DNA of 64,000 nt from Mycobacterium pseudokansasii (GTDB lineage: Bacteria > Actinomycetota > Actinomycetes > Mycobacteriales > Mycobacteriaceae), in assembly GCF_900566075.1 (NCBI RefSeq), contig NZ_UPHU01000001.1:930001-994000 (forward strand), in the 5' to 3' direction. A program made the position numbers and the translations under genes. The notes under the pieces are model-generated. The model was given only the letters and a program-made list of their open reading frames with translations. It searched no databases and was not told the origin of the DNA. Positions 1 through 64,000 of the stretch are shown here, one piece after another (position 1 is the first letter of the stretch; the number at the start of each line of letters is the position of its first letter).

Positions 1-170
1 CGCATGCTGGTCAGGTCCATCACCACCGCTCGGTACATGCCGGCCGCGGAGTGCAGTTCGGCTGCCAGTAGTTCCCAGCTGGCTGCGGCGGCCCGCAGCG
101 AGCTCGATCCCGGACCGGTGTACATCCGGGCCGAATTCACCTCTGGTGGCAACAGCGCAAAATCAAACAC
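1..170 (-). CDS. PPE family protein, N-terminal part (cut by window edge)
   Basis: Reading the complement from a GTG at 170, preceded by an AGGAG ribosome site, gives about 56 residues with the PPE hallmark: LLPPEVNSARMYTGPGSS at the start, followed by an Ala-rich helical stretch with a SWELLAAEL core. PPE proteins are mycobacterial surface or secreted proteins exported by ESX type VII systems, usually paired with a PE protein and escorted by EspG. The C-terminal type (SVP, MPTR, PPW) lies outside the window, so the subfamily cannot be given. No PE partner is visible upstream within the next kilobase. The identification rests on the N-terminal motif only but that motif is very specific. Confidence 0.85.
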   Translation of the reverse strand, partial: MFDFALLPPEVNSARMYTGPGSSSLRAAAASWELLAAELHSAAGMYRAVVMDLTSM

Positions 171-366
171 GATGGCTCCTGGCCTTGCTGGTGGTGAATG
201 ATGGGAAACCGCGGCCTGTTTGCCGCATTGACGAACTCATCCGGTGGTGCCCCGCTGACCGCCCGACGCCGCCAGGGGCTCGGGAAAGCCGTTGGCGTCC
301 AAAGCCGGTGACACTGCTGACGTACCCGCCCGCCCTGCGGCGGCCCCGTCGGCACCGAACATGTTG

Positions 367-1164
367 CTAGGGAGCGACTTTGAGTGCGCCAGACCGGACG
401 AGCGCTTGAGCAAGGCCGATCTTTTCATCGTCGGTCAGCCCGCCGGGCAATTCCCGGACATAGAAGGCGCCCGCGGCGATGATGAATTGCAATGCTGCAC
501 AGGCCATATCGTTGACCGACAAGACAGCGGTGCCGTCGGTGCGACACAGCGCGACGTAGTCGTCACTGCGAGCCAAGGTAAGCCGGCCCCGGCGGTCGTC
601 GACAAGCATCCGGCGGTTGACGGTGATAAAGCAGACGTCATGCCAGACATCGGGGAGTGGTTGTCCGAACAATGCTTCGTAGCGCTCGCGGAAATCAGTG
701 AATGTGGACTTCCACCGCGGGCCCCGGCCATTCACTGGAATTGCCGGCGGCCGATTCTTCACTGCCGTCCTGCGCTTCCCGTGGTGCCCGGGGCCGTAGT
801 GGGTAGGGGCATGGCTGAGATAACGGCCGAAGAACCGCCGGCCGTAGTCCGCATACTGATCGGTGAACAAGATAAATGTGTGCCAGGCGGCGTCGACCAT
901 CTCCGAATACATACCGATGACCCTGTCGTGGCTCAGCTCGCATAACACCAGATACTTCTTGACTTCGGTGAAAAGCTTCTCGGCCTGAGCGCGGGTCTCG
1001 ACCACCCGGTCGCTAAGCAGCCGATCAAGCACATACGGCGCCTCGAAGGCCAACGCCTCACGAAGATGAGCGTCGAGCACCCTCGCGTCCGAATCATTGC
1101 TTTCAGCAGGTGTGATGCCGGAGGTGGCGGTAGGGGAGGGGGTGCTATCGGCAATGGTTACCAT
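367..1164 (-). CDS. Conserved hypothetical protein, GRDP-like (glycine-rich-domain-protein-like) fold
   Basis: About 265 residues from the ATG at 1164; an upstream in-frame start at 1254 would add a low-quality leader. Residues of the form VDAAWHTFILFTDQYADYG, followed by YLSHAPTH, resemble the core of the glycine-rich-domain-containing-protein-like family (PF07173), in which a conserved Trp-His and a later His-x-Pro recur. No catalytic role is established for that family. There is no signal peptide or membrane segment. It is followed on the same strand only after 158 bp upstream by the secreted Ser-rich protein, so an operon is possible but not shown. Family placement is from motif memory and is moderate. 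Confidence 0.6.
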   Translation of the reverse strand: MVTIADSTPSPTATSGITPAESNDSDARVLDAHLREALAFEAPYVLDRLLSDRVVETRAQAEKLFTEVKKYLVLCELSHDRVIGMYSEMVDAAWHTFILFTDQYADYGRRFFGRYLSHAPTHYGPGHHGKRRTAVKNRPPAIPVNGRGPRWKSTFTDFRERYEALFGQPLPDVWHDVCFITVNRRMLVDDRRGRLTLARSDDYVALCRTDGTAVLSVNDMACAALQFIIAAGAFYVRELPGGLTDDEKIGLAQALVRSGALKVAP

Positions 1165-1322
1165 AACCTCGCCCGCTTTCTTGCCGAGGCCGGAAATCCG
1201 GACTACGCCGCTGGTGTTTCCGGGTAGTCGAACGCATATACATCTCGGGCCCAAATGTCTTTCCGATCACGTCAGTCCGGTCATACCGGACCAACGCGAA
1301 ATGCCGATCTGCCTGTTTGCCG

Positions 1323-1988
1323 TTAGTTGTCAGGGTTATACGGGTCGCCTGCCGCATATGCAGCTGCATAGTCGAGATCCGATTGCTCTTCACTACTAGG
1401 GTCGTCAGGGCGGTATTCGTTGTTGTTCGCTTGCCATTGCGCGACGGTATTTGTGCCTGAACTGTCGTCGTCGGATTCGCTCGAGCTGTAGTAGTCGTAG
1501 TCGTCATACCCGCCTGCTGCGCCGGTGCTGGACGTAACTTGCGGCCCCGCCGGCTGAGCGTTACCCGGGATCACATTTGTCTGAGTATCTGCGGGAGGCT
1601 CATTGGCCCCGCCGGAACTGCTGGTTGCCGTGGTGCTGTCTTGGGTAGGAGCCGTCGTGTCATTCGAATTGCTCGACGTGCCGCCGCTGAGGCTGCTACC
1701 GGAAGTGTCGTTGGTGTTGCTGGTGCAGCTGTCGAGCTTGAAGCCGCCGTGGGAGGCCAGCGTGATGGTAAGCCGCCCCACATCGACGCCGAGACCGTTG
1801 GCGGTGGTCGGGCTTGAGGCGTCGACGATGCCGGCGATGCCGCTGGTCAGTGCCAGCGCTCCCAGCGTGGCGCCGGCCGCAAGCCTGCCTCGCCGCGACT
1901 TGGCGGTCCCGGCTTTGGGTTGAGCCGAACCAGATTCGGCATCGTCGGCGGTGTTTTCAGGTCTCGCGCTACGGGTCGGTCTGGGCAT
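1323..1988 (-). CDS. Putative exported Ser/Thr/Asp-rich low-complexity protein
   Basis: About 221 residues starting at the ATG at 1988, which has a GAAAGGA ribosome site about ten bases upstream; a more upstream ATG in frame lacks this. A basic N-terminus with SRRGRLAAG is followed by a hydrophobic stretch (ATLGALALTSGIAGIV, about residues 35-50), which looks like a signal peptide or membrane anchor. The remainder is low-complexity: Ser/Thr/Asn/Gly-rich linker sequence, one Cys, then a YDDYDYY and SSSESDDDSS acidic tract near the C-terminus. No enzymatic domain is recognisable. The composition suggests an exported, extended cell-envelope protein. Function unknown. Confidence 0.6.
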   Translation of the reverse strand: MPRPTRSARPENTADDAESGSAQPKAGTAKSRRGRLAAGATLGALALTSGIAGIVDASSPTTANGLGVDVGRLTITLASHGGFKLDSCTSNTNDTSGSSLSGGTSSNSNDTTAPTQDSTTATSSSGGANEPPADTQTNVIPGNAQPAGPQVTSSTGAAGGYDDYDYYSSSESDDDSSGTNTVAQWQANNNEYRPDDPSSEEQSDLDYAAAYAAGDPYNPDN

Positions 1989-2726
1989 GGGCGGATGGTC
2001 CTTTCGGCGATGCGGGGTCAAACGATGTCTTCGATGTGCCATTCACGGTGTCGCCAGTGTGTTCACCCCAGACCGGTGGCGGGGGGGCGTCAACGCTGCT
2101 GCAGCGACACCGGCGCCATAGCCTGGCCGGTAGGCACCGGCGCGAGCCCGGATTTGGCCGGCACTTTCGGCGGTCGCCTCGGCGGGCTGTAAATCATTGC
2201 TGTTCAACACCGTTGAGGCAGCAACGAGACCGAGGCAGCAACCATCGCCGAAATCCCCGGGGCCGGTGTACGCCGCTACCGGCGGCGCGTTCAACCACTT
2301 CACCGATGCCGTCGCGTCCGCTGGGTCTACGGCAACCACCCACAGCGTCACTGCCGACATCCCTTCGGATCGCTTGATACTGCGCGCCTGTGTTGACTCC
2401 CTCGTCGCCCAGCGGCGCCTGTATGTATCTTGTATTGAAATCTATACATCTGTATCGGACAGAGTTGCAGAAGTCAACTTTGTAATCAATCCAGGCGGGA
2501 TGCGATCATGACGCACCTTCGACGGTCTCGGCATCGGCAGGCGGCGCGGCATGCCGAGGAGGCTCGGCCTTACGACGGCTGCGGATCGAGAACGGTGCCG
2601 GCGTTGGGCCGCTCGGGCCTGACGCTGGTTCGGCGGAGCGTGCGGCGGCTTATGCGTCTATCCGGCTATGCATGCTTATCGGGCAGTCGCCAAGGAAGAT
2701 GCGCACCGGTGCATGGTCCCGGGGAA
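1989..2726. other. 738 bp without a convincing gene; AT-rich inverted repeat
   Basis: The open frames here lack recognisable coding character. The only local signal is an AT-rich patch around 2420-2460 that holds a perfect inverted repeat ATACA-TC-TGTAT (2444-2455), the kind of small palindrome a dimeric regulator could bind. No gene it would control can be named. Confidence 0.35.
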
Positions 2727-4846
2727 CTAGTCGTCGCCATCCGCCAAGCGCTCGTTCAGGAATCCTTCGACCGCGGGGCTCGCGATGACGGACTGGGCGC
2801 CGTCTTCGGCCTGACGCATCCACCGATGTTTCGTGTGCTCCACGACGACAGTGTGCACAGGGTCGGTCCCGATGAGCATGCCTCGGGTCAGCAGGAACCG
2901 CCCATGTTGGCGGGCTTCCCGTCGGGTGGCGCGCCGCAGCGTGGCGCACGCAGGGCATAGCCAGAGTTCTTCTTTCGGCTTATTCACGCATCGCTGACAG
3001 ATCGGCGTTGCGCAACAGTCACACGAGACCATGCCGCGCAGGCACACCGGGCAGATTCTGCCGCCACAGTAACTGCATCGGGACGCATCGGGCCCAAAGT
3101 GGCCTTCCCGGTCGATGACACCATGGTCTCTGGGAAGCGTTGTGGTGCTGTCCATTCGGCGTGCATCGGTTGCGCCAGGCCTGAGGTTCGCTTGGTGCCC
3201 CCAGACCTGGCCATCCGCTACCGTGACCGCCTCGTCGACCACGAGGTCGGCGCGGGACTCGGCGAGAACGTCACCTGGGGCATGGTCGGTCTTCACCCAG
3301 TTGGCGATGAGCGCGTGGTTCACCGACACCACACCTGGTGTCTTGTCGAGACCGTTGAGCTGCTGGGTCAGCGGACACACCTGTGCCCAAACGCATTTCG
3401 TCCGTTCACAACCGCCGGCGTTGGTGCGTAGCCGCGCCCGGGTGCGCGCATAGCGGGTGTCCCGACGGCGGATGACGTCGTCGGTGACGTCGTCCCAGGT
3501 TCCGGTCGGGGATGCGGCGATGGCACGCAGCGCGACGGCCAGGGCGAGCGGGGAGGATTCGCGGTCCGACAGCGCATCTTCGAGCTCGCGCGTGCACACG
3601 TAGTTGCCGACGCCTTGGATCTGCCGGAATGGTGCCCCCAGTAGCCCGTCGGTGTAAAGACGCGTTGCTTCGTCGCGCAATTGGCTCTGCAGCGCTTTGG
3701 TTACGGTCGCGATGACGACCGGTTGAGCCGGTCGCGAGGCGCGTCCAAGGGCCGGCAACAAATAGGCCAGCGATTTGCCGGTCCCGGTGGGAGCCTCGAC
3801 CGCAAAGCGTCCCCCGTGATCGAATACGTCGGCGACGGCGCGCGCCATCTGCTGTTGCGCTTCGCGCGGGAGGAGTTGATGCCGGGCTTGCAGGACCGCG
3901 AAGGCGTCGCGTGCGGCCGAGAACGCGTCGGCAGCCGGTGAACCCGACGGGATCAGCAGCGGATCTGGCGGGCGAGTCGACGTGGACAGCTCGGGGGTTG
4001 CGGTCAGCCCGGGCAGCAACGACACGAGCGGATGATCGAAGGCCTCGAGGACACCGATGGCGAGCTGCCAGCTGGGCTCTTCCACATCGATTGCGTCCAG
4101 CATCGCCCGAACGACCCCGGCCGTCGCGGTCGCGTCCGCCAGGGCGCGGTGGGGCTCCTGGTGATCGATGTTGAATTGGTGCGTCAGATCCGCCAGGGAC
4201 CGGTTGGGCATCGCTGCGTCGAAAAGGGTTGCGAGATGCAGGCTGTCGACACACGACGGAAGGTGCGGGGGATCGATGCCGGCGCGCTCGGCCGCCTTGT
4301 GCAGGAGCGGCCGGTCGAATTCCAGTAGGTTGTGGCCGATCACGAGGTCGATCTCGGCCAGGTGGGCCTCGAGTAACCGCAGCGCGTCGTCGAGGGGGAA
4401 TTCCGCGCCGAGACTCTCGTTCGGCCGCGCCACACCGGCTGGCAATTGGACCATGATGTTCGCAAGTGGCGTGCCGTCTAACCCAACCAAAGCGAGTTCG
4501 CAGACGAAGTCTGCGGCAGAGTCGAGCCCGGTGGTCTCGATGTCGAGGACCGCGATACGGTCGGCCGCGGCGCGGCGAATGTTCGTGGGTCGGTACCCGT
4601 CGGTGTTCTCGTTGATATCTTCCGACTCGGGCGACGGTCACCGGGGGCTCAGCGGACCTGATGGACAGCGTGCCGTCTGAAAGCGCTGCGGAAAGCGATC
4701 GGCGAGTTGGGAGAGGCTCTCGATCGACTTGGCGAAGCCCTGCGAGCGTAGAGCCCCGTCAGATCTGCCGCGGACAGCGGTCCGTGCTCCGCAAGAATCC
4801 GGTAGGCGGCCTCGATCGCCGGGGGCGGCGGCTTTTGAGAAGTCAT
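2727..4846 (-). pseudogene. Decayed DnaQ-type 3'-5' exonuclease / DinG-type helicase gene
   Basis: Read on the complement, an ATG at 4846 begins MTSQKPPPPAIEAAYRILAE, but the frame is lost around 4745. Fragments in other frames (GFAKSIESLSQLADRFPQRF, then VLDIETTGLDSAADF) show the original N-terminus led into a DEDD exonuclease domain whose first motif, DIETTGLD, lies at about 4521-4550. The main frame (open 4637-2727) has no ATG or GTG before that motif. It continues with exonuclease motifs (VIGHNLLEFDRP, HRALADATAT), then a Walker A APTGTGKSLAY and a helicase core. At the DEAH box the sequence reads VVDEAV, and it runs into a Cys-rich segment with repeated CxxC pairs instead of the remaining helicase motifs. 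This indicates frameshifts at the 5' end and a deletion or fusion in the second half. It lies downstream of a second broken helicase. Confidence 0.7.
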
Positions 4847-5013
4847 CGGCGGCACGCCCATGGGTCCACGTATCCACGTTGAAAGTCCAGTGGCAGCACC
4901 GCTCCGGAGTCGTTGGCGGGGCGGACCGGGCTGCGAACTAAGCTATGCAACCTCGCGGACATGCAGGATCTCCCGTGGCCGCCTCGGCCGTATGTCGTCA
5001 CCCGCTAACGTGA

Positions 5014-7518
5014 CTACCGCGAACCGAGACCCGACAAGTAAAGGTCGGCGCCAGTGCCCGCGACGTTTTTGGGCCGGCTGCCGGGATACGCTGTGCCACT
5101 GTACGTTCCGGATTCGTCGGTGATCGCCCACGGATCTTTCAGCCACTCCCGGCTGGCACGCCTGATCGCATCGAACTTCTCCTCACTGAGGAATTCGGTT
5201 TCGATGCAGAGGTTTCGGCGCAGTTCGTCGAGCAGCACGTGCATCAACTGCCGGCGAACCTTGGGATCTGCGCTGACTAATGGGCCGCCTCTTGCAGCAC
5301 ACTTGGTGTCGTCATCTGCGAGCTGATCCAAACCGAAGTAATCGAGCCGCAATTGGCCGGTTTGCTCGAGGTTGGGCATGGTGATGCGCCATCCGCGGGC
5401 GAGGTCGCGCCACAGTCGATAGGTGACGACATCGCGCAGCGCGCGGGCGATCTTCTTGCGCGGCACGAGCTCGTCGGCGGTGTCCTCGTCGCGTGCGAAG
5501 CGCTTGAGGTTGTTACCGCCAAGCGCGGAAACCACTTCGGGCCCCAGGTTCTCGTCGGTGAGTGGCCCGTCGCCATGGTTGAGGGCGGCCCGGTAGAGTG
5601 CGGATCGAATCAACGCGACGATGACGAAGTCGTTGAAGTGTCCGGCCTGCAGACTCGCATCCTGACGGTTGTCGCTGAACGCCAGGAACTTCCGCGCTTC
5701 GGCATCGAGATCGGTCTCGTCGCGCAGGGCACGCACGACTGATTGCGACAGCACCGTCACCGCGCTGGCCCGGCCCTCGGTACCAAGGCTGGCCACGCGG
5801 GAGAACTCCGACTGCCGGGCGCTCTCGTAGCTCGTCTTGCACGAGGGGCAGAAGTCAAGCCGTTCGAAGATCGCAACGGGCATTCCGTCGTCGGTGATGC
5901 TGCCAAAAGGGTCGACGCGCAGCGATACCGGGAGCTTGTTGAGGCGCGCGGGATCAAGGGCTTGGCCCGCACCGGCAGACACCGCCCAGTCGTCGGGCAC
6001 CAGCTCCAGAAGTGCGGGGTCCGCCGGATCGGGCCATGGTTGGTCAGTGACGTAGAGCAGCCCGGTCGCGTCGGGTTGCTCATCGATGCCTGCGTGCAGG
6101 ATACGTGGACTGAAACTCTTGCGGCCGCGATCGAGGTTGACCACCAAGAACTCCTGGCCGCATTCCCGGCAGAAGGCCAGTGGAAATAACGGTTGACCCG
6201 CCGGCCGCTCGGGTGCGCTTCGTTGGTATTGCGTTGTCAGGTAACGGCTTTCCGCCGGCTCCAGCGTGGTGTAGACGGTGTCGCCCTTGCCGATGAACTG
6301 GTGCAGCTTGAACGCGAACAGCGAACGACCCTGGGGATCGCGGGCTCGCGACCCCGCCAGCAAGAGTTTCCGGAGTTTGTCACGACATATCTGTTCGTCG
6401 ACGCCCGTCGCGATGTGTAGCTTTGCCGCCGCCTCGCTCAACTTGCTCGGTGGGCGACGGCTGAGCTTTCCCTCGTCGTCTTCGCGCAGCCCGAACTCGT
6501 CCTCGGCCCACACGGCCAGCGGATCGGTCCGCAAGTCTTCCCAAGTATCCGGGGTCGACGCTGGCAGCCGCGCGGTGAGCGCAGCCGTATCGACGTGGCC
6601 GGACGTCGCCCGTCGCAGCGTCTCGCCGACCACGTTGGCGGCCGGGATCTTGACACCGAAGATTCGGGTGGCCAGGTCGGCGACCTGCTGGCGCTGCTCG
6701 GCCTTGGTGCCCGGACCGGCAAGGGTCGCGCTGGTGCCGATGCACTGCAGCTTTTCAGCGTTGATCGCGCTGCGCAGCCGGCGCACCAGCATCGCAACGT
6801 CGGCGCCCGGGCGCCCGCGATAGGTGTGCAGCTCGTCGAGGACCAGGAACGACAGGTTCCCGGCACTGGAGATCAGCGCCTTACGCTCACGTGGCCGGGT
6901 GAGCATCAGCTCGAGCATCACGTAGTTGGTCAGCAAAATGTCCGGAGGCGATGCCAGGATCGTCTCGCGTTCGCTCGATGTCTCCTGCCCGGTGTAGCGG
7001 GCGAACGTCACCTTGTGGTTCGCGGTACCGAGGAACTTCTCCAGTTCGCTGCGCTGACTATTGGCCAGCGCGTTCATCGGGTAGACGACAATGGCTCGTA
7101 CACCTTTGCCCGATCCTTCGTGCAGCACCCGGTTCACGATGGGCACGATGTACGACATCGATTTGCCCGAGCCGGTGCCAGTGGTCAGGACGTACGATTC
7201 GCCGCGGTTGGCGATCTCGAAGGCGTCGGTTTGGTGCCGATGGAAGGTGACTTCCCGGCCGATAGCGTCGTCGTCGGCCTTGATGCGGAAGATCTCGCGA
7301 GCGTGGGGATGCAGCACTCTCCGTTCGACCAGCTCGCCGACCGACCCCCCGGGTCGAAAGCGGGGTTGAGCGCCAACCATGGCTCGGGCCACAGCAGGCC
7401 GTCCTCGATCTCGCCCTCGACCTTGGCCCGGATCTGCTCGTCCTTGATGTCAAGGAAGCCCTTCACGAAGGACTCGTAGTCGTTCAGGACTTCGTCAAGG
7501 ACACCGAACGCGTCCATG
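5014..7518 (-). pseudogene. Decayed large DEAD/DEAH-box helicase (DUF1998-type) gene
   Basis: The gene starts at the ATG at 7518 (MDAFGVLDEVLNDYESFVKG). It shifts frame at the six-G run at 7345-7350 (complement), where adding one G would join NPAFDPGG to SVGELVERRVLHPHAREIF. Downstream, about 780 residues remain open with Walker A TTGTGSGKSMSY, the DExH-like box LVLDELHTYRG, motif III-like GTSATLA and a CxEC pair. These are features of very large superfamily 2 helicases that carry a DUF1998 C-terminal region. The frame stops at 5014 just after LYLSG, well short of the 1500 or more residues usual for the family, so both a frameshift and a 3' truncation are present. Known relatives occur in DNA repair and in phage-defence loci; this copy is probably inactive. 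It lies upstream of the decayed exonuclease-helicase, same strand. Confidence 0.7.
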
Positions 7519-7945
7519 ACACCTCCCGTTAGGAAGCTGGTACCGACCCGGAGGCGACCATACTTCGGGTGTGCGACAAATTTGGCACGTTGTTCACATT
7601 TTCCGAAGCGATCGGTGACGGACCACGCGCGTGGGCGCCACCAAGCCATGCGGTGTCTGTGGCGGCAGCTCGCGGTCCGAGAACGGGATAAAGGTTTGCA
7701 CGTCGGCAACGTTTGGCCCGAATAGACGTCGCCCAGGCCAACAGGCTAGCCGAGCGTGCCGCGGCCTTCGGCGCTGGGCCGCATCGTCGCCGGAAGCCTG
7801 CGCAGCGCTCAACCGGTGTGCGACTCAGCGACCCGAAGATCTCAATCTCCGAGTCTCTGTCGACATCGGTGAGAGCTTCGACCGGAGCTGACAAATGGTT
7901 TCGTCGACGGCGCACCGCGAGCCTTCGCGAGTGACGCGACACCAC
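7519..7945. other. About 430 bp without a recognisable gene
   Basis: This is the divergent region between the helicase relic (minus strand) and vapB (plus strand). Open frames on both strands are Arg-rich shadows with no start signal or recognisable motif. I see no tRNA, terminator or repeat in it apart from the vapB promoter-proximal repeats described separately. Confidence 0.4.
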
Positions 7946-7976
7946 GGTACCATCAGACAGGTAGAAAGGTACCAAC
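7946..7976 (+). promoter_or_regulatory. Candidate vapBC operator and ribosome site
   Basis: Two identical palindromic GGTACC hexamers sit at 7946-7951 and 7968-7973, 22 bases apart, which is close to two helix turns on the same DNA face. An AAAGG ribosome site overlaps the second copy just before the vapB ATG. VapB antitoxins normally autorepress by binding paired palindromes at this position. The role is inferred from position and symmetry. Confidence 0.4.
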
Positions 7977-8222
7977 ATGGCGTTGAACATCAAAGATGCG
8001 TCGGTCCATGAAGCGGTCAGGCAGATCGCCGCGATCACGGGCGAGTCTCAGGCTCAGGCGGTGGCGACGGCGGTGCAAGAGCGGCTGTCCCGGCTGCAGA
8101 GGGACGATCTGGCCGCCCGGCTCCTGGCCATCGGCCACAAGACCGCCAGCCGGATGAACCCGGAGAACAAGCCGCTGGACCATGCTGCACTGCTCTACGA
8201 CGAGCGAGGGCTACCGGCGTGA
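7977..8222 (+). CDS. VapB-family antitoxin (VapB30-like)
   Basis: An 81-residue protein beginning [20 protein letters not shown], typical of the small VapB/Rv0623 group in which an N-terminal ribbon-helix-helix segment binds DNA and the C-terminal tail blocks the toxin. The motif [20 protein letters not shown] matches the conserved helix of this group. Its TGA overlaps the vapC GTG start by four bases, giving translational coupling. The position next to the FIST gene matches the place of vapBC30 in M. tuberculosis, as far as I recall that order. It neutralises the adjacent PIN-domain ribonuclease and probably represses the pair through the GGTACC repeats upstream. Confidence 0.85.
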
Positions 8223-8617
8223 TCGTGGACACGTCGGCGATCATTGCGATCCTCACCGAAGAGGACGACGCCGCCCGCTACGCCAACGCAATCGCCGCCG
8301 CGGATGTGAGAAGGCTTTCTGCGGCAAGCTATCTCGAATGCGGGATTGTCCTGGATTCCCTACGTGACCCGATCATCAGCAGGAGTTTGGACGAGCTGCT
8401 CGAGGAAGCCCGGTTCGTGGTCGAGCCGGTGGCCGAACGGCAGGCCCGGCTTGCGCGTCAGGCCTACGCAGATTTCGGCAAAGGCAGTGGCCACCCGGCC
8501 GGTTTGAACTTCGGCGATTGCCTGTCGTATGCACTGGCCGTAGACCTACGCGAGCCACTGTTGTGGAAAGGCAATGACTTTGGGCATACCGACGTCCGAT
8601 CCGCGCTGCCGGAATGA
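8219..8617 (+). CDS. VapC PIN-domain ribonuclease toxin (VapC30-like)
   Basis: A 132-residue protein from a GTG start that overlaps vapB. The PIN-domain acidic residues are visible: Asp in [11 protein letters not shown] near the N-terminus, Glu in [13 protein letters not shown] in the first third, and the Asp pair in [12 protein letters not shown] followed by [10 protein letters not shown] near the C-terminus. VapC toxins cleave specific RNAs in a magnesium-dependent way and stop growth when the labile VapB is degraded. Length and all acidic motifs are intact, so the module should be functional. The RNA target cannot be told from sequence. Confidence 0.9.
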
Positions 8618-8668
8618 GCCCGCCGGCAGCCCGTGTCAGCTGTGACACCAGTGACGAACCCCGCGCAG

Positions 8669-9820
8669 TCAGTCGACAAACAGCGCCAACGACGCCGTGT
8701 AGCCGTGCAGGGCGTTGCGGCCGAAAACCGGGCCGATCTCCCCGGCAGCGAAGAAACCGGCCAGCGGAATCCCGCCCAGCAGATCCTCGATCGTCGACGC
8801 GTCGTGGTCGGCCACCCCGAACATCCGCCGTCCCCGCCCGTTGCAGGTGAACAGCAGCGCGCCCGCCGGACGCCCACCCAGCTCCGCTGCCGCCCGCTCC
8901 ACGGCCAGGTGCAGGTCCTTGTCCGCCGACGCGGCGTCTCGGACCTGGAACTGCACCGTGGTGCCGACCTCGACAACCTCGCCGATCTCGATCACCCCGG
9001 TCGAAGGATCGGCGCCCAGCAGCCCGCGGATCAGGAAGTCGCCCTGCCCCGGAGCCGCCAGGTGCTCGTCAACCACGATGCCGATCTGCAGGCCACGGCT
9101 GACCAGCTCCTGCTCGTGCAACGGCAGCCCCTCGACACTCTCGCGCAGGCGGTGCAGCGGCGGGCGCCCGCCCAGCTCGGTGATCACCGCGCCGTCCGCG
9201 CCGGTGACGATGTAGGGACGGCCGATCGGTCGGCAGCCCTGCGACACGATCGGGATGCTGCGCACACCGGGCAGGCGCACCCCGACGAGCCCGGAATTGA
9301 ACACGCCGCGGTCACGGAACAGCCGGGTGCCGCCCGGTCCACGTCCTCCGCTCGCCAGGCCGCCCACCACGGTCGTTCCCGGCAGGTCGCTGTTGAGGTG
9401 CTCGATGAGCAGACTCGACGGGAATGTGTACGGGTCCGGCAACAGCAGATGCAGATCGTGTGCGGACCGGTCGAACCGGTAACCGGTGAGCAATCCGCCC
9501 GAGCCGGTGCGGACGAAGTCCAGTTGGAACGTTTCGGCGGCCAGACCCGACGCCAGCCACACCGCCACCGCCGGCTGGTCCTCGATCTCATGGCGGCCGG
9601 CGACAACCGCCTGGGCGACACAGCCGATCAGCGGGGGCGAGCCGACGATGCGCTGCACCGCGGTGAGGACGTCTCCCGCCTGATCGGAGTGCGACCGCGA
9701 ACCGAGCAGCACGGCCAATGACGGCGCCTCTCCGGCGAGCTCGTCGCACGCCTGCGTGGCCGCCTCCACCGCCGCCTTCCGCGCATCGGGCGCGGTGGAG
9801 AATCCGACTCCGATCCGCAC
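8669..9820 (-). CDS. FIST-domain protein (Rv0628c-like)
   Basis: 383 residues from the GTG at 9820 ([16 protein letters not shown]), the same length I recall for M. tuberculosis Rv0628c. An N-terminal FIST domain is followed by a FIST_C domain with [12 protein letters not shown] and a terminal [19 protein letters not shown], the family's characteristic end. FIST proteins are thought to be intracellular small-ligand sensors (for example amino acids), often tied to signal transduction, but the ligand is unknown. No DNA-binding or kinase domain is attached. The gene stands alone, head to head with no close partner. In M. tuberculosis the next gene in this direction is recD; here 24 kb of accessory DNA intervenes. 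Confidence 0.85.
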
Positions 9821-9904
9821 CCCTCCATCATGCGCTGTCCGGCGCCGGTTTCCGACCATTACCGCGGCCCGGTTCTGCAGAAACGCGCCGTTGCGCCGCC
9901 CGGA

Positions 9905-12553
9905 CTACAGGCCCAACACGGCGCGCAGCCGGTCGGCATTCATGGCGCCGGCGGCTGCTCGGACGGGGAAGCTGTCGAGGAGTTTGATCAGGTCGCCGCG
10001 TCGGGTGGGGTCGTCGGCTGCCTGCCGAGGGGTGTGACCGCCGAGTGCGGGAATGGGTTCGTCGAGCCACGCAGTTTCGTACCGACGAATGACTTCCTCG
10101 AGGGCCGCGGCCACCTCTGGTCCACCGGGTGGTCCATCGGGCTCGGATACGCCTTCCTCGCCGCCCGGTAGCTGCTGGGCGAGTTCGGCGAGCTCGCGGG
10201 TGTCGCCCAACGGGCGGCGGGTATCTTCCAGGACGATCATCGCCGGGTCGAGGCGCGCCAGTGCGGCCAATACGCGGTCCATCCGCTTTTCGCTGTTGGT
10301 CTCTACCCGGAGCGTGTCGCTGTCGAGGGCGAGTATCGCCCGGATCCGTTGGGTCCCTTGGGTTGTGACGAATTCGTACCACCGGGGCGGCTCGTCGGCA
10401 TCGACGCGCTCGTAGGTTTCGTCGAGGGCGGTCGCGATCGCGGCCGGGTCGCCGACACGCACGGTGGCCTCACAGAACGCCAGCGGATCATCCTCGGTGT
10501 TGGTCAGCGTCGGCGGCGCAAACCGGCGGCTCAGGTAGGCCACCAGCGTCACCGCGTCGGGTTCGGTGTCGAGCAGTTCGATCAGCGGGTCGCGCTCGTG
10601 CAGCGCGACCGGTTCCACGCCGCCGAAAAATCGCATGGTGTCGCCGGCGGGCAGCACCCGCGCGCACACCAGCTGCCCCGTCTTCAGCTGGCGGCTGGCC
10701 GCGTGCTCCCGCACCTCATGGGTGTCGCCGCTGCGCAGGTCGCGCACGGTGACGCTGTGGCCGCGTTGCACCCGCTCCACCTCGAACACCGACCGTTGCA
10801 CCAGAAGCCACTGCTGTGCCAGCAGTCGCTCGTCGTCGGGCAGCAACGACCCGCGCACCTGCAGGAACTCCTCGAACGCCCCACCCTCGAACAGCACCGC
10901 GTCGATCACCAGCGGATCACCCAGCGCGGTGGTCAGCGCGTCCGGATCATCGCCGGCGTGGCGAGAGCGTTCGTCCGCCACCTCGATCAGCAGGTCATTC
11001 CAGCCGCTCATCAGCGCATGCTGGATGGCCTTCGCATACAGCCAGCGCGCTCGGTCGTCCAGCGGCAGCTGTTCACGCCCGAGATGGCACTTCTTGTACT
11101 TGCGCCCAGATCCGCACCAGCACAGCTCGTTTCGGCCGAGGTCGCGGCGCGGCTCGGCCCGGTACTGCTCCAGCAGCTCCACCAGCGGGTAGTCCGGCTC
11201 GGCGCCGGCGCGGCGCAGCAACGCCAACCCGCGATCGACGTCACCGCGATCGGAGGCGATGCGGGCCAGATCTAACAGTGGCAACGGCCAATCCGGATCC
11301 ATCGTCTCGGCGGCCAGCAGTTCGCGTTCGGCCGCTTCAACGTTGCCCATCCGCTCCAGCGCGACCGCGCGCAGCCACCGACACGCCACCCGCGCTGGGC
11401 GGGGCACCTTCGACTCCAGCACCTCGGCGAACAAGCCCAGCCCGGCCGTCCCCACCCGGTCAGTGCCGATCGTCTCGGCCACCAGCAGCTCAGCCAGCAG
11501 CGGATCGGCGAGGGCGGCCCCTAACTCACCGACGAGATCCATGTCGGGTCCTGTCGCGCCGTCGGTGGCCGCGGCCAACGCTTCCTGCGGCGCCAGGCCC
11601 GCGTCGAGCAGCGCTGCGATCTGGTCGTGCAACTTGACCAGCACGTACAACGCGACCGCGTCGTTGGGGTCGAGTTCATGACGTTCGGCCAGCGCTTGGC
11701 AGCCTAGCTTGAAATGCCAAGCGCCAAAATCGAATCCGCCCGGTGCAAGCCAATCGCCCTGGTGCGCGAGGCCGTGGTCGTCGACGATCTCGGACAGCGG
11801 CGGCAGCGGCTCGGTGAATAGCTGCGGGTCCTCCGCGCACACCGTCCACACCGCGGCGTCGAAGTACGCCGGCTTCTCGGTGTCGAGCGCCGCGGCTAGC
11901 CGCGCACCCACTCCTTCGGCCGACGCGACCTCGGTGACCCGCTCGACCACTAACCCGTCCTCGGTCAGCCGGACCCCGGCCAGGTCGCCCTCGGCCAACC
12001 CCAGCGCGCCTAATGTGCCCGGCGCCAGCAGCAGCGCCCAGGCCGGGTCGACCGCCTCGTCCGGGATGCCTCGCTGTTCGAGCAACTCGTCGTCTAAGTC
12101 GGCCAGCACCACCCCGGCCGGCGAACCGTCCGCGAGCCGCTGGTACTGCTCGTGCTCACACAGGGCGGTGACGGGGTCCAGATCCGGGGTCACGTTGAGA
12201 GCGTCATAGGCCAGCTCTTCGGCGCAAAGCCGGTGGGTGAACACCCGCCCGGCCAGCATGGTCGGCAGCCACACCCACCTGTCGTCAACTAATTGCCTTG
12301 CTGGACATTCAGTTTCGTCGAGAATCTGGTCCAGTTCGGCCTCCGGGTCGGCCACGCCGCTGTCCCGTAGCCGCGCTGCAAAGTCGTCCTCGTGCAACGG
12401 GCCGTGCTCGGCCAGGATTCTTGCCGGGGTCTGCGACCCCCCGAAGGCATCAGCCACGGCGACCACCCTATGCCGTGCGAAGCCGCGCCGCGAGAACCCC
12501 GCGACTGACAGTGCCTCTTTCACGATGTCGACATCGATGGCGTGATCGGTCAT
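9905..12553 (-). CDS. Large SEC-C metal-binding motif protein, TPR-like
   Basis: About 882 residues from the ATG at 12553 (MTDHAIDVDIVKEALS). In the middle is a clear SEC-C zinc motif, GRNELCWCGSGRKYKKCHLG, preceded by an Ala/Leu-rich helical region with TPR-like spacing (ERMGNVEAAERELLAAETMD, then ARIASDRGDVDRGLALLRRA). The C-terminal third has an extended beta-rich section and no known catalytic motif. The SEC-C motif is borrowed from SecA and UvrC-type proteins and probably binds zinc and a protein or nucleic-acid partner. The N-terminal 150 residues with PARILAEHGPLHEDDFAARL resemble a winged-helix fold. Function unknown. It sits at the start of the accessory block, divergent from the methyltransferase. 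Confidence 0.7.
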   Translation of the reverse strand: MTDHAIDVDIVKEALSVAGFSRRGFARHRVVAVADAFGGSQTPARILAEHGPLHEDDFAARLRDSGVADPEAELDQILDETECPARQLVDDRWVWLPTMLAGRVFTHRLCAEELAYDALNVTPDLDPVTALCEHEQYQRLADGSPAGVVLADLDDELLEQRGIPDEAVDPAWALLLAPGTLGALGLAEGDLAGVRLTEDGLVVERVTEVASAEGVGARLAAALDTEKPAYFDAAVWTVCAEDPQLFTEPLPPLSEIVDDHGLAHQGDWLAPGGFDFGAWHFKLGCQALAERHELDPNDAVALYVLVKLHDQIAALLDAGLAPQEALAAATDGATGPDMDLVGELGAALADPLLAELLVAETIGTDRVGTAGLGLFAEVLESKVPRPARVACRWLRAVALERMGNVEAAERELLAAETMDPDWPLPLLDLARIASDRGDVDRGLALLRRAGAEPDYPLVELLEQYRAEPRRDLGRNELCWCGSGRKYKKCHLGREQLPLDDRARWLYAKAIQHALMSGWNDLLIEVADERSRHAGDDPDALTTALGDPLVIDAVLFEGGAFEEFLQVRGSLLPDDERLLAQQWLLVQRSVFEVERVQRGHSVTVRDLRSGDTHEVREHAASRQLKTGQLVCARVLPAGDTMRFFGGVEPVALHERDPLIELLDTEPDAVTLVAYLSRRFAPPTLTNTEDDPLAFCEATVRVGDPAAIATALDETYERVDADEPPRWYEFVTTQGTQRIRAILALDSDTLRVETNSEKRMDRVLAALARLDPAMIVLEDTRRPLGDTRELAELAQQLPGGEEGVSEPDGPPGGPEVAAALEEVIRRYETAWLDEPIPALGGHTPRQAADDPTRRGDLIKLLDSFPVRAAAGAMNADRLRAVLGL

Positions 12554-12763
12554 CGACAGGTGACCGACGCCTACCTGGCTCAGCTGGCGCGGAACCACGA
12601 CGGGCAGTTGGCGACCCTGAGAGCGGCCTGGCGCACTTGCACAATGACGTCGCGATACTCATTCCCCACGGTCGGCTGACATCCGGCGAACCCGGGTCCC
12701 CCGAGCCTGACGGTCTGGGCGCTGGCACGTAGGGTCGGTGCTTGAGCGGGAGGAAGTGAACGC

Positions 12764-13720
12764 ATGGCCAGGACCGCCAGAACAGACAACGACAGCTGGG
12801 AGATCACCGAGAGCGTGGGCGCGACGGCGCTGGGTGTGGCAGCGGCGCGCGCGGCCGAAACCCAGAGCGAGCACCCGCTGATCCGCGATCCGTTCGCCCG
12901 GGTCTTCCTCGACGCGGCCGGCGACGGCGTGTGGAACTGGTATTCGGCGCCGCAGCTACCCGCCGAGGTTCTCCAAGCCGAACCCGAGGTGCCGCTGCGA
13001 ATGCAGGCCATGATCAACTATATGGCCTGCCGCACGGCGTTTTTCGACACCTTCTTCCTCGACGCGACCCGGTCGGGTATCCGTCAGGCGGTGATTCTGG
13101 CCGCCGGCCTGGACGCGCGGTGCTGGCGGTTGCCGTGGCCCGACGGCACCACGGTCTACGAACTCGACCAGCCCAAGGTGCTGGAGTTCAAAACGGCGAC
13201 GCTACGTGAGCACGGGGCCGAGCCGACCTGTCATCGAGTCGGCGTCCCGGTGGACCTGCGTCAAGACTGGCCGAAGGCGTTGCGGCAGGCCGGTTTCGAC
13301 GTGTCGGCGCCGAGCGCATGGTCAGCCGAGGGGCTCATGCCGTATCTGCCGGCGGCTGCACAGGACTTGCTGTTCAACCGCGTTCAAGAGCTCGCGGTCA
13401 GCGGTAGCCGGATCGCTGTCGAGGCGCTGGGCCCCGACTTTCTGGATCCCGCCTTCCGCGCCAAGCGGCGCGAGCGGATGGACCGTGTCCGAGCACTGAT
13501 GGTCAAGGTCGACCCGCGGCGCGAGGTGCCCAGTACCGACGAGCTGTGGTACTTCGAGGAGCGCGACGACGTCGGCGACTGGTTGCGCCGCCACGGCTGG
13601 GAGGTGACGGTGACGCCGTCGGCGCAACTGATGGCCGGCTACGACCGCAACCCGCCGAAGGAGGTCCAAGACAGCGCGCCGCGGAATCTGTTCGTGTCTG
13701 CGGTGCGGGCCGGCGCCTAG
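12764..13720 (+). CDS. Putative S-adenosylmethionine-dependent methyltransferase (TIGR00027/LCM type)
   Basis: 318 residues with the signature of the large mycobacterial leucine-carboxyl-methyltransferase-like family: N-terminal [20 protein letters not shown], then [27 protein letters not shown] (SAM site), [13 protein letters not shown] and [12 protein letters not shown]. An AGGAAGTGA-type site precedes the ATG. These proteins are related to polyketide O-methyltransferases and protein phosphatase methyltransferases; most mycobacterial paralogues have no known substrate. Length and motifs are complete. It precedes narK by 80 bp but is probably not part of the nitrate operon, since narK has its own ribosome site and no functional link is known. 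Confidence 0.85.
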
Positions 13721-13803
13721 CGTAATCCGTACCGGGCCGCCGCCGGACCGCCGATTACTTCTGTTTGGTTTCCAATCGGTTGATGAGGTGATTGGGTATA
13801 GCC

Positions 13804-15024
13804 GTGGATACGGCGAGTACGCCGGATATCGGCGCACAGCGGAATGCGAACTTGGCCCTGGCGACCTGGGTCTCGACCGTCAACTTCTGGGCATGGAACA
13901 TGATCGGCCCGCTGTCAACCACCTATGCCGAGCAGATGCGGCTGTCGAGCGCGAAAGCCTCGCTGCTCGTGGCGACGCCGATTCTGGTCGGCGCGCTGGG
14001 CCGCATCGTGATCGGTTCGCTGACCGACCGGTTCGGCGGGCGCGCGATGTTCATTGCGATCTCGCTGGCGCCGATCGCGCCGGTGCTGGCGGTGGGCCTT
14101 GCCGGGAAGTACGGTTCCTATCCGTTGCTGTTGGTGTTCGGGTTCTTCCTCGGGATCGCGGGCACGGTTTTTGCCGTCGGGATCCCGTTCGCCAACGCGT
14201 GGTATCCGGCCGCCCGCCGTGGGTTCGCCACCGGAGTGTTCGGCATGGGCATGGTGGGCACCGCGTTGTCGGCGTTCTTCACACCACGATTCGTGCGCTG
14301 GTTCGGCCTGTTCACCACTCACGTCATCATCGCCGCTGCGCTGGCGCTCACCGCTGCGGCGTGCGTGCTGGTCATGCGTAACTCGCCGGACTTCACACCG
14401 AACACCGGTCCGGTGCTGCCGAAGCTGGCCGCCGCCGCAAAGCTGCGGGTGACGTGGGAGATGTCGTTCCTGTACGCCATCGTGTTCGGTGGTTTCGTCG
14501 CGTTTGCCAACTACCTGCCCACCTATATCAAGACGATCTACGGATTCTCCGCGGTCGACGCGGGCGCCCGTACGGCCGGTTTTGCGGTGGCCGCCGTGGT
14601 GGCCAGGCCGGTCGGCGGCGCGCTGGCCGACCGCTTCGCACCCAAGTACGTCGTCCTCGCGTCGCTGGCCGGCACTGCGGCGCTGGCGTCGATCGCGACG
14701 TTGAAGCCGCCGCCGGATGTGTTCTCGGCGCTGACGTTCATCACGCTGGCAATCTTCCTGGGAGCCGGTACCGGCGGCGTGATCGCCTGGGTTGCCCGCC
14801 GCTCGCCCGCCCAATCCGTCGGCACGATCACCGGCATCGTCGCCGCCGCTGGCGGGCTGGGCGGTTACTTCCCGCCGATGGTGATGGGCGCCACCTACGA
14901 CCCCGTCGAAAACGACTACACGGTCGGGCTGGCGCTGTTGGTCGCGACCGCCCTGGTGGCACTGGCATACACCGCGCTGGGATTGCATGCCGACGAACCC
15001 GAACGCAGGGAGGCGACTACGTGA
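13804..15024 (+). CDS. narK: NarK-family nitrate/nitrite transporter
   Basis: About 406 residues with twelve hydrophobic segments of the major facilitator superfamily. Motifs typical of nitrate/nitrite porters are present: the glycine-rich IGSLTDRFGGR loop, GFATGVFGMGMVGTALSAF, and AGGLGGYFPPMVMG in the eleventh segment. A TTG at 13792 directly abuts the AGGTGA site at 13786-13791, so the GTG at 13804 is the better start. The stop overlaps the narG GTG by four bases, so the two are translated together. The protein would import nitrate or exchange it for nitrite across the inner membrane to feed the NarGHI reductase. Annotated as narK; which mycobacterial paralogue (narK1, K2 or K3) is closest cannot be decided without alignment. 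Confidence 0.88.
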   Translation: MDTASTPDIGAQRNANLALATWVSTVNFWAWNMIGPLSTTYAEQMRLSSAKASLLVATPILVGALGRIVIGSLTDRFGGRAMFIAISLAPIAPVLAVGLAGKYGSYPLLLVFGFFLGIAGTVFAVGIPFANAWYPAARRGFATGVFGMGMVGTALSAFFTPRFVRWFGLFTTHVIIAAALALTAAACVLVMRNSPDFTPNTGPVLPKLAAAAKLRVTWEMSFLYAIVFGGFVAFANYLPTYIKTIYGFSAVDAGARTAGFAVAAVVARPVGGALADRFAPKYVVLASLAGTAALASIATLKPPPDVFSALTFITLAIFLGAGTGGVIAWVARRSPAQSVGTITGIVAAAGGLGGYFPPMVMGATYDPVENDYTVGLALLVATALVALAYTALGLHADEPERREATT

Positions 15025-18000
15025 GCAACCCGCCCGGGGGCCGCATCGAAGAACTCCTCGAGCGCACCGGAAGGTTCTTCACGCCGGGGCAGTTCTCCGC
15101 CGATCTGCGCACCGTCACCCGGGAGGGCGGGCGCGAAGGCGACGTCTTCTACCGCGACCGGTGGAGTCACGACAAAGTCGTGCGCTCCACCCACGGCGTC
15201 AACTGCACCGGGTCCTGCTCGTGGAAGATCTACGTCAAAGACGGGATCATCACCTGGGAGAACCAGGAGACCGATTATCCGTCCGTCGGCCCCGACCGCC
15301 CGGAATACGAGCCTCGCGGCTGTCCCCGTGGTGCCGCGTTCTCGTGGTACACCTATTCGCCGACCCGAGTGCGTCACCCCTATGCCCGCGGGGTGCTGGT
15401 CGAAATGTACCGGGAAGCCAAGGCGCGCTTGACCGATCCGGTGCTGGCGTGGGCCGACGTGGTGTCCGACCCCGACCGGCGCCGCCGATACCAGCGGGCG
15501 CGCGGCAAAGGTGGGCTGATGCGCATCACCTGGGCCGAGGCCACCGAGATGATCGCCGCGGCGCACGTGCACACCATCAAAACCTACGGCCCCGACCGCA
15601 TCGCCGGCTTCTCGCCGATCCCGGCGATGTCGATGGTCAGCCACGCGGCCGGCTCCCGCTTCGTGGAGTTGATCGGCGGCGCCATGACGTCGTTCTACGA
15701 CTGGTACGCCGACCTTCCCGTGGCGGCGCCGCAGGTGTTCGGCGACCAGACCGATGTGCCGGAGTCCGGCGACTGGTGGGACGCCGCGTACCTGATCATG
15801 TGGGGCTCGAACGTGCCGGTCACCCGCACGCCCGACGCGCACTGGATGGCCGAGGTGCGTTACCGCGGCACCAAGGTGGTCACCGTCAGCCCCGACTACG
15901 CCGACAACACCAAGTTCGCCGACGAGTGGCTGCCCTGCGCGGCTGGCACCGACGGCGCACTGGCCATGGCCATGGGGCATGTCATTTTGTCGGAATGCTT
16001 CGTCACGCAACGGATTCCGTTCTTCGTCGACTATGTCCGCCGGTTCACCGACCTGCCGTTCCTGGTCAAGCTGGAAAGCCGCGGTGACGACCTGGTGCCG
16101 GGCAAGGTCCTCACCGCCGCCGACCTCGGCCACGACGTCGAGAACGCGGCGTTCAAACCGGTCTTGCTGGACGGCGCCACCGACCAGGCCGCGGTCCCGC
16201 ACGGATCACTCGGCTTCCGGTACGGCGACGACGGTGTGGGCAAGTGGAACCTCGACCTCGGCGACATCGTGCCGGCGCTGACCGTCGCGCACCGCAGCGC
16301 CGGCGAATCCGCGCGAATCATCCTGCCCCGCTTCGACACCGCCGACGGTCGCGGCGAGACCATGATTCGCGGCGTCCCGGTACGCCGCATCGGCGAGAAC
16401 CTGACCTGCACGGTGTTCGACCTGATGCTGGCCCAATACGGGGTGGCCCGGCCCGGGCTGCCCGGAGACTGGCCCACCGACTACGACGATGCGGCATATC
16501 CGTACACCCCGGCCTGGCAGGAGCCGATCACCGGGGTACCTGCCGACCAGGTGATTCGCGTGGCACGCGAATTCGCCCGTAGTGCAGAGGAATCCGGTGG
16601 CCGGTCGATGATCATCATGGGTGCGGGCATCTGCCAGTGGTTCCACGGCGACGCCACGTATCGGGCCGTGCTGGCGCTGCTGTTGCTCACTGGGTCGATG
16701 GGCCGCAACGGCGGGGGTTGGGCGCACTACGTCGGCCAGGAAAAGTGCCGCCCGGTCACGGGCTGGGCGACGATGGCGATGGCCACCGACTGGTCGCGGC
16801 CGCCGCGGCAGATGGCGGGCACGTCGTACTGGTACGTGCACACCGACCAGTGGCGCTACGACGGCTACCGAGCCGACGCGCTGGCCAGCCCCACCGGCCG
16901 CAGCCGGTTCACCGGCAAGCACACCATGGACGTGCTGGCCGCCGCGGTCGCGATGGGCTGGACGCCGTTCTACCCGCAGTTCAACCGCTCCAGCCTCGAC
17001 GTCGCCGACGAGGCGCGCGCGGCCGGGCGGGACATCGCCGACTACGTGGCCGAGCAACTCGCCACCGGCGCACTCAAACCGGCCCTGTCCGATCCCGACG
17101 ACCCGGCGAACTGGCCCCGGGTGCTCAACGTGTGGCGCGCCAACCTGCTCGGCTCGTCCAGTAAGGGCAACGAATACTTCCTTACGCACCTGCTCGGCAC
17201 GACGTCGAACCTGCAGGCAACGCCGGCACCAGAAGCGTTGCGGCCCAACGACATCGTGTGGCGCGACAACATCGGCGAAGGCAAACTCGACCTGCTGATG
17301 TCCATCGATTTCCGGATGACGTCCACGACATTGCTGTCCGACGTGGTGCTGCCGGCCGCCACCTGGTACGAGAAGGCCGACCTGTCCAGCACCGACATGC
17401 ACCCGTTCGTGCACGCATTCAGCCCCGCCATCGATCCGCCGTGGGAAACACGCTCCGACTACGAGGCGTTCGGTGCGATCGCGAGCGTTTTCTCGACGCT
17501 GGCGGCCAAGCATCTGGGCACCCGCGCCGATGTCGTGCTCGGCGCGCTGCAGCACGACACGCCCGGCGCGATGGCCTACCCGTCGGGCGTCGAATACGAC
17601 TGGCGCACAACAGGAGAGCTGCCTAAGCCCGGTAAGACGATGGGTACCATCGCGGTGGTCGAGCGGGACTACGCCGCCATTGCCGACAAGTGGGCCGCGC
17701 TGGGGCCGCTGACCGAACGGCTAGGGCTGACCACCAAAGGCGTCACCGTCTGGCCGGATCGCGAAGTCGACGAGCTCGCCGCCAAGTTCGGGGTGCTGAA
17801 CTCCGGGCCCGCCGCCGGGCGGCCGGCGATCACCACCGCCGAGCGGATGGCCGACGTGATCCTGGCGCTGTCGGGAACGAGCAACGGCCGTCTCGCGGTC
17901 GAGGGATTTCACGAACTGGAACGACGGACGGGGCGCCGGTTGGCGCATCTGGCCGAAGGCAGCGAGGAACGCCGCATCACCTATGCCGACGCCCAGGCTC

Positions 18001-18695
18001 GCCCAGTGCCGGTGATCACCAGCCCGGAGTGGTCCGGCAGCGAGACCGGCGGGCGCCGGTATGCACCGTTCACGGTGAACATCGAGGAGCTCAAGCCGTT
18101 TCACACGCTCACCGGCCGAATGCACTTCTACCTGGACCACGACTGGGTCGAAGAGCTCGGCGAGCAGCTGCCGATCTACCGTCCGCCGCTGGACATGTCG
18201 CGGCTTTTCGGTGAGCCGAGACTGGGCGGTGACGGCGCCGTACTGACCGTGCGGTATCTGACGCCACACTCGAAATGGTCGATCCACTCGGAGTATCAGG
18301 ACAACCTGCTCATGCTGTCGCTGTCGCGGGGCGGACCCACCATGTGGATGAGCGTTGACGATGCGGCCAAGATCGGCGTGCGCGACAACGATTGGGTGGA
18401 GGCGGTCAACCGCAACGGGGTGGTGGTGTGCCGAGCGATCGTCAGCCACCGGATGTCCGACGGCGTGGTATTCGTCTACCACGCCCAGGAGCGCACCATC
18501 GACACGCCGCTGACCGAGACTACCGGGCGTCGCGGTGGCATCCACAACTCGCTGACCCGGCTGCTGATCAAGCCCAGTCACCTGGCGGGCGGTTATGCGC
18601 AGAACGCGTACGCGTTCAACTACTTAGGTCCCACCGGCAACCAGCGCGACGAGGTGGCCGTGGTGCGTCGCCGCTCCCAGGAGGTGGTGTACTGA
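15021..18695 (+). CDS. narG: Respiratory nitrate reductase, alpha (catalytic) subunit
   Basis: 1224 residues, close to the roughly 1230 of mycobacterial NarG. The [4Fe-4S] FS0 ligands are intact near the N-terminus: His58, Cys62 and Cys66 in STHGVNCTGSCSWK with a later Cys in YEPRGCPRGAAF. The molybdenum-ligand Asp is in SFYDWYADLP, followed by GDQTDVPESGDWWD. The molybdopterin-binding repeats and the C-terminal domain (TGRMHFYLDHDWVE, GGYAQNAYAFNYLG) are all present. It reduces nitrate to nitrite at a bis-MGD cofactor on the cytoplasmic side, taking electrons from NarH. It starts at a GTG overlapping narK and ends overlapping narH by one base. The open frame reads further upstream through narK but that extension is not coding. 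Its dedicated chaperone NarJ is missing (see narJ remnant). Confidence 0.95.
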   Translation: MSNPPGGRIEELLERTGRFFTPGQFSADLRTVTREGGREGDVFYRDRWSHDKVVRSTHGVNCTGSCSWKIYVKDGIITWENQETDYPSVGPDRPEYEPRGCPRGAAFSWYTYSPTRVRHPYARGVLVEMYREAKARLTDPVLAWADVVSDPDRRRRYQRARGKGGLMRITWAEATEMIAAAHVHTIKTYGPDRIAGFSPIPAMSMVSHAAGSRFVELIGGAMTSFYDWYADLPVAAPQVFGDQTDVPESGDWWDAAYLIMWGSNVPVTRTPDAHWMAEVRYRGTKVVTVSPDYADNTKFADEWLPCAAGTDGALAMAMGHVILSECFVTQRIPFFVDYVRRFTDLPFLVKLESRGDDLVPGKVLTAADLGHDVENAAFKPVLLDGATDQAAVPHGSLGFRYGDDGVGKWNLDLGDIVPALTVAHRSAGESARIILPRFDTADGRGETMIRGVPVRRIGENLTCTVFDLMLAQYGVARPGLPGDWPTDYDDAAYPYTPAWQEPITGVPADQVIRVAREFARSAEESGGRSMIIMGAGICQWFHGDATYRAVLALLLLTGSMGRNGGGWAHYVGQEKCRPVTGWATMAMATDWSRPPRQMAGTSYWYVHTDQWRYDGYRADALASPTGRSRFTGKHTMDVLAAAVAMGWTPFYPQFNRSSLDVADEARAAGRDIADYVAEQLATGALKPALSDPDDPANWPRVLNVWRANLLGSSSKGNEYFLTHLLGTTSNLQATPAPEALRPNDIVWRDNIGEGKLDLLMSIDFRMTSTTLLSDVVLPAATWYEKADLSSTDMHPFVHAFSPAIDPPWETRSDYEAFGAIASVFSTLAAKHLGTRADVVLGALQHDTPGAMAYPSGVEYDWRTTGELPKPGKTMGTIAVVERDYAAIADKWAALGPLTERLGLTTKGVTVWPDREVDELAAKFGVLNSGPAAGRPAITTAERMADVILALSGTSNGRLAVEGFHELERRTGRRLAHLAEGSEERRITYADAQARPVPVITSPEWSGSETGGRRYAPFTVNIEELKPFHTLTGRMHFYLDHDWVEELGEQLPIYRPPLDMSRLFGEPRLGGDGAVLTVRYLTPHSKWSIHSEYQDNLLMLSLSRGGPTMWMSVDDAAKIGVRDNDWVEAVNRNGVVVCRAIVSHRMSDGVVFVYHAQERTIDTPLTETTGRRGGIHNSLTRLLIKPSHLAGGYAQNAYAFNYLGPTGNQRDEVAVVRRRSQEVVY

Positions 18696-20344
18696 TGAAA
18701 GTCATGGCGCAGCTGGCGATGGTGATGAACCTCGACAAATGCATCGGCTGCCACACCTGTTCGGTGACGTGTAAGCAGGCTTGGACCAACCGCGCGGGCA
18801 CCGAGTACGTCTGGTTCAACAATGTGGAAACCCGTCCAGGACAAGGCTATCCGCGCACCTATGAAGACCAGACGCGCTGGCGCGGGGGCTGGGAACGCGA
18901 TAGGCGCGGTCGACTGAGGCTGCGCGGCGGCGGGCGGCTGGCCAAGCTGCTGAAGATCTTCGCCAACCCGAAGATGCCCAGCCTGGGCGACTACTACGAG
19001 CCCTGGACGTACGACTACGAGAAGCTGATCACCGCCCCACTGGGCGAGCAGATGCCGGTGGCGCCGCCGCGCAGCCTGATCAGCGGCAAGCCGATGAAGG
19101 TGTCGTGGTCGGCGAACTGGGACGACGACCTTGGGGGCTCACCGGAAATCGTGCCCGGCGACCCGGTGCTGCGGCAGGTCAGCGAACGGGTGCGGTTGGA
19201 ACTCGAGCAGGCGTTCATGTTCTATCTGCCGCGGATCTGCGAGCACTGCCTGAACCCGTCGTGTGTGGCCTCCTGCCCGTCGGGCGCGATGTACAAACGC
19301 ACCGAGGACGGGATCGTGCTCGTCGACCAGGATCGCTGCCGCGGCTGGCGGATGTGTGTGTCGGGTTGCCCGTACAAGAAGGTGTACTTCAACCACAAGA
19401 CCGGTAAGGCGGAGAAGTGCACGATGTGCTATCCGCGCATCGAAGTGGGCCTGCCGACGGTGTGCTCGGAAACGTGCGTCGGACGGCTACGTTACCTCGG
19501 GTTGGTGCTCTACGACGTCGACCGGGTGCTGGAAGCCGCGTCGGTGGAGCGCGACGCCGACCTCTACCATGCTCACCGGCGAATCCTGTTGAACCCCAAC
19601 GACCCCGACGTCATCGCCGGTGCCCGCGCCGAGGGGATCCCCGACGAATGGATCGAGGCCGCCCAGCGCTCCCCGGTCTACGCGCTGATCAACACCTACC
19701 GGGTGGCGCTTCCGCTGCATCCGGAATTTCGCACGGTACCGATGGTTTGGTACATTCCGCCGCTGTCTCCGGTCGTCGACGCCATCGGCCGCGACGGGCA
19801 CGACGGCGAGGACCTCGGCAATTTGTTCGGAGCCCTGGGGGCACTGCGCATTCCGATCGAGTACCTCGCGGGGCTGTTCACCGCCGGCGACACCACCGTG
19901 GTGGAATCCGTACTGCGCAGGCTGGCGGCGATGCGTTCCTATATGCGCGATATCAACCTCGGCCGGCCGACGCAGCCGCACATCCCGGAATCGGTCGGCA
20001 TGACCGAAGAGCAGATCTACCAGATGTACCGGCTGCTTGCATTGGCGAAATACGAAGAGCGGTACGTGATCCCGACCGCATACGAGCTGGACGGCGACGC
20101 GGTCGAGGAAGCCGGGTGCTCGTTGTCCTTCGACGGCGGTCCCGGAATGTACGGCTCCGGGCCGTTCGGCGAGGCCAGCGGAGGACCGGTGCCGGTGGCG
20201 GTCGAGACGTTCCACGCGTTGCGGCAACGGCAGACCAGTGAAGGGATGGCCGCCAACGCCAATCAGCCGTCGCGGGTCAACCTCCTCAACTGGGACGGTC
20301 GCGGGGTGCCACCCGGAATGTTCCCGCGTGGGCGGCGGCGATGA
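18695..20344 (+). CDS. narH: Respiratory nitrate reductase, beta (iron-sulfur) subunit
   Basis: 549 residues, the usual length. Four Cys clusters are seen in order: CIGCHTCSVTC (residues 16-26), CEHCLNPSCVASCP, CRGWRMCVSGCP and CTMCYP followed by CSETC. The Trp in CRGWRMC marks the site that holds the [3Fe-4S] centre, as in E. coli NarH. The subunit carries electrons from the NarI hemes to NarG. The ATG overlaps the narG stop (TGATG) and the stop overlaps the ATG of the narJ remnant (ATGA), so the gene order and coupling of narGHJI were kept even though narJ itself is gone. No defect is visible in NarH. Confidence 0.95.
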   Translation: MKVMAQLAMVMNLDKCIGCHTCSVTCKQAWTNRAGTEYVWFNNVETRPGQGYPRTYEDQTRWRGGWERDRRGRLRLRGGGRLAKLLKIFANPKMPSLGDYYEPWTYDYEKLITAPLGEQMPVAPPRSLISGKPMKVSWSANWDDDLGGSPEIVPGDPVLRQVSERVRLELEQAFMFYLPRICEHCLNPSCVASCPSGAMYKRTEDGIVLVDQDRCRGWRMCVSGCPYKKVYFNHKTGKAEKCTMCYPRIEVGLPTVCSETCVGRLRYLGLVLYDVDRVLEAASVERDADLYHAHRRILLNPNDPDVIAGARAEGIPDEWIEAAQRSPVYALINTYRVALPLHPEFRTVPMVWYIPPLSPVVDAIGRDGHDGEDLGNLFGALGALRIPIEYLAGLFTAGDTTVVESVLRRLAAMRSYMRDINLGRPTQPHIPESVGMTEEQIYQMYRLLALAKYEERYVIPTAYELDGDAVEEAGCSLSFDGGPGMYGSGPFGEASGGPVPVAVETFHALRQRQTSEGMAANANQPSRVNLLNWDGRGVPPGMFPRGRRR

Positions 20345-20412
20345 GGACGCTGCGACCGTTTGCGTCGAGAGATGTGAGAATTGCGCCGCGACGCAACTCC
20401 GGAGGTGAATGA
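20341..20412 (+). pseudogene. narJ: narJ remnant (chaperone gene deleted)
   Basis: At the place where narJ always lies, an ATG overlapping the narH stop opens a frame of only 23 codons (MRTLRPFASRDVRIA..., ending NSGGE). Mycobacterial NarJ is about 200 residues. The coupling signals on both sides survive: the ATGA overlap with narH, and a GGAGGTGA ribosome site for narI inside the relic. The simplest reading is an internal deletion of roughly 530 bp fusing the first codons of narJ to its last ones. NarJ is the chaperone that holds NarG for molybdenum cofactor insertion and membrane assembly; it is not part of the final enzyme. Identity of the relic is inferred from position, not from sequence similarity. 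Confidence 0.7.
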
Positions 20413-20413
20413 G

Positions 20414-21142
20414 GTGCTCGGCAAGACGTTCTGGGATGTGGTGCCCTACGTGGTACTCGCGATCGTCGCCGTTGGCACCTGGTGGCGGTACCGATATGAC
20501 AAGTTCGGGTGGACCACCCGCTCGTCGCAGCTTTACGAGGTGCGGTTGCTGCGTATCGCGAGCCCGCTCTTCCATTACGGCATCCTGGTGGTGATCGTCG
20601 GACACGTCATCGGCCTGCTGATCCCGGAATCATGGACGGACGCAGCCCGGGTGAGTCATCACGCCTACCACGTCCAGGCTGTTGTGCTGGGGTCGATAGC
20701 CGGGGTCACCACGCTGACGGGGCTGGCGCTGCTGATCTACCGGCGACGCAGCCGCGGACCGGTGTTCATGGCCACCACGGTCAACGACAAGCTGATGTAT
20801 GTGTTCCTGGTGGGGGCGATATCGGCGGGGCTGTACGCGACCGCGTTGGGCTCGGGGATGTTCGGCGAGTCGTACAACTACCGCGAAACCGTCTCGGTGT
20901 GGTTCCGGTCCATCTGGGTGCTGCAACCTCGCGGCGAACTGATGGCGCTGGCGCCGCTGTACTACCAGCTGCATGTGATGATCGCGCTGGCGCTGTTTGC
21001 CATGTGGCCGTTCACCCGGCTGGTTCACGCGTTCAGCGCACCGGTCGCGTATCTGTTCCGGCCCTACGTCGTCTACCGCAGCCGCGGCGTCGCCGCGCGC
21101 AAGGAGCTGGTCGGGTCGCATCTTCAGCGTCGCGGCCGCTGA
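20414..21142 (+). CDS. narI: Respiratory nitrate reductase, gamma (cytochrome b) subunit
   Basis: About 242 residues from the GTG at 20414, which has a strong GGAGGTGA site six bases upstream. The frame opens earlier (20381) but that part belongs to the narJ relic. Five hydrophobic segments and conserved His residues typical of NarI are visible: LFHYGILVVIVGHVIGL near the N-terminus, SHHAYHVQAV, and LHVMIALALFAMWPFTRLVHAFS near the C-terminus, which supply the two b-heme ligands. The motif TWWRYRYDKFGWTTRSSQLY is typical of mycobacterial NarI. It anchors NarGH and oxidises menaquinol. Its end overlaps the tail of the convergent TVP38 gene by 19 bp. Confidence 0.93.
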   Translation: MLGKTFWDVVPYVVLAIVAVGTWWRYRYDKFGWTTRSSQLYEVRLLRIASPLFHYGILVVIVGHVIGLLIPESWTDAARVSHHAYHVQAVVLGSIAGVTTLTGLALLIYRRRSRGPVFMATTVNDKLMYVFLVGAISAGLYATALGSGMFGESYNYRETVSVWFRSIWVLQPRGELMALAPLYYQLHVMIALALFAMWPFTRLVHAFSAPVAYLFRPYVVYRSRGVAARKELVGSHLQRRGR

Positions 21143-21831
21143 CTCGGCAGTGCGCGCCCACGCCAAGATCGGTAACCACGCCGTGCGGCGAACACGCCGA
21201 CGACGGCGGTCACGCACCACACCGCTATCGCCGCGTATGCCAGTGGTGAGGACCGATCACCGATCGAGGCGCCCAGCGCGGTGTAGACGAATGCCCGCGG
21301 CATCGAACCGATAAACGCACCGACGGCCATTTGCCACAACGGAACTCCACATGCCCCGAACGCATAGGAGGCGAGCGCATCCGAGATGCCGGGGACGAAG
21401 CGTTGACCGACCACCGCCCACAGTCCGCGTCGTTCGATCAGCACGTCGACGCGGTCGGCGCGGCTCGCCCCCAGCAGAGTACGTGCGCTGTCGCGTCCGG
21501 CCCGACGGCCGACGAAGCTGGCGACGATCGCGGTACCCACCGTCGCACCCAGCGTCACAAAGATGCCCTCTACCGGACCGAACAGCAGACCACTACCCGC
21601 GGCCAGGACCGGGCCCGGCACGAACAACGCTCCGAGGACAGCCGAGGCCACAACGTAGGTCAGCGGCGCCGCCGGACCTGTCGCCGAGACCGCGCGACGC
21701 ACCACCTCGACGTCGACGACTCGTGCGACGGCTACCAGGTACCACAGCCCGAGTAGAAAGCCGGCGAACACGACGAGCCGCACGATGTGGGGTCGTCGGG
21801 ATGTCAGCGGAGAACCGGGGTTGTCGACCAT
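21124..21831 (-). CDS. TVP38/TMEM64 (SNARE-associated, DedA-like) membrane protein
   Basis: 235 residues with about five hydrophobic segments. The core motif of the family is present: FVPGPVLAAGSGLLFGPVEG, followed by TVGTAIVASFVGRRAGRD and, in the second half, GQRFVPGISDALASYAFGA with GAFIGSMPRAFVYTALGA. Bacterial members are probable lipid scramblases or flippases of the inner membrane, though this is not tested for mycobacterial copies. M. tuberculosis Rv0625c, next to vapBC30, is a similar protein; this gene may be its counterpart moved by the insertion of the nitrate block, but I cannot separate that from an unrelated paralogue. It converges on narI with a 19-bp overlap. Confidence 0.75.
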   Translation of the reverse strand: MVDNPGSPLTSRRPHIVRLVVFAGFLLGLWYLVAVARVVDVEVVRRAVSATGPAAPLTYVVASAVLGALFVPGPVLAAGSGLLFGPVEGIFVTLGATVGTAIVASFVGRRAGRDSARTLLGASRADRVDVLIERRGLWAVVGQRFVPGISDALASYAFGACGVPLWQMAVGAFIGSMPRAFVYTALGASIGDRSSPLAYAAIAVWCVTAVVGVFAARRGYRSWRGRALPSQRPRR

Positions 21832-21876
21832 GCTGACCGCAATTCTTCCGCACCGGCATGTCCGGGCACGCCCTGG

Positions 21877-23139
21877 CTACTCGACAGTGCCTTTGACCAA
21901 CCGGCCGTCCTTGACGATGGCGACGAACGCCTCGTCGGGCCGCGCGATCAGCCAGATGTCGGCCACCGGATTGCCGTCGACGAGAACCAGGTCCGCCAGG
22001 GCGCCGTCGGCCACGACGCCCAGCCGGCCCGGGTAGGGGTTACGCGGCCCGGACATGGCCAAGAGCTCGGCGTTGCGGATCGTCGCCTGCTGCAACACCT
22101 CGGCGGGCGCGTACCAGCGGGTGAGCTCGGCCAGCTGGGCGCCCTGTCGGCTGGCGAGTGCCGTGTCGAACAATATGTCGGTTCCGAATGCGACCTTGAC
22201 CCGGTGCTTGATCGCAAGCCGATATGCCGCGTCGGTGCCGGAGACCACCTGCCGCAGCTTTGCCCTCGTCTGCGGCGTGACGGGGATCGTGGGCTCGTCG
22301 TCGACGAACGGCTGCAGGCACCACCAGACGCCCTTTTCGGCGAGCAGTGCGGCGGTGTCCTCGTCGATCAGGTGGCCGTGCTCGATGCAGCGGACGCCTG
22401 CGGCGACGGCGGTGCGTATCGCGCGGGGTGTGTAGGCGTGGACGGTGACGTACGTGCCCCAGTTCTCCGCGGCCGCCACCGCCGCGCGGATCTCGGCCTC
22501 GGTGAACTGGGCGACGTCGATCGGGTCGTACGTCGAGCTGATCCCGCCGCCGGCCATCAGCTTGAGCTGAGAGGCGCCGCGCCGCAACATCTCTCGTGCT
22601 CCCCGCAGCACCTCGGCTTCGCCGTCGGCGATGACGGCGGCACCGATGATCTCGGTGTAGCTCAGGTGCCCGCAGACACCGCGAGGGACCTCGTGGGGCA
22701 GCCGGAAATCGCCGTGCCCGCCGGTCTGGGAGATGAACCCGCCGGACGGGTAAATACGCGGACCGGCGATCACACCCTCGTCGATGGCCTGCTTGATTCC
22801 GAACACCGGCCCGCCGAGATCGCGGACCGTGGTGAAGCCGCGTAGCAGCGTTTCCCGGGCGCCGGTGATCGCCCTCGCGTAGACATAGCCGAGCTCGCTG
22901 AGCTGGGCCACCACCGCCGGGATGGTGGCGAACATCGCATGCCAATGCGCGTCAATCAACCCGGGAATCAACGTCTTTGCGGTCCCGTCGATCTGCGGGC
23001 CGGAGAATTCGGTTGAGCCCGCAGGTGTCACCGCGGCGATCAACCCGTCGCAGACAGTGACGTCCATGGGCCCGGTGATCCGGCCGTCGACGCTGTCGAA
23101 GACGTCGACGTTGGAAATGCGTAGTTCGTGTGTGTCCAT
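21877..23139 (-). CDS. Amidohydrolase family protein (imidazolonepropionase/prolidase-like)
   Basis: 420 residues from the ATG at 23139, which has an AAGGAG site five to ten bases upstream; the longer frame to 23370 lacks a ribosome site. It is a metal-dependent hydrolase of the amidohydrolase superfamily: the metal-binding His-x-His in GLIDAHWHAMF, the carboxylated-Lys region ASQLKLMAGGG, His in YVTVHAYTP, IEHGHLIDE, and the catalytic Asp in VAFGTDILFD. It ends with a beta-sandwich closing strand (DLVLVDGNPVADI). The family includes peptidases of Xaa-Pro type, imidazolonepropionases and organophosphate hydrolases. The substrate is unknown. It follows the TVP38 gene on the same strand with a 45-bp gap. 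Confidence 0.85.
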   Translation of the reverse strand: MDTHELRISNVDVFDSVDGRITGPMDVTVCDGLIAAVTPAGSTEFSGPQIDGTAKTLIPGLIDAHWHAMFATIPAVVAQLSELGYVYARAITGARETLLRGFTTVRDLGGPVFGIKQAIDEGVIAGPRIYPSGGFISQTGGHGDFRLPHEVPRGVCGHLSYTEIIGAAVIADGEAEVLRGAREMLRRGASQLKLMAGGGISSTYDPIDVAQFTEAEIRAAVAAAENWGTYVTVHAYTPRAIRTAVAAGVRCIEHGHLIDEDTAALLAEKGVWWCLQPFVDDEPTIPVTPQTRAKLRQVVSGTDAAYRLAIKHRVKVAFGTDILFDTALASRQGAQLAELTRWYAPAEVLQQATIRNAELLAMSGPRNPYPGRLGVVADGALADLVLVDGNPVADIWLIARPDEAFVAIVKDGRLVKGTVE

Positions 23140-23881
23140 GCCGGCTCCTTGTTGAGACTGCAGCGGGTCGGCGAACCCCGAAGTAGCGTATGGCCCAGGC
23201 CGGAGGTTCTTTTGGACCAAAGTTCGGTTGACGGTAACGGATCGTGAAGAGATTGCTACCGCGGTCGCCAACTGACCGAGTGACGGTCGATTAGCCTGGC
23301 TCGGTACGTCGGTGAGGTGCCGGAGTGTCGCAGTTGGCACATGAGCAGCTGCCTGCCTGGCGTAGAACATGATTCGTCGTTCTGTGCGGCGGTGTCTTTG
23401 TCGTCGTTCTGCGTGGGGTGATCATCGACAACCAGGTCAAACCACAAACCAATCGTGAACCTCATCCAACGTTGCGGTATAGGGGTGTTTCAAAGCGCTA
23501 TTGCGCGCGAACACCTGCAAGATAGGAACAGGCCCCCATCAGCGTCGGGCTCTGCCCCAGCCGCGAAGACTGGGCCGAGGCCCGTACCGTCGCAGGAATC
23601 CGCAGCAGCTGCCACGACGATATGCACGCCGGGGAACTAGAAACTCCATCCTGTTCGCCACCCACCCCGACTACCTGCGCGACGGCTGGCAGACCTGCGA
23701 CCACACCGCCGGCGACCGTCGCTACCTGACGACCCTCGGTGACCTGCCCTGCCCCTGCGCGTGAGAACTTTCGTCACTGCTATCAAGGAGGTCGGGCTCA
23801 TCCGCCGGGTATCCCTGATATCGCCCGGTGGTCTCGTCCCACACGTTCTCGCCCGGTGAGCGTCACCGCTACAATCCCCGC
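23140..23881. other. 742 bp of degenerate sequence, no intact gene
   Basis: No complete gene is supported. A plus-strand piece at about 23640-23764 ends with ILFATHPDYLRDGWQTCDHT and a Cys-rich terminus, and an upstream piece in another frame (SVGLCPSREDWAEARTVAGI, about 23540-23600) could have preceded it. Together they look like the frameshifted end of an unidentified small gene. The rest shows nothing recognisable. Confidence 0.3.
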
Positions 23882-24185
23882 GTGGGCGACAACCTTCGCG
23901 TCAACCCAGCCCAGTTGCGGGTGACCAGCACCGGCTGGCACGTGGAGGCTTTCGATCTCCACGCCGCGCCACCAGCGCTGGAACCGTCTGGCGGGTGGCC
24001 CACGGTGCTCGCCGCCGCTGACCGGCGCGGTCCAGGTCGCCACTGCCGACCTGCACCCTAAGATCGCCACCAGCGCCGGGATGACCCAGGTCGCGGCGAC
24101 CGGTTATGAAGCCACCGACTCCGATGCCGCGGACATGCTGAAATACGTGGTCACCACGATCACCGGAACAGCCCGTAACGCGTGA
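23882..24185 (+). pseudogene. Frameshifted EspC-like (DUF2580) type VII secretion target
   Basis: A GTG at 23882 begins GDNLRVNPAQLRVTSTGWHV, close to the start of EspC/DUF2580 proteins. The frame ends at a TAA near 24061. From about 24010 a different frame carries the expected continuation (PLTGAVQVATADLHPKIATS, then TGYEATDSDAADMLKYV), ending at a TGA at 24183-24185 that overlaps the next gene's GTG by four bases. The full-length product would be about 100 residues. EspC-like proteins are small helical partners co-secreted by ESX systems, usually encoded directly before a larger substrate, exactly as here. As it stands the gene is broken by one or more indels between about 23950 and 24015. 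Confidence 0.6.
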
Positions 24186-26080
24186 TCCCCACCCAGTCGG
24201 CGTTGCGCGGCTACACCGTGTCGCATCTGACCGAGAATGCCGCGCACTGGCGCGAGCTGGCGGGGCGCCGCCGCTCGGTGGTGGGCACGATCAAGAGCCA
24301 GGCCGACTCGCTGGACTGGCAGGGTCAGGGCGATGAGGCGATGAAGGCCGCGTTGGCCCGCCACGCCATCACCGCCGAACAGGAAGCCGAGCTGCTCGAT
24401 ACTGCAGCGGCCACCGCCGAGGACGGGGCCGCCGTGCTGCACCAGCAAAAGCACTCCATCTTCGCCACCGTCGAGCGGGCCAACCAGTCAGGGTTCGCGG
24501 TCGCCGAGGGCTGGACGGCCACCGACGCGATGTATGCGCCGGGCTCGATGGGCTGGTACGCCCGGCAGCCCACCGCCCAGGCCATCTGCGCCGATCTGCG
24601 TGTTCAGGTGACCCGTTTCACCGGCCAGGAGGTGCAGACCGCCACCGACGTGGCGCGCTCCGCCGGAGAGCTGGGCGGCGAAGGCGCGGTGCGCGGCCAC
24701 ATCCAGGCGGTCGCCGCCATCACCACCACCCACACGCCGAATCCGACGGTGCCGCCATCACCGCCAGCCCCCTCAGCATCGTCGCTGCTCGATGCCTTGA
24801 CCGGCGCGAGCCCGCTGATACGGCACATATCACCGCAGGCCGCGGCCTCAGCAGCGGCACCAACGTGGCAAGCCCCACCAGCGGCCGGCGAGCTGGCGGG
24901 CATCGCGCCGCCGGTGCCGCTGCCGCCAGGTGCCGGCCCCCTGCCTGCCTTCGGCGGCAGCGTCGGAGCCGGGGCCGGCACCGGCGACGGCTGGCTGTCC
25001 TCGCTGGCTGCCCGGCCGAGTTCGGGGATCGCCGCCATGGCCGCCCCGGTCAGCACGGGCGCGGTCTCGACGACGGCCGCCACCGCGATCAGCGCACCGG
25101 CCGCTGCTGCCGCGGCAACCCCGCTAACACACGTCCAACCCCACCCGTCGCCGTCGACCGCCGAACCCGCAGCGACGCAGTTTGCCGATCCCGGGCAAGT
25201 GCGGCACGAGCACGCACCGCAACACCTGCCCTCCACCGATCCGCCGCAGACGCAATCCCCGCACGCGCACCAATCCCCGGCCGCGCAGTCATCGTCCCCT
25301 GCCCCCGCACCTGTCACACTCGACCCCGGTCCCGCCGGTACCGCGCCGTCTGCTACGACACCCGGGACTGGCAACGGCGGTGTCCACATGCTGGGCTTCG
25401 GCCCGCCAGGGCTAGCCTCGGCGCCGGCGGCACCATCTTTGCCCCCACCGCGTGACCCGACCCCGCCACCCATGCCGGTCGACCCTAAAGACATGAGCGC
25501 CGAGCAGGCGATCGCAGAATGGGCCAAAGTTAACGCTGAGATACGGGCGTGGAACGCCCGATGCGGCGTCGAAAACGTCGGGCCGCTGCCGCCGGCCCAA
25601 TACAACGCCTGCATCGCCTCGCGCGGTCCTCTCCTCGAACGCCAAACCGCAATCCGGGCCCGCTTAAACGACTTAGGCATACCCATAGAAGGCGAACCCG
25701 CCCCAGGCCCCACGCGGCCGGGTACAGCTCGGTCCGAGCCCCCATCAAACCAACCGAGTGCGCCTTCAAGCCCGAGTATTACCGATCAGGCCACGCAAAT
25801 CGGTAAAGATGTCATGGAACACGTACCTAAGGGCTCGAGACTGAATTCTTTGGTGGATAGGCTTAATCAATTGCACATCGGCAATCAGCAACAGGCCGCG
25901 GAGGCGGCCGACGCCGCGGCGAAAGCGGCGTGGGGTCAGACCGCGGGAATTGTCGACGGGCCTAATGGGTCAAAGCTGGTGCTACCAGTTGTCCCGCAGG
26001 TTGGGGAAGCTATCATGGTAGCGCCGGACGGAACGCTTTCTGTATTTCGGGGCGATCTCTTTCAGTTTTTGCCGAAGTAG
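24182..26080 (+). CDS. Large WXG100-like, Pro/Ala-rich type VII secretion toxin-like protein
   Basis: 632 residues. The N-terminal 130 residues are helical with a Trp-x-Gly turn (LDWQGQGDEAMKAAL, about residues 44-58), the arrangement of WXG100-type export domains. A long Pro/Ala/Thr-rich linker (about 190-420) follows. Then comes a helical segment (DPKDMSAEQAIAEWAKVNAE, then ACIASRGPLLERQTAIRARL) that I recall as a recurring pre-toxin module in mycobacterial polymorphic toxins. The last 110 residues (ITDQATQIGKDVMEHVPKGS onward) are compositionally different and of lower GC; they would be the effector domain but match no toxin I recognise. GTG start overlaps the EspC-like gene. It is followed after 14 bp by a small low-GC gene, the usual place of an immunity gene. 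Toxin role is inferred from architecture. Confidence 0.6.
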   Translation: MIPTQSALRGYTVSHLTENAAHWRELAGRRRSVVGTIKSQADSLDWQGQGDEAMKAALARHAITAEQEAELLDTAAATAEDGAAVLHQQKHSIFATVERANQSGFAVAEGWTATDAMYAPGSMGWYARQPTAQAICADLRVQVTRFTGQEVQTATDVARSAGELGGEGAVRGHIQAVAAITTTHTPNPTVPPSPPAPSASSLLDALTGASPLIRHISPQAAASAAAPTWQAPPAAGELAGIAPPVPLPPGAGPLPAFGGSVGAGAGTGDGWLSSLAARPSSGIAAMAAPVSTGAVSTTAATAISAPAAAAAATPLTHVQPHPSPSTAEPAATQFADPGQVRHEHAPQHLPSTDPPQTQSPHAHQSPAAQSSSPAPAPVTLDPGPAGTAPSATTPGTGNGGVHMLGFGPPGLASAPAAPSLPPPRDPTPPPMPVDPKDMSAEQAIAEWAKVNAEIRAWNARCGVENVGPLPPAQYNACIASRGPLLERQTAIRARLNDLGIPIEGEPAPGPTRPGTARSEPPSNQPSAPSSPSITDQATQIGKDVMEHVPKGSRLNSLVDRLNQLHIGNQQQAAEAADAAAKAAWGQTAGIVDGPNGSKLVLPVVPQVGEAIMVAPDGTLSVFRGDLFQFLPK

Positions 26081-26094
26081 TGGAGTAGTAGGCG

Positions 26095-26658
26095 ATGGAC
26101 GTAACTTTGTATGCAGCAGTAGTCGATTTCGAGGTTTATCTCCTAATGACCATGAAGCCGCGACTGTCCTTAGCAGATACCAAGGGCTTACTAGATGCCA
26201 AGCTGGCCAAGGTCGGGCTATCTTTAGACAGCGCAGTACGTATTCACGATCGGGTAGCAGAAGCCCTCAGCGAAGAGATATCGCGGTTTCGATATATGAA
26301 GACGCTGTTAGGAGTTCTCGACGAGGACGCCACATCACTGAAGTACAACAGCGTGTTGTGGCCCGGATTTGAATTCAACGCGCACGCTGACGCGAACGGA
26401 CTACTTGAGTCAGCGGGTTACACTCACACCGAGCACACACCGCTCGATGTCGAATCTCCGACCCAACTGGCCGCTTGGAGTTGCGACATTCTCGAATTCG
26501 ATGAGCGTTTCGGCCCTAGTATTCGACGTGAGAACAGGCCGCTATTCGACGATATCCTTCCCGCGTACGAAGGCTACGAGTTCTTATGGAAGGGAGATCG
26601 CTATGGGGCGGGATTCCTTTGGGGTCTATTCTTGTCATCTTCGATGGTCTGGGAGTGA
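26095..26658 (+). CDS. Hypothetical protein, candidate immunity protein
   Basis: 187 residues with a GGAG site upstream of the ATG. No domain is recognised. The sequence is acidic-aromatic with no membrane segment or signal peptide (YAAVVDFEVYLLMTMKPRLS at the start, FLWKGDRYGAGFLWGLFLSS near the end). Its base composition is clearly more AT-rich than the flanking core genes, as is the 3' end of the preceding gene. That, and the 14-bp spacing behind a toxin-like gene, are the normal signs of an effector-immunity pair. Function is inferred from position only. Confidence 0.5.
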   Translation: MDVTLYAAVVDFEVYLLMTMKPRLSLADTKGLLDAKLAKVGLSLDSAVRIHDRVAEALSEEISRFRYMKTLLGVLDEDATSLKYNSVLWPGFEFNAHADANGLLESAGYTHTEHTPLDVESPTQLAAWSCDILEFDERFGPSIRRENRPLFDDILPAYEGYEFLWKGDRYGAGFLWGLFLSSSMVWE

Positions 26659-26888
26659 GCTCGCCAAGGTGCGAAATATCCGAGAGTTCCGCAACGAATT
26701 GGCAGTCCTCAATGGCCCATCTCATGAAGCGTTGCGGGTTCGGCACCGCCCACGTGGGTCAGCAATAGGGGAGGCGTCAGGGAAGTGCTGCACTGCGGGG
26801 AATCGGCTATGAGGCGACGCTGTCCGCAGAGGTCATCGTCCGGCGGTGGTCTCCGCGTGGGCCTGAAGGAACTCAGGCAGGAACGCAC

Positions 26889-27200
26889 ATGACGTACGCA
26901 GCAAGCGATGAAACGACGCTCCCCAAACTGCCTGCACAGATGCGGTGGGTGGTGCTGGTGGACAAGCGTCAGCTCGCGGTGCTGCTGTTAGAGAACGAGG
27001 TACCGGTTGCTTCCGCGACGGACACGTTGGATGCCCGCGGTGATATCGACTATGAAAACCAGCCGGTCGACGCAGTGGAGCGGCTATGTCGGCGTTTGGC
27101 TGACCAGGCGGTGCGTCAGTGGGGTTTTATGCAGGGTCTCAAGCAGAAGCTCGGACCAGGTGTCGACGTGCGGATGAAGCTGGTGGAGTGGAACCGGTGA
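26889..27200 (+). CDS. Hypothetical protein, 103 residues
   Basis: The ATG at 26889 follows an AGGAACG ribosome-like site. The product is soluble, without Cys or membrane segments, and contains MRWVVLVDKRQLAVLLLENE and ADQAVRQWGFMQGLKQKLG. I do not recognise a family. It lies 230 bp behind the candidate immunity gene, with only scrambled open frames between, and may be a second accessory gene of the same locus. It ends 86 bp before the left end of the ISL3-type element. Confidence 0.45.
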   Translation: MTYAASDETTLPKLPAQMRWVVLVDKRQLAVLLLENEVPVASATDTLDARGDIDYENQPVDAVERLCRRLADQAVRQWGFMQGLKQKLGPGVDVRMKLVEWNR

Positions 27201-27387
27201 GCTTTAATGCCCCACCTGCGGGGGTAGCTTACGGATTTGCATCAAATCTCAAGTGTGCGTGTCGATAACACCACCTGCTGAAAACGGGCTCTTCGCAGAT
27301 GAGGGTGTAGGGCTGGTCGGCGCGTCGTTGCCGGAATGGTCTTCCGAGGATGAAGGTTCCTATACACCTCATCTGAAAGACCTCGAC

Positions 27388-27969
27388 ATGGCTGACGCTA
27401 TCTTCATTGCCCCTGATTTGACTACGTTTTGCCGGTTGGATGATCTCGGCCTGGAGGTAGTCGGGCAGCGTGTCGAGCCCGAGCGTGCGGTGCTGGCCTG
27501 CCTGGTCGTCGAACCCGACGATTGGTGTCGTCGCTGCGGCTGCCAGGGCACGCCACGCGATACGGTGACCCGTCGGTTGTCCCACGAGCCGTGGGGCTGG
27601 CGGCCGACGACCCTGCTGGTCACGGTGCGCCGGTACCGGTGCACAGGCTGCGGGCACGTGTGGCGCCAAGACGCCAGCGCGGCGGCCGAGCCGCGGGCGA
27701 AGCTGTCGCGTCATGGCTTGCGGTGGGCGTTGGAAGCCGTTGTGTGCCAACACCTCACCGTTTCCCGTATCGCCGAGGGACTCGGGGTTTCGTGGAATAC
27801 CGCCAACGACGCCGTGTTGGCCGAAGGCAAGCGTGTGTTGATCGACGACCCGGACAGGTTCGACGGGGTCAAGGTGATCGGGGTCGACGAACACGTGTGG
27901 CGCCACACGCGGCGCGGGGACAAGTACGTGACCGTGATTATCGACCTGACCGCCATCCGCGAGGCCTGA
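27388..27969 (+). pseudogene. ISL3-family transposase, 5' part
   Basis: From the ATG at 27388 (MADAIFIAPDLTTFCRLDDL) the frame encodes the N-terminal zinc finger of ISL3 transposases (CRRCGCQGTPRD, then YRCTGCGHVW), the helix-turn-helix ([19 protein letters not shown]) and the first catalytic Asp in [12 protein letters not shown]. It is cut after AIRE at 27964, where the IS1634-type element begins; the last codons and the stop come from that element. The remaining two thirds of the gene are at 32174-33160. Confidence 0.88.
27710..27964 (+). repeat. 255-bp direct repeat, left copy (target duplication)
   Basis: Bases 27710-27964 are repeated without visible change at 32174-32428, a constant offset of 4464. 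Both copies lie inside the ISL3 transposase and flank the IS1634-type element exactly. This is the target-site duplication of that insertion. One end base may be shared with the element terminus, so the true length is 254 or 255. Confidence 0.92.
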
Positions 27970-28077
27970 CTTCGGTCACTTTTCCGGTTTGGGGTTGGCG
28001 CGACGCTTGGACCTGCTGTTTTGTGGTCGTTGGGGCCGGAATGTGTGCACTAACGGATGGGTTCGTAGGGTGCCGGA

Positions 28078-28235
28078 GTGGCCTATATGCGGACGGTGAG
28101 GACCAAGTCGGGGGCGACAGCGGTGCAGATTGTGTGGTCGTCGCGGCGCGGTGCACGCTCGATCGAGCATGTGGGTTCGGCTCATGACGCGGTGGAATTG
28201 CAAGCACTCAAGACGGCGGCCGTACGGCGGCTTAC
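28078..28235 (+). pseudogene. IS1634-type transposase, 5' part
   Basis: A GTG at 28078 begins AYMRTVRTKSGATAVQIVWS and continues with SRRGARSIEHVGSAHDAVEL, the conserved N-terminus of IS1634-type transposases. The frame is cut by the IS21-type element after 158 coding bases. Joining 28078-28235 to 30801-32163 gives 1521 bases, exactly 507 codons, so removal of the inner element plus one duplication restores a 506-residue protein. Confidence 0.85.
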
Positions 28236-28348
28236 TGTCCGTGGCCATGAAAAAGTACCCACTGGTGGCCAAGTCGAGGTATCCGTTTTTGGCCAGATAA
28301 AAGTATCCACCCCGTGTTCGTCGTGTCGATCAGGAACTGCGGGCCCCG

Positions 28349-29920
28349 ATGGTGACGGTGAAGGCGCCAACCACTCAGCGCCACCACCGGGGAGTTCCAT
28401 TGAAATCTGCGAAGGACCGAATGGACATCATTTCCGCCTACCAACAGCTCGGGTCGTATAGGGCTGCCGCCGAGCACTGCGGCACCACCCACCGCACCGT
28501 CAAGAAGATCGTGGACAAGTTCGAGGCCGACCAGGCCGGCGTCCCGCCACCACCGCGGGCCGAACGGGCCCACAACTACGACGCGGTCGCCGATCTGGTC
28601 GCCGAACGCGTGGAGAAATCGAAGGGTCGGATCTCGGCCAAGCGGCTGCTCCCGAAGGCCCGTGCGGCGGGCTACACGGGTTCTGATCGTAACTTCCGCC
28701 GCCTCGTCGCGGAGGCGAAAGCGTTGTGGCGCAGCACCAATCACCGAGGCCGTCGTCCAGCCGTGTGGGAACCCGGTGAGTACCTGGTCATCGACTGGGC
28801 TCAAGTCGGACCGGGGTTGTTCCTGTTCTGTGCGGTGCTGGCGTTCTCGAGGTGGCGCTTCGTGCGCTTCGCCACCAACGAGCGTGCCTCGACCACGTTG
28901 GCATTGATCGCCGAAGCCCTGGCCGCCGCGGGTGGGGTCCCGGCGCGGGTGCTGGCCGACCGGATGGCCTGCCTCAAGGGCGGGGTCGTGGCCAACGTCG
29001 TCGTCCCGACTCCGGACTACGTCCGGCTGGCCGGTCACTACGGCTTCGCTCCCGATTTCTGTCATGCGAGTGACCCGCAGTCCAAGGGCATCGTGGAGAA
29101 CCTGTGCGGCTACGCCCAGGACGATCTTGCCGTCCCGCTGTTGACCGAGGCCGCCGTCACCGGAACACCGGTCGATCTGCGTATCGCCAATGCCGCGGCG
29201 GAGGTGTGGTGCGCGGAAGTGAACGCCGCGACCCATTCGGAGATCTGCGCGGTTCCCGATGAACGGTTGATCGTCGAACATGAACTGCTGCAACCACTCC
29301 CATCCCTGCGACTGCAGATCGGGGCACCATCGGTGCTGCGCAAGGTCGACCGCCTGTCCTGCATCCGGTACGGGTCGGCGCGCTACTCGGTGCCGATGCG
29401 GTTGATCGGCACCACGGTGGCCGTGGTCGTCGACCACGGCGCCATCTGTCTGCTGGAGCCCGGCACCGGGGTGATCGTGGCCGAACACGAACTCGTCGCA
29501 CCCGGCGGCACCTCGATCCTCGATGAGCACTACGACGGACCCCGGCTAGCACCCAGTCGCGGCCCGCGCCCGAAGACCATGGTCGAGAAGCAGTTCTGCG
29601 ACCTCGGCGCCGATGCGCAGGCGTTCCTGGTCGGCGCCGCGGCGATCGGCAACACCCGGCTGGCCTCGGAGTTGGAGATCCTGCTCGCCCTCGGCGCGGC
29701 CCACGGCACCGACGCCCTGGTCTCCGCGCTGCACCGGGCGGTGGCGTTCCGCCGGTTCCGAGCCGCCGACGTGCGTTCCATCCTGGCCGCGGGCACCGGG
29801 GCGCCGCAGCCCCGACCCGCTGGCGACGTGCTCATCCTCGACCTGCCCGTGGCCCCGACCCGCTCCCTGGACGCCTACAGGATCACCCCCGCCGTGGCCG
29901 ATGGCGAGGTGATCCCATGA
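28349..29920 (+). CDS. istA: IS21-family transposase IstA
   Basis: 523 residues. An N-terminal helix-turn-helix (DIISAYQQLGSYRAAAEHCG) is followed by the DDE integrase core: Asp in EYLVIDWAQVGPG, a second acidic site near RVLADRMACLKGG, and Glu in SDPQSKGIVENLCGY. It catalyses cut-and-paste or circle-based transposition together with IstB. The ATG at 28349 is used; the conserved part begins around residue 20, so a later start is possible. The stop TGA overlaps the istB ATG. No frameshift or stop is seen. Confidence 0.92.
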   Translation: MVTVKAPTTQRHHRGVPLKSAKDRMDIISAYQQLGSYRAAAEHCGTTHRTVKKIVDKFEADQAGVPPPPRAERAHNYDAVADLVAERVEKSKGRISAKRLLPKARAAGYTGSDRNFRRLVAEAKALWRSTNHRGRRPAVWEPGEYLVIDWAQVGPGLFLFCAVLAFSRWRFVRFATNERASTTLALIAEALAAAGGVPARVLADRMACLKGGVVANVVVPTPDYVRLAGHYGFAPDFCHASDPQSKGIVENLCGYAQDDLAVPLLTEAAVTGTPVDLRIANAAAEVWCAEVNAATHSEICAVPDERLIVEHELLQPLPSLRLQIGAPSVLRKVDRLSCIRYGSARYSVPMRLIGTTVAVVVDHGAICLLEPGTGVIVAEHELVAPGGTSILDEHYDGPRLAPSRGPRPKTMVEKQFCDLGADAQAFLVGAAAIGNTRLASELEILLALGAAHGTDALVSALHRAVAFRRFRAADVRSILAAGTGAPQPRPAGDVLILDLPVAPTRSLDAYRITPAVADGEVIP

Positions 29921-30729
29921 GCAGGACGCCACCCATCACCGACGCTGAACCCGTTGCACCGAAATCGATTCCACCCCTCGCCGCCGATCTGGATGCCGGG
30001 TTGCGACGGTTGAAACTGGCCGCGGTGCGGCGCACCGCACCCGAAGTCCTGATCACCGCCAAGACCCAACGCTGGACTCCCGAGGAGGTTCTGCGCACGC
30101 TGGTCGAGACCGAACTGGCGGCCCGCGACGCCTCGAACGTCGTCAACCGCCTCAAAGCCGCGGCGTTCCCCGTGCCCAAGACGTTGGAGAGCTTCGACGT
30201 GGCCGCCTCCTCCATCCCGCCGAAGACCTTCGACTACCTGTCGAGTCTGGAATGGATTCGCGCGCAACAGAATCTGGCGATCATCGGCCCCGCCGGCACC
30301 GGCAAGTCCCACACCCTGATCGGGTTGGGAACCGCCGCGATCCACGCCGGACACAAGGTCCGCTATTTCACCGCCGCCGACCTCGTCGAAACCCTCTACC
30401 GCGGCCTGGCCGACAACACCGTCGGCAAGATCATCGAATCGCTGCTGCGGGTCGACCTGATCATCCTCGACGAACTCGGGTTCGCCCCCCTCGACGACAC
30501 CGGCACCCAGTTGCTGTTCCGGCTCGTCGCCGGCGCCTACGAACGCCGCTCGCTGGCCATCGGATCGCACTGGCCCTTCGAGCAGTGGGGCCGCTTCCTG
30601 CCCGAACAGACCACCGCGGTCAGCATCCTCGACCGCCTCCTGCACCACGCCACCGTCGTCATCACCGACGGTGACTCCTACCGCATGAAAGACGCCAAAC
30701 ACCGGAAGGAGACGCCCACACCAACCTAG
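29917..30729 (+). CDS. istB: IS21-family ATPase helper IstB
   Basis: 270 residues of the AAA+ DnaC-like family. Walker A is GPAGTGKS (residues 124-131) and Walker B is LIILDELGF (181-189), with a sensor region near SLAIGSHWPFEQWGRF and an arginine-containing end (SYRMKDAKHRKE). IstB selects target DNA and activates IstA. The start overlaps the istA stop by four bases (ATGA). All motifs are intact. Confidence 0.93.
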   Translation: MSRTPPITDAEPVAPKSIPPLAADLDAGLRRLKLAAVRRTAPEVLITAKTQRWTPEEVLRTLVETELAARDASNVVNRLKAAAFPVPKTLESFDVAASSIPPKTFDYLSSLEWIRAQQNLAIIGPAGTGKSHTLIGLGTAAIHAGHKVRYFTAADLVETLYRGLADNTVGKIIESLLRVDLIILDELGFAPLDDTGTQLLFRLVAGAYERRSLAIGSHWPFEQWGRFLPEQTTAVSILDRLLHHATVVITDGDSYRMKDAKHRKETPTPT

Positions 30730-30800
30730 GAACTACCGCACGGGGTGGATACTTCTATCTGGCCACCAGCGGATACTTCAACCTGGCCATTGACACTTAC

Positions 30801-32163
30801 TGGAGGTCAGCAGACCCTCGACCTTGATGTCGGTGACACCGAAATATCCGGTGCCTCTTTGGAAATCGTCTCTTCGCGGATGGCGTTTTTGTGGGACAGC
30901 TTGTGCGCTGCGTATGTCCGGCTTGGCTTCGATCGGGCCGCTGGAGCCGATGAGGTGTTCCGGGATCTGGTGCTGGCCCGGATCATCGAGCCGACCAGTA
31001 AGGCCGACTCGCTGCGGGTACTGGCCGAGACCGGTATCGCCACGGTGTCCTACCGCACCCTGACCCGGCACCTGCCGCGGTTCGCCACAGCGGCTTTCGG
31101 CCGGGCGTTGTCCAAGGCGTGCGCGGTTCAGGCGGCGTTGGGGCCGGCGTCGTTGGTGCTCTACGACGTCTCGACGCTGTACTTCGAGACCGATAAGGCC
31201 GACGGATTCCGCGAGCCCGGATTCTCCAAAGAACGTCGGCTCGAACCGCAGATCACCATCGGCCTGCTCACCGATGCGACTGGATTTCCATTGGCAGTAC
31301 ACGCATTTGAAGGCGACAAGGGTGAAACCAAGACGATGCTGCCCGTCATCAACGCCTTCAAGAAGGCCCACCAACTCACCGATGTCACAGTGGTCGCTGA
31401 TGCCGGCATGATCTCCGAGGACAACCAGAAAGCGATCTACGCCGCCGGGCTGACCTTCATCCTCGGCTCCAGGATCCCGTTCCTGCCCGGCGTCATACGC
31501 GAATGGCGCGACAAGCATCCCGGCGAGGACATCCCTGACGGGCACATCTTCACCCAGGCCTGGCCGGCCAGCAGCAAGGAGAAGGCCCGCGGGATCCCCG
31601 ACCGGGTCATCTTCTACCAGTACCGTGCTGACCGGGCCCGGCGCACCCTGCGTGGTATCGATGAGCAGGTAGCCAAAGCCCAGGCCGCCGTCGACGGGAA
31701 GGCCCCCCTCAAACGCAACCGGTTCATCACCGTGACCGGCGAGAACCGGTCGGTGAACCGGGAGTTAGAAGCCAAAGCCCGCGAGTTGGCCGGGATCAAG
31801 GGCTACACCACCAACCTGACCGGCCAGACCGCAGACTTCGTCATCGATGCGTATCACCAGTTGTGGCGGATCGAGAAGGCGTTCCGGATGTCCAAGCACG
31901 ACCTGGCCGCCCGCCCGATCTACCACCACAAACGCGAGTCCATCGAGGCCCACCTAAACATCGTGTTCGCCGCGCTCGCAGTCAGCCACTGGATCGAACA
32001 CCAAACCGGTTGGAGTATCCGGCAATTCGTGCGCACCACACGCCGATACCGCACCGTGGACATCCGAGCCGGCCAACACACCCTCACCGCCGCCGATCCA
32101 CTGCCCGCCGACCTACGCGACGCCCTCGCCCAAATCAGCGGAGCCGACCTACGCACTAAATGA
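30801..32163 (+). pseudogene. IS1634-type transposase, 3' part
   Basis: This is the main catalytic part of the transposase cut by the IS21-type element, resuming at GGQQTLDLDVGDTEISG. The DDE residues are visible: Asp in LVLYDVSTLYFE, Asp in VTVVADAGMIS, and Glu in WRIEKAFRMSKHDL, followed by RPIYHHKRESIEAHL, the signature of the IS4 superfamily/IS1634 group. The open frame reads upstream to 30745 within the IS21 end, so a truncated product is possible but would lack the N-terminal DNA-binding region. It ends at a TGA overlapping the element's right inverted repeat. Confidence 0.85.
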
Positions 32164-32173
32164 CCGAAGTCAG

Positions 32174-32428
32174 GTCATGGCTTGCGGTGGGCGTTGGAAG
32201 CCGTTGTGTGCCAACACCTCACCGTTTCCCGTATCGCCGAGGGACTCGGGGTTTCGTGGAATACCGCCAACGACGCCGTGTTGGCCGAAGGCAAGCGTGT
32301 GTTGATCGACGACCCGGACAGGTTCGACGGGGTCAAGGTGATCGGGGTCGACGAACACGTGTGGCGCCACACGCGGCGCGGGGACAAGTACGTGACCGTG
32401 ATTATCGACCTGACCGCCATCCGCGAGG
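32174..32428 (+). repeat. 255-bp direct repeat, right copy (target duplication)
   Basis: This is the right-hand copy of the segment at 27710-27964, directly following the right inverted repeat of the IS1634-type element. The sequences diverge at the next base on both sides (27965 C against 32429 G; 27709 C against 32173 G), which fixes the repeat limits. Confidence 0.92.
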
Positions 32429-33160
32429 GCACCGGCCCGGCGCGGCTGCTGGACATGGTCGAGGGCCGCTCGAAACAGGCCTTCAAGGCCTGGCTGGTCG
32501 AACGAGAAGAGTCCTGGCGCAACGAAGTTGAGGTGGTGGCAATGGACGGGTTCACCGGGTTTAAGACCGCCGCCAGCGAGGAACTGCCCGACGCGGTCGC
32601 GGTGATGGATCCCTTCCACGTTGTCCGGCTGGCCGGCGAGGCGCTGGATGGATGCCGCCGCCGCGTCCAACTCGACACCTGTGGCCACCGCGGCCGCAAA
32701 GCCGATCCGCTCTATGCCGCGCGGCGGACCCTGCACACCGGCGCTGAGCTGCTCACCGACAAGCAGAAAGACCGGCTGACGACGTTGTTCGCCGCCGACG
32801 CCCACGTCGAGGTCGAGGCGACCTGGGGCATCTACCAGCGCATGATCACCGCCTACCGCCACCCCGACCGCCGGACCGGCCGCACCCTGATGAGCACGCT
32901 TATCGAGTCGATCAGCCACGGCGTCCCCGCCGTGCTCGCCGAAGTCATCACCCCTGGGACGCACGTTAAAAAACGCGCCGCCGACGTGCTGGCCAACTTC
33001 GATCCGACCCGGCACCGCCAACGGGCCGACCGAAGCGATCAACGGGCGCCTCGAACACCTACGCGGCTCCGCCCTCGGATTCCGCAACCTGACCAACTAC
33101 ATCGCAAGAGCACTCCCGGAGACCGGCGGATTCAGACCCCAACTACACCCCACATTGTGA
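32174..33160 (+). pseudogene. ISL3-family transposase, 3' part, with an extra frameshift
   Basis: The piece starts with the duplicated 255 bp and continues from the break ([20 protein letters not shown]). The second catalytic Asp is in [13 protein letters not shown] and [14 protein letters not shown] follows. At about 33004 one extra C changes the frame: the open frame goes on in Arg-rich nonsense, whereas the next frame reads [15 protein letters not shown] (third catalytic residue) and FRPQLHPTL, ending at the TGA at 33158-33160 beside the inverted repeat. The gene therefore has two independent lesions, the insertion and the +1 shift. Confidence 0.85.
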
Positions 33161-33167
33161 AGAGCCC

Positions 33168-33462
33168 GAAAACGTTCTGGACGGCCCGGAAGTATGTGCA
33201 GCTGCCCGACGGCACGGTGATCTGGACCGCGCCCAACGGACGGACCTACACCACCCGCCCCGGCAGCTAAATCTTCTTTCCCGCCTGGAACACCACCACC
33301 GGCGACTTGCCTCCCACCCCCGCAACTACTATAGGTGACCGCGGCGTGATGATGCCCCACCGGCAACGCACCCGAGCCGCCGGGGTCGCCCTCCGCATCA
33401 AATGCGAACGGGTCCTCAACGATGCCCACGTCGCCGAACGCAACAAGCCACCACCATTTTGA
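33168..33462 (+). pseudogene. C-terminal relic of a DUF222/HNH (13E12-like) protein
   Basis: Directly after the ISL3 right end, the frame reads [20 protein letters not shown], then an in-frame TAA, then [20 protein letters not shown] and [20 protein letters not shown] sequence (here [16 protein letters not shown]) ending in TGA at 33460-33462. This is the typical end of mycobacterial DUF222/HNH endonuclease proteins of the REP13E12 type, themselves repeat-like and mobile. Only the last 95 or so residues remain and the nonsense codon shows it is dead. The left side of the ISL3 element does not continue this gene, so a further deletion or rearrangement must have happened. Confidence 0.75.
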
Positions 33463-33675
33463 CTAAGAACGCTGGTGCACCGAAACGCGCGCCGGACAGC
33501 CGATTACGGCGCCGGGGTTCAATGTGACAACCGGCGGGGCTGCGTTCAGCCGTATTTCCGGGGCAGCTATCACTGTCTGGCGGGCGCGCCCGGAGCTAGG
33601 CTGGCGGGGTACCGAGGGCACGCCGACATTTTATTGCGCGGGTGGGATGGCGTGCACAGCGATCCGTCCTCGAAA

Positions 33676-35403
33676 TCACCCACACTGCAACCGCATTCGC
33701 AGTCCGGATGCCCGCGCCGCGCGTCGCTCAACCGCGGCCCGCACCGACGCCTCGGAACCCACGACGCGCACCTTCTTCTCGGCCCGCGTCACCGCGGTGT
33801 AGAAGAGCTCTCGCGTCAGCAATCGCGAATCCTGGTCCGGTAGAGGGACCGTCACCTCATCGGCCTGGCTGCCCTGGCTCTTGTGAATGGTCATGGCGTG
33901 CATGGTCTCGACGTCGGACAGCCGGCCCGTCGCGAAGTCGAGCGGCCCGGTGGCACCGGCCAGGACGGCGCGCAGACCGTCCGGGCCGACGACGGCCACA
34001 CCGGTGTCGCCGTTGTACACCCGCAGCCCGTAGTCGTTCGCCGTCACCAGCAGCGGCCGCCCGGCATACCACTGCGACCAGGGCGGCTGACCCGTGTCTT
34101 CGCCCAGCCAGGCCTCCACCTGCCGGTTCCAGTGCCCGACACCGAAGGGCCCGCGCCGGTGCGCGCACAGCATCCGGTGCTCCTCCAATGCGGCCAGCGC
34201 CTGGCCCACGGCTCCCAGCAGCGCCGCCTCGCGCAGCCGCAACGCGTGCGGCACCAACACCGCGCGCAACAGTGGCGTCGGGTCCTCGTCGTCGATGAAC
34301 TCGATGTGCTCGTCACCCGATCGCAGCAGCGCAACCACCCGGTCCGCGTCGCCGCCGCGAATCGCATCAGCCAGGTTCCCGATCGATTTGCCGAACCGGT
34401 GCGAGGTGCGCAGCGCGGCCACCCGCACGTCGTCTCGCGCCGCGAGCCCGTCCACCAGATCCGCCAGCACCGCGCCGGCTTCCACCGACGCCAGCTGATC
34501 GGCATCACCCACCAGAATCAGCCGCGCGCCCCGACGAACCGCTTCCAGCAGCCGCGCCATCAGCGTCAGCGACACCATCGACGTCTCGTCGACCACGATC
34601 ACATCGTGCGGCAACCGATTGCCGCGATCGTGCCGAAACCGTGACGACGTGTCGGGCCTGCTACCGAGCAGACGATGTACCGTAACCGCCTGCAGCTGGC
34701 CGAGTCTCATGCGATCGGCCGCATCGAGACGGGTCACCTCGTGTCGTACCGCCTCGGCCAGCCGCGCCGCCGCCTTGCCCGTCGGTGCCGCCAGCGCGAT
34801 GCGGGGCCGCGAGTGGCCGGCCAGTTCGGCCTGTTCGGCCAGCGCCGCCAGCAGGCGCGCGACCGTGGTGGTCTTGCCGGTTCCCGGCCCGCCGGTGAGT
34901 ACGGTCACGCCCTGCGACACAGCGATTTCCGCCGCGCTACGTTGCTCTTCGAAGCCTGACGGGAAGAGTCGCTCGAAGGCGGGCACTTCGGCGGTAGGCT
35001 CGGACGGTCTGGGAACCAGCATGGCCACCAAGTCGTCACAGACCTGCTGTTCCTCGCGCCAGTACCGGTCGAGGTACAGCAGCCGGTCGTCATAGAGATG
35101 CAGCACCGGCGGCTCCGCGAGCAGCGTGCTGGCCCGCACTGCGGCCAGCCACTGCTCGGAGTCCGGCCACGGTACGCCGTCAGCGGCCCCCGCGATCGTC
35201 GACAAGTCCACGCACACCGACCCACCGCGCAGCGCCCGCACCGCCAGCGCCGCGGCCAGCGCCACCCGGTCATCTGGCTCCTTGCCCAGAGCGCAAAGGC
35301 GCTGCGCCACATGGATGTCCGCAAGGTTGAGTATCCCGGCCTCGTTGAAGAGGCGTAGCAGGCCCGCCGCGGTAACGGCGGTCTCGACGTCGGAAACGCT
35401 CAC
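33676..35403 (-). CDS. recD: RecBCD exonuclease V, alpha subunit
   Basis: 575 residues, the length I recall for M. tuberculosis RecD. It has the N-terminal domain, Walker A GGPGTGKTTTVARLL (from residue 171), Walker B VIVVDETSMVS, and the superfamily 1 C-terminal motifs (MTIHKSQGSQADEV, YTAVTRAEKKVRVVG). RecD is the 5'-3' helicase of the complex. The GTG start at 35403 overlaps the recB stop by four bases, so recC-recB-recD form one tightly coupled operon on the minus strand. In mycobacteria RecBCD acts mainly in single-strand annealing, while AdnAB handles recombination; that is literature knowledge, not visible here. Confidence 0.95.
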   Translation of the reverse strand: MSVSDVETAVTAAGLLRLFNEAGILNLADIHVAQRLCALGKEPDDRVALAAALAVRALRGGSVCVDLSTIAGAADGVPWPDSEQWLAAVRASTLLAEPPVLHLYDDRLLYLDRYWREEQQVCDDLVAMLVPRPSEPTAEVPAFERLFPSGFEEQRSAAEIAVSQGVTVLTGGPGTGKTTTVARLLAALAEQAELAGHSRPRIALAAPTGKAAARLAEAVRHEVTRLDAADRMRLGQLQAVTVHRLLGSRPDTSSRFRHDRGNRLPHDVIVVDETSMVSLTLMARLLEAVRRGARLILVGDADQLASVEAGAVLADLVDGLAARDDVRVAALRTSHRFGKSIGNLADAIRGGDADRVVALLRSGDEHIEFIDDEDPTPLLRAVLVPHALRLREAALLGAVGQALAALEEHRMLCAHRRGPFGVGHWNRQVEAWLGEDTGQPPWSQWYAGRPLLVTANDYGLRVYNGDTGVAVVGPDGLRAVLAGATGPLDFATGRLSDVETMHAMTIHKSQGSQADEVTVPLPDQDSRLLTRELFYTAVTRAEKKVRVVGSEASVRAAVERRAARASGLRMRLQCG

Positions 35404-38400
35404 CCGGCACGTCTCCCGTCATCCAGAAGATCCGACAGCGCCACCACCAAGTCGGCCGGCGCACGCCAGCCGAACACACCGGCCGGGTGCCCGTCCCGGA
35501 TCGGCGTTCCGAGGCCACACATTCCCCGCACGAACAGATACAGCACCCCGCCCAGGTGCCGCCGCGGATCGTATCCGGGCTGCCGCCAGCGTAGAAACCT
35601 ATGCAGCACAGCCACATACAGCAGAGCCTGCAACGGGTAGTCGGAATGCAGCATGGCCTCTGTCAAGCGGGCGACACTGTAGTCAGCGGCGGTGGCGCCC
35701 AAGTAATTGGTCTTGTAGTCCACCACCAGGTATCGCTGCTGCGGCAACCGCAACACCACATCTATCGACCCGGACAGATACCCCCGCAACGACTGACCGC
35801 CCAAACCGGGCGACGTCAACCGATCGGCGTAGGACCAGAACGGGTCACTGCGGGGCAGGTGTACCCGCAGCAACTCACCCACATCCGACAGAGACACCCG
35901 AGACACCCGGGGGGCGCGAGACCGTAGATCACCACCCGCCACCGGTATCTCGAAGTCCAGCTCCCGCAACCGATCCCGCACCCCGATCTGGCGCAACGTC
36001 AAGCCGCCGGCCAGCGGACCCAGCGGCGAATCGTGCATCGGCACCAGCGCCGTCGCCAGCTCGGCAGTATCGGCATCGACCGGCCACCACGGCGCATGCC
36101 GTCGCACCTGCGCCTCGAGTTCGCCAGCCAAGTCGACGGCCTGCGGATCGGCCGTTTCCAGCACCGCATGCACCAGCGACCCGAACGCCGCACCGGACGG
36201 CATGGCCGCCAGCGGCGAGGCGAGGTCGGCACCCGAACCCGGCTCGGCCACGACCACCGCATCCACCTCGTCGTCGCGCACGTCGACTTCGGGTTCGCTG
36301 GTCACGCCGGACGGCGCACTCGCATCTGCGGCGCGCACCAGCGCCGAATACGACGTGCGCCGCCAGCTGGTGTCGATCTGGCGGTGGAAATGCCGGACCG
36401 CGAAACCGTCAGCCGGCGAGCTGGTTTCGATGGCGGCGGGGGAGACGATCGTCGATTCCTCGACCGAGGGTCCGCCGGCGTCCTGCCAGCGCGTGAACAC
36501 CGCCCACGCGTCGTCGTCGCAGATCCGGGGTGTGCACCTATCCGGCACCACCGGATCACCGCTGCCACGACCGCGCAGTAGCCGCGACAGGCCGCCGTTG
36601 ACTTCGTCGATGGTCGGCGCCCACCAGGCCACCACCTGAGACTGGGCCCGCGTGAGCGCGACATAGGTGAGCCGGATGTTGTCCCGGGCCGCCTCGGCGC
36701 GGTTCAACTCCTGAACCGATCGGCTGTTTTTGCCGCCGAGATAGAGGCAGCGGGTATCGGTGTCGTCGTGGTACAACAGGATGTCGTCGCGCCGGACATT
36801 CCGGTTGAACATGAACGGCACGTACACGATCGGAAACTGCAGACCCTTGGCCACGAACACCGTCATGATCTGCACCGCCGCGGCGTCGCTGTCCAGACGC
36901 CGGTTCTGCTCGCCGGCACGGGTGGTGTCGTCGCACTGCCTGCGCAGCCAATCACGAAGGGCCGGAAGGCCATAGCGCTGCCGATGAGCCGTCTCGTGCA
37001 ACAGCTGGGCGAGATGCGCCAGGTCGGTCATGTGTCGCTCGCCGCCGCGCTGGCCCAACACCCGGCGCCCCATACCGGCCAACTGCGCGGCCTCGAACAC
37101 CGCCGCCACACCCCGCAGCCGCGCCTGGTCCGTCCACTCACGCAGTGTCGCGGCGACCCGGTCGGTCAGTGCATCACCTTCAGCGGCAAGTGTTTCCGCG
37201 GTCTCGCCGAAAAACATGGTGCAGGCGGCGGCGCGGACCAGCCCACTGCGCTGCGGCGCGTCGAAGGCCTCCAGCAGACACAGCCAGTCTTTGGCCCCCC
37301 GGGACGCGAACACATCGGTGTCGCCGGTGTAGACCGCCGGGATACCCGCTCTCGCCAAGGCGTCCCGGCAGGCCCGGGCGTCTCGGTGATGTTCGACGAT
37401 CACCGCGATGTCCCCGGCGGCGACCGGCCGGCCGGCGAACCTGGCGCCGCTGCACAGCAGGGACGCGATGTCTCCGGCCAGGTCGGCGGGAATATGCTGG
37501 CGTAACAAGCCGATTGGCACATTGGCGGTACCGTCGTAGCCGACGGCCGGCCGCTTGACGACGCGCAGCCGAAATGCCGCGCCGCGCGGCGCCCCCTGCA
37601 GACGATGTCCGCCGTGGTGCGCCTCGATGTCATGCACCACGATCTCCGGATGACCCAGTGCGGCGCCCCGCAGCACCGTCTGCAGGCTCTCGACGAGCAC
37701 CCCGTCACTGCGCCAGTTGACTCCCAACGTGTAGCGGGCATCGGCGGTGCGGGCCGCTTTGAGGTAGGTGTAGATGTCGCCACCACGAAAGCCGTAAATG
37801 GCCTGCTTCGGGTCGCCGATCAGGATCAGCGTCGAGACCCCGCGAAAAGCACGTTCCAGCACCTGCCACTGGATCGGATCGGTGTCCTGGAATTCGTCCA
37901 CCAACACGATTCGCCACCTGCGCCGCATTCGGCCGCGAGCCGGCGAGTCCACTGCCGCAAGGGCTTTCGACAACCGTAGCAGCAGGTCGTCGTAGCCGAG
38001 AATCCGTAGCCGGCGCTTACGCCGGTCGAGCTCGTCGAGCACCTGCTCGGCGAAGTCCAACCGGACACCGGCCGCGCTGTCCGGGTCGGGATCCAGCGGG
38101 CGCCGCTGCGCATACGGATCGGCGACGACGTTGCGGGCCAGGTCGAGCGCCTGCGCGTACGTCAGCACCGGATCGGTGTCGCTGTTGGCGAAGCGCGCGA
38201 GGTAGCAGTCGTCGACGATCTCGGCCACCAGGTCGTCGAGGCTCTCCTGCAAGGCCAAGCCGGAATCGGTGTCACCTGCTACGCCAAGGGATCTCAGCAC
38301 CGAGCCGCAGAACTCGTGCGTGGTGGCGATGGTGGCGGCGTCGAAGTCGGCCAGCGCGCCCCGCAGCCGAGCCAGCCGTACGGCGCGCTCGGCCTCGCTA

Positions 38401-38678
38401 CACAGCAGGTGCCTGACCAGATCAGTGTCGCGCGGCATCCGGTCCTCCAGAGCGGCCACCGCCGCCACGACCTGGTCGCGGACGCGTTCGCGAAGCTCGC
38501 GGCTGGCGGCGCGGTTGAACGTGATCAGCAGCATCTCGTCGAGGGTGACGTCGGTCTCGGCGAGGTAACGGGTCACCAGAGCGGCCAGCGCGAACGTCTT
38601 GCCGGTGCCCGCGCTGGCCTCCAGCACAATGGTGGCGCCGTGCTCGGGCAGCGGCCCCAGCAGGTCGAAGCGCTCCAT
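35400..38678 (-). CDS. recB: RecBCD exonuclease V, beta subunit
   Basis: 1092 residues from the ATG at 38678 (MERFDLLGPLPEHGATIVLE); the frame extends to 38714 but this start sits in a TGATG overlap with the recC stop. It is a superfamily 1A 3'-5' helicase with Walker A EASAGTGKTFAL (residues 20-31), Walker B ILVDEFQDTDPIQW, and RLTYVALTRAQSQVV. The C-terminal RecB nuclease motif is intact (YLVVDYKTNYLG), with its catalytic Asp and Lys. It degrades and unwinds double-strand ends. No defects seen. Confidence 0.95.
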   Translation of the reverse strand: MERFDLLGPLPEHGATIVLEASAGTGKTFALAALVTRYLAETDVTLDEMLLITFNRAASRELRERVRDQVVAAVAALEDRMPRDTDLVRHLLCSEAERAVRLARLRGALADFDAATIATTHEFCGSVLRSLGVAGDTDSGLALQESLDDLVAEIVDDCYLARFANSDTDPVLTYAQALDLARNVVADPYAQRRPLDPDPDSAAGVRLDFAEQVLDELDRRKRRLRILGYDDLLLRLSKALAAVDSPARGRMRRRWRIVLVDEFQDTDPIQWQVLERAFRGVSTLILIGDPKQAIYGFRGGDIYTYLKAARTADARYTLGVNWRSDGVLVESLQTVLRGAALGHPEIVVHDIEAHHGGHRLQGAPRGAAFRLRVVKRPAVGYDGTANVPIGLLRQHIPADLAGDIASLLCSGARFAGRPVAAGDIAVIVEHHRDARACRDALARAGIPAVYTGDTDVFASRGAKDWLCLLEAFDAPQRSGLVRAAACTMFFGETAETLAAEGDALTDRVAATLREWTDQARLRGVAAVFEAAQLAGMGRRVLGQRGGERHMTDLAHLAQLLHETAHRQRYGLPALRDWLRRQCDDTTRAGEQNRRLDSDAAAVQIMTVFVAKGLQFPIVYVPFMFNRNVRRDDILLYHDDTDTRCLYLGGKNSRSVQELNRAEAARDNIRLTYVALTRAQSQVVAWWAPTIDEVNGGLSRLLRGRGSGDPVVPDRCTPRICDDDAWAVFTRWQDAGGPSVEESTIVSPAAIETSSPADGFAVRHFHRQIDTSWRRTSYSALVRAADASAPSGVTSEPEVDVRDDEVDAVVVAEPGSGADLASPLAAMPSGAAFGSLVHAVLETADPQAVDLAGELEAQVRRHAPWWPVDADTAELATALVPMHDSPLGPLAGGLTLRQIGVRDRLRELDFEIPVAGGDLRSRAPRVSRVSLSDVGELLRVHLPRSDPFWSYADRLTSPGLGGQSLRGYLSGSIDVVLRLPQQRYLVVDYKTNYLGATAADYSVARLTEAMLHSDYPLQALLYVAVLHRFLRWRQPGYDPRRHLGGVLYLFVRGMCGLGTPIRDGHPAGVFGWRAPADLVVALSDLLDDGRRAG

Positions 38679-41600
38679 CAGCCGGTCCTCTCGGCGCCCA
38701 GCAGCGGCAGCCACAACCGGGCCGCCAGCGCACCCAGGCGGGTGTCCTCGCCGGCCATCTCCTCGCCCGGGCGGGGCGAGCCAAGCAGCACAGCGAAGGC
38801 GGGCTTGTCGCCCCAGACCCGTATGTGCGCAGGCTCACGGTCGTCTCCGTCGCGAAACCTGTTGGACTCCCACCGTTCTCGCGCGGCCAATGCGGGCTCG
38901 TCGCCGTCCCGGCGTGCCTGCGCCCACGCGTACGACGTTTTCAGTGGCAGCGGCAACGGCTCGCGCCGGCCCGCGTCGTACAGCGACACCAGATCGCGTA
39001 GGACGGCCACCGGGTCCGGCGGGGGCGCGAATTCCCTTCTGGCGGTGCGGGTCCTGCTGTTCCCGCGGCCGATGCACAGCGCCGCCCAATCGCGGCCCGG
39101 AAGTTGAGCGGCCAACGCGACCAGCCCGATCCATGACGTCAGTACGTGCTTCGGCGCCAGCTTCGAGTACGTCACCGACACCAGATGCTCGCCGTAGACA
39201 GGCGTGACGGTTCCGCTGAGCCGGCGGCCGGCGCCGAGATCGATGTCAATGTCGTGAGCGTCGCCGTCGGCCGCCATGTGTGGCAACGCGACCCGGGCCA
39301 GCTGGCACGCAGAGTCGAGGATTTCCTTCGTCTTGCGCACGCCAATCCGCCCGGGCGGCAGGGTTCCCCGGCGCCATTCGGCGTTGGCGGCCGCATCCGG
39401 ATGCATGCCGCGCAGGATGTCGTGCAGTATCCGGTCGCCTACCGTCCACGCCTGCAGGGCGTTGATCTCGACGGGCATTTCGTCCTCGACGGTGTCGACG
39501 TCCCACGGCAGGGTGACGTCGAGTGCTCGGAAGAATCCTTTGACCGGGTTCTTGAAGAAGTCGAGCAGATCGGCCAGCGTCGCGTCGCCGGCGGGCGGAT
39601 CAGGCAGCCGCTCACCAACGAACGCTACAGGCGCACAGCGCGTTCCGGTGGCCGCTTCGGCGGCCGCGAGCGCAGCAGGGTCAAAGGTGAACGGTGTGGC
39701 GGGCACCAGTGCCCCGGGTGTGACGTTCTTGCGGTCGAAGGGCTGCAACGGGTGTCTGGTGAGGATCTGCCGCCGAACCGGCGCTACCGTCGTGCGATCC
39801 AGCGCGTCGAGCAGCTCGGCCAGCGGCACGGCCGGCGGACGCGGCTGCCCGGTGTGCTCGTCAGCGCCGGTGTAGGTGATCACCAATGTCTCGGTGGCCG
39901 AACCGATGGCGTCAAGCAGTAACTGGCGATCCTCGGAGCGGACGTCACGCTCACCTGTCATCGGTGCGCGCGCCAGCATGTCGTCACCGTCGGGTGCGCG
40001 GTGCCGCGGGAAGATCCCGTCGTCGAGGCCGACCAGGCATACCACCCGATGCGGCACCGATCGCATCGGCACCATGGTGCACACGGTCAGGGTGCCGGTA
40101 CGAAAGTTGGCCCGGGTGGGACGTCCGCCCAGTGATGCGTCCAGTAGCGCCGACACGTCGGGCAGCCGTAGCAGGGTGGACGCGCGGGCGCCGGCTTGCG
40201 CGCGGACGTCGGCGAATTCCCGATGTAGCTGCGCCTGCTGCCAATCCTCATCGGAGCGGGTGAGTAGACCGACCCCGTCCGTCAATGCATCCAGCCAGTC
40301 GGTCAACGGCATTGCGCCACTGAGTCGTTCGACCACGTGATGCAACCGCGCGACGCACTCGGCCAGGCGTCCCGCCAAGTCCACCCGGTTGCTGCCGACG
40401 TCGTCGAGGGGTAGCGCGGTGTCCAGCCACGCCCGCGAGTCGTCCGACATGGCCACGCCGGTGAGGATGCGGTCGATGCCGAACCGCCAGGTGTTGTGCA
40501 GGAATCGCTCCAGGCCGTACGGCCGGCGATGGTGCCGGTCGAATCCCCACCGGATGTTGGACTGGCGCACCCAGTCGGTGATCACGTCGAGATCGTCGTC
40601 GCTGAAACCGAAGCGGGCGCGCACCGGGGCGGCGTGCGCGAGGTTGAGCACCTGGCTGGCGGTGGCACGACTGCCCGCAATGCCGAGCAGTTCGGCGGCG
40701 ACGCCGAGCAGCGGATTGGTCTGGGTGAGCGCGCGGTCGGCGAGCCTGACCCGAAGCCGGTGCGCCGGATGCCCGGTACCGGCGACCTCACCCAGCCCGA
40801 AGCCGGCCACGATCAGCGGCGCGTAGGTCTCGATATCGGGACACATCACCACCACGTCGCGCGGTTCCAGGGCCGGGTCGTCCTCCAGCAGGCCCAGCAG
40901 CACCTCGCGCAGTACGTCGACCTGCCTGGCCGGTCCGTGACAGGCGTGGACCTGCACCGAGCGGTCGCCGACGGCCAGCCGCCGTCCGTCCGGGCGCGTC
41001 GCGTTGGCGGCGATGTCGGTTTGCAGCCAGCCCAGCAACGTGTCGGATTTGGTTGCCCCGCCGAGGAATTCATCGGTCGCCGGAGCGGCCGGCAGCGCCC
41101 GTTGCAGCTCCCGCAGGTCGCGCCCGAGGGTTTGCAGCAGCGGATGCCGGGCAGCGTGCCCGCTGGTGTCCTGACGTCGTGGCACCGCGCCGTGGACACC
41201 GGCGAGCGCTTGCCACAGGTCGTCACTGGGGTGCGGCAGCCACAGGTGCAGATCGTGATGAGTGGCCAGCGCGCCGAGCAGCTGCACGTCGGTGCACGCC
41301 AGCCGGGTGTGCCCGAAAAGCGACAGCCGCGCCGGCAGGTCGGCCGGGCCTGCGGTCAGCCGGGCCACGGTCTGTTCGTGCCGGATGTGCGGCGGATCGG
41401 CTGCGACCGCGGCGACCAACGCCCGCCACAATTCGGGTTGCCACGCCAGGTCGGCGTCCACGTCGTCGAAGTGCCCGTCCAGCCAGCCGGCGAGCAGCCA
41501 AGGACGCTGCCGGGCGTAGCAGGCGAACAGCCCGGCCAGGCGGCGCGCCACCGAATAGCGGCGACCGCGGCGCAACTCTGCCTCGACGGCGTCGGTGTCG

Positions 41601-41962
41601 AAGTGGCCCAAATGCGTTGCCAGTGGGCGGCACCACGGCTCGTCGAGGACGGAGTCGATCACCTCCAGCAGCGGCCACGTCATGGCCTCCGGCGACCACG
41701 GGTCAGTGTCGGCGGTCCCGGTGATCTCGGCGATCAACGACTGCGGGCTGCGGAATGCGACGCCGGCGCACACTCCGTCCCCGTGGGCACCGCGGCTGCC
41801 CAACACATGCGACAGGTGCTGGCTCAACCAGCGTTCCATGCCGCGGGCCGCCACCAGCACCAGCTCCGATGCGAACGGGTCGGGCAGCGGGGCGGCCAGC
41901 AGGGCGCCGAGTCCGTCGGCAAGCAGGTCGGTGCGCTCGGCACGGTGGAGATGAAGTGCCAT
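38678..41962 (-). CDS. recC: RecBCD exonuclease V, gamma subunit
   Basis: 1094 residues from the ATG at 41962 (MALHLHRAERTDLLADGLGA), close to the 1097 I recall for M. tuberculosis. The open frame runs 500 bases further upstream, but that extension is Arg/Pro-rich and overlaps the methyltransferase relic region. RecC is an inactive helicase-like and nuclease-like scaffold that reads Chi-type sites. Recognisable pieces are LSLFGHTRLACTDVQLLGAL, VVMCPDIETYAPLIVAGF and RVVCLVGLDDGIFPRH. It is the first gene of the recCBD operon. Confidence 0.93.
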   Translation of the reverse strand: MALHLHRAERTDLLADGLGALLAAPLPDPFASELVLVAARGMERWLSQHLSHVLGSRGAHGDGVCAGVAFRSPQSLIAEITGTADTDPWSPEAMTWPLLEVIDSVLDEPWCRPLATHLGHFDTDAVEAELRRGRRYSVARRLAGLFACYARQRPWLLAGWLDGHFDDVDADLAWQPELWRALVAAVAADPPHIRHEQTVARLTAGPADLPARLSLFGHTRLACTDVQLLGALATHHDLHLWLPHPSDDLWQALAGVHGAVPRRQDTSGHAARHPLLQTLGRDLRELQRALPAAPATDEFLGGATKSDTLLGWLQTDIAANATRPDGRRLAVGDRSVQVHACHGPARQVDVLREVLLGLLEDDPALEPRDVVVMCPDIETYAPLIVAGFGLGEVAGTGHPAHRLRVRLADRALTQTNPLLGVAAELLGIAGSRATASQVLNLAHAAPVRARFGFSDDDLDVITDWVRQSNIRWGFDRHHRRPYGLERFLHNTWRFGIDRILTGVAMSDDSRAWLDTALPLDDVGSNRVDLAGRLAECVARLHHVVERLSGAMPLTDWLDALTDGVGLLTRSDEDWQQAQLHREFADVRAQAGARASTLLRLPDVSALLDASLGGRPTRANFRTGTLTVCTMVPMRSVPHRVVCLVGLDDGIFPRHRAPDGDDMLARAPMTGERDVRSEDRQLLLDAIGSATETLVITYTGADEHTGQPRPPAVPLAELLDALDRTTVAPVRRQILTRHPLQPFDRKNVTPGALVPATPFTFDPAALAAAEAATGTRCAPVAFVGERLPDPPAGDATLADLLDFFKNPVKGFFRALDVTLPWDVDTVEDEMPVEINALQAWTVGDRILHDILRGMHPDAAANAEWRRGTLPPGRIGVRKTKEILDSACQLARVALPHMAADGDAHDIDIDLGAGRRLSGTVTPVYGEHLVSVTYSKLAPKHVLTSWIGLVALAAQLPGRDWAALCIGRGNSRTRTARREFAPPPDPVAVLRDLVSLYDAGRREPLPLPLKTSYAWAQARRDGDEPALAARERWESNRFRDGDDREPAHIRVWGDKPAFAVLLGSPRPGEEMAGEDTRLGALAARLWLPLLGAERTG

Positions 41963-42189
41963 CGCGGGCCACCATAGCCCGCCGGACCGACGCCGATGGC
42001 ACCATGGGGCGCATGGAAACCTGCGACGACTTCGTCGTCGTGACTGATCGCCGTGCGGTACCGGGGCCCGCTGTGGGTGACCAGGACAGGGCCCGGGGCG
42101 TTTCTGGCGCCCCCGACAACCGGCTGGTCGCGTACCAGCTCGGCGTTGGCTGTCCGGCTGGTCGGCCGCGCGCGCCGATCCGGGCGCAG

Positions 42190-42735
42190 GTGATGCGCCG
42201 CGGCCACCAAGCCGACTATGGATACGACGGGTCCTTCGGCACCTTTTCGGCGACAACGCAGTTGGCAGGTGTCGGTGTTCAGGTCGCTGTGTTCGCCGCG
42301 GCGGCGGGGCATCAGCCTTGCCCGGGGTAACCGCGTGGCGGCAACAAAATCTGGGTTTGGGATCGCATTCTCGACGAGCTGGCCTTGCGTGGCGACGAGA
42401 CTGTGCTCGACCTCGGCTGTGGACGCGGTGCGGTGCTGCTGGCGGCGGCCAAGCGGCTGCCACACGGCCGCGCGATCGGTGTCGACTTGTGGCGTGCCGA
42501 TCAGACGGACAATTCGCGGGAGGCCACGTTGGCCAATGCGGCGGTGGAGGACGTCGCCGATCGGATCGAGTTGCGCACCGCCGACATGACCGCGCTGCCG
42601 TCGGCCGACGATAGCGTCGACGTGGTGGTCAGCAGCCTGGCCATGCACAACATTGCCACCCGTGCCGGTCGGCGTATGTGGTACGGGGGGCCGTGGTTTT
42701 CCACGCGCCTGGTCGCCGCCACGAAACCTCGGTGA
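42190..42735 (+). pseudogene. Broken SAM-dependent methyltransferase gene
   Basis: In one plus-strand frame, GYDGSFGTFSATTQLAGVGV is followed by an in-frame TAA (42328-42330), then NKIWVWDRILDELALRGDET, VLDLGCGRGAVLLAA (SAM-binding motif I), RIELRTADMTALPSADDSVD and VVVSSLAMHNI, ending early in unrelated sequence after TRAGRR. A class I methyltransferase of this kind normally continues for 60 or more residues with the final beta strands. The gene thus has a stop in the middle and a lost C-terminus. The 5' limit is not clear. An open frame from 42385 could still yield a fragment containing the SAM motif but not a whole domain. Confidence 0.7.
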
Positions 42736-42749
42736 CGCATGCTAGGTCG

Positions 42750-43208
42750 ATGAACAGATCCCGCATTACCGAACAGATCGTCTTGGCCCGCCTGTCCACA
42801 GGGCTCAGCTGGCAGGAACTGGCCGACGCCATCGGCAGACCGGTGGTGTGGACGACGTCGGCGCTACTTGGACAGCACCCTATTCCCGCCGAACTGGGCA
42901 CGGTCCTGGTCGAGATGCTGGGTCTTGACGCGTCGGCGGTGCCCGTGCTGGCCGCTCCGCCGATGCGCGGCGGTCTGCCCACCGCGGTGCCCACCGACCC
43001 CACGATCTACCGCTTCTACGAAGCGCTGCAGGTCTACGGGGGAGCCATCAAGGAATTGATCCACGAGAAGTTCGGCGACGGCATCATGAGTGCCATCAAC
43101 TTCAGCGTCGAAGTGCAGCGGCAGACACATTCCTCAGGTGACCGGGTGGTTGTGACATTCGATGGGAAATTCCTTCCCTATCAATGGGTTTCGGCTGATG
43201 AGCAGTGA
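42750..43208 (+). CDS. cynS: Cyanase (cyanate hydratase)
   Basis: 152 residues from the ATG at 42750, the usual length. Catalytic Arg88, Glu91 and Ser114 are present in PTIYRFYEALQVYGGAIKEL and GIMSAINFSV; with an offset of eight they correspond to Arg96, Glu99 and Ser122 of the E. coli enzyme. The N-terminal helical domain has TGLSWQELADAIGRPVVWTT, and the C-terminus ends in GDRVVVTFDGKFLPYQW. It converts cyanate and bicarbonate to ammonia and CO2 in a decameric cytoplasmic enzyme, giving cyanate detoxification and a nitrogen source. No carbonic anhydrase or transporter gene is adjacent. It converges with the next gene. Confidence 0.93.
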   Translation: MNRSRITEQIVLARLSTGLSWQELADAIGRPVVWTTSALLGQHPIPAELGTVLVEMLGLDASAVPVLAAPPMRGGLPTAVPTDPTIYRFYEALQVYGGAIKELIHEKFGDGIMSAINFSVEVQRQTHSSGDRVVVTFDGKFLPYQWVSADEQ

Positions 43209-43216
43209 AAGAGCGT

Positions 43217-43696
43217 TCAGCTGGTGAGCACTTGTGGTGAGAGTTCTTTGAGCATTGCGTTGGCCCAACGCATCTGGCGAAGTGTCTGCGGATGGCAGCG
43301 CGACGTCAGCTCCAGCAGTTCGAGATCCTTCGCCGCCTGCGCGGCCTGGCCCAGCAGCTCCCAGTCCAGGGATGCGCCCGCGGCGATCCGGTGTATTCGC
43401 CGCAGGTCGGCGAGTAGCAACAGGGCCGGTTCCGGGCGGTGTCGCAGCATGCCGCTCATCCGAGTCTGCGCAAAGCCGGTCAATGCGCGGGTATGCGGGT
43501 CGGCGGACAGCCGCAGCCCGTAGTGGCGGCCATGCTTGGCCAGCTCTTCGAGGTGATGCAGCGACCAGCCGGCCTGGTCGTGCGCCAGCTGATAGATGTC
43601 CTGGTCGCTGCGGTGGCGTGCGGCCATCACGTTGAACCGGTGAGCGAGTTTGCGCTCAGAGCGATGCAATTCGCGGATGGCGAGCTTGAGCTTCAC
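43217..43696 (-). CDS. Hypothetical protein coupled to the molybdopterin oxidoreductase
   Basis: 159 residues from the GTG at 43696, which overlaps the oxidoreductase stop by four bases, so the two are translated as a pair. It is helical and basic near the N-terminus (LKLAIRELHRSERKLAHRFN), with an HxxHHLEELAKHGRHYG segment and no Cys, signal or membrane part. A small coupled partner of a molybdoenzyme may be a chaperone or assembly factor, but the sequence does not resemble NarJ/TorD types I know. Function unknown. Confidence 0.6.
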   Translation of the reverse strand: MKLKLAIRELHRSERKLAHRFNVMAARHRSDQDIYQLAHDQAGWSLHHLEELAKHGRHYGLRLSADPHTRALTGFAQTRMSGMLRHRPEPALLLLADLRRIHRIAAGASLDWELLGQAAQAAKDLELLELTSRCHPQTLRQMRWANAMLKELSPQVLTS

Positions 43697-46149
43697 GACG
43701 CACCGCCACTGACCAGGGCTTCGGCTGCGCGAGCCGCGGTTCCGCCCACCGTATCGGGCACCGCGCCGCCGACCGGCGCCGGCGCCGCCGTGGTCGGCGC
43801 ATATGCCGCACCACCGGTTCCGGCGCGCAGCCGCCGCAGCCTTGCGGCCGCGGTCTTGTAGATCGGTTGTTTGGACACCGGATCCCAATCGGTCAGGGTG
43901 AGCTCATTGGCGGCTCGATGATGACCATGGTCATGGGCCTCCTCGGCGTCCCAATAGCCGTAATGGAACGGCACGAACAACACGCCGTGGCGGATGCCGC
44001 TGATCCGGGCGGCGCAGCGCACGCTGCCACGCGGGGTGCTCACCTCGACGGTATCGCCCTCCGCGATGCCGAGCCGGCCCGCGTCGCGCTGCGAGACTTC
44101 CACCCACACCTCGGGTGCCGCGTCTTGAAGTTGCGGTGCCCGAGCCGTTTTGGTGCGGGTATGGAAGTGGTAAAGGGTGCGGCCGGTGATCAACGCGAAC
44201 GGGAACTCGGCAGTGATCGGCTCGTGCGGCGGAATGTATTCGGCCGCTTTGATAATGGCTTTGCCGTACGGGTTCATCGCGCGGTATTCGGTGGGCTCCA
44301 GCGGAGCGCCGGTGATCAGGTCCTTGCCGTAAGCCTCGCAGTAGTCGGGATGCGCCCAGAATCGGGCATCGATGTATAACCGTTCGATACCGTCGGGATG
44401 CTCTGCGTTACAGGGCCATTGGATGCCGCTGCCGCCGCGTAGCTTGTCGTAGCTCAGGCCGGTGTAGTCGCAGGGTCGTCCGGCGCTGCACTTCTTCCAC
44501 GCTTCGAACGCCGATTCGGGATCGGTCCACCACACCAGCGGTTGGCCGTCCTTGTTGCGAAAGTCCATGCGCCGCGCGTAGTCGAGAAAGATGTCCAGGT
44601 CGCTACGCGCGAACCCTGGTGGCTCGACGGCCTTTTCGGATAGGTGAACGGTGCGGTCGGCATTGGTGAACGTTCCCGTCTTCTCGCCCCACGCGGCGGC
44701 CGGCAATACCACGTCCGCCAGCTCGGCCGTCTCCGTCATGAAGATGTCTTCGACGACGAGGAACAGTCGTTTCTGGGCCAGGATGTCGCGGATCCGCGAG
44801 AGTTCCGGCAGCGACACCGCCGGATTGGTGGCGGTAACCCACAGCATCCGAAGCGTGCCCTCTTCGGCATAGCGGAACATCTGCATCGCGTGCGTGGGCG
44901 GAGCATAGTGCGGGATCTGTTGTGGCTCAAGGTTCCACACCCGGGCCAAGTCGGCAATGTGGTCGTCGTTGGACCAGTTGCGGAAGCCGGGCAGATCCCC
45001 GTCGGCGCCGCACTCGCGAGTGTTTTCGGCCGTCGGTTGCCCGTTCATCTGCAAGATGCCGCAGCCCGGTTTTCCGAGCATGCCGCGCACCAGGTGGATG
45101 TTGTTGACCTGGACCGCTGCCGCAGTGGCTTGATGGGACTGGTAGAAGCCCTGCAGCACAGTGGACAGCAGTCGCTCGGCGGTGCCGAGAAGCCTTGCCG
45201 CGCGGCGGATGTCGTCGGCGTCGACGCCGCAGATCTCGGCAGCGTGCTGTGCGGGGAACTCCGCCACTCGGCTGCGCAGCTCGTCGAAGCCGACGGTGTG
45301 CGCGTCGATGTAGTCGCGGTCGACCCAGTCGTGCGCGATGATCTCGTGCAGCAACCCGTTCATGAGCGCCACATTCGTGCCCGGTAGCGGCGCCAGGTGC
45401 ACCGTGGCCTGCTGGGCCACCGGGGTGAGACGGGGATCGACGCACACGATGGCGGGGGGCGTGTCGCCGGCCAGCCGGTCGAGCATCCGCGCCCACAGCA
45501 CGGTCTGCGTCTCGGCCACGTTGTGCCCGAACAGCGCGATGACGTCGGCATGGTCGACGTCGGTATACGACCCGGGCTGGCCGTCGCAGCCGAATGTCTC
45601 CTTCAGCGCCTCCGCAGCCGTTGCGGTGCAGAGCCGGGTGTTGCCGTCGACATGGTTGGTGCCGATAGCGCCGTGCGCGATGATGGCCTGGGTGTAGTAC
45701 TCCTCGAGGAACAGCTGGCCGGAGGTATAGAACCCGATCGCGCCGGGGCCGTGGCTGTCCAGCAGCTCCCGGCTGTGCTGCACGATCGCGTCCATGGCGG
45801 TGTCCCAGTCGCACGGTCGCAATTGGCCGTGTCGGCGGATCAGCGGTGTGGTGAGGCGGTCCGGCGACGCAGTGGCCTGCCAGCCGAACAGGTCTTTGGG
45901 GTCGAGGCGCCCATGGTTCACCCGGTCGACGGCGCGCCCGCGGACACCGACGATGCGCCCATCCTTGACGGCGATGTCCAGGCCGTCGCCGTTGGAGTGC
46001 AACACCGCAGCCGACTGCACCCACTGATCAACCGATTCCGGGTCCAGGCCGTCGGCCAAGTATTGATCGACGCGCTGCGGCCAGTCCTGGCCGGTTCCGT
46101 AGGGGGTCCTGGTTCCCCAGGGCTGGGCGATCCGGTCCGGCGTAGCCAT
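43693..46149 (-). CDS. Molybdopterin oxidoreductase without the N-terminal Fe-S cysteines
   Basis: 818 residues of the DMSO reductase/NasA-like superfamily. Molybdopterin-binding parts are visible: GFYTSGQLFLEEYYTQAIIA, NHVDGNTRLCTATAAEALKE (probable Mo-ligand Cys), and VLWARMLDRL; later come ELADVVLPAAAWGEKTGTFT and the C-terminal domain PFALITGRTLYHFHT. At the place of the usual Cys-x2-Cys-x3-Cys cluster motif the protein reads SAAVLHSNGDGLD, and the later Cys position reads GRLDPKDL, so a [4Fe-4S] centre of the normal kind cannot be bound. M. tuberculosis Rv0197 is a likely relative from memory. Electron donor and substrate are unknown. It is followed by a coupled 159-residue gene; cynS lies convergent beyond. 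Confidence 0.8.
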   Translation of the reverse strand: MATPDRIAQPWGTRTPYGTGQDWPQRVDQYLADGLDPESVDQWVQSAAVLHSNGDGLDIAVKDGRIVGVRGRAVDRVNHGRLDPKDLFGWQATASPDRLTTPLIRRHGQLRPCDWDTAMDAIVQHSRELLDSHGPGAIGFYTSGQLFLEEYYTQAIIAHGAIGTNHVDGNTRLCTATAAEALKETFGCDGQPGSYTDVDHADVIALFGHNVAETQTVLWARMLDRLAGDTPPAIVCVDPRLTPVAQQATVHLAPLPGTNVALMNGLLHEIIAHDWVDRDYIDAHTVGFDELRSRVAEFPAQHAAEICGVDADDIRRAARLLGTAERLLSTVLQGFYQSHQATAAAVQVNNIHLVRGMLGKPGCGILQMNGQPTAENTRECGADGDLPGFRNWSNDDHIADLARVWNLEPQQIPHYAPPTHAMQMFRYAEEGTLRMLWVTATNPAVSLPELSRIRDILAQKRLFLVVEDIFMTETAELADVVLPAAAWGEKTGTFTNADRTVHLSEKAVEPPGFARSDLDIFLDYARRMDFRNKDGQPLVWWTDPESAFEAWKKCSAGRPCDYTGLSYDKLRGGSGIQWPCNAEHPDGIERLYIDARFWAHPDYCEAYGKDLITGAPLEPTEYRAMNPYGKAIIKAAEYIPPHEPITAEFPFALITGRTLYHFHTRTKTARAPQLQDAAPEVWVEVSQRDAGRLGIAEGDTVEVSTPRGSVRCAARISGIRHGVLFVPFHYGYWDAEEAHDHGHHRAANELTLTDWDPVSKQPIYKTAAARLRRLRAGTGGAAYAPTTAAPAPVGGAVPDTVGGTAARAAEALVSGGAS

Positions 46150-46198
46150 GGGCGGATAGTTACCCGGCGATGAGAATTCGAAACGCCGCGGTTGTTAG

Positions 46199-48273
46199 CG
46201 CGGATTTCCGCGTAGTTGGTTCGGGGCAACACCCGCGCGTAGCGAGAGCCGCCTGACCTGCGGTTTCTTGGTGATTTCGGGTGTGGATCACTGACCTATA
46301 TTGTGTATAGCTGGCTGTCATTATAGACAATTGGTGATCGTTGGCTGTCGTAATCGTCGAGCGGAGCGACGGGTAGAATCGCACTCTGAATTCAGCAATC
46401 GTTGCAGTTCAACACTTTCCGTGCCGGCATGTCGTAGTGCTAGCTTGCCGAGTAGAACTGTTAAAATTGTTGTGTGCCAGCTAGATCACCACAAGATCGA
46501 GAAGTGCGGGCGTTCACCGCGCCGGAGCAGGTGAACCAGCGCCGCTACGAGGCGCTGCGCGCGTTCTTCGTCGAGGGCCTGTCCCATGCCGAGGCCGGCG
46601 AGCGGTTCGGCTACACCCGGTGGGGAATGGTCAACCTGGTGCGCGACCACCGGGCCGGCAAGCTGGAGTTGTTCGCCCCGCAACGCAAGCCCGGCCCCGC
46701 ACCGGGCACCGCGCCGGCCAAGGAGCGGGTCCGCGCCCGGGTGATCGAGCTGCGTCGCGAGGGGCTGTCCACCTACGAGATCTCCGCGCGGCTCGCCGGC
46801 GAGAACACCCCGCTGAACCGCACCAGCGTCGGCGAGATCCTCACCGAGGAGGGATTCGGGCGCCTGCTGCGCCACCCCGAACCGGTCGCCAGCACCAGCC
46901 CGGCCACCCCAGGACGGGACACCCGGCTACCGCGCACCGGCAAGCTGGACTTCCAAACCTGGCCCGCCACAGTCGAAACCGGCAAGGCGGGGCTGTTGCT
47001 GTTGATCCCGGACCTGGTCGCGCTGGGGCTGCCCGAGCTGGTGCGCCGAGCCGGCTATCCCGGCACCCGGGTGGTGCCCGCGACCTCGTGGTTGCTCTCG
47101 CTGCTGGCGTTGAAGCTGACCCGCACCCGCCGCGTCTCCCACGTCGATGACCTGCTGATCTCCGACCCGGCCGCGGCCCTGTTCGCCGGACTGGCCGCAC
47201 TGCCGAAAAAGTCCGCCCTGACCGACTACTCCTATCGCACCGGCCACGACCACCAACGCCGCTTCCTGGCCGCACTGGATGCGAAGATGATCGACGGCGG
47301 GCTCGCCACCGGCGAGAACGCAGTCTTCGACCTGGACTTCCACGCCGTCATGCACTGGGGCCACGACCCCGCGCTGGAAAAGCACTACGTGCCCACCCGC
47401 TCGCAACGCGCCCGCTCCGTGCTCACCTTCTTCGCCCAAGACACCGGCACCCACAACCTGGTCTACGCCAACGCCGACCTGTCCAAAGCCACCCAGGCCC
47501 GCGAGGTCATCGCCTTCTGCGACCACTGGAAAACCGTGTCCGGCACCGACCCGGCCATGCTGATCATGGACCAGAAGGTCACCACCCACACCGTGCTCGG
47601 CGAACTCAACGACCGCGGCGTCAAGTTCCTGACCCTGCGCATGCGCTCGGCATCCCTGGTCAAACAGATCGACGCCCTCACGGGCAAAGACTTCACCACC
47701 GTGACCCTCGACCGGCCCGGAAAGTTCAACCGCCCCAAGGTATGTGAAACCACCGGCGTACACCTGACCGGCTACCCCGCCACCGTGCGGCAACTCGTCG
47801 TCACCGGGCTCGGCCGCGACACCCCCACCGTGATCATCACCAACGACCACGACCTGCCCGCCAAGGCCCTCATCGCCCACTACGCGCGGCGCATGACCAT
47901 CGAGCAACGCCTCGCCGAGATCATCCAAGCCTTCCACGCCGACGCGCTGTCCTCAGCGGTCAACCTCAACGTCGATCTCGACATCATGCTCTGTGTGCTC
48001 GCCCAGGCCCTCACCGCCGCCCTGCGCAACCGACTACCCGGCTACGCCGCCGTCACCCCCGACGTGCTGCAACGCCGCTTCCTCGAAACCCCCGGCCAGA
48101 TCACCACCACCAACGACACCATCACCGTCCGACTCGACCGACGCGCCTACACCCCCGTCCTCCGCCAAGCCGACCTGGCACACGACACCACCGTCCCATG
48201 GTGGGGAAACCGAACACTCCGCTACGAATTCAACTGACCAACTTGTGCCGAACTTCCTGCGCGGAAATCCGCG
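46199..48273 (+). mobile_element. 2.1-kb insertion sequence with palindromic ends
   Basis: Both ends carry the same inverted repeat: on the left CGCGGATTTCCGCG followed by TAGTTGGTTCGG, on the right (read inwards) CGCGGATTTCCGCG followed by CAGGAAGTTCGG. The element is flanked by TTAG at 46195-46198 and 48274-48277, a probable 4-bp target duplication. It contains a single 587-residue transposase gene. The first 14 bases of each end form an almost perfect palindrome. The family is uncertain (a DDE element of the IS4 or unassigned class). It separates the oxidoreductase from echA3. Confidence 0.75.
46474..48237 (+). CDS. DDE transposase of the 2.1-kb insertion sequence
   Basis: 587 residues from a GTG at 46474. 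The N-terminus has two helix-turn-helix-like segments (ALRAFFVEGLSHAEAGERFG and ELRREGLSTYEISARLAGEN). The rest is an IS4-like core: Asp in NAVFDLDFHAVMHWG, Asp in AMLIMDQKVTTH, and a Glu in RRMTIEQRLAEIIQAFHADA before a terminal segment. The reading frame is complete and free of stops, so this copy may be active. Precise family not resolved. Catalytic residue assignment is inferred from pattern and spacing. Confidence 0.85.
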   Translation: MPARSPQDREVRAFTAPEQVNQRRYEALRAFFVEGLSHAEAGERFGYTRWGMVNLVRDHRAGKLELFAPQRKPGPAPGTAPAKERVRARVIELRREGLSTYEISARLAGENTPLNRTSVGEILTEEGFGRLLRHPEPVASTSPATPGRDTRLPRTGKLDFQTWPATVETGKAGLLLLIPDLVALGLPELVRRAGYPGTRVVPATSWLLSLLALKLTRTRRVSHVDDLLISDPAAALFAGLAALPKKSALTDYSYRTGHDHQRRFLAALDAKMIDGGLATGENAVFDLDFHAVMHWGHDPALEKHYVPTRSQRARSVLTFFAQDTGTHNLVYANADLSKATQAREVIAFCDHWKTVSGTDPAMLIMDQKVTTHTVLGELNDRGVKFLTLRMRSASLVKQIDALTGKDFTTVTLDRPGKFNRPKVCETTGVHLTGYPATVRQLVVTGLGRDTPTVIITNDHDLPAKALIAHYARRMTIEQRLAEIIQAFHADALSSAVNLNVDLDIMLCVLAQALTAALRNRLPGYAAVTPDVLQRRFLETPGQITTTNDTITVRLDRRAYTPVLRQADLAHDTTVPWWGNRTLRYEFN

Positions 48274-48310
48274 TTAGCGGCCGTTACCGCCTTTTACGGC
48301 TTTGCCGCGG

Positions 48311-49006
48311 TTACACACCGAATTCCGCTTCTATTCCGTCAATCGCGGCGCGCATCGCTTTCAGGGCGTCGGCCCGGGCGCGTAATTTGGTCGCGGCGTG
48401 GGCTTGCTGATTGAGACCGGCGAATTCACGCGCGGCTTCCTCGGCGCGGCTGAGTACCACTTCGGGCAACGCGATCTCGTCGATAAAGCCGGCCGCCAGC
48501 GCGGTTTCACCGAAGAATGTCTTGGCCAGTCCGGCGGCTTGCTGGTAGGCCGACGGAGTCAGCCGCAGTTTCATGATTTCCAGGGCGGCGTAGGGAATGG
48601 TCATGCCGATCGCGACTTCGTTTGCCTGAATGTTGTAGGCATGCGCGGCCACGCGATGGTCGCCGGAGGACAACAGGAACGCGCCCATTGCGATCGCATG
48701 ACCGGTGCAGGCCATCACCACCGGCTTGGGATAGGACAACAGCCGGTAGGCCAACTCGAAGCCGCCGCGCAGCATGTCGATCGCGGGCTGCACCTCGCCG
48801 GAGGTCAGGACCTTGAGGTCGAAGCCGCCGCTGAATACTCGGTGGTTGCCTGCGATGACCAGCGCACCGACGTCGTCCCGGTCGGCTTGGTCAATCGCCT
48901 CGTTGAGAGCCTGCTGCATGGCGGGGCCGATCACGTTGACCTTGCCGTCATCCATCCGGATCACCGCGATGGTTTCGTCGTGGGTGTAGGTGACCGGGCC
49001 GCTCAT
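48311..49006 (-). CDS. echA3: Enoyl-CoA hydratase/isomerase family protein
   Basis: 231 residues, equal to the length I recall for M. tuberculosis EchA3 (Rv0632c), and in the same place between the recCBD operon and the Rv0633c equivalent. It is a crotonase-fold protein: oxyanion-hole segments around VIAGNHRVFSGGFDLKVL and ACTGHAIAMGAFLLSSGDHR are visible. The usual catalytic Glu pair of classical hydratases is not evident (the second motif has VAIGMTIPYAALEI), so the exact reaction is uncertain. Start at the ATG at 49006 with a GGAGTAA site upstream. Likely role in fatty acid oxidation. Confidence 0.88.
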   Translation of the reverse strand: MSGPVTYTHDETIAVIRMDDGKVNVIGPAMQQALNEAIDQADRDDVGALVIAGNHRVFSGGFDLKVLTSGEVQPAIDMLRGGFELAYRLLSYPKPVVMACTGHAIAMGAFLLSSGDHRVAAHAYNIQANEVAIGMTIPYAALEIMKLRLTPSAYQQAAGLAKTFFGETALAAGFIDEIALPEVVLSRAEEAAREFAGLNQQAHAATKLRARADALKAMRAAIDGIEAEFGV

Positions 49007-49085
49007 GGGTTTACTCCTTCGGTAGGGACGTCGATTGAATCAGATCAACTTCGCCGCGCACCGCTTGGCTGGCCGCAGCGCGCCC

Positions 49086-49919
49086 TCAGACCCGCTGACT
49101 GCGATGCTTGCCCAGCTCGCTTTCCGCGTCACCCCAGCGCAGGCTGACGTCGGTGGGCTCGTCGAGTTGGCGGGTTCGCCACCTGTCCTGGGTCTCCTGG
49201 ACGGCGCGGTTGATCCGGTCGATCTCGCTGCGGAAAACGTCGGGTCGGGTTTCCTTGCTTGCGTAGTGAAAATACGTCAGCAGGCTGCGTAACAGCTCCA
49301 GCTTCTGCTTTTCCCGCTTCGCCAGGTCGTGGGTCGTCATCAGCTCGATCCGCTGAATCGGCGGCAGGGCATCCCAGTCCAGCACCACTTTTGTCTCGAG
49401 TGGACGCCGCCCCCGTCGCCAGAACCGCCAGCCGGGCCGCTGCTCGGGGCGGTCGTAGTAGATCACCGTCCCCTCGAACCGGGATTCGACGCCATGGCCG
49501 ATCTCGGCGCGGTCGAGTGCCGAATCCCACACCATCCGCCATTCCTGACCGGGCGCCAGCGTCGGCAGTTCGCGGGGCAACTGTAATTCGACGACGTCGG
49601 CGTAACCGTCCGAGGCGTTCTCGTATTCGGCCACGGTCGGCGGATTGGGAAACGAGAACCGGATGTCATAGGCCGCGGTGCGACCGAAGTTTCGGACCAC
49701 GAGTTCGATCACATGCCAGTCCGCGACGTGAGGCTCCATCAGCATCGACACATACGGTCGCGTCTGCTCGAACGTCAGTTCGCGGCTGCGGCGAAGGTGA
49801 TAGTTCATCACGACCAGTGCGATAACACCGAGCGCCAACGCCGCCCACGCGGCCACCGCGAACCAGGTGCCGGACTCGACATCGGTGACCCCATGCCAGC
49901 TGCTCTGGACCCACCCCAT
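49086..49919 (-). CDS. Conserved membrane-anchored hypothetical protein (Rv0633c-like)
   Basis: About 277 residues from the ATG at 49919 (MGWVQSSWHGVTDVESGTWF). One N-terminal membrane segment (WFAVAAWAALALGVIALVVM) is followed by a soluble domain of beta character with ELVVRNFGRTAAYDIRFSFP and QEWRMVWDS, then a Lys/Arg-rich helical end. The 1-TM N-terminus and the length match Rv0633c in the same position of M. tuberculosis. No function is known. The extension of the frame to 50153 overlaps the next gene's 3' end and is not supported. Confidence 0.8.
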   Translation of the reverse strand: MGWVQSSWHGVTDVESGTWFAVAAWAALALGVIALVVMNYHLRRSRELTFEQTRPYVSMLMEPHVADWHVIELVVRNFGRTAAYDIRFSFPNPPTVAEYENASDGYADVVELQLPRELPTLAPGQEWRMVWDSALDRAEIGHGVESRFEGTVIYYDRPEQRPGWRFWRRGRRPLETKVVLDWDALPPIQRIELMTTHDLAKREKQKLELLRSLLTYFHYASKETRPDVFRSEIDRINRAVQETQDRWRTRQLDEPTDVSLRWGDAESELGKHRSQRV

Positions 49920-50047
49920 GGAATCCACCCTCCGCTTATACCACCACACCGATCCGCCGGCGAAATTGAGCGGCGCACGATCCTGGGTGTGGCCCCATCG
50001 CGGCGGCGGGCACGTGGCAGGGATCAACTCGGATTTGGCGCCGGTGC

Positions 50048-50764
50048 TCAGCCGCCCATCAACATGCGCCACTGGCCCAGATCGGCGGCGCGATAGACGT
50101 AGTTCGACCGCTTGACCTCCGAGAGCGGCGCACTGCGTTCGGCCGAATACCAATGCCCGGGAAATACCGTCGGATCGCCGGGTAGCGCGGCGAGCTGTTG
50201 CAGGCTGCGGTAGATCTCGTCGGAATCCCCGCCGGGGAAGTCGGTGCGCCCGCAGCCTTCCAGGAACAGCGTGTCACCGGCGACCAGCCGGCCGTCGAGT
50301 AGGAAACATTGACTACCCGGCGTGTGGCCCGGAGTGTGTAGCAACTCGATCTCGATGTCGCCGATGGCGACCTTGTCGCGGTGCTCATGGGTGGTCAGGT
50401 CACTCATCGGAATCCCGGTCACCCGGGAAACCCACAGTGCCTCATGGGTGTTCACGTGCACCGGTACGGTGGCCCGCTCCAGCAACTCGGCCAATCCCTT
50501 GAGCTCGAAGCCCATCATCGAGCCGCCGACATGGTCCGGGTGATGATGCGTCACCAACACTCCCGACAGGTGCATGTCGTCAGTTTCCAGCGTGTCGAAG
50601 AGGTCGCCGGCGGCGTAGGCGGGGTCGACCACCACGCAGTCGCCGGTCTGGCGGTCGCCGATCAGGTAGGCGAAGTTGCGCATTTGCGCGGCGATCATGT
50701 CGCCGACCGCAAAGTCGCGACCGGAGAGCAGTTGCCGGAAATACAGCCGGTCCGAGTCTGACAC
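50048..50764 (-). CDS. Metallo-beta-lactamase-fold hydrolase (glyoxalase II-like)
   Basis: 238 residues. The zinc-binding motif is THHHPDHVGG (near residue 77), with later ligands in LHTPGHTPGSQCFLL, GDTLFLEGCGRTDFPGG and FPGHWYS. It matches the Rv0634c gene of M. tuberculosis in place and length. Glyoxalase II-type enzymes hydrolyse thioesters such as lactoylglutathione or, in mycobacteria, mycothiol-linked substrates; persulfide dioxygenase is another possibility in this fold. The starting codon is GTG at 50764. No cofactor protein is adjacent. Confidence 0.88.
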   Translation of the reverse strand: MSDSDRLYFRQLLSGRDFAVGDMIAAQMRNFAYLIGDRQTGDCVVVDPAYAAGDLFDTLETDDMHLSGVLVTHHHPDHVGGSMMGFELKGLAELLERATVPVHVNTHEALWVSRVTGIPMSDLTTHEHRDKVAIGDIEIELLHTPGHTPGSQCFLLDGRLVAGDTLFLEGCGRTDFPGGDSDEIYRSLQQLAALPGDPTVFPGHWYSAERSAPLSEVKRSNYVYRAADLGQWRMLMGG

Positions 50765-50888
50765 GTCACCAGACTATGACTGATCCAAGATCGGTCCAAT
50801 GCTGGCGGCGTTGAAGCCATGATGGCCCGGATGCGAAATGCGGCCCTTCTGTGATTCCCGGGGCGAGGCCGGTGGGTATTCTTGGCGC

Positions 50889-51098
50889 ATGCTGAAGAAG
50901 GTCGAGATCGAGATCGACGACGATCTGGTCCAGGAAGCGATTCGTCGGTACGGTCTGGCTGGTGCGCGGGAGGCGGTCCATCTCGCGTTGCGGACCCTTC
51001 TCGCCGAGGGCGGTAGCGGGGAGGCCGACGAGGAGGAATACGACGAGTTCAGCGATCTCAGTGTGCTCGACCCTCGCCGGGGCAACCGCAGCAGCTGA
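50889..51098 (+). CDS. Orphan VapB-like antitoxin-type protein (Rv0634A-like)
   Basis: About 69 residues from the ATG at 50889; an ATG at 50838 would add 17 residues and is the alternative. The sequence KKVEIEIDDDLVQEAIRRYG followed by AREAVHLALRTLL is the ribbon-helix-helix core of VapB/DUF2191 antitoxins. The tail is acidic (GEADEEEYDEFSDLS). There is no vapC after it; the next features are two tRNA genes. It may regulate another locus or be a solitary remnant. A similar small gene (Rv0634A) is known at this site in M. tuberculosis, to my recollection. Confidence 0.7.
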   Translation: MLKKVEIEIDDDLVQEAIRRYGLAGAREAVHLALRTLLAEGGSGEADEEEYDEFSDLSVLDPRRGNRSS

Positions 51099-51242
51099 TC
51101 TGCGCACCCGTCGTGGCCGCCGTTGTCCCGCGTCTCCAGGCCGTCAGTTGGCCCATCGCGTCGCGCACGTGGTTTGGTGACCCCGCGCACCAGGCTGTAC
51201 CCTCTTTTTGCCCGGGGCACGACTGGCCGTTACGGGTGAGCG

Positions 51243-51315
51243 GCCCCCTTAGCTCAGTCGGTAGAGCGTTTCCATGGTAAGGAAAAGGTCAACGGTTCGA
51301 TTCCGTTAGGGGGCT
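51243..51315 (+). tRNA. thrT: tRNA-Thr (anticodon GGT)
   Basis: A 73-base cloverleaf: acceptor stem GCCCCCT pairs with AGGGGGC, the D arm is GCTCAGTCGGTAGAGC, the anticodon loop ATGGTAA holds GGT, and the T arm has GGTTCGATTCC. No CCA is encoded. The next tRNA follows after 48 bp, so both are likely co-transcribed. Confidence 0.97.
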
Positions 51316-51363
51316 CGGCGGACGCCGAGCAGGCGGGCAGCCCCGAACCAAGGGCCGCCCAGA

Positions 51364-51437
<74 letters not shown>

Positions 51438-51484
51438 CAACACAACATCGAGACGTTTGACATCAGATTCGAGAGAGAACCGTC

Positions 51485-51652
51485 ATGGCTTCCAGTACCG
51501 ACGTGCGGCCGAAGATCACTTTGGCATGCGAGGTGTGCAAGCACCGCAACTACATCACCAAAAAGAATCGCCGCAACGACCCCGACCGCCTGGAGCTCAA
51601 GAAGTTCTGCCCGAACTGCGGCAAGCACCAAGCGCACCGCGAGACGCGGTGA
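51485..51652 (+). CDS. rpmG2: 50S ribosomal protein L33 (zinc-binding form)
   Basis: 55 residues, [18 protein letters not shown] to HQAHRETR. It has two CxxC zinc pairs (CEVC and CPNC), so it is the C+ form that remains active when zinc is plentiful; mycobacteria hold a second, zinc-free L33 elsewhere. It binds the large subunit near the E site. An AGAGAGAAC-type site precedes the ATG. It is the first protein gene of the rpmG2-hadABC group. Confidence 0.97.
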
Positions 51653-51693
51653 CCACATACGGGACGCAAACTGATTCGGTAGATTCGATAGCC

Positions 51694-52173
51694 GTGCCAC
51701 TGACAACCAACATTGTCGGGATGCATTACCGCTACCCCGACCATTACGAGGTAGAACGCGAGAAAATCCGCGAACATGCGCAGGCCGTGCAAAACGACGA
51801 CGCCTTCTTTTTCGACGAGAAGGCCTCCGCGGAGCTCGGCTACGACGGGCTGTTGGCCCCGTTGACGTTCATCTGTGTGTTCGGCTACAAGGCGCAGTCG
51901 GCGTTTTTCAAACACGCGAACATCGCCGTCCAGGACGCGCAGGTTGTCCAGGTCGACCAGGTGCTGAAGTTCGCCAAGCCGATCGTTGCCGGTGACAAGC
52001 TCTACTGCGACGTCTACGTGGATTCGATGCGTGAGGCGCATGGCACCCAGATCATCGTGACCAAGAACATCATCACCAACGAAGACGGTGACATTGTGCA
52101 GGAGACCTACACGACCCTGGCGGGTCGTGCCGGCGAGGACGGGGAAGTGGGATTTTCAGATGGCGCTGCGTGA
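51694..52173 (+). CDS. hadA: (3R)-hydroxyacyl-ACP dehydratase subunit HadA
   Basis: 159 residues from the GTG at 51694, consistent with the 158 of M. tuberculosis HadA. It is a hotdog-fold protein with NIVGMHYRYPDHYEVEREKI at the start and a QVDQVLKFAKPIVAGDKLY core. Cys61 in APLTFICVFGY is the residue linked in the literature to thiacetazone and isoxyl action. HadA pairs with HadB to dehydrate hydroxyacyl-ACP in the fatty acid synthase II cycle that builds meromycolates; HadA gives substrate binding, HadB the catalytic residues. The gene overlaps hadB by 14 bases. Confidence 0.95.
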   Translation: MPLTTNIVGMHYRYPDHYEVEREKIREHAQAVQNDDAFFFDEKASAELGYDGLLAPLTFICVFGYKAQSAFFKHANIAVQDAQVVQVDQVLKFAKPIVAGDKLYCDVYVDSMREAHGTQIIVTKNIITNEDGDIVQETYTTLAGRAGEDGEVGFSDGAA

Positions 52174-52588
52174 GTTCAGTTCGGTCAAGGTCGGAGACCA
52201 GCTTCCGGAGCGGACCTATCCGCTGACTCGCCAGGATCTGGTGAACTACGCCGGCGTGTCGGGTGACTTGAACCCGATTCACTGGGACGACGAGCTCGCC
52301 AAGGTCGTCGGGCTGGACACCGCGATCGCCCACGGCATGCTGACGATGGGTATCGGCGGTGGTTACGTCACGTCGTGGGTCGGGGATCCGGGCGCGATCA
52401 CCGAGTACAACGTGCGGTTCACCGCGGTGGTACCGGTGCCCAACGACGGCAAGGGCGCCGAGCTCGTGTTCAGCGGCCGGGTGAAGTCGGTGGATCCGGA
52501 CAGCAAGTCGGTCACCATCGCGCTCACTGCCACCACCGGCGGCAAGAAAATCTTCGGGCGGGCGATCGCGTCGGCGAAATTGGCTTAG
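52160..52588 (+). CDS. hadB: (3R)-hydroxyacyl-ACP dehydratase subunit HadB
   Basis: 142 residues, starting at the ATG at 52160 (MALREFSSVKVGDQLPERTY), inside the end of hadA. Catalytic Asp36 and His41 lie in SGDLNPIHWDDELAK, the MaoC-type hydratase motif. It is the shared catalytic subunit of HadAB (earlier elongation) and HadBC (later elongation) in fatty acid synthase II. The overlap with hadA and the 14-bp gap to hadC place all three in one operon. Confidence 0.96.
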   Translation: MALREFSSVKVGDQLPERTYPLTRQDLVNYAGVSGDLNPIHWDDELAKVVGLDTAIAHGMLTMGIGGGYVTSWVGDPGAITEYNVRFTAVVPVPNDGKGAELVFSGRVKSVDPDSKSVTIALTATTGGKKIFGRAIASAKLA

Positions 52589-52602
52589 GAATTCGCATAG
52601 CC

Positions 52603-53103
52603 ATGGCCTTGAAAACCGATATCCGCGGGATGATCTGGCGTTACCCCGACTACTTCATCGTCGGCCGCGAGCAACTCCGCCAGTTTGCCCAAGCCATCAA
52701 GTGCGACCATCCGGCCTACTTCGAAGAGGACGCGGCCGCCGAACTGGGCTACGGCGCGATCGTCGCGCCCATGACCTTCGTGACAATCCTCGCCAAGCTG
52801 GTCCAGCTCGACTTCTTCCGAAGCGTCGACATCGGCATGGAGACCATGCAGATCGTCCAGGTCGACCAGCGGTTCGTGTTCTACAAACCCGTGCTTGCCG
52901 GGGACAAGCTATGGGCCCGGATGGACATCCACTCCGTGGACGAGCGTTTCGGCGCCGACATCGTCGTCACAAAGAACACCTGCCACAACGACGACGGCGA
53001 GCTGGTGCTGGAGGCCTACACCACCCTGATGGGTCAGCAGGGCGACGGCTCCGCCAAACTCAAATGGGACAAGGAATCCGGGCAGGTCATCAGGACTGCG
53101 TAA
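52603..53103 (+). CDS. hadC: (3R)-hydroxyacyl-ACP dehydratase subunit HadC
   Basis: 166 residues, the same as M. tuberculosis HadC, similar to HadA (DIRGMIWRYPDYFIVGREQL; VDQRFVFYKPVLAGDKLW). It forms HadBC with HadB for the late elongation cycles that lengthen meromycolates. It lacks the Asp/His catalytic pair of HadB. An ATG at 52603 follows 14 bp after hadB. Confidence 0.95.
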   Translation: MALKTDIRGMIWRYPDYFIVGREQLRQFAQAIKCDHPAYFEEDAAAELGYGAIVAPMTFVTILAKLVQLDFFRSVDIGMETMQIVQVDQRFVFYKPVLAGDKLWARMDIHSVDERFGADIVVTKNTCHNDDGELVLEAYTTLMGQQGDGSAKLKWDKESGQVIRTA

Positions 53104-53312
53104 TTAGTATCTGGCACCGGCGCCTGGGTAGACTCTAGTACACTCGGACCCCGGGGTTTCCCAACATCAGCGCACTTTTCCGTGAGTCGGTCGAGCGAAG
53201 CCGGCGACGGGAGCGAGACGAACGAATTGTCTCACTTCGGTTCGTGACCACCGACCGGGTGCGCGCGTGTCATGTAAGCCCCGACACGAGTAGGTTGGCC
53301 TGCCAACCGCGA

Positions 53313-53385
<73 letters not shown>

Positions 53386-53478
53386 CTGAAGGCAAAGACA
53401 TGCCATGCTGGACACTGGGAGGATACCCAGTCTTAGCGAGACGGCTGGCGGGATAGTTAGCGAACAAAGGAGCACGCG

Positions 53479-53988
53479 GTGAGCGACGAGCGCGACGCCG
53501 CCGATGGCGCCGCAAACGACGGCGGCGCAACCGAGGACGGCAGCGACGGCGGTGGTCGCACGGCCGTGGTGACGAAGTCCGTGGTGCGGCCGCAACGACC
53601 GACCGGCAAGCGGTCTCGGCAGCGCGCGGTAGAGACCGACGAGGACGCCGAGGACACGGAGTCGTCGACCGCGACCGAGGTCTCGAAGAAGGGCTCCGCC
53701 AAGAAAGACACGAAGTCGGCTAAGACGTCGGCTAAGGCTAAGAAGTCGGTGAAGGCCAAGAAAGCCACGAAGGCCGGCAGACCTGCCGCACGCTCGGCCA
53801 ACCCGTTCATCTTCGTCTACAACTACATGAAGCAGGTTGTGGCCGAGATGCGGAAGGTGATCTGGCCTAACCGCAGGCAGATGATCACCTACACGTCTGT
53901 GGTGCTGGTATTTCTTGCCTTCATGGTGGCGCTGGTGGGCGGCGCCGATCTCGGCCTGGGCAGGCTCGTGATGCTGGTGTTCGGCTGA
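53479..53988 (+). CDS. secE: Preprotein translocase subunit SecE
   Basis: 169 residues from the GTG at 53479. The N-terminal two thirds are a disordered charged region: an acidic Asp/Gly/Thr part, then a Lys/Ala repeat region ([20 protein letters not shown]). The conserved SecE domain is at the C-terminus (FNYMKQ-type [20 protein letters not shown]) with one membrane segment ([20 protein letters not shown]). M. tuberculosis SecE has about 161 residues, so the length is normal. It stabilises SecY in the Sec channel. It is followed by nusG after 31 bp in the conserved secE-nusG-rplK-rplA order. Confidence 0.96.
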
Positions 53989-54001
53989 GACTTGGCAGTG
54001 A

Positions 54002-54736
<735 letters not shown>

Positions 54737-54839
54737 CCGGCCCGCCGCAGGGGGGCCCGCCCCCGCCGGCCGGAGCGGGCCGGACAATCAAGCACAGCGC
54801 ATTAACCAGGTTTAACCAGGAAGGAACAATCGAGTCGCC

Positions 54840-55271
54840 ATGCCCCCGAAGAAGAAGAAGGTCGCCGGGCTGATCAAGCTGCAGATCGTGGCAGGTCAGG
54901 CCAACCCGGCACCGCCGGTTGGCCCTGCGCTCGGTCAGCACGGCGTCAACATCATGGAGTTCTGCAAGGCGTACAACGCCGCAACGGAGAACCAGCGCGG
55001 CCAGGTCATCCCGGTGGAGATCACGGTCTACGAGGACCGCAGCTTCACTTTCGCGCTGAAGACGCCGCCCGCGGCCAAGCTGCTGCTCAAGGCCGCAGGT
55101 GTGGCCAAGGGTTCGGCGGAGCCACACAAGAACAAGGTCGCCAAGGTCACCTGGGATCAGGTTCGCGAGATCGCCGAGACCAAGAAGACCGACCTCAACG
55201 CCAACGACATCGACGCTGCGGCCAAGATCATCGCCGGCACCGCCCGGTCGATGGGCATCACTGTTGAATAG
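54840..55271 (+). CDS. rplK: 50S ribosomal protein L11
   Basis: 143 residues (142 in M. tuberculosis): [20 protein letters not shown] at the start and the proline-rich [15 protein letters not shown] motif that binds 23S rRNA at the GTPase centre. The ATG at 54840 follows an AGGAAGGAACAATCG-like site. It lies 103 bp after nusG. Confidence 0.97.
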
Positions 55272-55370
55272 GTCGGCATAGGTCGGCATAAGCCGGGATC
55301 AAACCCGCGTGGGAGGGCTCGCTTCGGCCCGTTTGGAAACCACGACCCAACACCAGATTGGATATCGAAT

Positions 55371-56078
55371 ATGAGCAAGACCAGCAAGGCTTACCGCGCC
55401 GCCGCCGAGAAGGTGGATCGCAGCAAGCTCTATACGCCGCTGGAAGCGGCCAAGCTCGCCAAGGAGACGTCGTCGACCAAGCAGGACGCGACCGTCGAGG
55501 TGGCGATTCGGCTCGGGGTTGACCCGCGCAAGGCTGATCAGATGGTCCGCGGCACCGTCAACCTGCCCCACGGCACCGGTAAGACCGCCCGGGTCGCGGT
55601 GTTCGCGGTAGGGGAAAAGGCCGATGCTGCCGTCGCCGCGGGAGCCGATATTGTCGGCAGTGACGACCTGATCGAGAAGATTCAGGGCGGGTTCTTGGAC
55701 TTCGACGCCGCGATCGCGACACCCGACCAGATGGCCAAGGTCGGCCGCATCGCGCGGGTGCTGGGCCCGCGGGGCCTGATGCCCAACCCCAAGACCGGCA
55801 CCGTCACCCCCGATGTCGCCAAGGCCGTCGCCGACATCAAGGGCGGCAAGATCAATTTCCGGGTGGACAAGCAGGCCAACTTGCACTTCGTCATCGGCAA
55901 GGCGTCGTTCGACGAGAAGCGGCTGGCCGAGAACTACGGCGCCGCTCTCGACGAGGTGCTGCGGCTCAAGCCGTCGGCATCGAAGGGGCGCTATCTGAAG
56001 AAGATCACCGTGTCGACGACGACCGGCCCCGGCATTCCGGTCGACCCGTCCATCACCCGCAACTTCGCCGAGGCCTAG
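55371..56078 (+). CDS. rplA: 50S ribosomal protein L1
   Basis: 235 residues, the size of M. tuberculosis L1: [58 protein letters not shown] and [19 protein letters not shown]. It forms the L1 stalk that guides deacylated tRNA out of the E site and, in other bacteria, represses its own L11-L1 mRNA. Start ATG at 55371, 99 bp after rplK. Last gene of the operon. Confidence 0.97.
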
Positions 56079-56099
56079 TCCGCCCCGGCGAGCAGTCGC

Positions 56100-56137
56100 A
56101 AAAGCTCCTATTTCCCCGGCGTGTCCGGCGCTTTTGT
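56100..56137 (+). terminator. Candidate terminator after rplA
   Basis: AAAAGC at 56100-56105 pairs with GCTTTT at 56130-56135, and CCGG at 56116-56119 pairs with CCGG at 56125-56128, giving a stem with an internal loop followed by TTTTGTGT. It lies 22 bp after the rplA stop and before a convergent minus-strand gene relic. A classical strong U tract is missing. Confidence 0.4.
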
Positions 56138-56178
56138 GTCTGGTGGCCGGGCCGGGCCCGGCGAACACCGCTGGCGGA

Positions 56179-57333
56179 TTACCGGCCGCACTCGGCGATG
56201 CGGCGCCGCAGGAATGCCCGGCCCGGATCGGAGCCGTTGGCGTCCAACGCCTTTCGGTACCAGACCAGGGCTTCGGATCGGCGTCCGGCGCGGCGCAGCA
56301 GATCGGCACGTACCCGGCGACCAGGTTCGCACGGGCCAGTCGGGGGTCGTGAGCCACCCATTCCAGTGCCGCCAAACCGGCACCGGGGCCGTCGCGGAAA
56401 CCAAGCGCCAGCGCTCGGTTGGCCTGCACCACCGGAGAGTCGGTCAGCTGCAGTAGCCGGTCGTAGGCCGCGCAGATCGCGGTCCGGTCGATCCGCGGGC
56501 CTGCCGGAGCCGGTCCAGGCCGCGGGCGATGCGGCCGCGGTCCCAGTGGTGACGGTCCTGTTCCTCCAGCGGCACCAGCACCCCGGAGGCGTCCACCCGA
56601 GTGACTCGCCGCGAATCATGCAGCAGCACAAGGGCGGCCAGCGCATGTGTGTTCAGTTCATTCGGCATCAGCGCACACAGCTCTTCTGCCAGCCGGATTC
56701 CCTCGTCGCACAGTTCGTCACGAATCGCCGACGGAGCTGCCGTGGACCAATATCCTTCGGTGAACACCGAGTAGATGCAGCCGAGCACATGCGGAGTCCG
56801 CTCGGCCAGCAGCTCGGCGGGCGGCACCCGCAGCGGGATATTGGCACGGCGAATCTTGTTCTTCGCACGGGTGATTCGCTGACCGACCGCCGTCTCGGTC
56901 TGCAGCAGCGCGCGGGCGATCTCCGCGACGGTCAGCCCCTACACCAGCCGTAGTGTGAGCGCCAGCTGCGACTGCCGGTCCAATGCCGGGTGGGCGCAGG
57001 TGAACATCATCCGTAGCTCGTCGTCGCGAACCGGATGTGGGTCGGTGCCATCGGTACGCGCCCGAATCTCGTCGATCACGGCCGCCATTTCCTTTCCAGG
57101 ACGCGCAGATTCGCGGCGAAGGCGGTCCGGCGGTCCCGGACGCGGTTGCGGGCGACCGTTACCAGCCACCCCCGGGGCGATCCGGCAGTCCGTCACGCGG
57201 CCAGGCGCGAAGCGCTTCCGCGCAGGCCTCCTGGACGGCGTCTTCGGCAACGGTGAGGTCGCCGGACCACCGGGCGATCGCGGCGACGGCCCGGACCCCA
57301 TTCGCGACGCAAGACGCCGTCCAGATTGACCAT
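56179..57333 (-). pseudogene. Decayed sigma-factor-like (ECF, DUF6596-type) gene
   Basis: The start ATG at 57333 follows the YCII gene by six bases. Pieces in different frames together trace a sigma-70 family protein of the type paired with YCII proteins: GDLTVAEDAVQEACAEALRA, EMAAVIDEIRARTDGTDPHP, HPVRDDELRMMFTCAHPALD, then TAG right after ALTLRLV, then the frame with HVLGCIYSVFTEGYWS and LNTHALAALVLLHDSRRVTR, and finally ALVWYRKALDANGSDPGRAF up to the TGA at 56179-56181. At least three frame changes and one in-frame stop separate them. An intact protein would be about 400 residues. Regulation by this factor is therefore lost in this strain. Confidence 0.75.
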
Positions 57334-57339
57334 CGACAG

Positions 57340-58035
57340 CTACAGTCCGGATACGCCGGCCTGCTGACGTAGGTGCACGGCGGAGGCAGGGATCATCGAT
57401 GCGAGCTTGACGGCCTCGTCGCGGTCGGCTGCGCTGAGCACATAGAAGCCGTTGGCCACTTCGCTAGCCTCGGCGTAGGGTCCGTCGGTGATGAGGGCCT
57501 CGACGCCACGCACCCGCACGGTGGTCGCCGTGGACGGTTCGTGCAGGGCGGCTCCGCCGGTGATGTGATCACCGGCTGCGGCCATGAATTCCTGGTGCGG
57601 TGCGGCCAACGCCTGCCATTCGGGGCTGCCCGGCGCGACCGCGTTCGATGGCGGTTCCAGCAGCAGCGCCAGCCACTGGCTGCCTTCCCGCCGGGTCGGT
57701 TCGAAGCTGCCGAACATCGGCCAGACCTCCACTGCGCCGTGTTTGGCCGCGGGGATGTCGCGCGCCAAAGCCAATGCCTCATCCAGGTTGTCGGCTTCGA
57801 ACACGTAGTAGCCGCCGGCCACCTCCGCGGTCTCGGCGAATGGGCCGTCGGTGACGATCGGTGCGTCGGGCCCGCCGGTGATGCGCACGGCGGTCGCCGC
57901 CGGCAGCAGCGCGTCACCCCCGCGGATCGCCGAAGCCACCCTGGTGTGAAAGGCCTCGTAGGCCGCCATCTCGCTGGCCCGCTCGTCGGGCGTGCGGTCG
58001 CGCTCCTGGCTGATCAATAGGGCGAAGTACTGCAT
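57340..58035 (-). CDS. YCII-related protein with two YCII domains
   Basis: 231 residues from the ATG at 58035, which has a GGAGGTGA site. MQYFALLISQERDRTPDERA begins the first YCII domain; ITGGPDAPIVTDGPFAETAE and YYVFEADNLDEALALARDIP are its core, and a second domain repeats the pattern (TVRVRGVEALITDGPYAEAS, FYVLSAADRDEAVKLASMIP). YCII proteins may be small-molecule enzymes or ligand sensors. In actinobacteria a YCII gene often lies directly before a sigma-factor-like gene and is thought to be functionally linked. Here the partner is broken, so the protein has no cognate regulator. Confidence 0.8.
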   Translation of the reverse strand: MQYFALLISQERDRTPDERASEMAAYEAFHTRVASAIRGGDALLPAATAVRITGGPDAPIVTDGPFAETAEVAGGYYVFEADNLDEALALARDIPAAKHGAVEVWPMFGSFEPTRREGSQWLALLLEPPSNAVAPGSPEWQALAAPHQEFMAAAGDHITGGAALHEPSTATTVRVRGVEALITDGPYAEASEVANGFYVLSAADRDEAVKLASMIPASAVHLRQQAGVSGL

Positions 58036-58118
58036 CGTGGTCACCTCCGGCAGTGAGCGAAGCCCTGTGCTCCACTCTCTACCGGTTAGACGACCGCGCA
58101 GCCCTAATCCGACACCAA

Positions 58119-59018
58119 CTAGGCGGCGACGGCGCCCGGCTTGAGGTAGGTCACCAGGCTGCAGTCCAGCATCTCGTCGGTGAAGTAGTGCTCGCAACCG
58201 CGCAGATACTTCATGTAGCGGTTGTACACCTCTTCGGAGGTCACCTCGATAGCCTTGTCCCGGTTGGACTCCAGGGTGTCACCCCAGATCCGCAGCGTCC
58301 TGATGTAATGCGGTCGCAGTGAAAGGGGTTCGGGGACGGTGAAACCCGCCTTTTCGCCGTGTTCGACCATCATCTCGGTCGACGGCAGCCGGCCGCCCGG
58401 AAAGATCTCGGTGATGATGAACTTGATGAAGCGCGCCGTCTCGAAGCTCAGCTTCTTGCCGCGGGCGGCCATGTCGAAGGGGTGGTAGCCGACGCTGCTT
58501 TGCACCGTCATCCGCCCGTCGTCAGGCATGATGTCGAAACACCGTTTGAAGAAGTCGTCGTAGTTCTCGTGTCCGAAGTGCTCGAAGGCCTCGATGGAGA
58601 CGATCCGGTCGACGGGCTCGGTGAAGTCTTCCCAGCCTTGTAGCCGCACCTGACGTGAGCGGTTGGTGTCCAGGGCGGCCAGTACCTGCTCACAGCGGGC
58701 GTGCTGGTTCTTGGACAGGGTCAGGCCGATGACGTTGACGTCGAAACGCTCGACGGCCCGCCTCATCGTGATACCCCAGCCGCAGCCGATGTCGAGCAGC
58801 GTCATACCCGGCTTGAGGTCCAACTTGTCCAGGTTGAGGTCGATCTTGGCGTACTGAGCTTCTTCGAGTGTCATGTCGTCGCGCTCGAAGTAAGCGCAGC
58901 TATAGGTCCGGGTCGGGTCTTGAAACAGGGCGAAGAAGTCGTCGGAGACGTCGTAGTGCGCTTGGATGTCTTCCGAGCGCGTCCGGGTCTTCGTCTGTGT
59001 CGGCGCCTTTTCAGCCAT
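58119..59018 (-). CDS. mmaA4: Methoxy mycolic acid synthase 4 (hydroxymycolate methyltransferase)
   Basis: 299 residues from the ATG at 59018 ([20 protein letters not shown]); an ATG at 59048 is an alternative. It belongs to the cyclopropane mycolic acid synthase group: SAM motif [15 protein letters not shown], conserved [35 protein letters not shown]. The 301-residue M. tuberculosis MmaA4 (Rv0642c) is closely similar and ends likewise with SLVTYLKPG. The enzyme methylates and hydrates the distal double bond of meromycolate, giving hydroxymycolate, the precursor of methoxy- and ketomycolates. First of four tandem paralogues on the minus strand. Confidence 0.94.
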
Positions 59019-59165
59019 TGTCGTCCTGTTCTCCTGGATAGTGTTCATTGCCCGAACGCACGCGAAGCCTCGGTGTGACTTGTGCAACCGCTCGACGCAC
59101 CCTCGAGGCGTTATTACCTATCGACGCGAGCGTGTGCACCCATAGCCCGTCTGTGGCACCAGAGT

Positions 59166-60047
59166 CTACTTGGCGAGTGTGAACTGGTTGCAGTCGATGT
59201 AGCCCATCCGGAATGCCTTGGCGCAACCGGTCAGGTACTTCATGTACCGGTCGTAGACCTCCTCGGACTGGATCGCGATCGCCTCGTCCTTTCGTGTCTC
59301 CAACGCCTCCGCCCAGAAGTCCAGAGTCCTGGCGAAGTCCAGTTGCAGCGACTGGCGGCGGGCCACCGTGAAACCGACCTTGTCCGCGTGCTCCTCGACC
59401 TTCTCGATCATCGGCAGCCGGCCGCCCGGGAAGATGTCGGTCACGATGAACCTGATGAACTTGGCCATCTCCATGGTCAACGGTATGCCGCGCTCCATGA
59501 CCTGCTTAACATGCAACCCGGTGATCGCATGCAGCAGCATCACCCCGTCACTGGGCATGGCGTTGTAGGCGAATTTGAAGAAGTCGTCATAGCGGTGGAA
59601 GCCGAAGTGCTCCAGCGCTTCGATGACGACGATGCGGTCCACCGGTTCGGTGAACTCGGCCCAGTCGCGCAGCAGCACTCGACGTGAGCGGCTGCTGTCG
59701 ACCTCGTCGAGCACCTGCTGGCAGTAGGCGTGCTGGTTCTTGGAAAGGGTCAGCCCGACGACGTTGACGTCGTACTTCTCGACCGCGCGCTTGAGCACCG
59801 AGCCCCAGCCGCAACCGATGTCGAGCAGCGTCATCCCCGGCTGCAGTCCCAGCTTGTCCAGCGTCAGGTCGATCTTGGCGAGCTGCGCTTCGTGCAGGGT
59901 CATGTCGTCGCGTTCGAAGTACGCGCAGCTGTAGGTGCGCGTGGGATCGACGAAAAGGGCGAAAAACTCGTTGGATATGTCGTAATGAGCCTGGACGTCG
60001 TCCAAGTTAGACCGGGTGCTTACGGCATTTGTGGTCTTACCAGCCAT
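59166..60047 (-). CDS. mmaA3: Methoxy mycolic acid synthase 3 (hydroxymycolate O-methyltransferase)
   Basis: 293 residues, equal to M. tuberculosis MmaA3. SAM motif [34 protein letters not shown], and a C-terminus ending GYIDCNQFTLAK. It transfers the methyl group that turns hydroxymycolate into methoxymycolate. Length and motifs are complete; in some strains (for example certain BCG) this gene is mutated, but nothing of the kind is visible here. The start codon is ATG with TCCTCC-complementary AGGA upstream. Confidence 0.94.
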   Translation of the reverse strand: MAGKTTNAVSTRSNLDDVQAHYDISNEFFALFVDPTRTYSCAYFERDDMTLHEAQLAKIDLTLDKLGLQPGMTLLDIGCGWGSVLKRAVEKYDVNVVGLTLSKNQHAYCQQVLDEVDSSRSRRVLLRDWAEFTEPVDRIVVIEALEHFGFHRYDDFFKFAYNAMPSDGVMLLHAITGLHVKQVMERGIPLTMEMAKFIRFIVTDIFPGGRLPMIEKVEEHADKVGFTVARRQSLQLDFARTLDFWAEALETRKDEAIAIQSEEVYDRYMKYLTGCAKAFRMGYIDCNQFTLAK

Positions 60048-60183
60048 ATGTCCTCCAAGAACAGATGAGCACCCTCACGCGGTGATCATCCACGGCACCC
60101 TACACCGGGTAGGGCACATCCATCGCATTGAAAGTCGATGAGACGCCGGTTTTTCCCGACTGGATCTGCGATGGTCGCAGTCA

Positions 60184-61047
60184 CTACTTTTCCAGGGTGA
60201 ACTGGTTGACGTCGATGTAGCCGATGCGGAACGCATTGGCACAGCCGGTCAGGTACTTCATGTAGCGCTCGTAGACCTCTTCGGACTGGATCGCGATGGC
60301 CTCGTCCTGGTGCGCCTGTAGCGCCGCGGCCCACAGGTCCAGGGTCCGCGCGTAGTGGGGCTGCAGCGACTGCCGCCGAGTCAGGGTGAAGCCGGCCTTG
60401 CCCGCGTGCTCCTCGACTTTCTCGATCGACGGCAACCGGCCACCGGGGAAGATCTCGGTCACGATGAACTTGATAAAGCGCGCCATCTCGAAGGTCATCG
60501 GCATGCCGCGCTCTACGATCTGCGGTCCGGTCAGCCCGGTGATGGTGTGCAGCAGCATCACGCCGTCGGCGGGCAGAACCCGGTGTGCCATGGCGAAGAA
60601 GTCGTCGTAGCGGTCGTGGCCGAAGTGCTCGAAGGCGCCGATGGACACGATCCGGTCGACGGGCTCGTCGAACTGTTCCCAGCCCTTCAGTAGCACCGTC
60701 CTGGTACGCGGGGTGTCGAGTTCGTCGAAGCTCTTCTGGACGTGGGCGGCCTGGTTCTTCGACAGGGTCAGGCCGATGACGTTGACATCGTACTTTTCGA
60801 TGGCCCGGCGCATGGTGGCGCCCCAGCCGCAGCCGACGTCGAGCAGCGTCATCCCGGGTTGCAGGCCCAGTTTGCCCAGCGCCAGGTCGATCTTGGCGAT
60901 CTGGGCCTGTTCCAGGGTCATGTCGTCGCGCTCGAAGTAGGCGCAGCTGTAGGTCTGGGTCGGGTCCAGGAACAGCCGGAAGAACTCGTCGGACAAGTCG
61001 TAGTGCGCCTGCACGTCGTCGAAATGCGGCGTCAGTTGTTCAGCCAT
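60184..61047 (-). CDS. mmaA2: Mycolic acid cyclopropane synthase MmaA2
   Basis: 287 residues from the ATG at 61047 (MAEQLTPHFDDVQAHYDLSD). SAM motif [16 protein letters not shown]; the region SIGAFEHFGHDRYDDFFAMA is the CmaA1/MmaA2 type. M. tuberculosis MmaA2 (Rv0644c) has the same length. It forms the distal cis cyclopropane of alpha-mycolates and proximal cis cyclopropanes in methoxymycolates. CmaA1 is similar; the MmaA2 call uses gene order. The leader to 61095 lacks a ribosome site. Confidence 0.92.
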   Translation of the reverse strand: MAEQLTPHFDDVQAHYDLSDEFFRLFLDPTQTYSCAYFERDDMTLEQAQIAKIDLALGKLGLQPGMTLLDVGCGWGATMRRAIEKYDVNVIGLTLSKNQAAHVQKSFDELDTPRTRTVLLKGWEQFDEPVDRIVSIGAFEHFGHDRYDDFFAMAHRVLPADGVMLLHTITGLTGPQIVERGMPMTFEMARFIKFIVTEIFPGGRLPSIEKVEEHAGKAGFTLTRRQSLQPHYARTLDLWAAALQAHQDEAIAIQSEEVYERYMKYLTGCANAFRIGYIDVNQFTLEK

Positions 61048-61204
61048 GACCTTATGAATGCCTTTCCGGGCCAGGACCGGCCCTACGGTGCTCACATAAG
61101 ATGCACCGAAAAACGCTCCCCCATGTGCTCGGGGAATGTTATCTGATTTGGCGCCGCAGCACTAAATCACGACCGAGTCTGCCCAGGCCAGAGCCGGTGC
61201 CGGG

Positions 61205-62089
<885 letters not shown>

Positions 62090-62109
62090 CTACAACCCTC
62101 GTTCAAGAC

Positions 62110-63015
62110 TCAGCCGGCCCTGGCAAAGTTGCTCATCAGCACACTGATCACCCCGTCCCACAGCGGTTCGGGCAGATCGTGGCCCATCCTGTCGAACAAC
62201 ACCAGTCGAGCGTCATCGATCGCGCGGGCGACCGCGCGGCCATTGGAAGGCCGCACCATTATGTCCTTTCGGCCGTGGATCACCACGGTCGGCGCCGTGA
62301 TGCGCCTGTTGTAGTGGAGCAGGCTGCCACTGCCCAGGACCGCGTTGAACTGTCGGCGCACCCCCAGCGGGTCGAAGCTGCGATCGTAGTTCTCGGCCGC
62401 GTCGGCCCGGACGCGTTCCTCGGGCAGGCGATAGCCGGGACTGCCCGTGATCCTGGTGACCCGCACGACGTTGTCGACCACTACCTCGCGCGGCGAACCC
62501 GGCGGTGGGCCGTTGAGCATGGCCCGCAAGGCGCGTAGTGCCGGCGGCCGCAGGCACGCTCGGTTGTTGCTGGAGAAAATGATCGCCAAGGCCTTTGTCC
62601 GCTCCGGGAAGCGTGCCGCGAAGACCTGGGCGATCATGCCGCCCATCGACGCGCCAACGATGTGGGCGTGCTCGATGTCCAGGTGGTCCAGCAGCGCGGC
62701 CGCGTCGTCGGTCATGTCCTCCAGCGTGTATGCGGCCTGGCTGCGCAGGCCGAACCAGAAGCGCAGCAGCCGCGAGGGCATCGGCTGGCCGGGGTCGACG
62801 TGCTCGGTCCTGCTGGACAGGCCGACGTCGCGGTTGTCGTAACGGATGACTCGCAGACCTTGGGCGACGAGCTTCTCGCAGAAGGCGGTCCGCCACAGGA
62901 GCAGTTGGGCACCAAGACCCATGATCAGCAGCACGGGTGGGTCGTCGGGGTCACCCATGTCCTCGTAGTACAACTTCACCTGCCCCGCGACCGCGGTGCC
63001 GCTGCGAACTTCCAC
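62110..63015 (-). CDS. lipG: Alpha/beta-hydrolase, LipG-like
   Basis: 301 residues from the GTG at 63015 (VEVRSGTAVAGQVKLYYEDM), with a GGAGG site four bases upstream; the same length as M. tuberculosis LipG (Rv0646c). It has the nucleophile elbow VGASMGGMIAQVF, an acid in VIHGRKDIM and His in RMGHDLPEPL, and PVLLIMGLGAQLLLWR near the oxyanion hole. LipG is a thioesterase/phospholipase-type enzyme located near mycolic acid genes. It follows the mmaA genes on the same strand in the opposite reading order, with lipG upstream of mmaA1 by 44 bp. Confidence 0.92.
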   Translation of the reverse strand: MEVRSGTAVAGQVKLYYEDMGDPDDPPVLLIMGLGAQLLLWRTAFCEKLVAQGLRVIRYDNRDVGLSSRTEHVDPGQPMPSRLLRFWFGLRSQAAYTLEDMTDDAAALLDHLDIEHAHIVGASMGGMIAQVFAARFPERTKALAIIFSSNNRACLRPPALRALRAMLNGPPPGSPREVVVDNVVRVTRITGSPGYRLPEERVRADAAENYDRSFDPLGVRRQFNAVLGSGSLLHYNRRITAPTVVIHGRKDIMVRPSNGRAVARAIDDARLVLFDRMGHDLPEPLWDGVISVLMSNFARAG

Positions 63016-63020
63016 CAGAC

Positions 63021-63070
63021 CTCCGCTGGACCTCACTGGACTTCGCTGGACCTCACTGGACCTCACTGGA
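63021..63070 (-). repeat. Five tandem 10-bp repeats before lipG
   Basis: Five consecutive 10-base units, variants of CCTCACTGGA (three exact copies at 63031, 63051 and 63061; CTCCGCTGGA at 63021 and CTTCGCTGGA at 63041), lie in the short space between the stop of the upstream kinase gene and the lipG start. The first unit contributes the GGAGG ribosome site of lipG. Such short tandem arrays can change length between strains. Confidence 0.85.
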
Positions 63071-64000
63071 TCTCTAAGTCCGACTGATGCTCGCGGCTGA
63101 CCTCGACCATAAAGTTGGCGAAGTACCCGGTGAGCTGCGGGTCCGACATCATCTGCCACTTGGGCGCCAGCAGCTTCATGTACCGCTCGACGTATAAGAA
63201 CTGCTTGCCGATCAGCACCAGCTCTCGGGGCAGCTTGACGTCGTAGGCGTCGGCCAGCGCCGACAGCTGCCGGCCGATGTCGGCATATGACATCTCGCCC
63301 AGCGATTGCATGGTAAGCGGGGTGGCGAACTTCTCCAGGTCTTCGGCGGCCTGGGCCTCGGGTTTCACGGTCCCGACGGCGCCCATCAACACGACGATCT
63401 TGCCGGCGGCGGCATGGTCCTTCTTGACCAGCAGGGCATAGACCAGCTCGCGCAGCAGCCAGCGGGTACGCGGATCGATGCGGCCCATGATCCCGAAGTC
63501 GAAGAACACGATGCGGCCCTGGTCGTCGACGTACAGGTTGCCCGCGTGCAGGTCGCCGTGGAACAGCCCGTGGCGCAGCCCGCCCTCGAACACGCTGAAC
63601 AGCAGCGCCTTGACGAGTTCGGTGCCGTCGAACCCGGCCTTGCGGATGGCGGCGACGTTGTCGATGCGGATACCCTGCACCTTCTCCATCGTCAGCACCC
63701 GCTCGCTGGTGAAGTCCCAGTGCACGTGCGGAACCCGGATGTTCTTGCCCAGCGGGGAGGCGTGCAGGTGCGACACCCACGCCTCCATCGACTGTGCCTC
63801 GAGCCGGAAGTCCAGCTCTTCGGCCAGGTTGTCGGAGAAGTCGGCAACCACGTCTTGTGCCGAGAGCCGCCGGCCCAGCTTGGCCAACTCCACCGCCTGC
63901 GCGAAGCGCTTCAGGATCTGCAGGTCGGCGGCGACCCGCCGGCGGATGCCCGGACGCTGGATCTTGACCACGACGTCCTCGCCGGTCTTCAGGGTCGCGT
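63063..64000 (-). CDS. ABC1/UbiB-family atypical kinase, partial (Rv0647c-like)
   Basis: About 312 C-terminal residues; the 5' end lies beyond the window edge and the frame is open to it. Kinase-like motifs of the ABC1/ADCK family are visible: EDVVVKIQRPGI, DFSDNLAEELDFRLEAQSME, FHGDLHAGNLYVDDQGRIVF (catalytic loop with Asp and Asn) and FFDFGIMGRIDP (metal-binding DFG). M. tuberculosis Rv0647c is about 488 residues, so roughly one third is missing. The family is linked to isoprenoid quinone or lipid homeostasis. It precedes lipG by 47 bp and may be co-transcribed with it. Confidence 0.9.
   Translation of the reverse strand, partial: ATLKTGEDVVVKIQRPGIRRRVAADLQILKRFAQAVELAKLGRRLSAQDVVADFSDNLAEELDFRLEAQSMEAWVSHLHASPLGKNIRVPHVHWDFTSERVLTMEKVQGIRIDNVAAIRKAGFDGTELVKALLFSVFEGGLRHGLFHGDLHAGNLYVDDQGRIVFFDFGIMGRIDPRTRWLLRELVYALLVKKDHAAAGKIVVLMGAVGTVKPEAQAAEDLEKFATPLTMQSLGEMSYADIGRQLSALADAYDVKLPRELVLIGKQFLYVERYMKLLAPKWQMMSDPQLTGYFANFMVEVSREHQSDLEIQ

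What the first reader, a model, noticed from the sequence alone, without database searches (positions are those of the whole stretch)
20341..20412. Nitrate reductase operon with narJ deleted but coupling signals kept
narG, narH and narI are complete, yet the NarJ gene is only 23 codons long. The ATGA overlap with narH and the GGAGGTGA site for narI are both present in the relic, so the deletion left translation of narI intact. NarJ is needed for cofactor insertion into NarG in other bacteria (established). Either the enzyme is inactive, or another chaperone (for example from a second nar locus or narX) supplies the function.
Basis: partly seen in the sequence, partly recalled or inferred. Interest (0 to 1): 0.75.

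Follow-up and report, generated by a model that had tools for sequence, protein, structure and literature searches.

The report
Nitrate reductase operon lacking its chaperone
In the Mycobacterium kansasii group one of several nitrate-respiration gene sets has lost the helper gene that normally loads its metal cofactor, yet its enzyme genes still look maintained by selection, so a helper from another copy probably does the job.

Summary
The window carries narK-narG-narH-[23-codon remnant]-narI. The remnant is what a near-complete narJ deletion leaves: its 3' part matches the narJ end of the nearest narJ-bearing relative found (0 of 2000 shuffles reach the score); its 5' end is supported only by position. 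It is not an assembly error: M. persicum, M. ostraviense and M. attenuatum lack narJ at the same spot, and M. innocens has lost more. Of 80 named loci, 76 have a NarJ match; the 4 without are these species.
The genome holds two further narGHJI operons with narJ (nar2, nar3); no narX-type fusion was found. NarJ2 is present in all five species examined. NarG1's N-terminus, the recognised NarJ-binding region, is 39/45 identical to NarG2's. In the three species with an otherwise complete locus, pooled narGHI dN/dS (0.08-0.11) is as low as in nar2 (0.07-0.14), though narI1 alone is somewhat higher. So the enzyme is probably still made and matured by NarJ2 in trans, but dispensable: M. ostraviense and M. 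innocens broke it, and innocens MK13 is scored nitrate-positive. This is inference; no activity was measured.

The parts
13792..15024 (+). narK-type MFS nitrate/nitrite transporter (TTG start assumed), first gene of the unit
   Evidence: TIGR00886 E 4e-50, below that model's cut-off; PF07690
15021..18695 (+). narG (NarG1), complete, GTG start
   Evidence: TIGR01580 above cut-off; the H..C..C FS0 motif and the residues around the active site align with E. coli NarG 1q16 (alignment cut off near residue 960)
18695..20344 (+). narH, complete (ATG 18695; a GTG at 18689 is also possible)
   Evidence: TIGR01660 above cut-off; positions
20341..20412 (+). narJ remnant: about 4 codons of the 5' end (by position only) and about 19 of the 3' end, still in frame here
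20401..20408 (+). GGAGGTGA ribosome-binding site for narI, inside the remnant
   Evidence: read; present in all 4 remnants aligned
20414..21142 (+). narI, complete, GTG start
   Evidence: TIGR00351 above cut-off; four histidines line up with those of E. coli NarI (that they are the haem ligands is recalled)
12764..13720 (+). flanking SAM-dependent methyltransferase; marks the same locus in 4 sister species
   Evidence: TIGR00027; found beside nar1 in L006 (cut by the locus end), L133, L134, L135
21877..23370 (-). flanking amidohydrolase (Xaa-Pro dipeptidase-like); same locus marker
   Evidence: NF051886, below cut-off; found in L006, L133, L134, L135

Best explanation
An ancestor of the M. kansasii complex carried more than one nar operon. 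An internal deletion removed nearly all of narJ from one of them (nar1), leaving the start overlap with narH and the ribosome-binding site of narI, so NarG1, NarH1 and NarI1 can still be translated (shown: sequence). The loss was tolerated because the chaperone encoded by nar2 (NarJ2) recognises the nearly identical N-terminus of NarG1 and loads its iron-sulfur cluster and molybdenum cofactor in trans (inferred). The enzyme therefore stayed useful and under purifying selection in the window's species, M. persicum and M. attenuatum (selection shown; activity not), but is partly redundant, and M. ostraviense and M. innocens went on to break it.
For: Same narJ-less junction in 4 species, larger loss in a fifth. 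NarJ2 present in 5 of 5 species, NarJ3 found in 3 of 5. NarG1 residues 6-50: 39 of 45 identical to NarG2, 22 of 40 to NarG3; the NarJ of G105's matching operon is 68% identical to NarJ2, as close as to NarJ of four other loci (62-70%), and 42% to NarJ3. Pooled narGHI dN/dS for nar1 0.079, 0.093, 0.108 (window-persicum, window-attenuatum, persicum-attenuatum) against 0.084, 0.139, 0.068 for nar2; next to the remnant (last 200 codons of narH plus narI) window-persicum dN 0.013, dS 0.175, while the remnant itself differs at 6 of 41 sites. Precedent: Paracoccus NarJ matures both NarG and NasC (PMC6618116, abstract and Discussion read).
Against: No expression, interaction or activity data. Two of five species have broken the locus. 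M. innocens MK13, in which most of narG is gone, is scored nitrate-positive (variable in another study), so the phenotype does not need nar1 (PMC6974680 Table 6). narI1 taken alone has higher dN/dS within the complex (0.10-0.20) than narI2 (0.03-0.18), though it is also high against narJ-bearing G105 (0.19-0.30). dS varies along the operon (window-attenuatum 0.04 to 0.38 per block), a sign of recombination, so part of the counted divergence may predate the narJ loss. The two short remnants share a gap that does not follow the nar2 distances, and the window-attenuatum remnants differ at only 2 of 41 sites although flanking dS is 0.33. dN/dS is Nei-Gojobori, without a likelihood test. NarJ is usually described as tied to its own operon (PMC4464133, passages), and Streptomyces NarJ1 as a private chaperone (PMC7931247, passage).
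Confidence: 0.6

Rival explanations
1. nar1 is a decaying operon: without narJ the enzyme is inactive, and the remaining genes have simply not yet been lost.
For: narK and narH are frameshifted in M. ostraviense; narK is frameshifted and most of narG, much of narH and part of narI are missing in M. innocens; MK13 is scored nitrate-positive without nar1; narI1 dN/dS is somewhat raised.
Against: Pooled narGHI dN/dS 0.08-0.11 in the three species with an otherwise complete locus, about that of nar2, and 0.07-0.12 beside the remnant; no internal stop in narG, narH, narI or narK there.
Confidence: 0.28
2. The narJ loss is recent and was spread between species by recombination of the narH-narI segment, so the low dN/dS mostly reflects time before the loss.
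For: dS changes along the operon; window narI is closer to M. persicum (dS 0.13) and M. ostraviense (0.12) than to M. attenuatum (0.35), the reverse of nar2 narI (0.36, 0.30, 0.07).
Against: The remnants differ between species at 2 to 7 sites of 41-73 and in length, for window-persicum about as much as nearby synonymous sites (6 of 41; dS 0.175); all 4 junctions lack narJ.
Confidence: 0.09
3. NarG1 is matured without any NarJ, through changes in NarG1/NarH1 or another chaperone family.
For: None directly; only that the genes are maintained.
Against: The N-terminal NarJ-binding region is little changed relative to NarG1 of the narJ-bearing G105; NarJ2 is present in every species examined. In E. 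[quoted passage not shown]
Confidence: 0.03

Closest known systems
narK-narGHJI operon of other Mycobacterium, Rhodococcus and Nocardia
   Same: Gene order, narH-narJ overlap, narI ribosome-binding site; NarG1 92% and NarI1 85% identical to G105
   Different: 76 of 80 named loci have a NarJ match, and in 74 of the 78 with both narH and narI the two lie 652-775 bases apart; this locus and its sister-species copies have neither
Paracoccus denitrificans NarJ serving NasC in trans (PMC6618116)
   Same: A molybdoenzyme without a chaperone gene of its own served by NarJ from the nar operon
   Different: There the client is an assimilatory enzyme whose cluster has no chaperone gene; here the client is a NarG whose own narJ was deleted; trans service here is inferred only
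E. coli NarJ / NarW pair
   Same: Two paralogous nar operons; [quoted passage not shown]
   Different: In E. coli each operon keeps its own chaperone gene
M. tuberculosis NarX (narG-narJ-narI fusion; make-up recalled)
   Same: A degenerate nar-derived locus in a related species
   Different: Both NarJ matches of this genome lie inside narGHJI operons; no fusion was found

Membership tests
Respiratory nitrate reductase NarGHI | NarG, NarH and NarI above curated cut-offs, in order | tested here: met
   TIGR01580, TIGR01660, TIGR00351 above cut-off
Respiratory nitrate reductase NarGHI | FS0 and catalytic-site residues of NarG, haem-ligand histidines of NarI | tested here: met
   Alignments with 1q16 and 3egw read by eye; residue roles partly recalled, partly from PMC10609526 and PMC6618116 passages
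narGHJI operon | narJ between narH and narI | tested here: not met
   23 codons remain and match no family; neither PF02613 match of the genome lies in the window
narGHJI operon | A NarJ supplied somewhere in the genome | tested here: met
   Two PF02613 matches above cut-off, both in narGHJI operons
narJ (for the remnant) | Similarity of the 3' end to narJ | tested here: met
   0 of 2000 shuffles against G105; weak or none against the more distant narJ of L017, L004, L010 (65, 516, 1749 of 2000)
narJ (for the remnant) | Similarity of the 5' end to narJ | tested here: inconclusive
   Position and ATGAGG only; DNA score not above shuffles for any of 4 narJ genes
Functional nitrate reductase | Enzyme activity and cofactor content | not testable with these tools
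   Only dN/dS and intact frames

The most novel reading that the evidence does not exclude
A natural gene-loss experiment shows that NarJ need not be private: one chaperone, NarJ2, matures two paralogous respiratory nitrate reductases (and perhaps links or limits their assembly), and this sharing has been stable across species of the M. kansasii complex.
Probability: 0.5. Interest if true: 0.5.

Novelty: new variant of a known kind. Interest (0 to 1): 0.38.

Why it matters
[quoted passage not shown] A clade that lost narJ but kept selecting narGHI would be evidence for chaperone sharing between paralogous molybdoenzymes, and gives a simple system to test how specific NarJ is. It also cautions that counting nar operons in this clade does not predict the routine nitrate test: MK13 is scored positive without nar1, and M. 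ostraviense 241/15 negative although its nar2 G, H, J and I and nar3 G and J read without stops.

Tried and rejected
Assembly error: rejected, the junction recurs in separately assembled species. Function of the 23-residue peptide: rejected, its length and frame differ among the four remnants; in M. persicum the remnant frame has no stop and runs in frame into narI. First alignment idea, that the middle of the remnant is the narJ 5' end ('LQDRL' region): rejected, the middle scores better against the 3' end for 65 of 81 narJ genes (6 the other way, 10 ties; ostraviense remnant) and for 48 of 81 (15 the other way, 18 ties; window) (81 of the 82 loci with a NarJ match gave a usable gene). narX as supplier: not found. 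Mobile element at the junction: the repeat search of 12.6-23.5 kb (20 of 26 direct-repeat families shown, 24 inverted pairs) showed no long repeat there; no transposase search was made. Species name: the first 20 kb of the 117 kb second contig found no near-identical plasmid. The iqtree codon runs gave tree lengths but I obtained no omega from them. A family-wide sample (401 genomes, E 1e-100) found, besides the window's own, one weaker match.

Wide narJ loss in the genus: Pfam counts gave NarI in 224 and NarJ in 207 of 396 genomes. Comparing the lists by eye, I rechecked 30 genomes: 12 with NarI and no NarJ, and 18 with more NarI than NarJ. Left out were six NarI-only genomes with weaker NarI matches (G075, G089, G115, G195, G239, G256), G305, and the five complex genomes already studied. 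A NarJ alignment matched in 30 of 30; in 29 it covers at least 171 of 219 positions (in G097 as two pieces in different frames; with one stop codon inside the match in G076 at both places and in one place each of G083 and G250, not looked into), in G066 only the last 35. NarI places without a NarJ match nearby: G117 C2 (in-frame stop), G331 C61 (partial), and short fragments in G188 and G318. So the Pfam NarJ model misses divergent NarJ, and a narJ-deleted but otherwise complete operon was seen only in this complex; genomes whose counts agreed were not inspected one by one.

Papers: 'Mycobacterium kansasii'+'narGHJI' 1 hit, 'narJ'+'kansasii' 3, 'kansasii'+'nitrate reductase'+'narG' 5, six phrases for absent narJ 4; the listings showed none on this loss, but most of these papers were not opened.

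Full report
What is there. The window (one stretch of a 6.43 Mb, two-contig genome) carries narK, narG, narH and narI in one direction. NarG, NarH and NarI each exceed the curated NCBIfam cut-off. Between the narH stop and the narI start lies a 23-codon ORF, 20341-20412, that begins with ATGA on the narH stop and holds GGAGGTGA five bases before the narI GTG. It matches no family.

Is it narJ? The closest narJ-bearing relative found is an unnamed 4.5 Mb Mycobacterium genome, G105, whose matching nar operon has a 214-codon narJ. The last 27 bases of the remnant score 44 against the end of that narJ; none of 2000 shuffles does as well. Against narJ of three more distant loci the score is reached by 516, 1749 and 65 of 2000 shuffles, and the 5' part fails against all four. 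The middle of the remnant fits the narJ 3' end that codes 'PF.L' (against G105, 2 of 2000 shuffles for the M. ostraviense remnant, 44 of 2000 for the window). The remnant is thus best read as about 4 codons of the narJ start, supported by position only, joined to about 19 codons of its end.

Whose is it? A scan of named species genomes with NarI gave 319 relatives, the best 80 kept. The nearest are M. persicum, M. ostraviense, M. attenuatum and, in part, M. innocens, so the window belongs to the M. kansasii complex; the species could not be named. Of the 80 loci, 76 have a NarJ match and 4 do not: these four species. In 74 of the 78 loci with both narH and narI matches the two lie 652-775 bases apart; the other 4 are again these. 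In M. persicum, M. ostraviense and M. attenuatum the same join lies between narH and narI, 41-42 or 74 bases long up to narI. The same methyltransferase and amidohydrolase flank the locus in all four (the VTT-type gene downstream was not found in M. attenuatum and is partial in M. innocens). In G105 these neighbours were not seen in the 12.5 kb fetched, so its operon may sit elsewhere.

Further fate. In M. ostraviense narK and narH are frameshifted; in M. innocens narK is frameshifted and most of narG, much of narH and the start of narI are gone. In the window, M. persicum and M. attenuatum narK, narG, narH and narI read without internal stops.

Other NarJ. The window's genome has two further operons with narJ, here called nar2 (NarG 79% identical) and nar3 (66%). 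NarJ2 is present in 5 of 5 complex species, NarJ3 was found in 3 of 5 (window, M. ostraviense, M. innocens); NarI counts agree, 3 in those three genomes and 2 in M. persicum and M. attenuatum. No NarX-type fusion was found. NarG1 residues 6-50 are identical to NarG2 at 39 of 45 sites and to NarG3 at 22 of 40; the NarJ of G105's matching operon is 68% identical to NarJ2 and 42% to NarJ3. In E. coli NarJ recognises the NarG N-terminus, with a second site on the core (PMC10609526, passages; PMC6618116 Discussion).

Selection. Pairwise Nei-Gojobori dN/dS pooled over narG, narH and narI is 0.079, 0.093 and 0.108 for nar1 and 0.084, 0.139 and 0.068 for nar2 in the same three species pairs. narG1 alone, M. 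ostraviense included, runs 0.084-0.134 against 0.075-0.132 for narG2 (M. ostraviense and M. innocens included). narI1 is higher than narI2, 0.10-0.20 against 0.03-0.18, but against narJ-bearing G105 it is 0.19-0.30 too, so this is not clearly a result of the loss. Beside the remnant the values stay low (window-persicum dN 0.013, dS 0.175; window-attenuatum 0.041, 0.330), while the remnant drifts (6 of 41 sites window-persicum, 7 of 73 window-ostraviense, but only 2 of 41 window-attenuatum). This argues that the subunits were still needed after narJ was lost. The reservation is recombination: dS varies strongly along the operon and gene by gene.

Phenotype. Table 6 of PMC6974680 scores the strains behind these loci: M. 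persicum AFPC-000227 nitrate-positive (1 of 8 persicum rows is negative), M. attenuatum MK41 and M. innocens MK13 positive (both variable in another study), M. ostraviense 241/15 negative. MK13 lacks a usable nar1, so nar1 is not needed for the test; 241/15 is negative though its nar2 G, H, J and I and nar3 G and J read open. The phenotype therefore neither proves nor disproves nar1 activity. PMC5720804 (passages) reports that M. kansasii dies under hypoxia and reduces nitrate better when given extra cofactor-synthesis genes, which shows cofactor supply matters there, not which Nar enzyme is used.

How rare? In 396 genus genomes Pfam finds NarI in 224 and NarJ in 207. I rechecked 30 genomes, chosen by eye for excess NarI, with a NarJ alignment: 30 of 30 match, 29 over at least 171 of 219 positions, though four of these show a frame break or a stop inside the match that I did not follow (G097, G076, G083, G250); in G066 only the last 35 positions match. 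An otherwise complete nar operon with narJ deleted was seen only in this complex; genomes whose counts already agreed were not inspected one by one.

Verdict. Most likely the enzyme is served by NarJ2 in trans and is partly redundant; the decaying-operon reading remains the main rival. It is a small, clean case of chaperone loss, of moderate interest.

Noticed in passing
L133 (M. innocens, G091 C235), about 6758-8837: narG is reduced to a short start and a short end, narH is joined to narI mid-gene and narK is frameshifted: serial internal deletions in the same operon.
   Followed up: partly
L006 (M. ostraviense), 283-6930: narK and narH frames are broken while narG and narI stay open; the species is scored nitrate-negative in PMC6974680 although nar2 reads open.
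   Followed up: partly
L005/L135 (M. persicum), just upstream of narI: The remnant frame has no stop and runs in frame into narI, so a 14-residue N-terminal extension of NarI is possible.
   Followed up: no
window 13792-21142 against L134, L135, L006: Synonymous distance changes along the nar1 operon (window-attenuatum 0.04 to 0.38 per block), suggesting recombination between species.
   Followed up: partly
L003 and L004 (own genome): The genome has three narGHI sets; nar3 carries a distant narK-like gene beside narI, and was not found in M. persicum or M. attenuatum.
   Followed up: partly
G066 C69:14547-15094: Another Mycobacterium genome with only the last 35 positions of NarJ and a partial NarI: possibly a second decaying nar locus.
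   Followed up: no
G117 C2:505124-505780: A NarI-like gene with an in-frame TGA and no NarJ match nearby, on the second contig of that genome.
   Followed up: no
G076, G083, G250, G097 (NarJ places): NarJ matches with a stop codon inside (G076, G083, G250) or split over two frames (G097): possible damaged narJ genes, or matches running past the stop.
   Followed up: no
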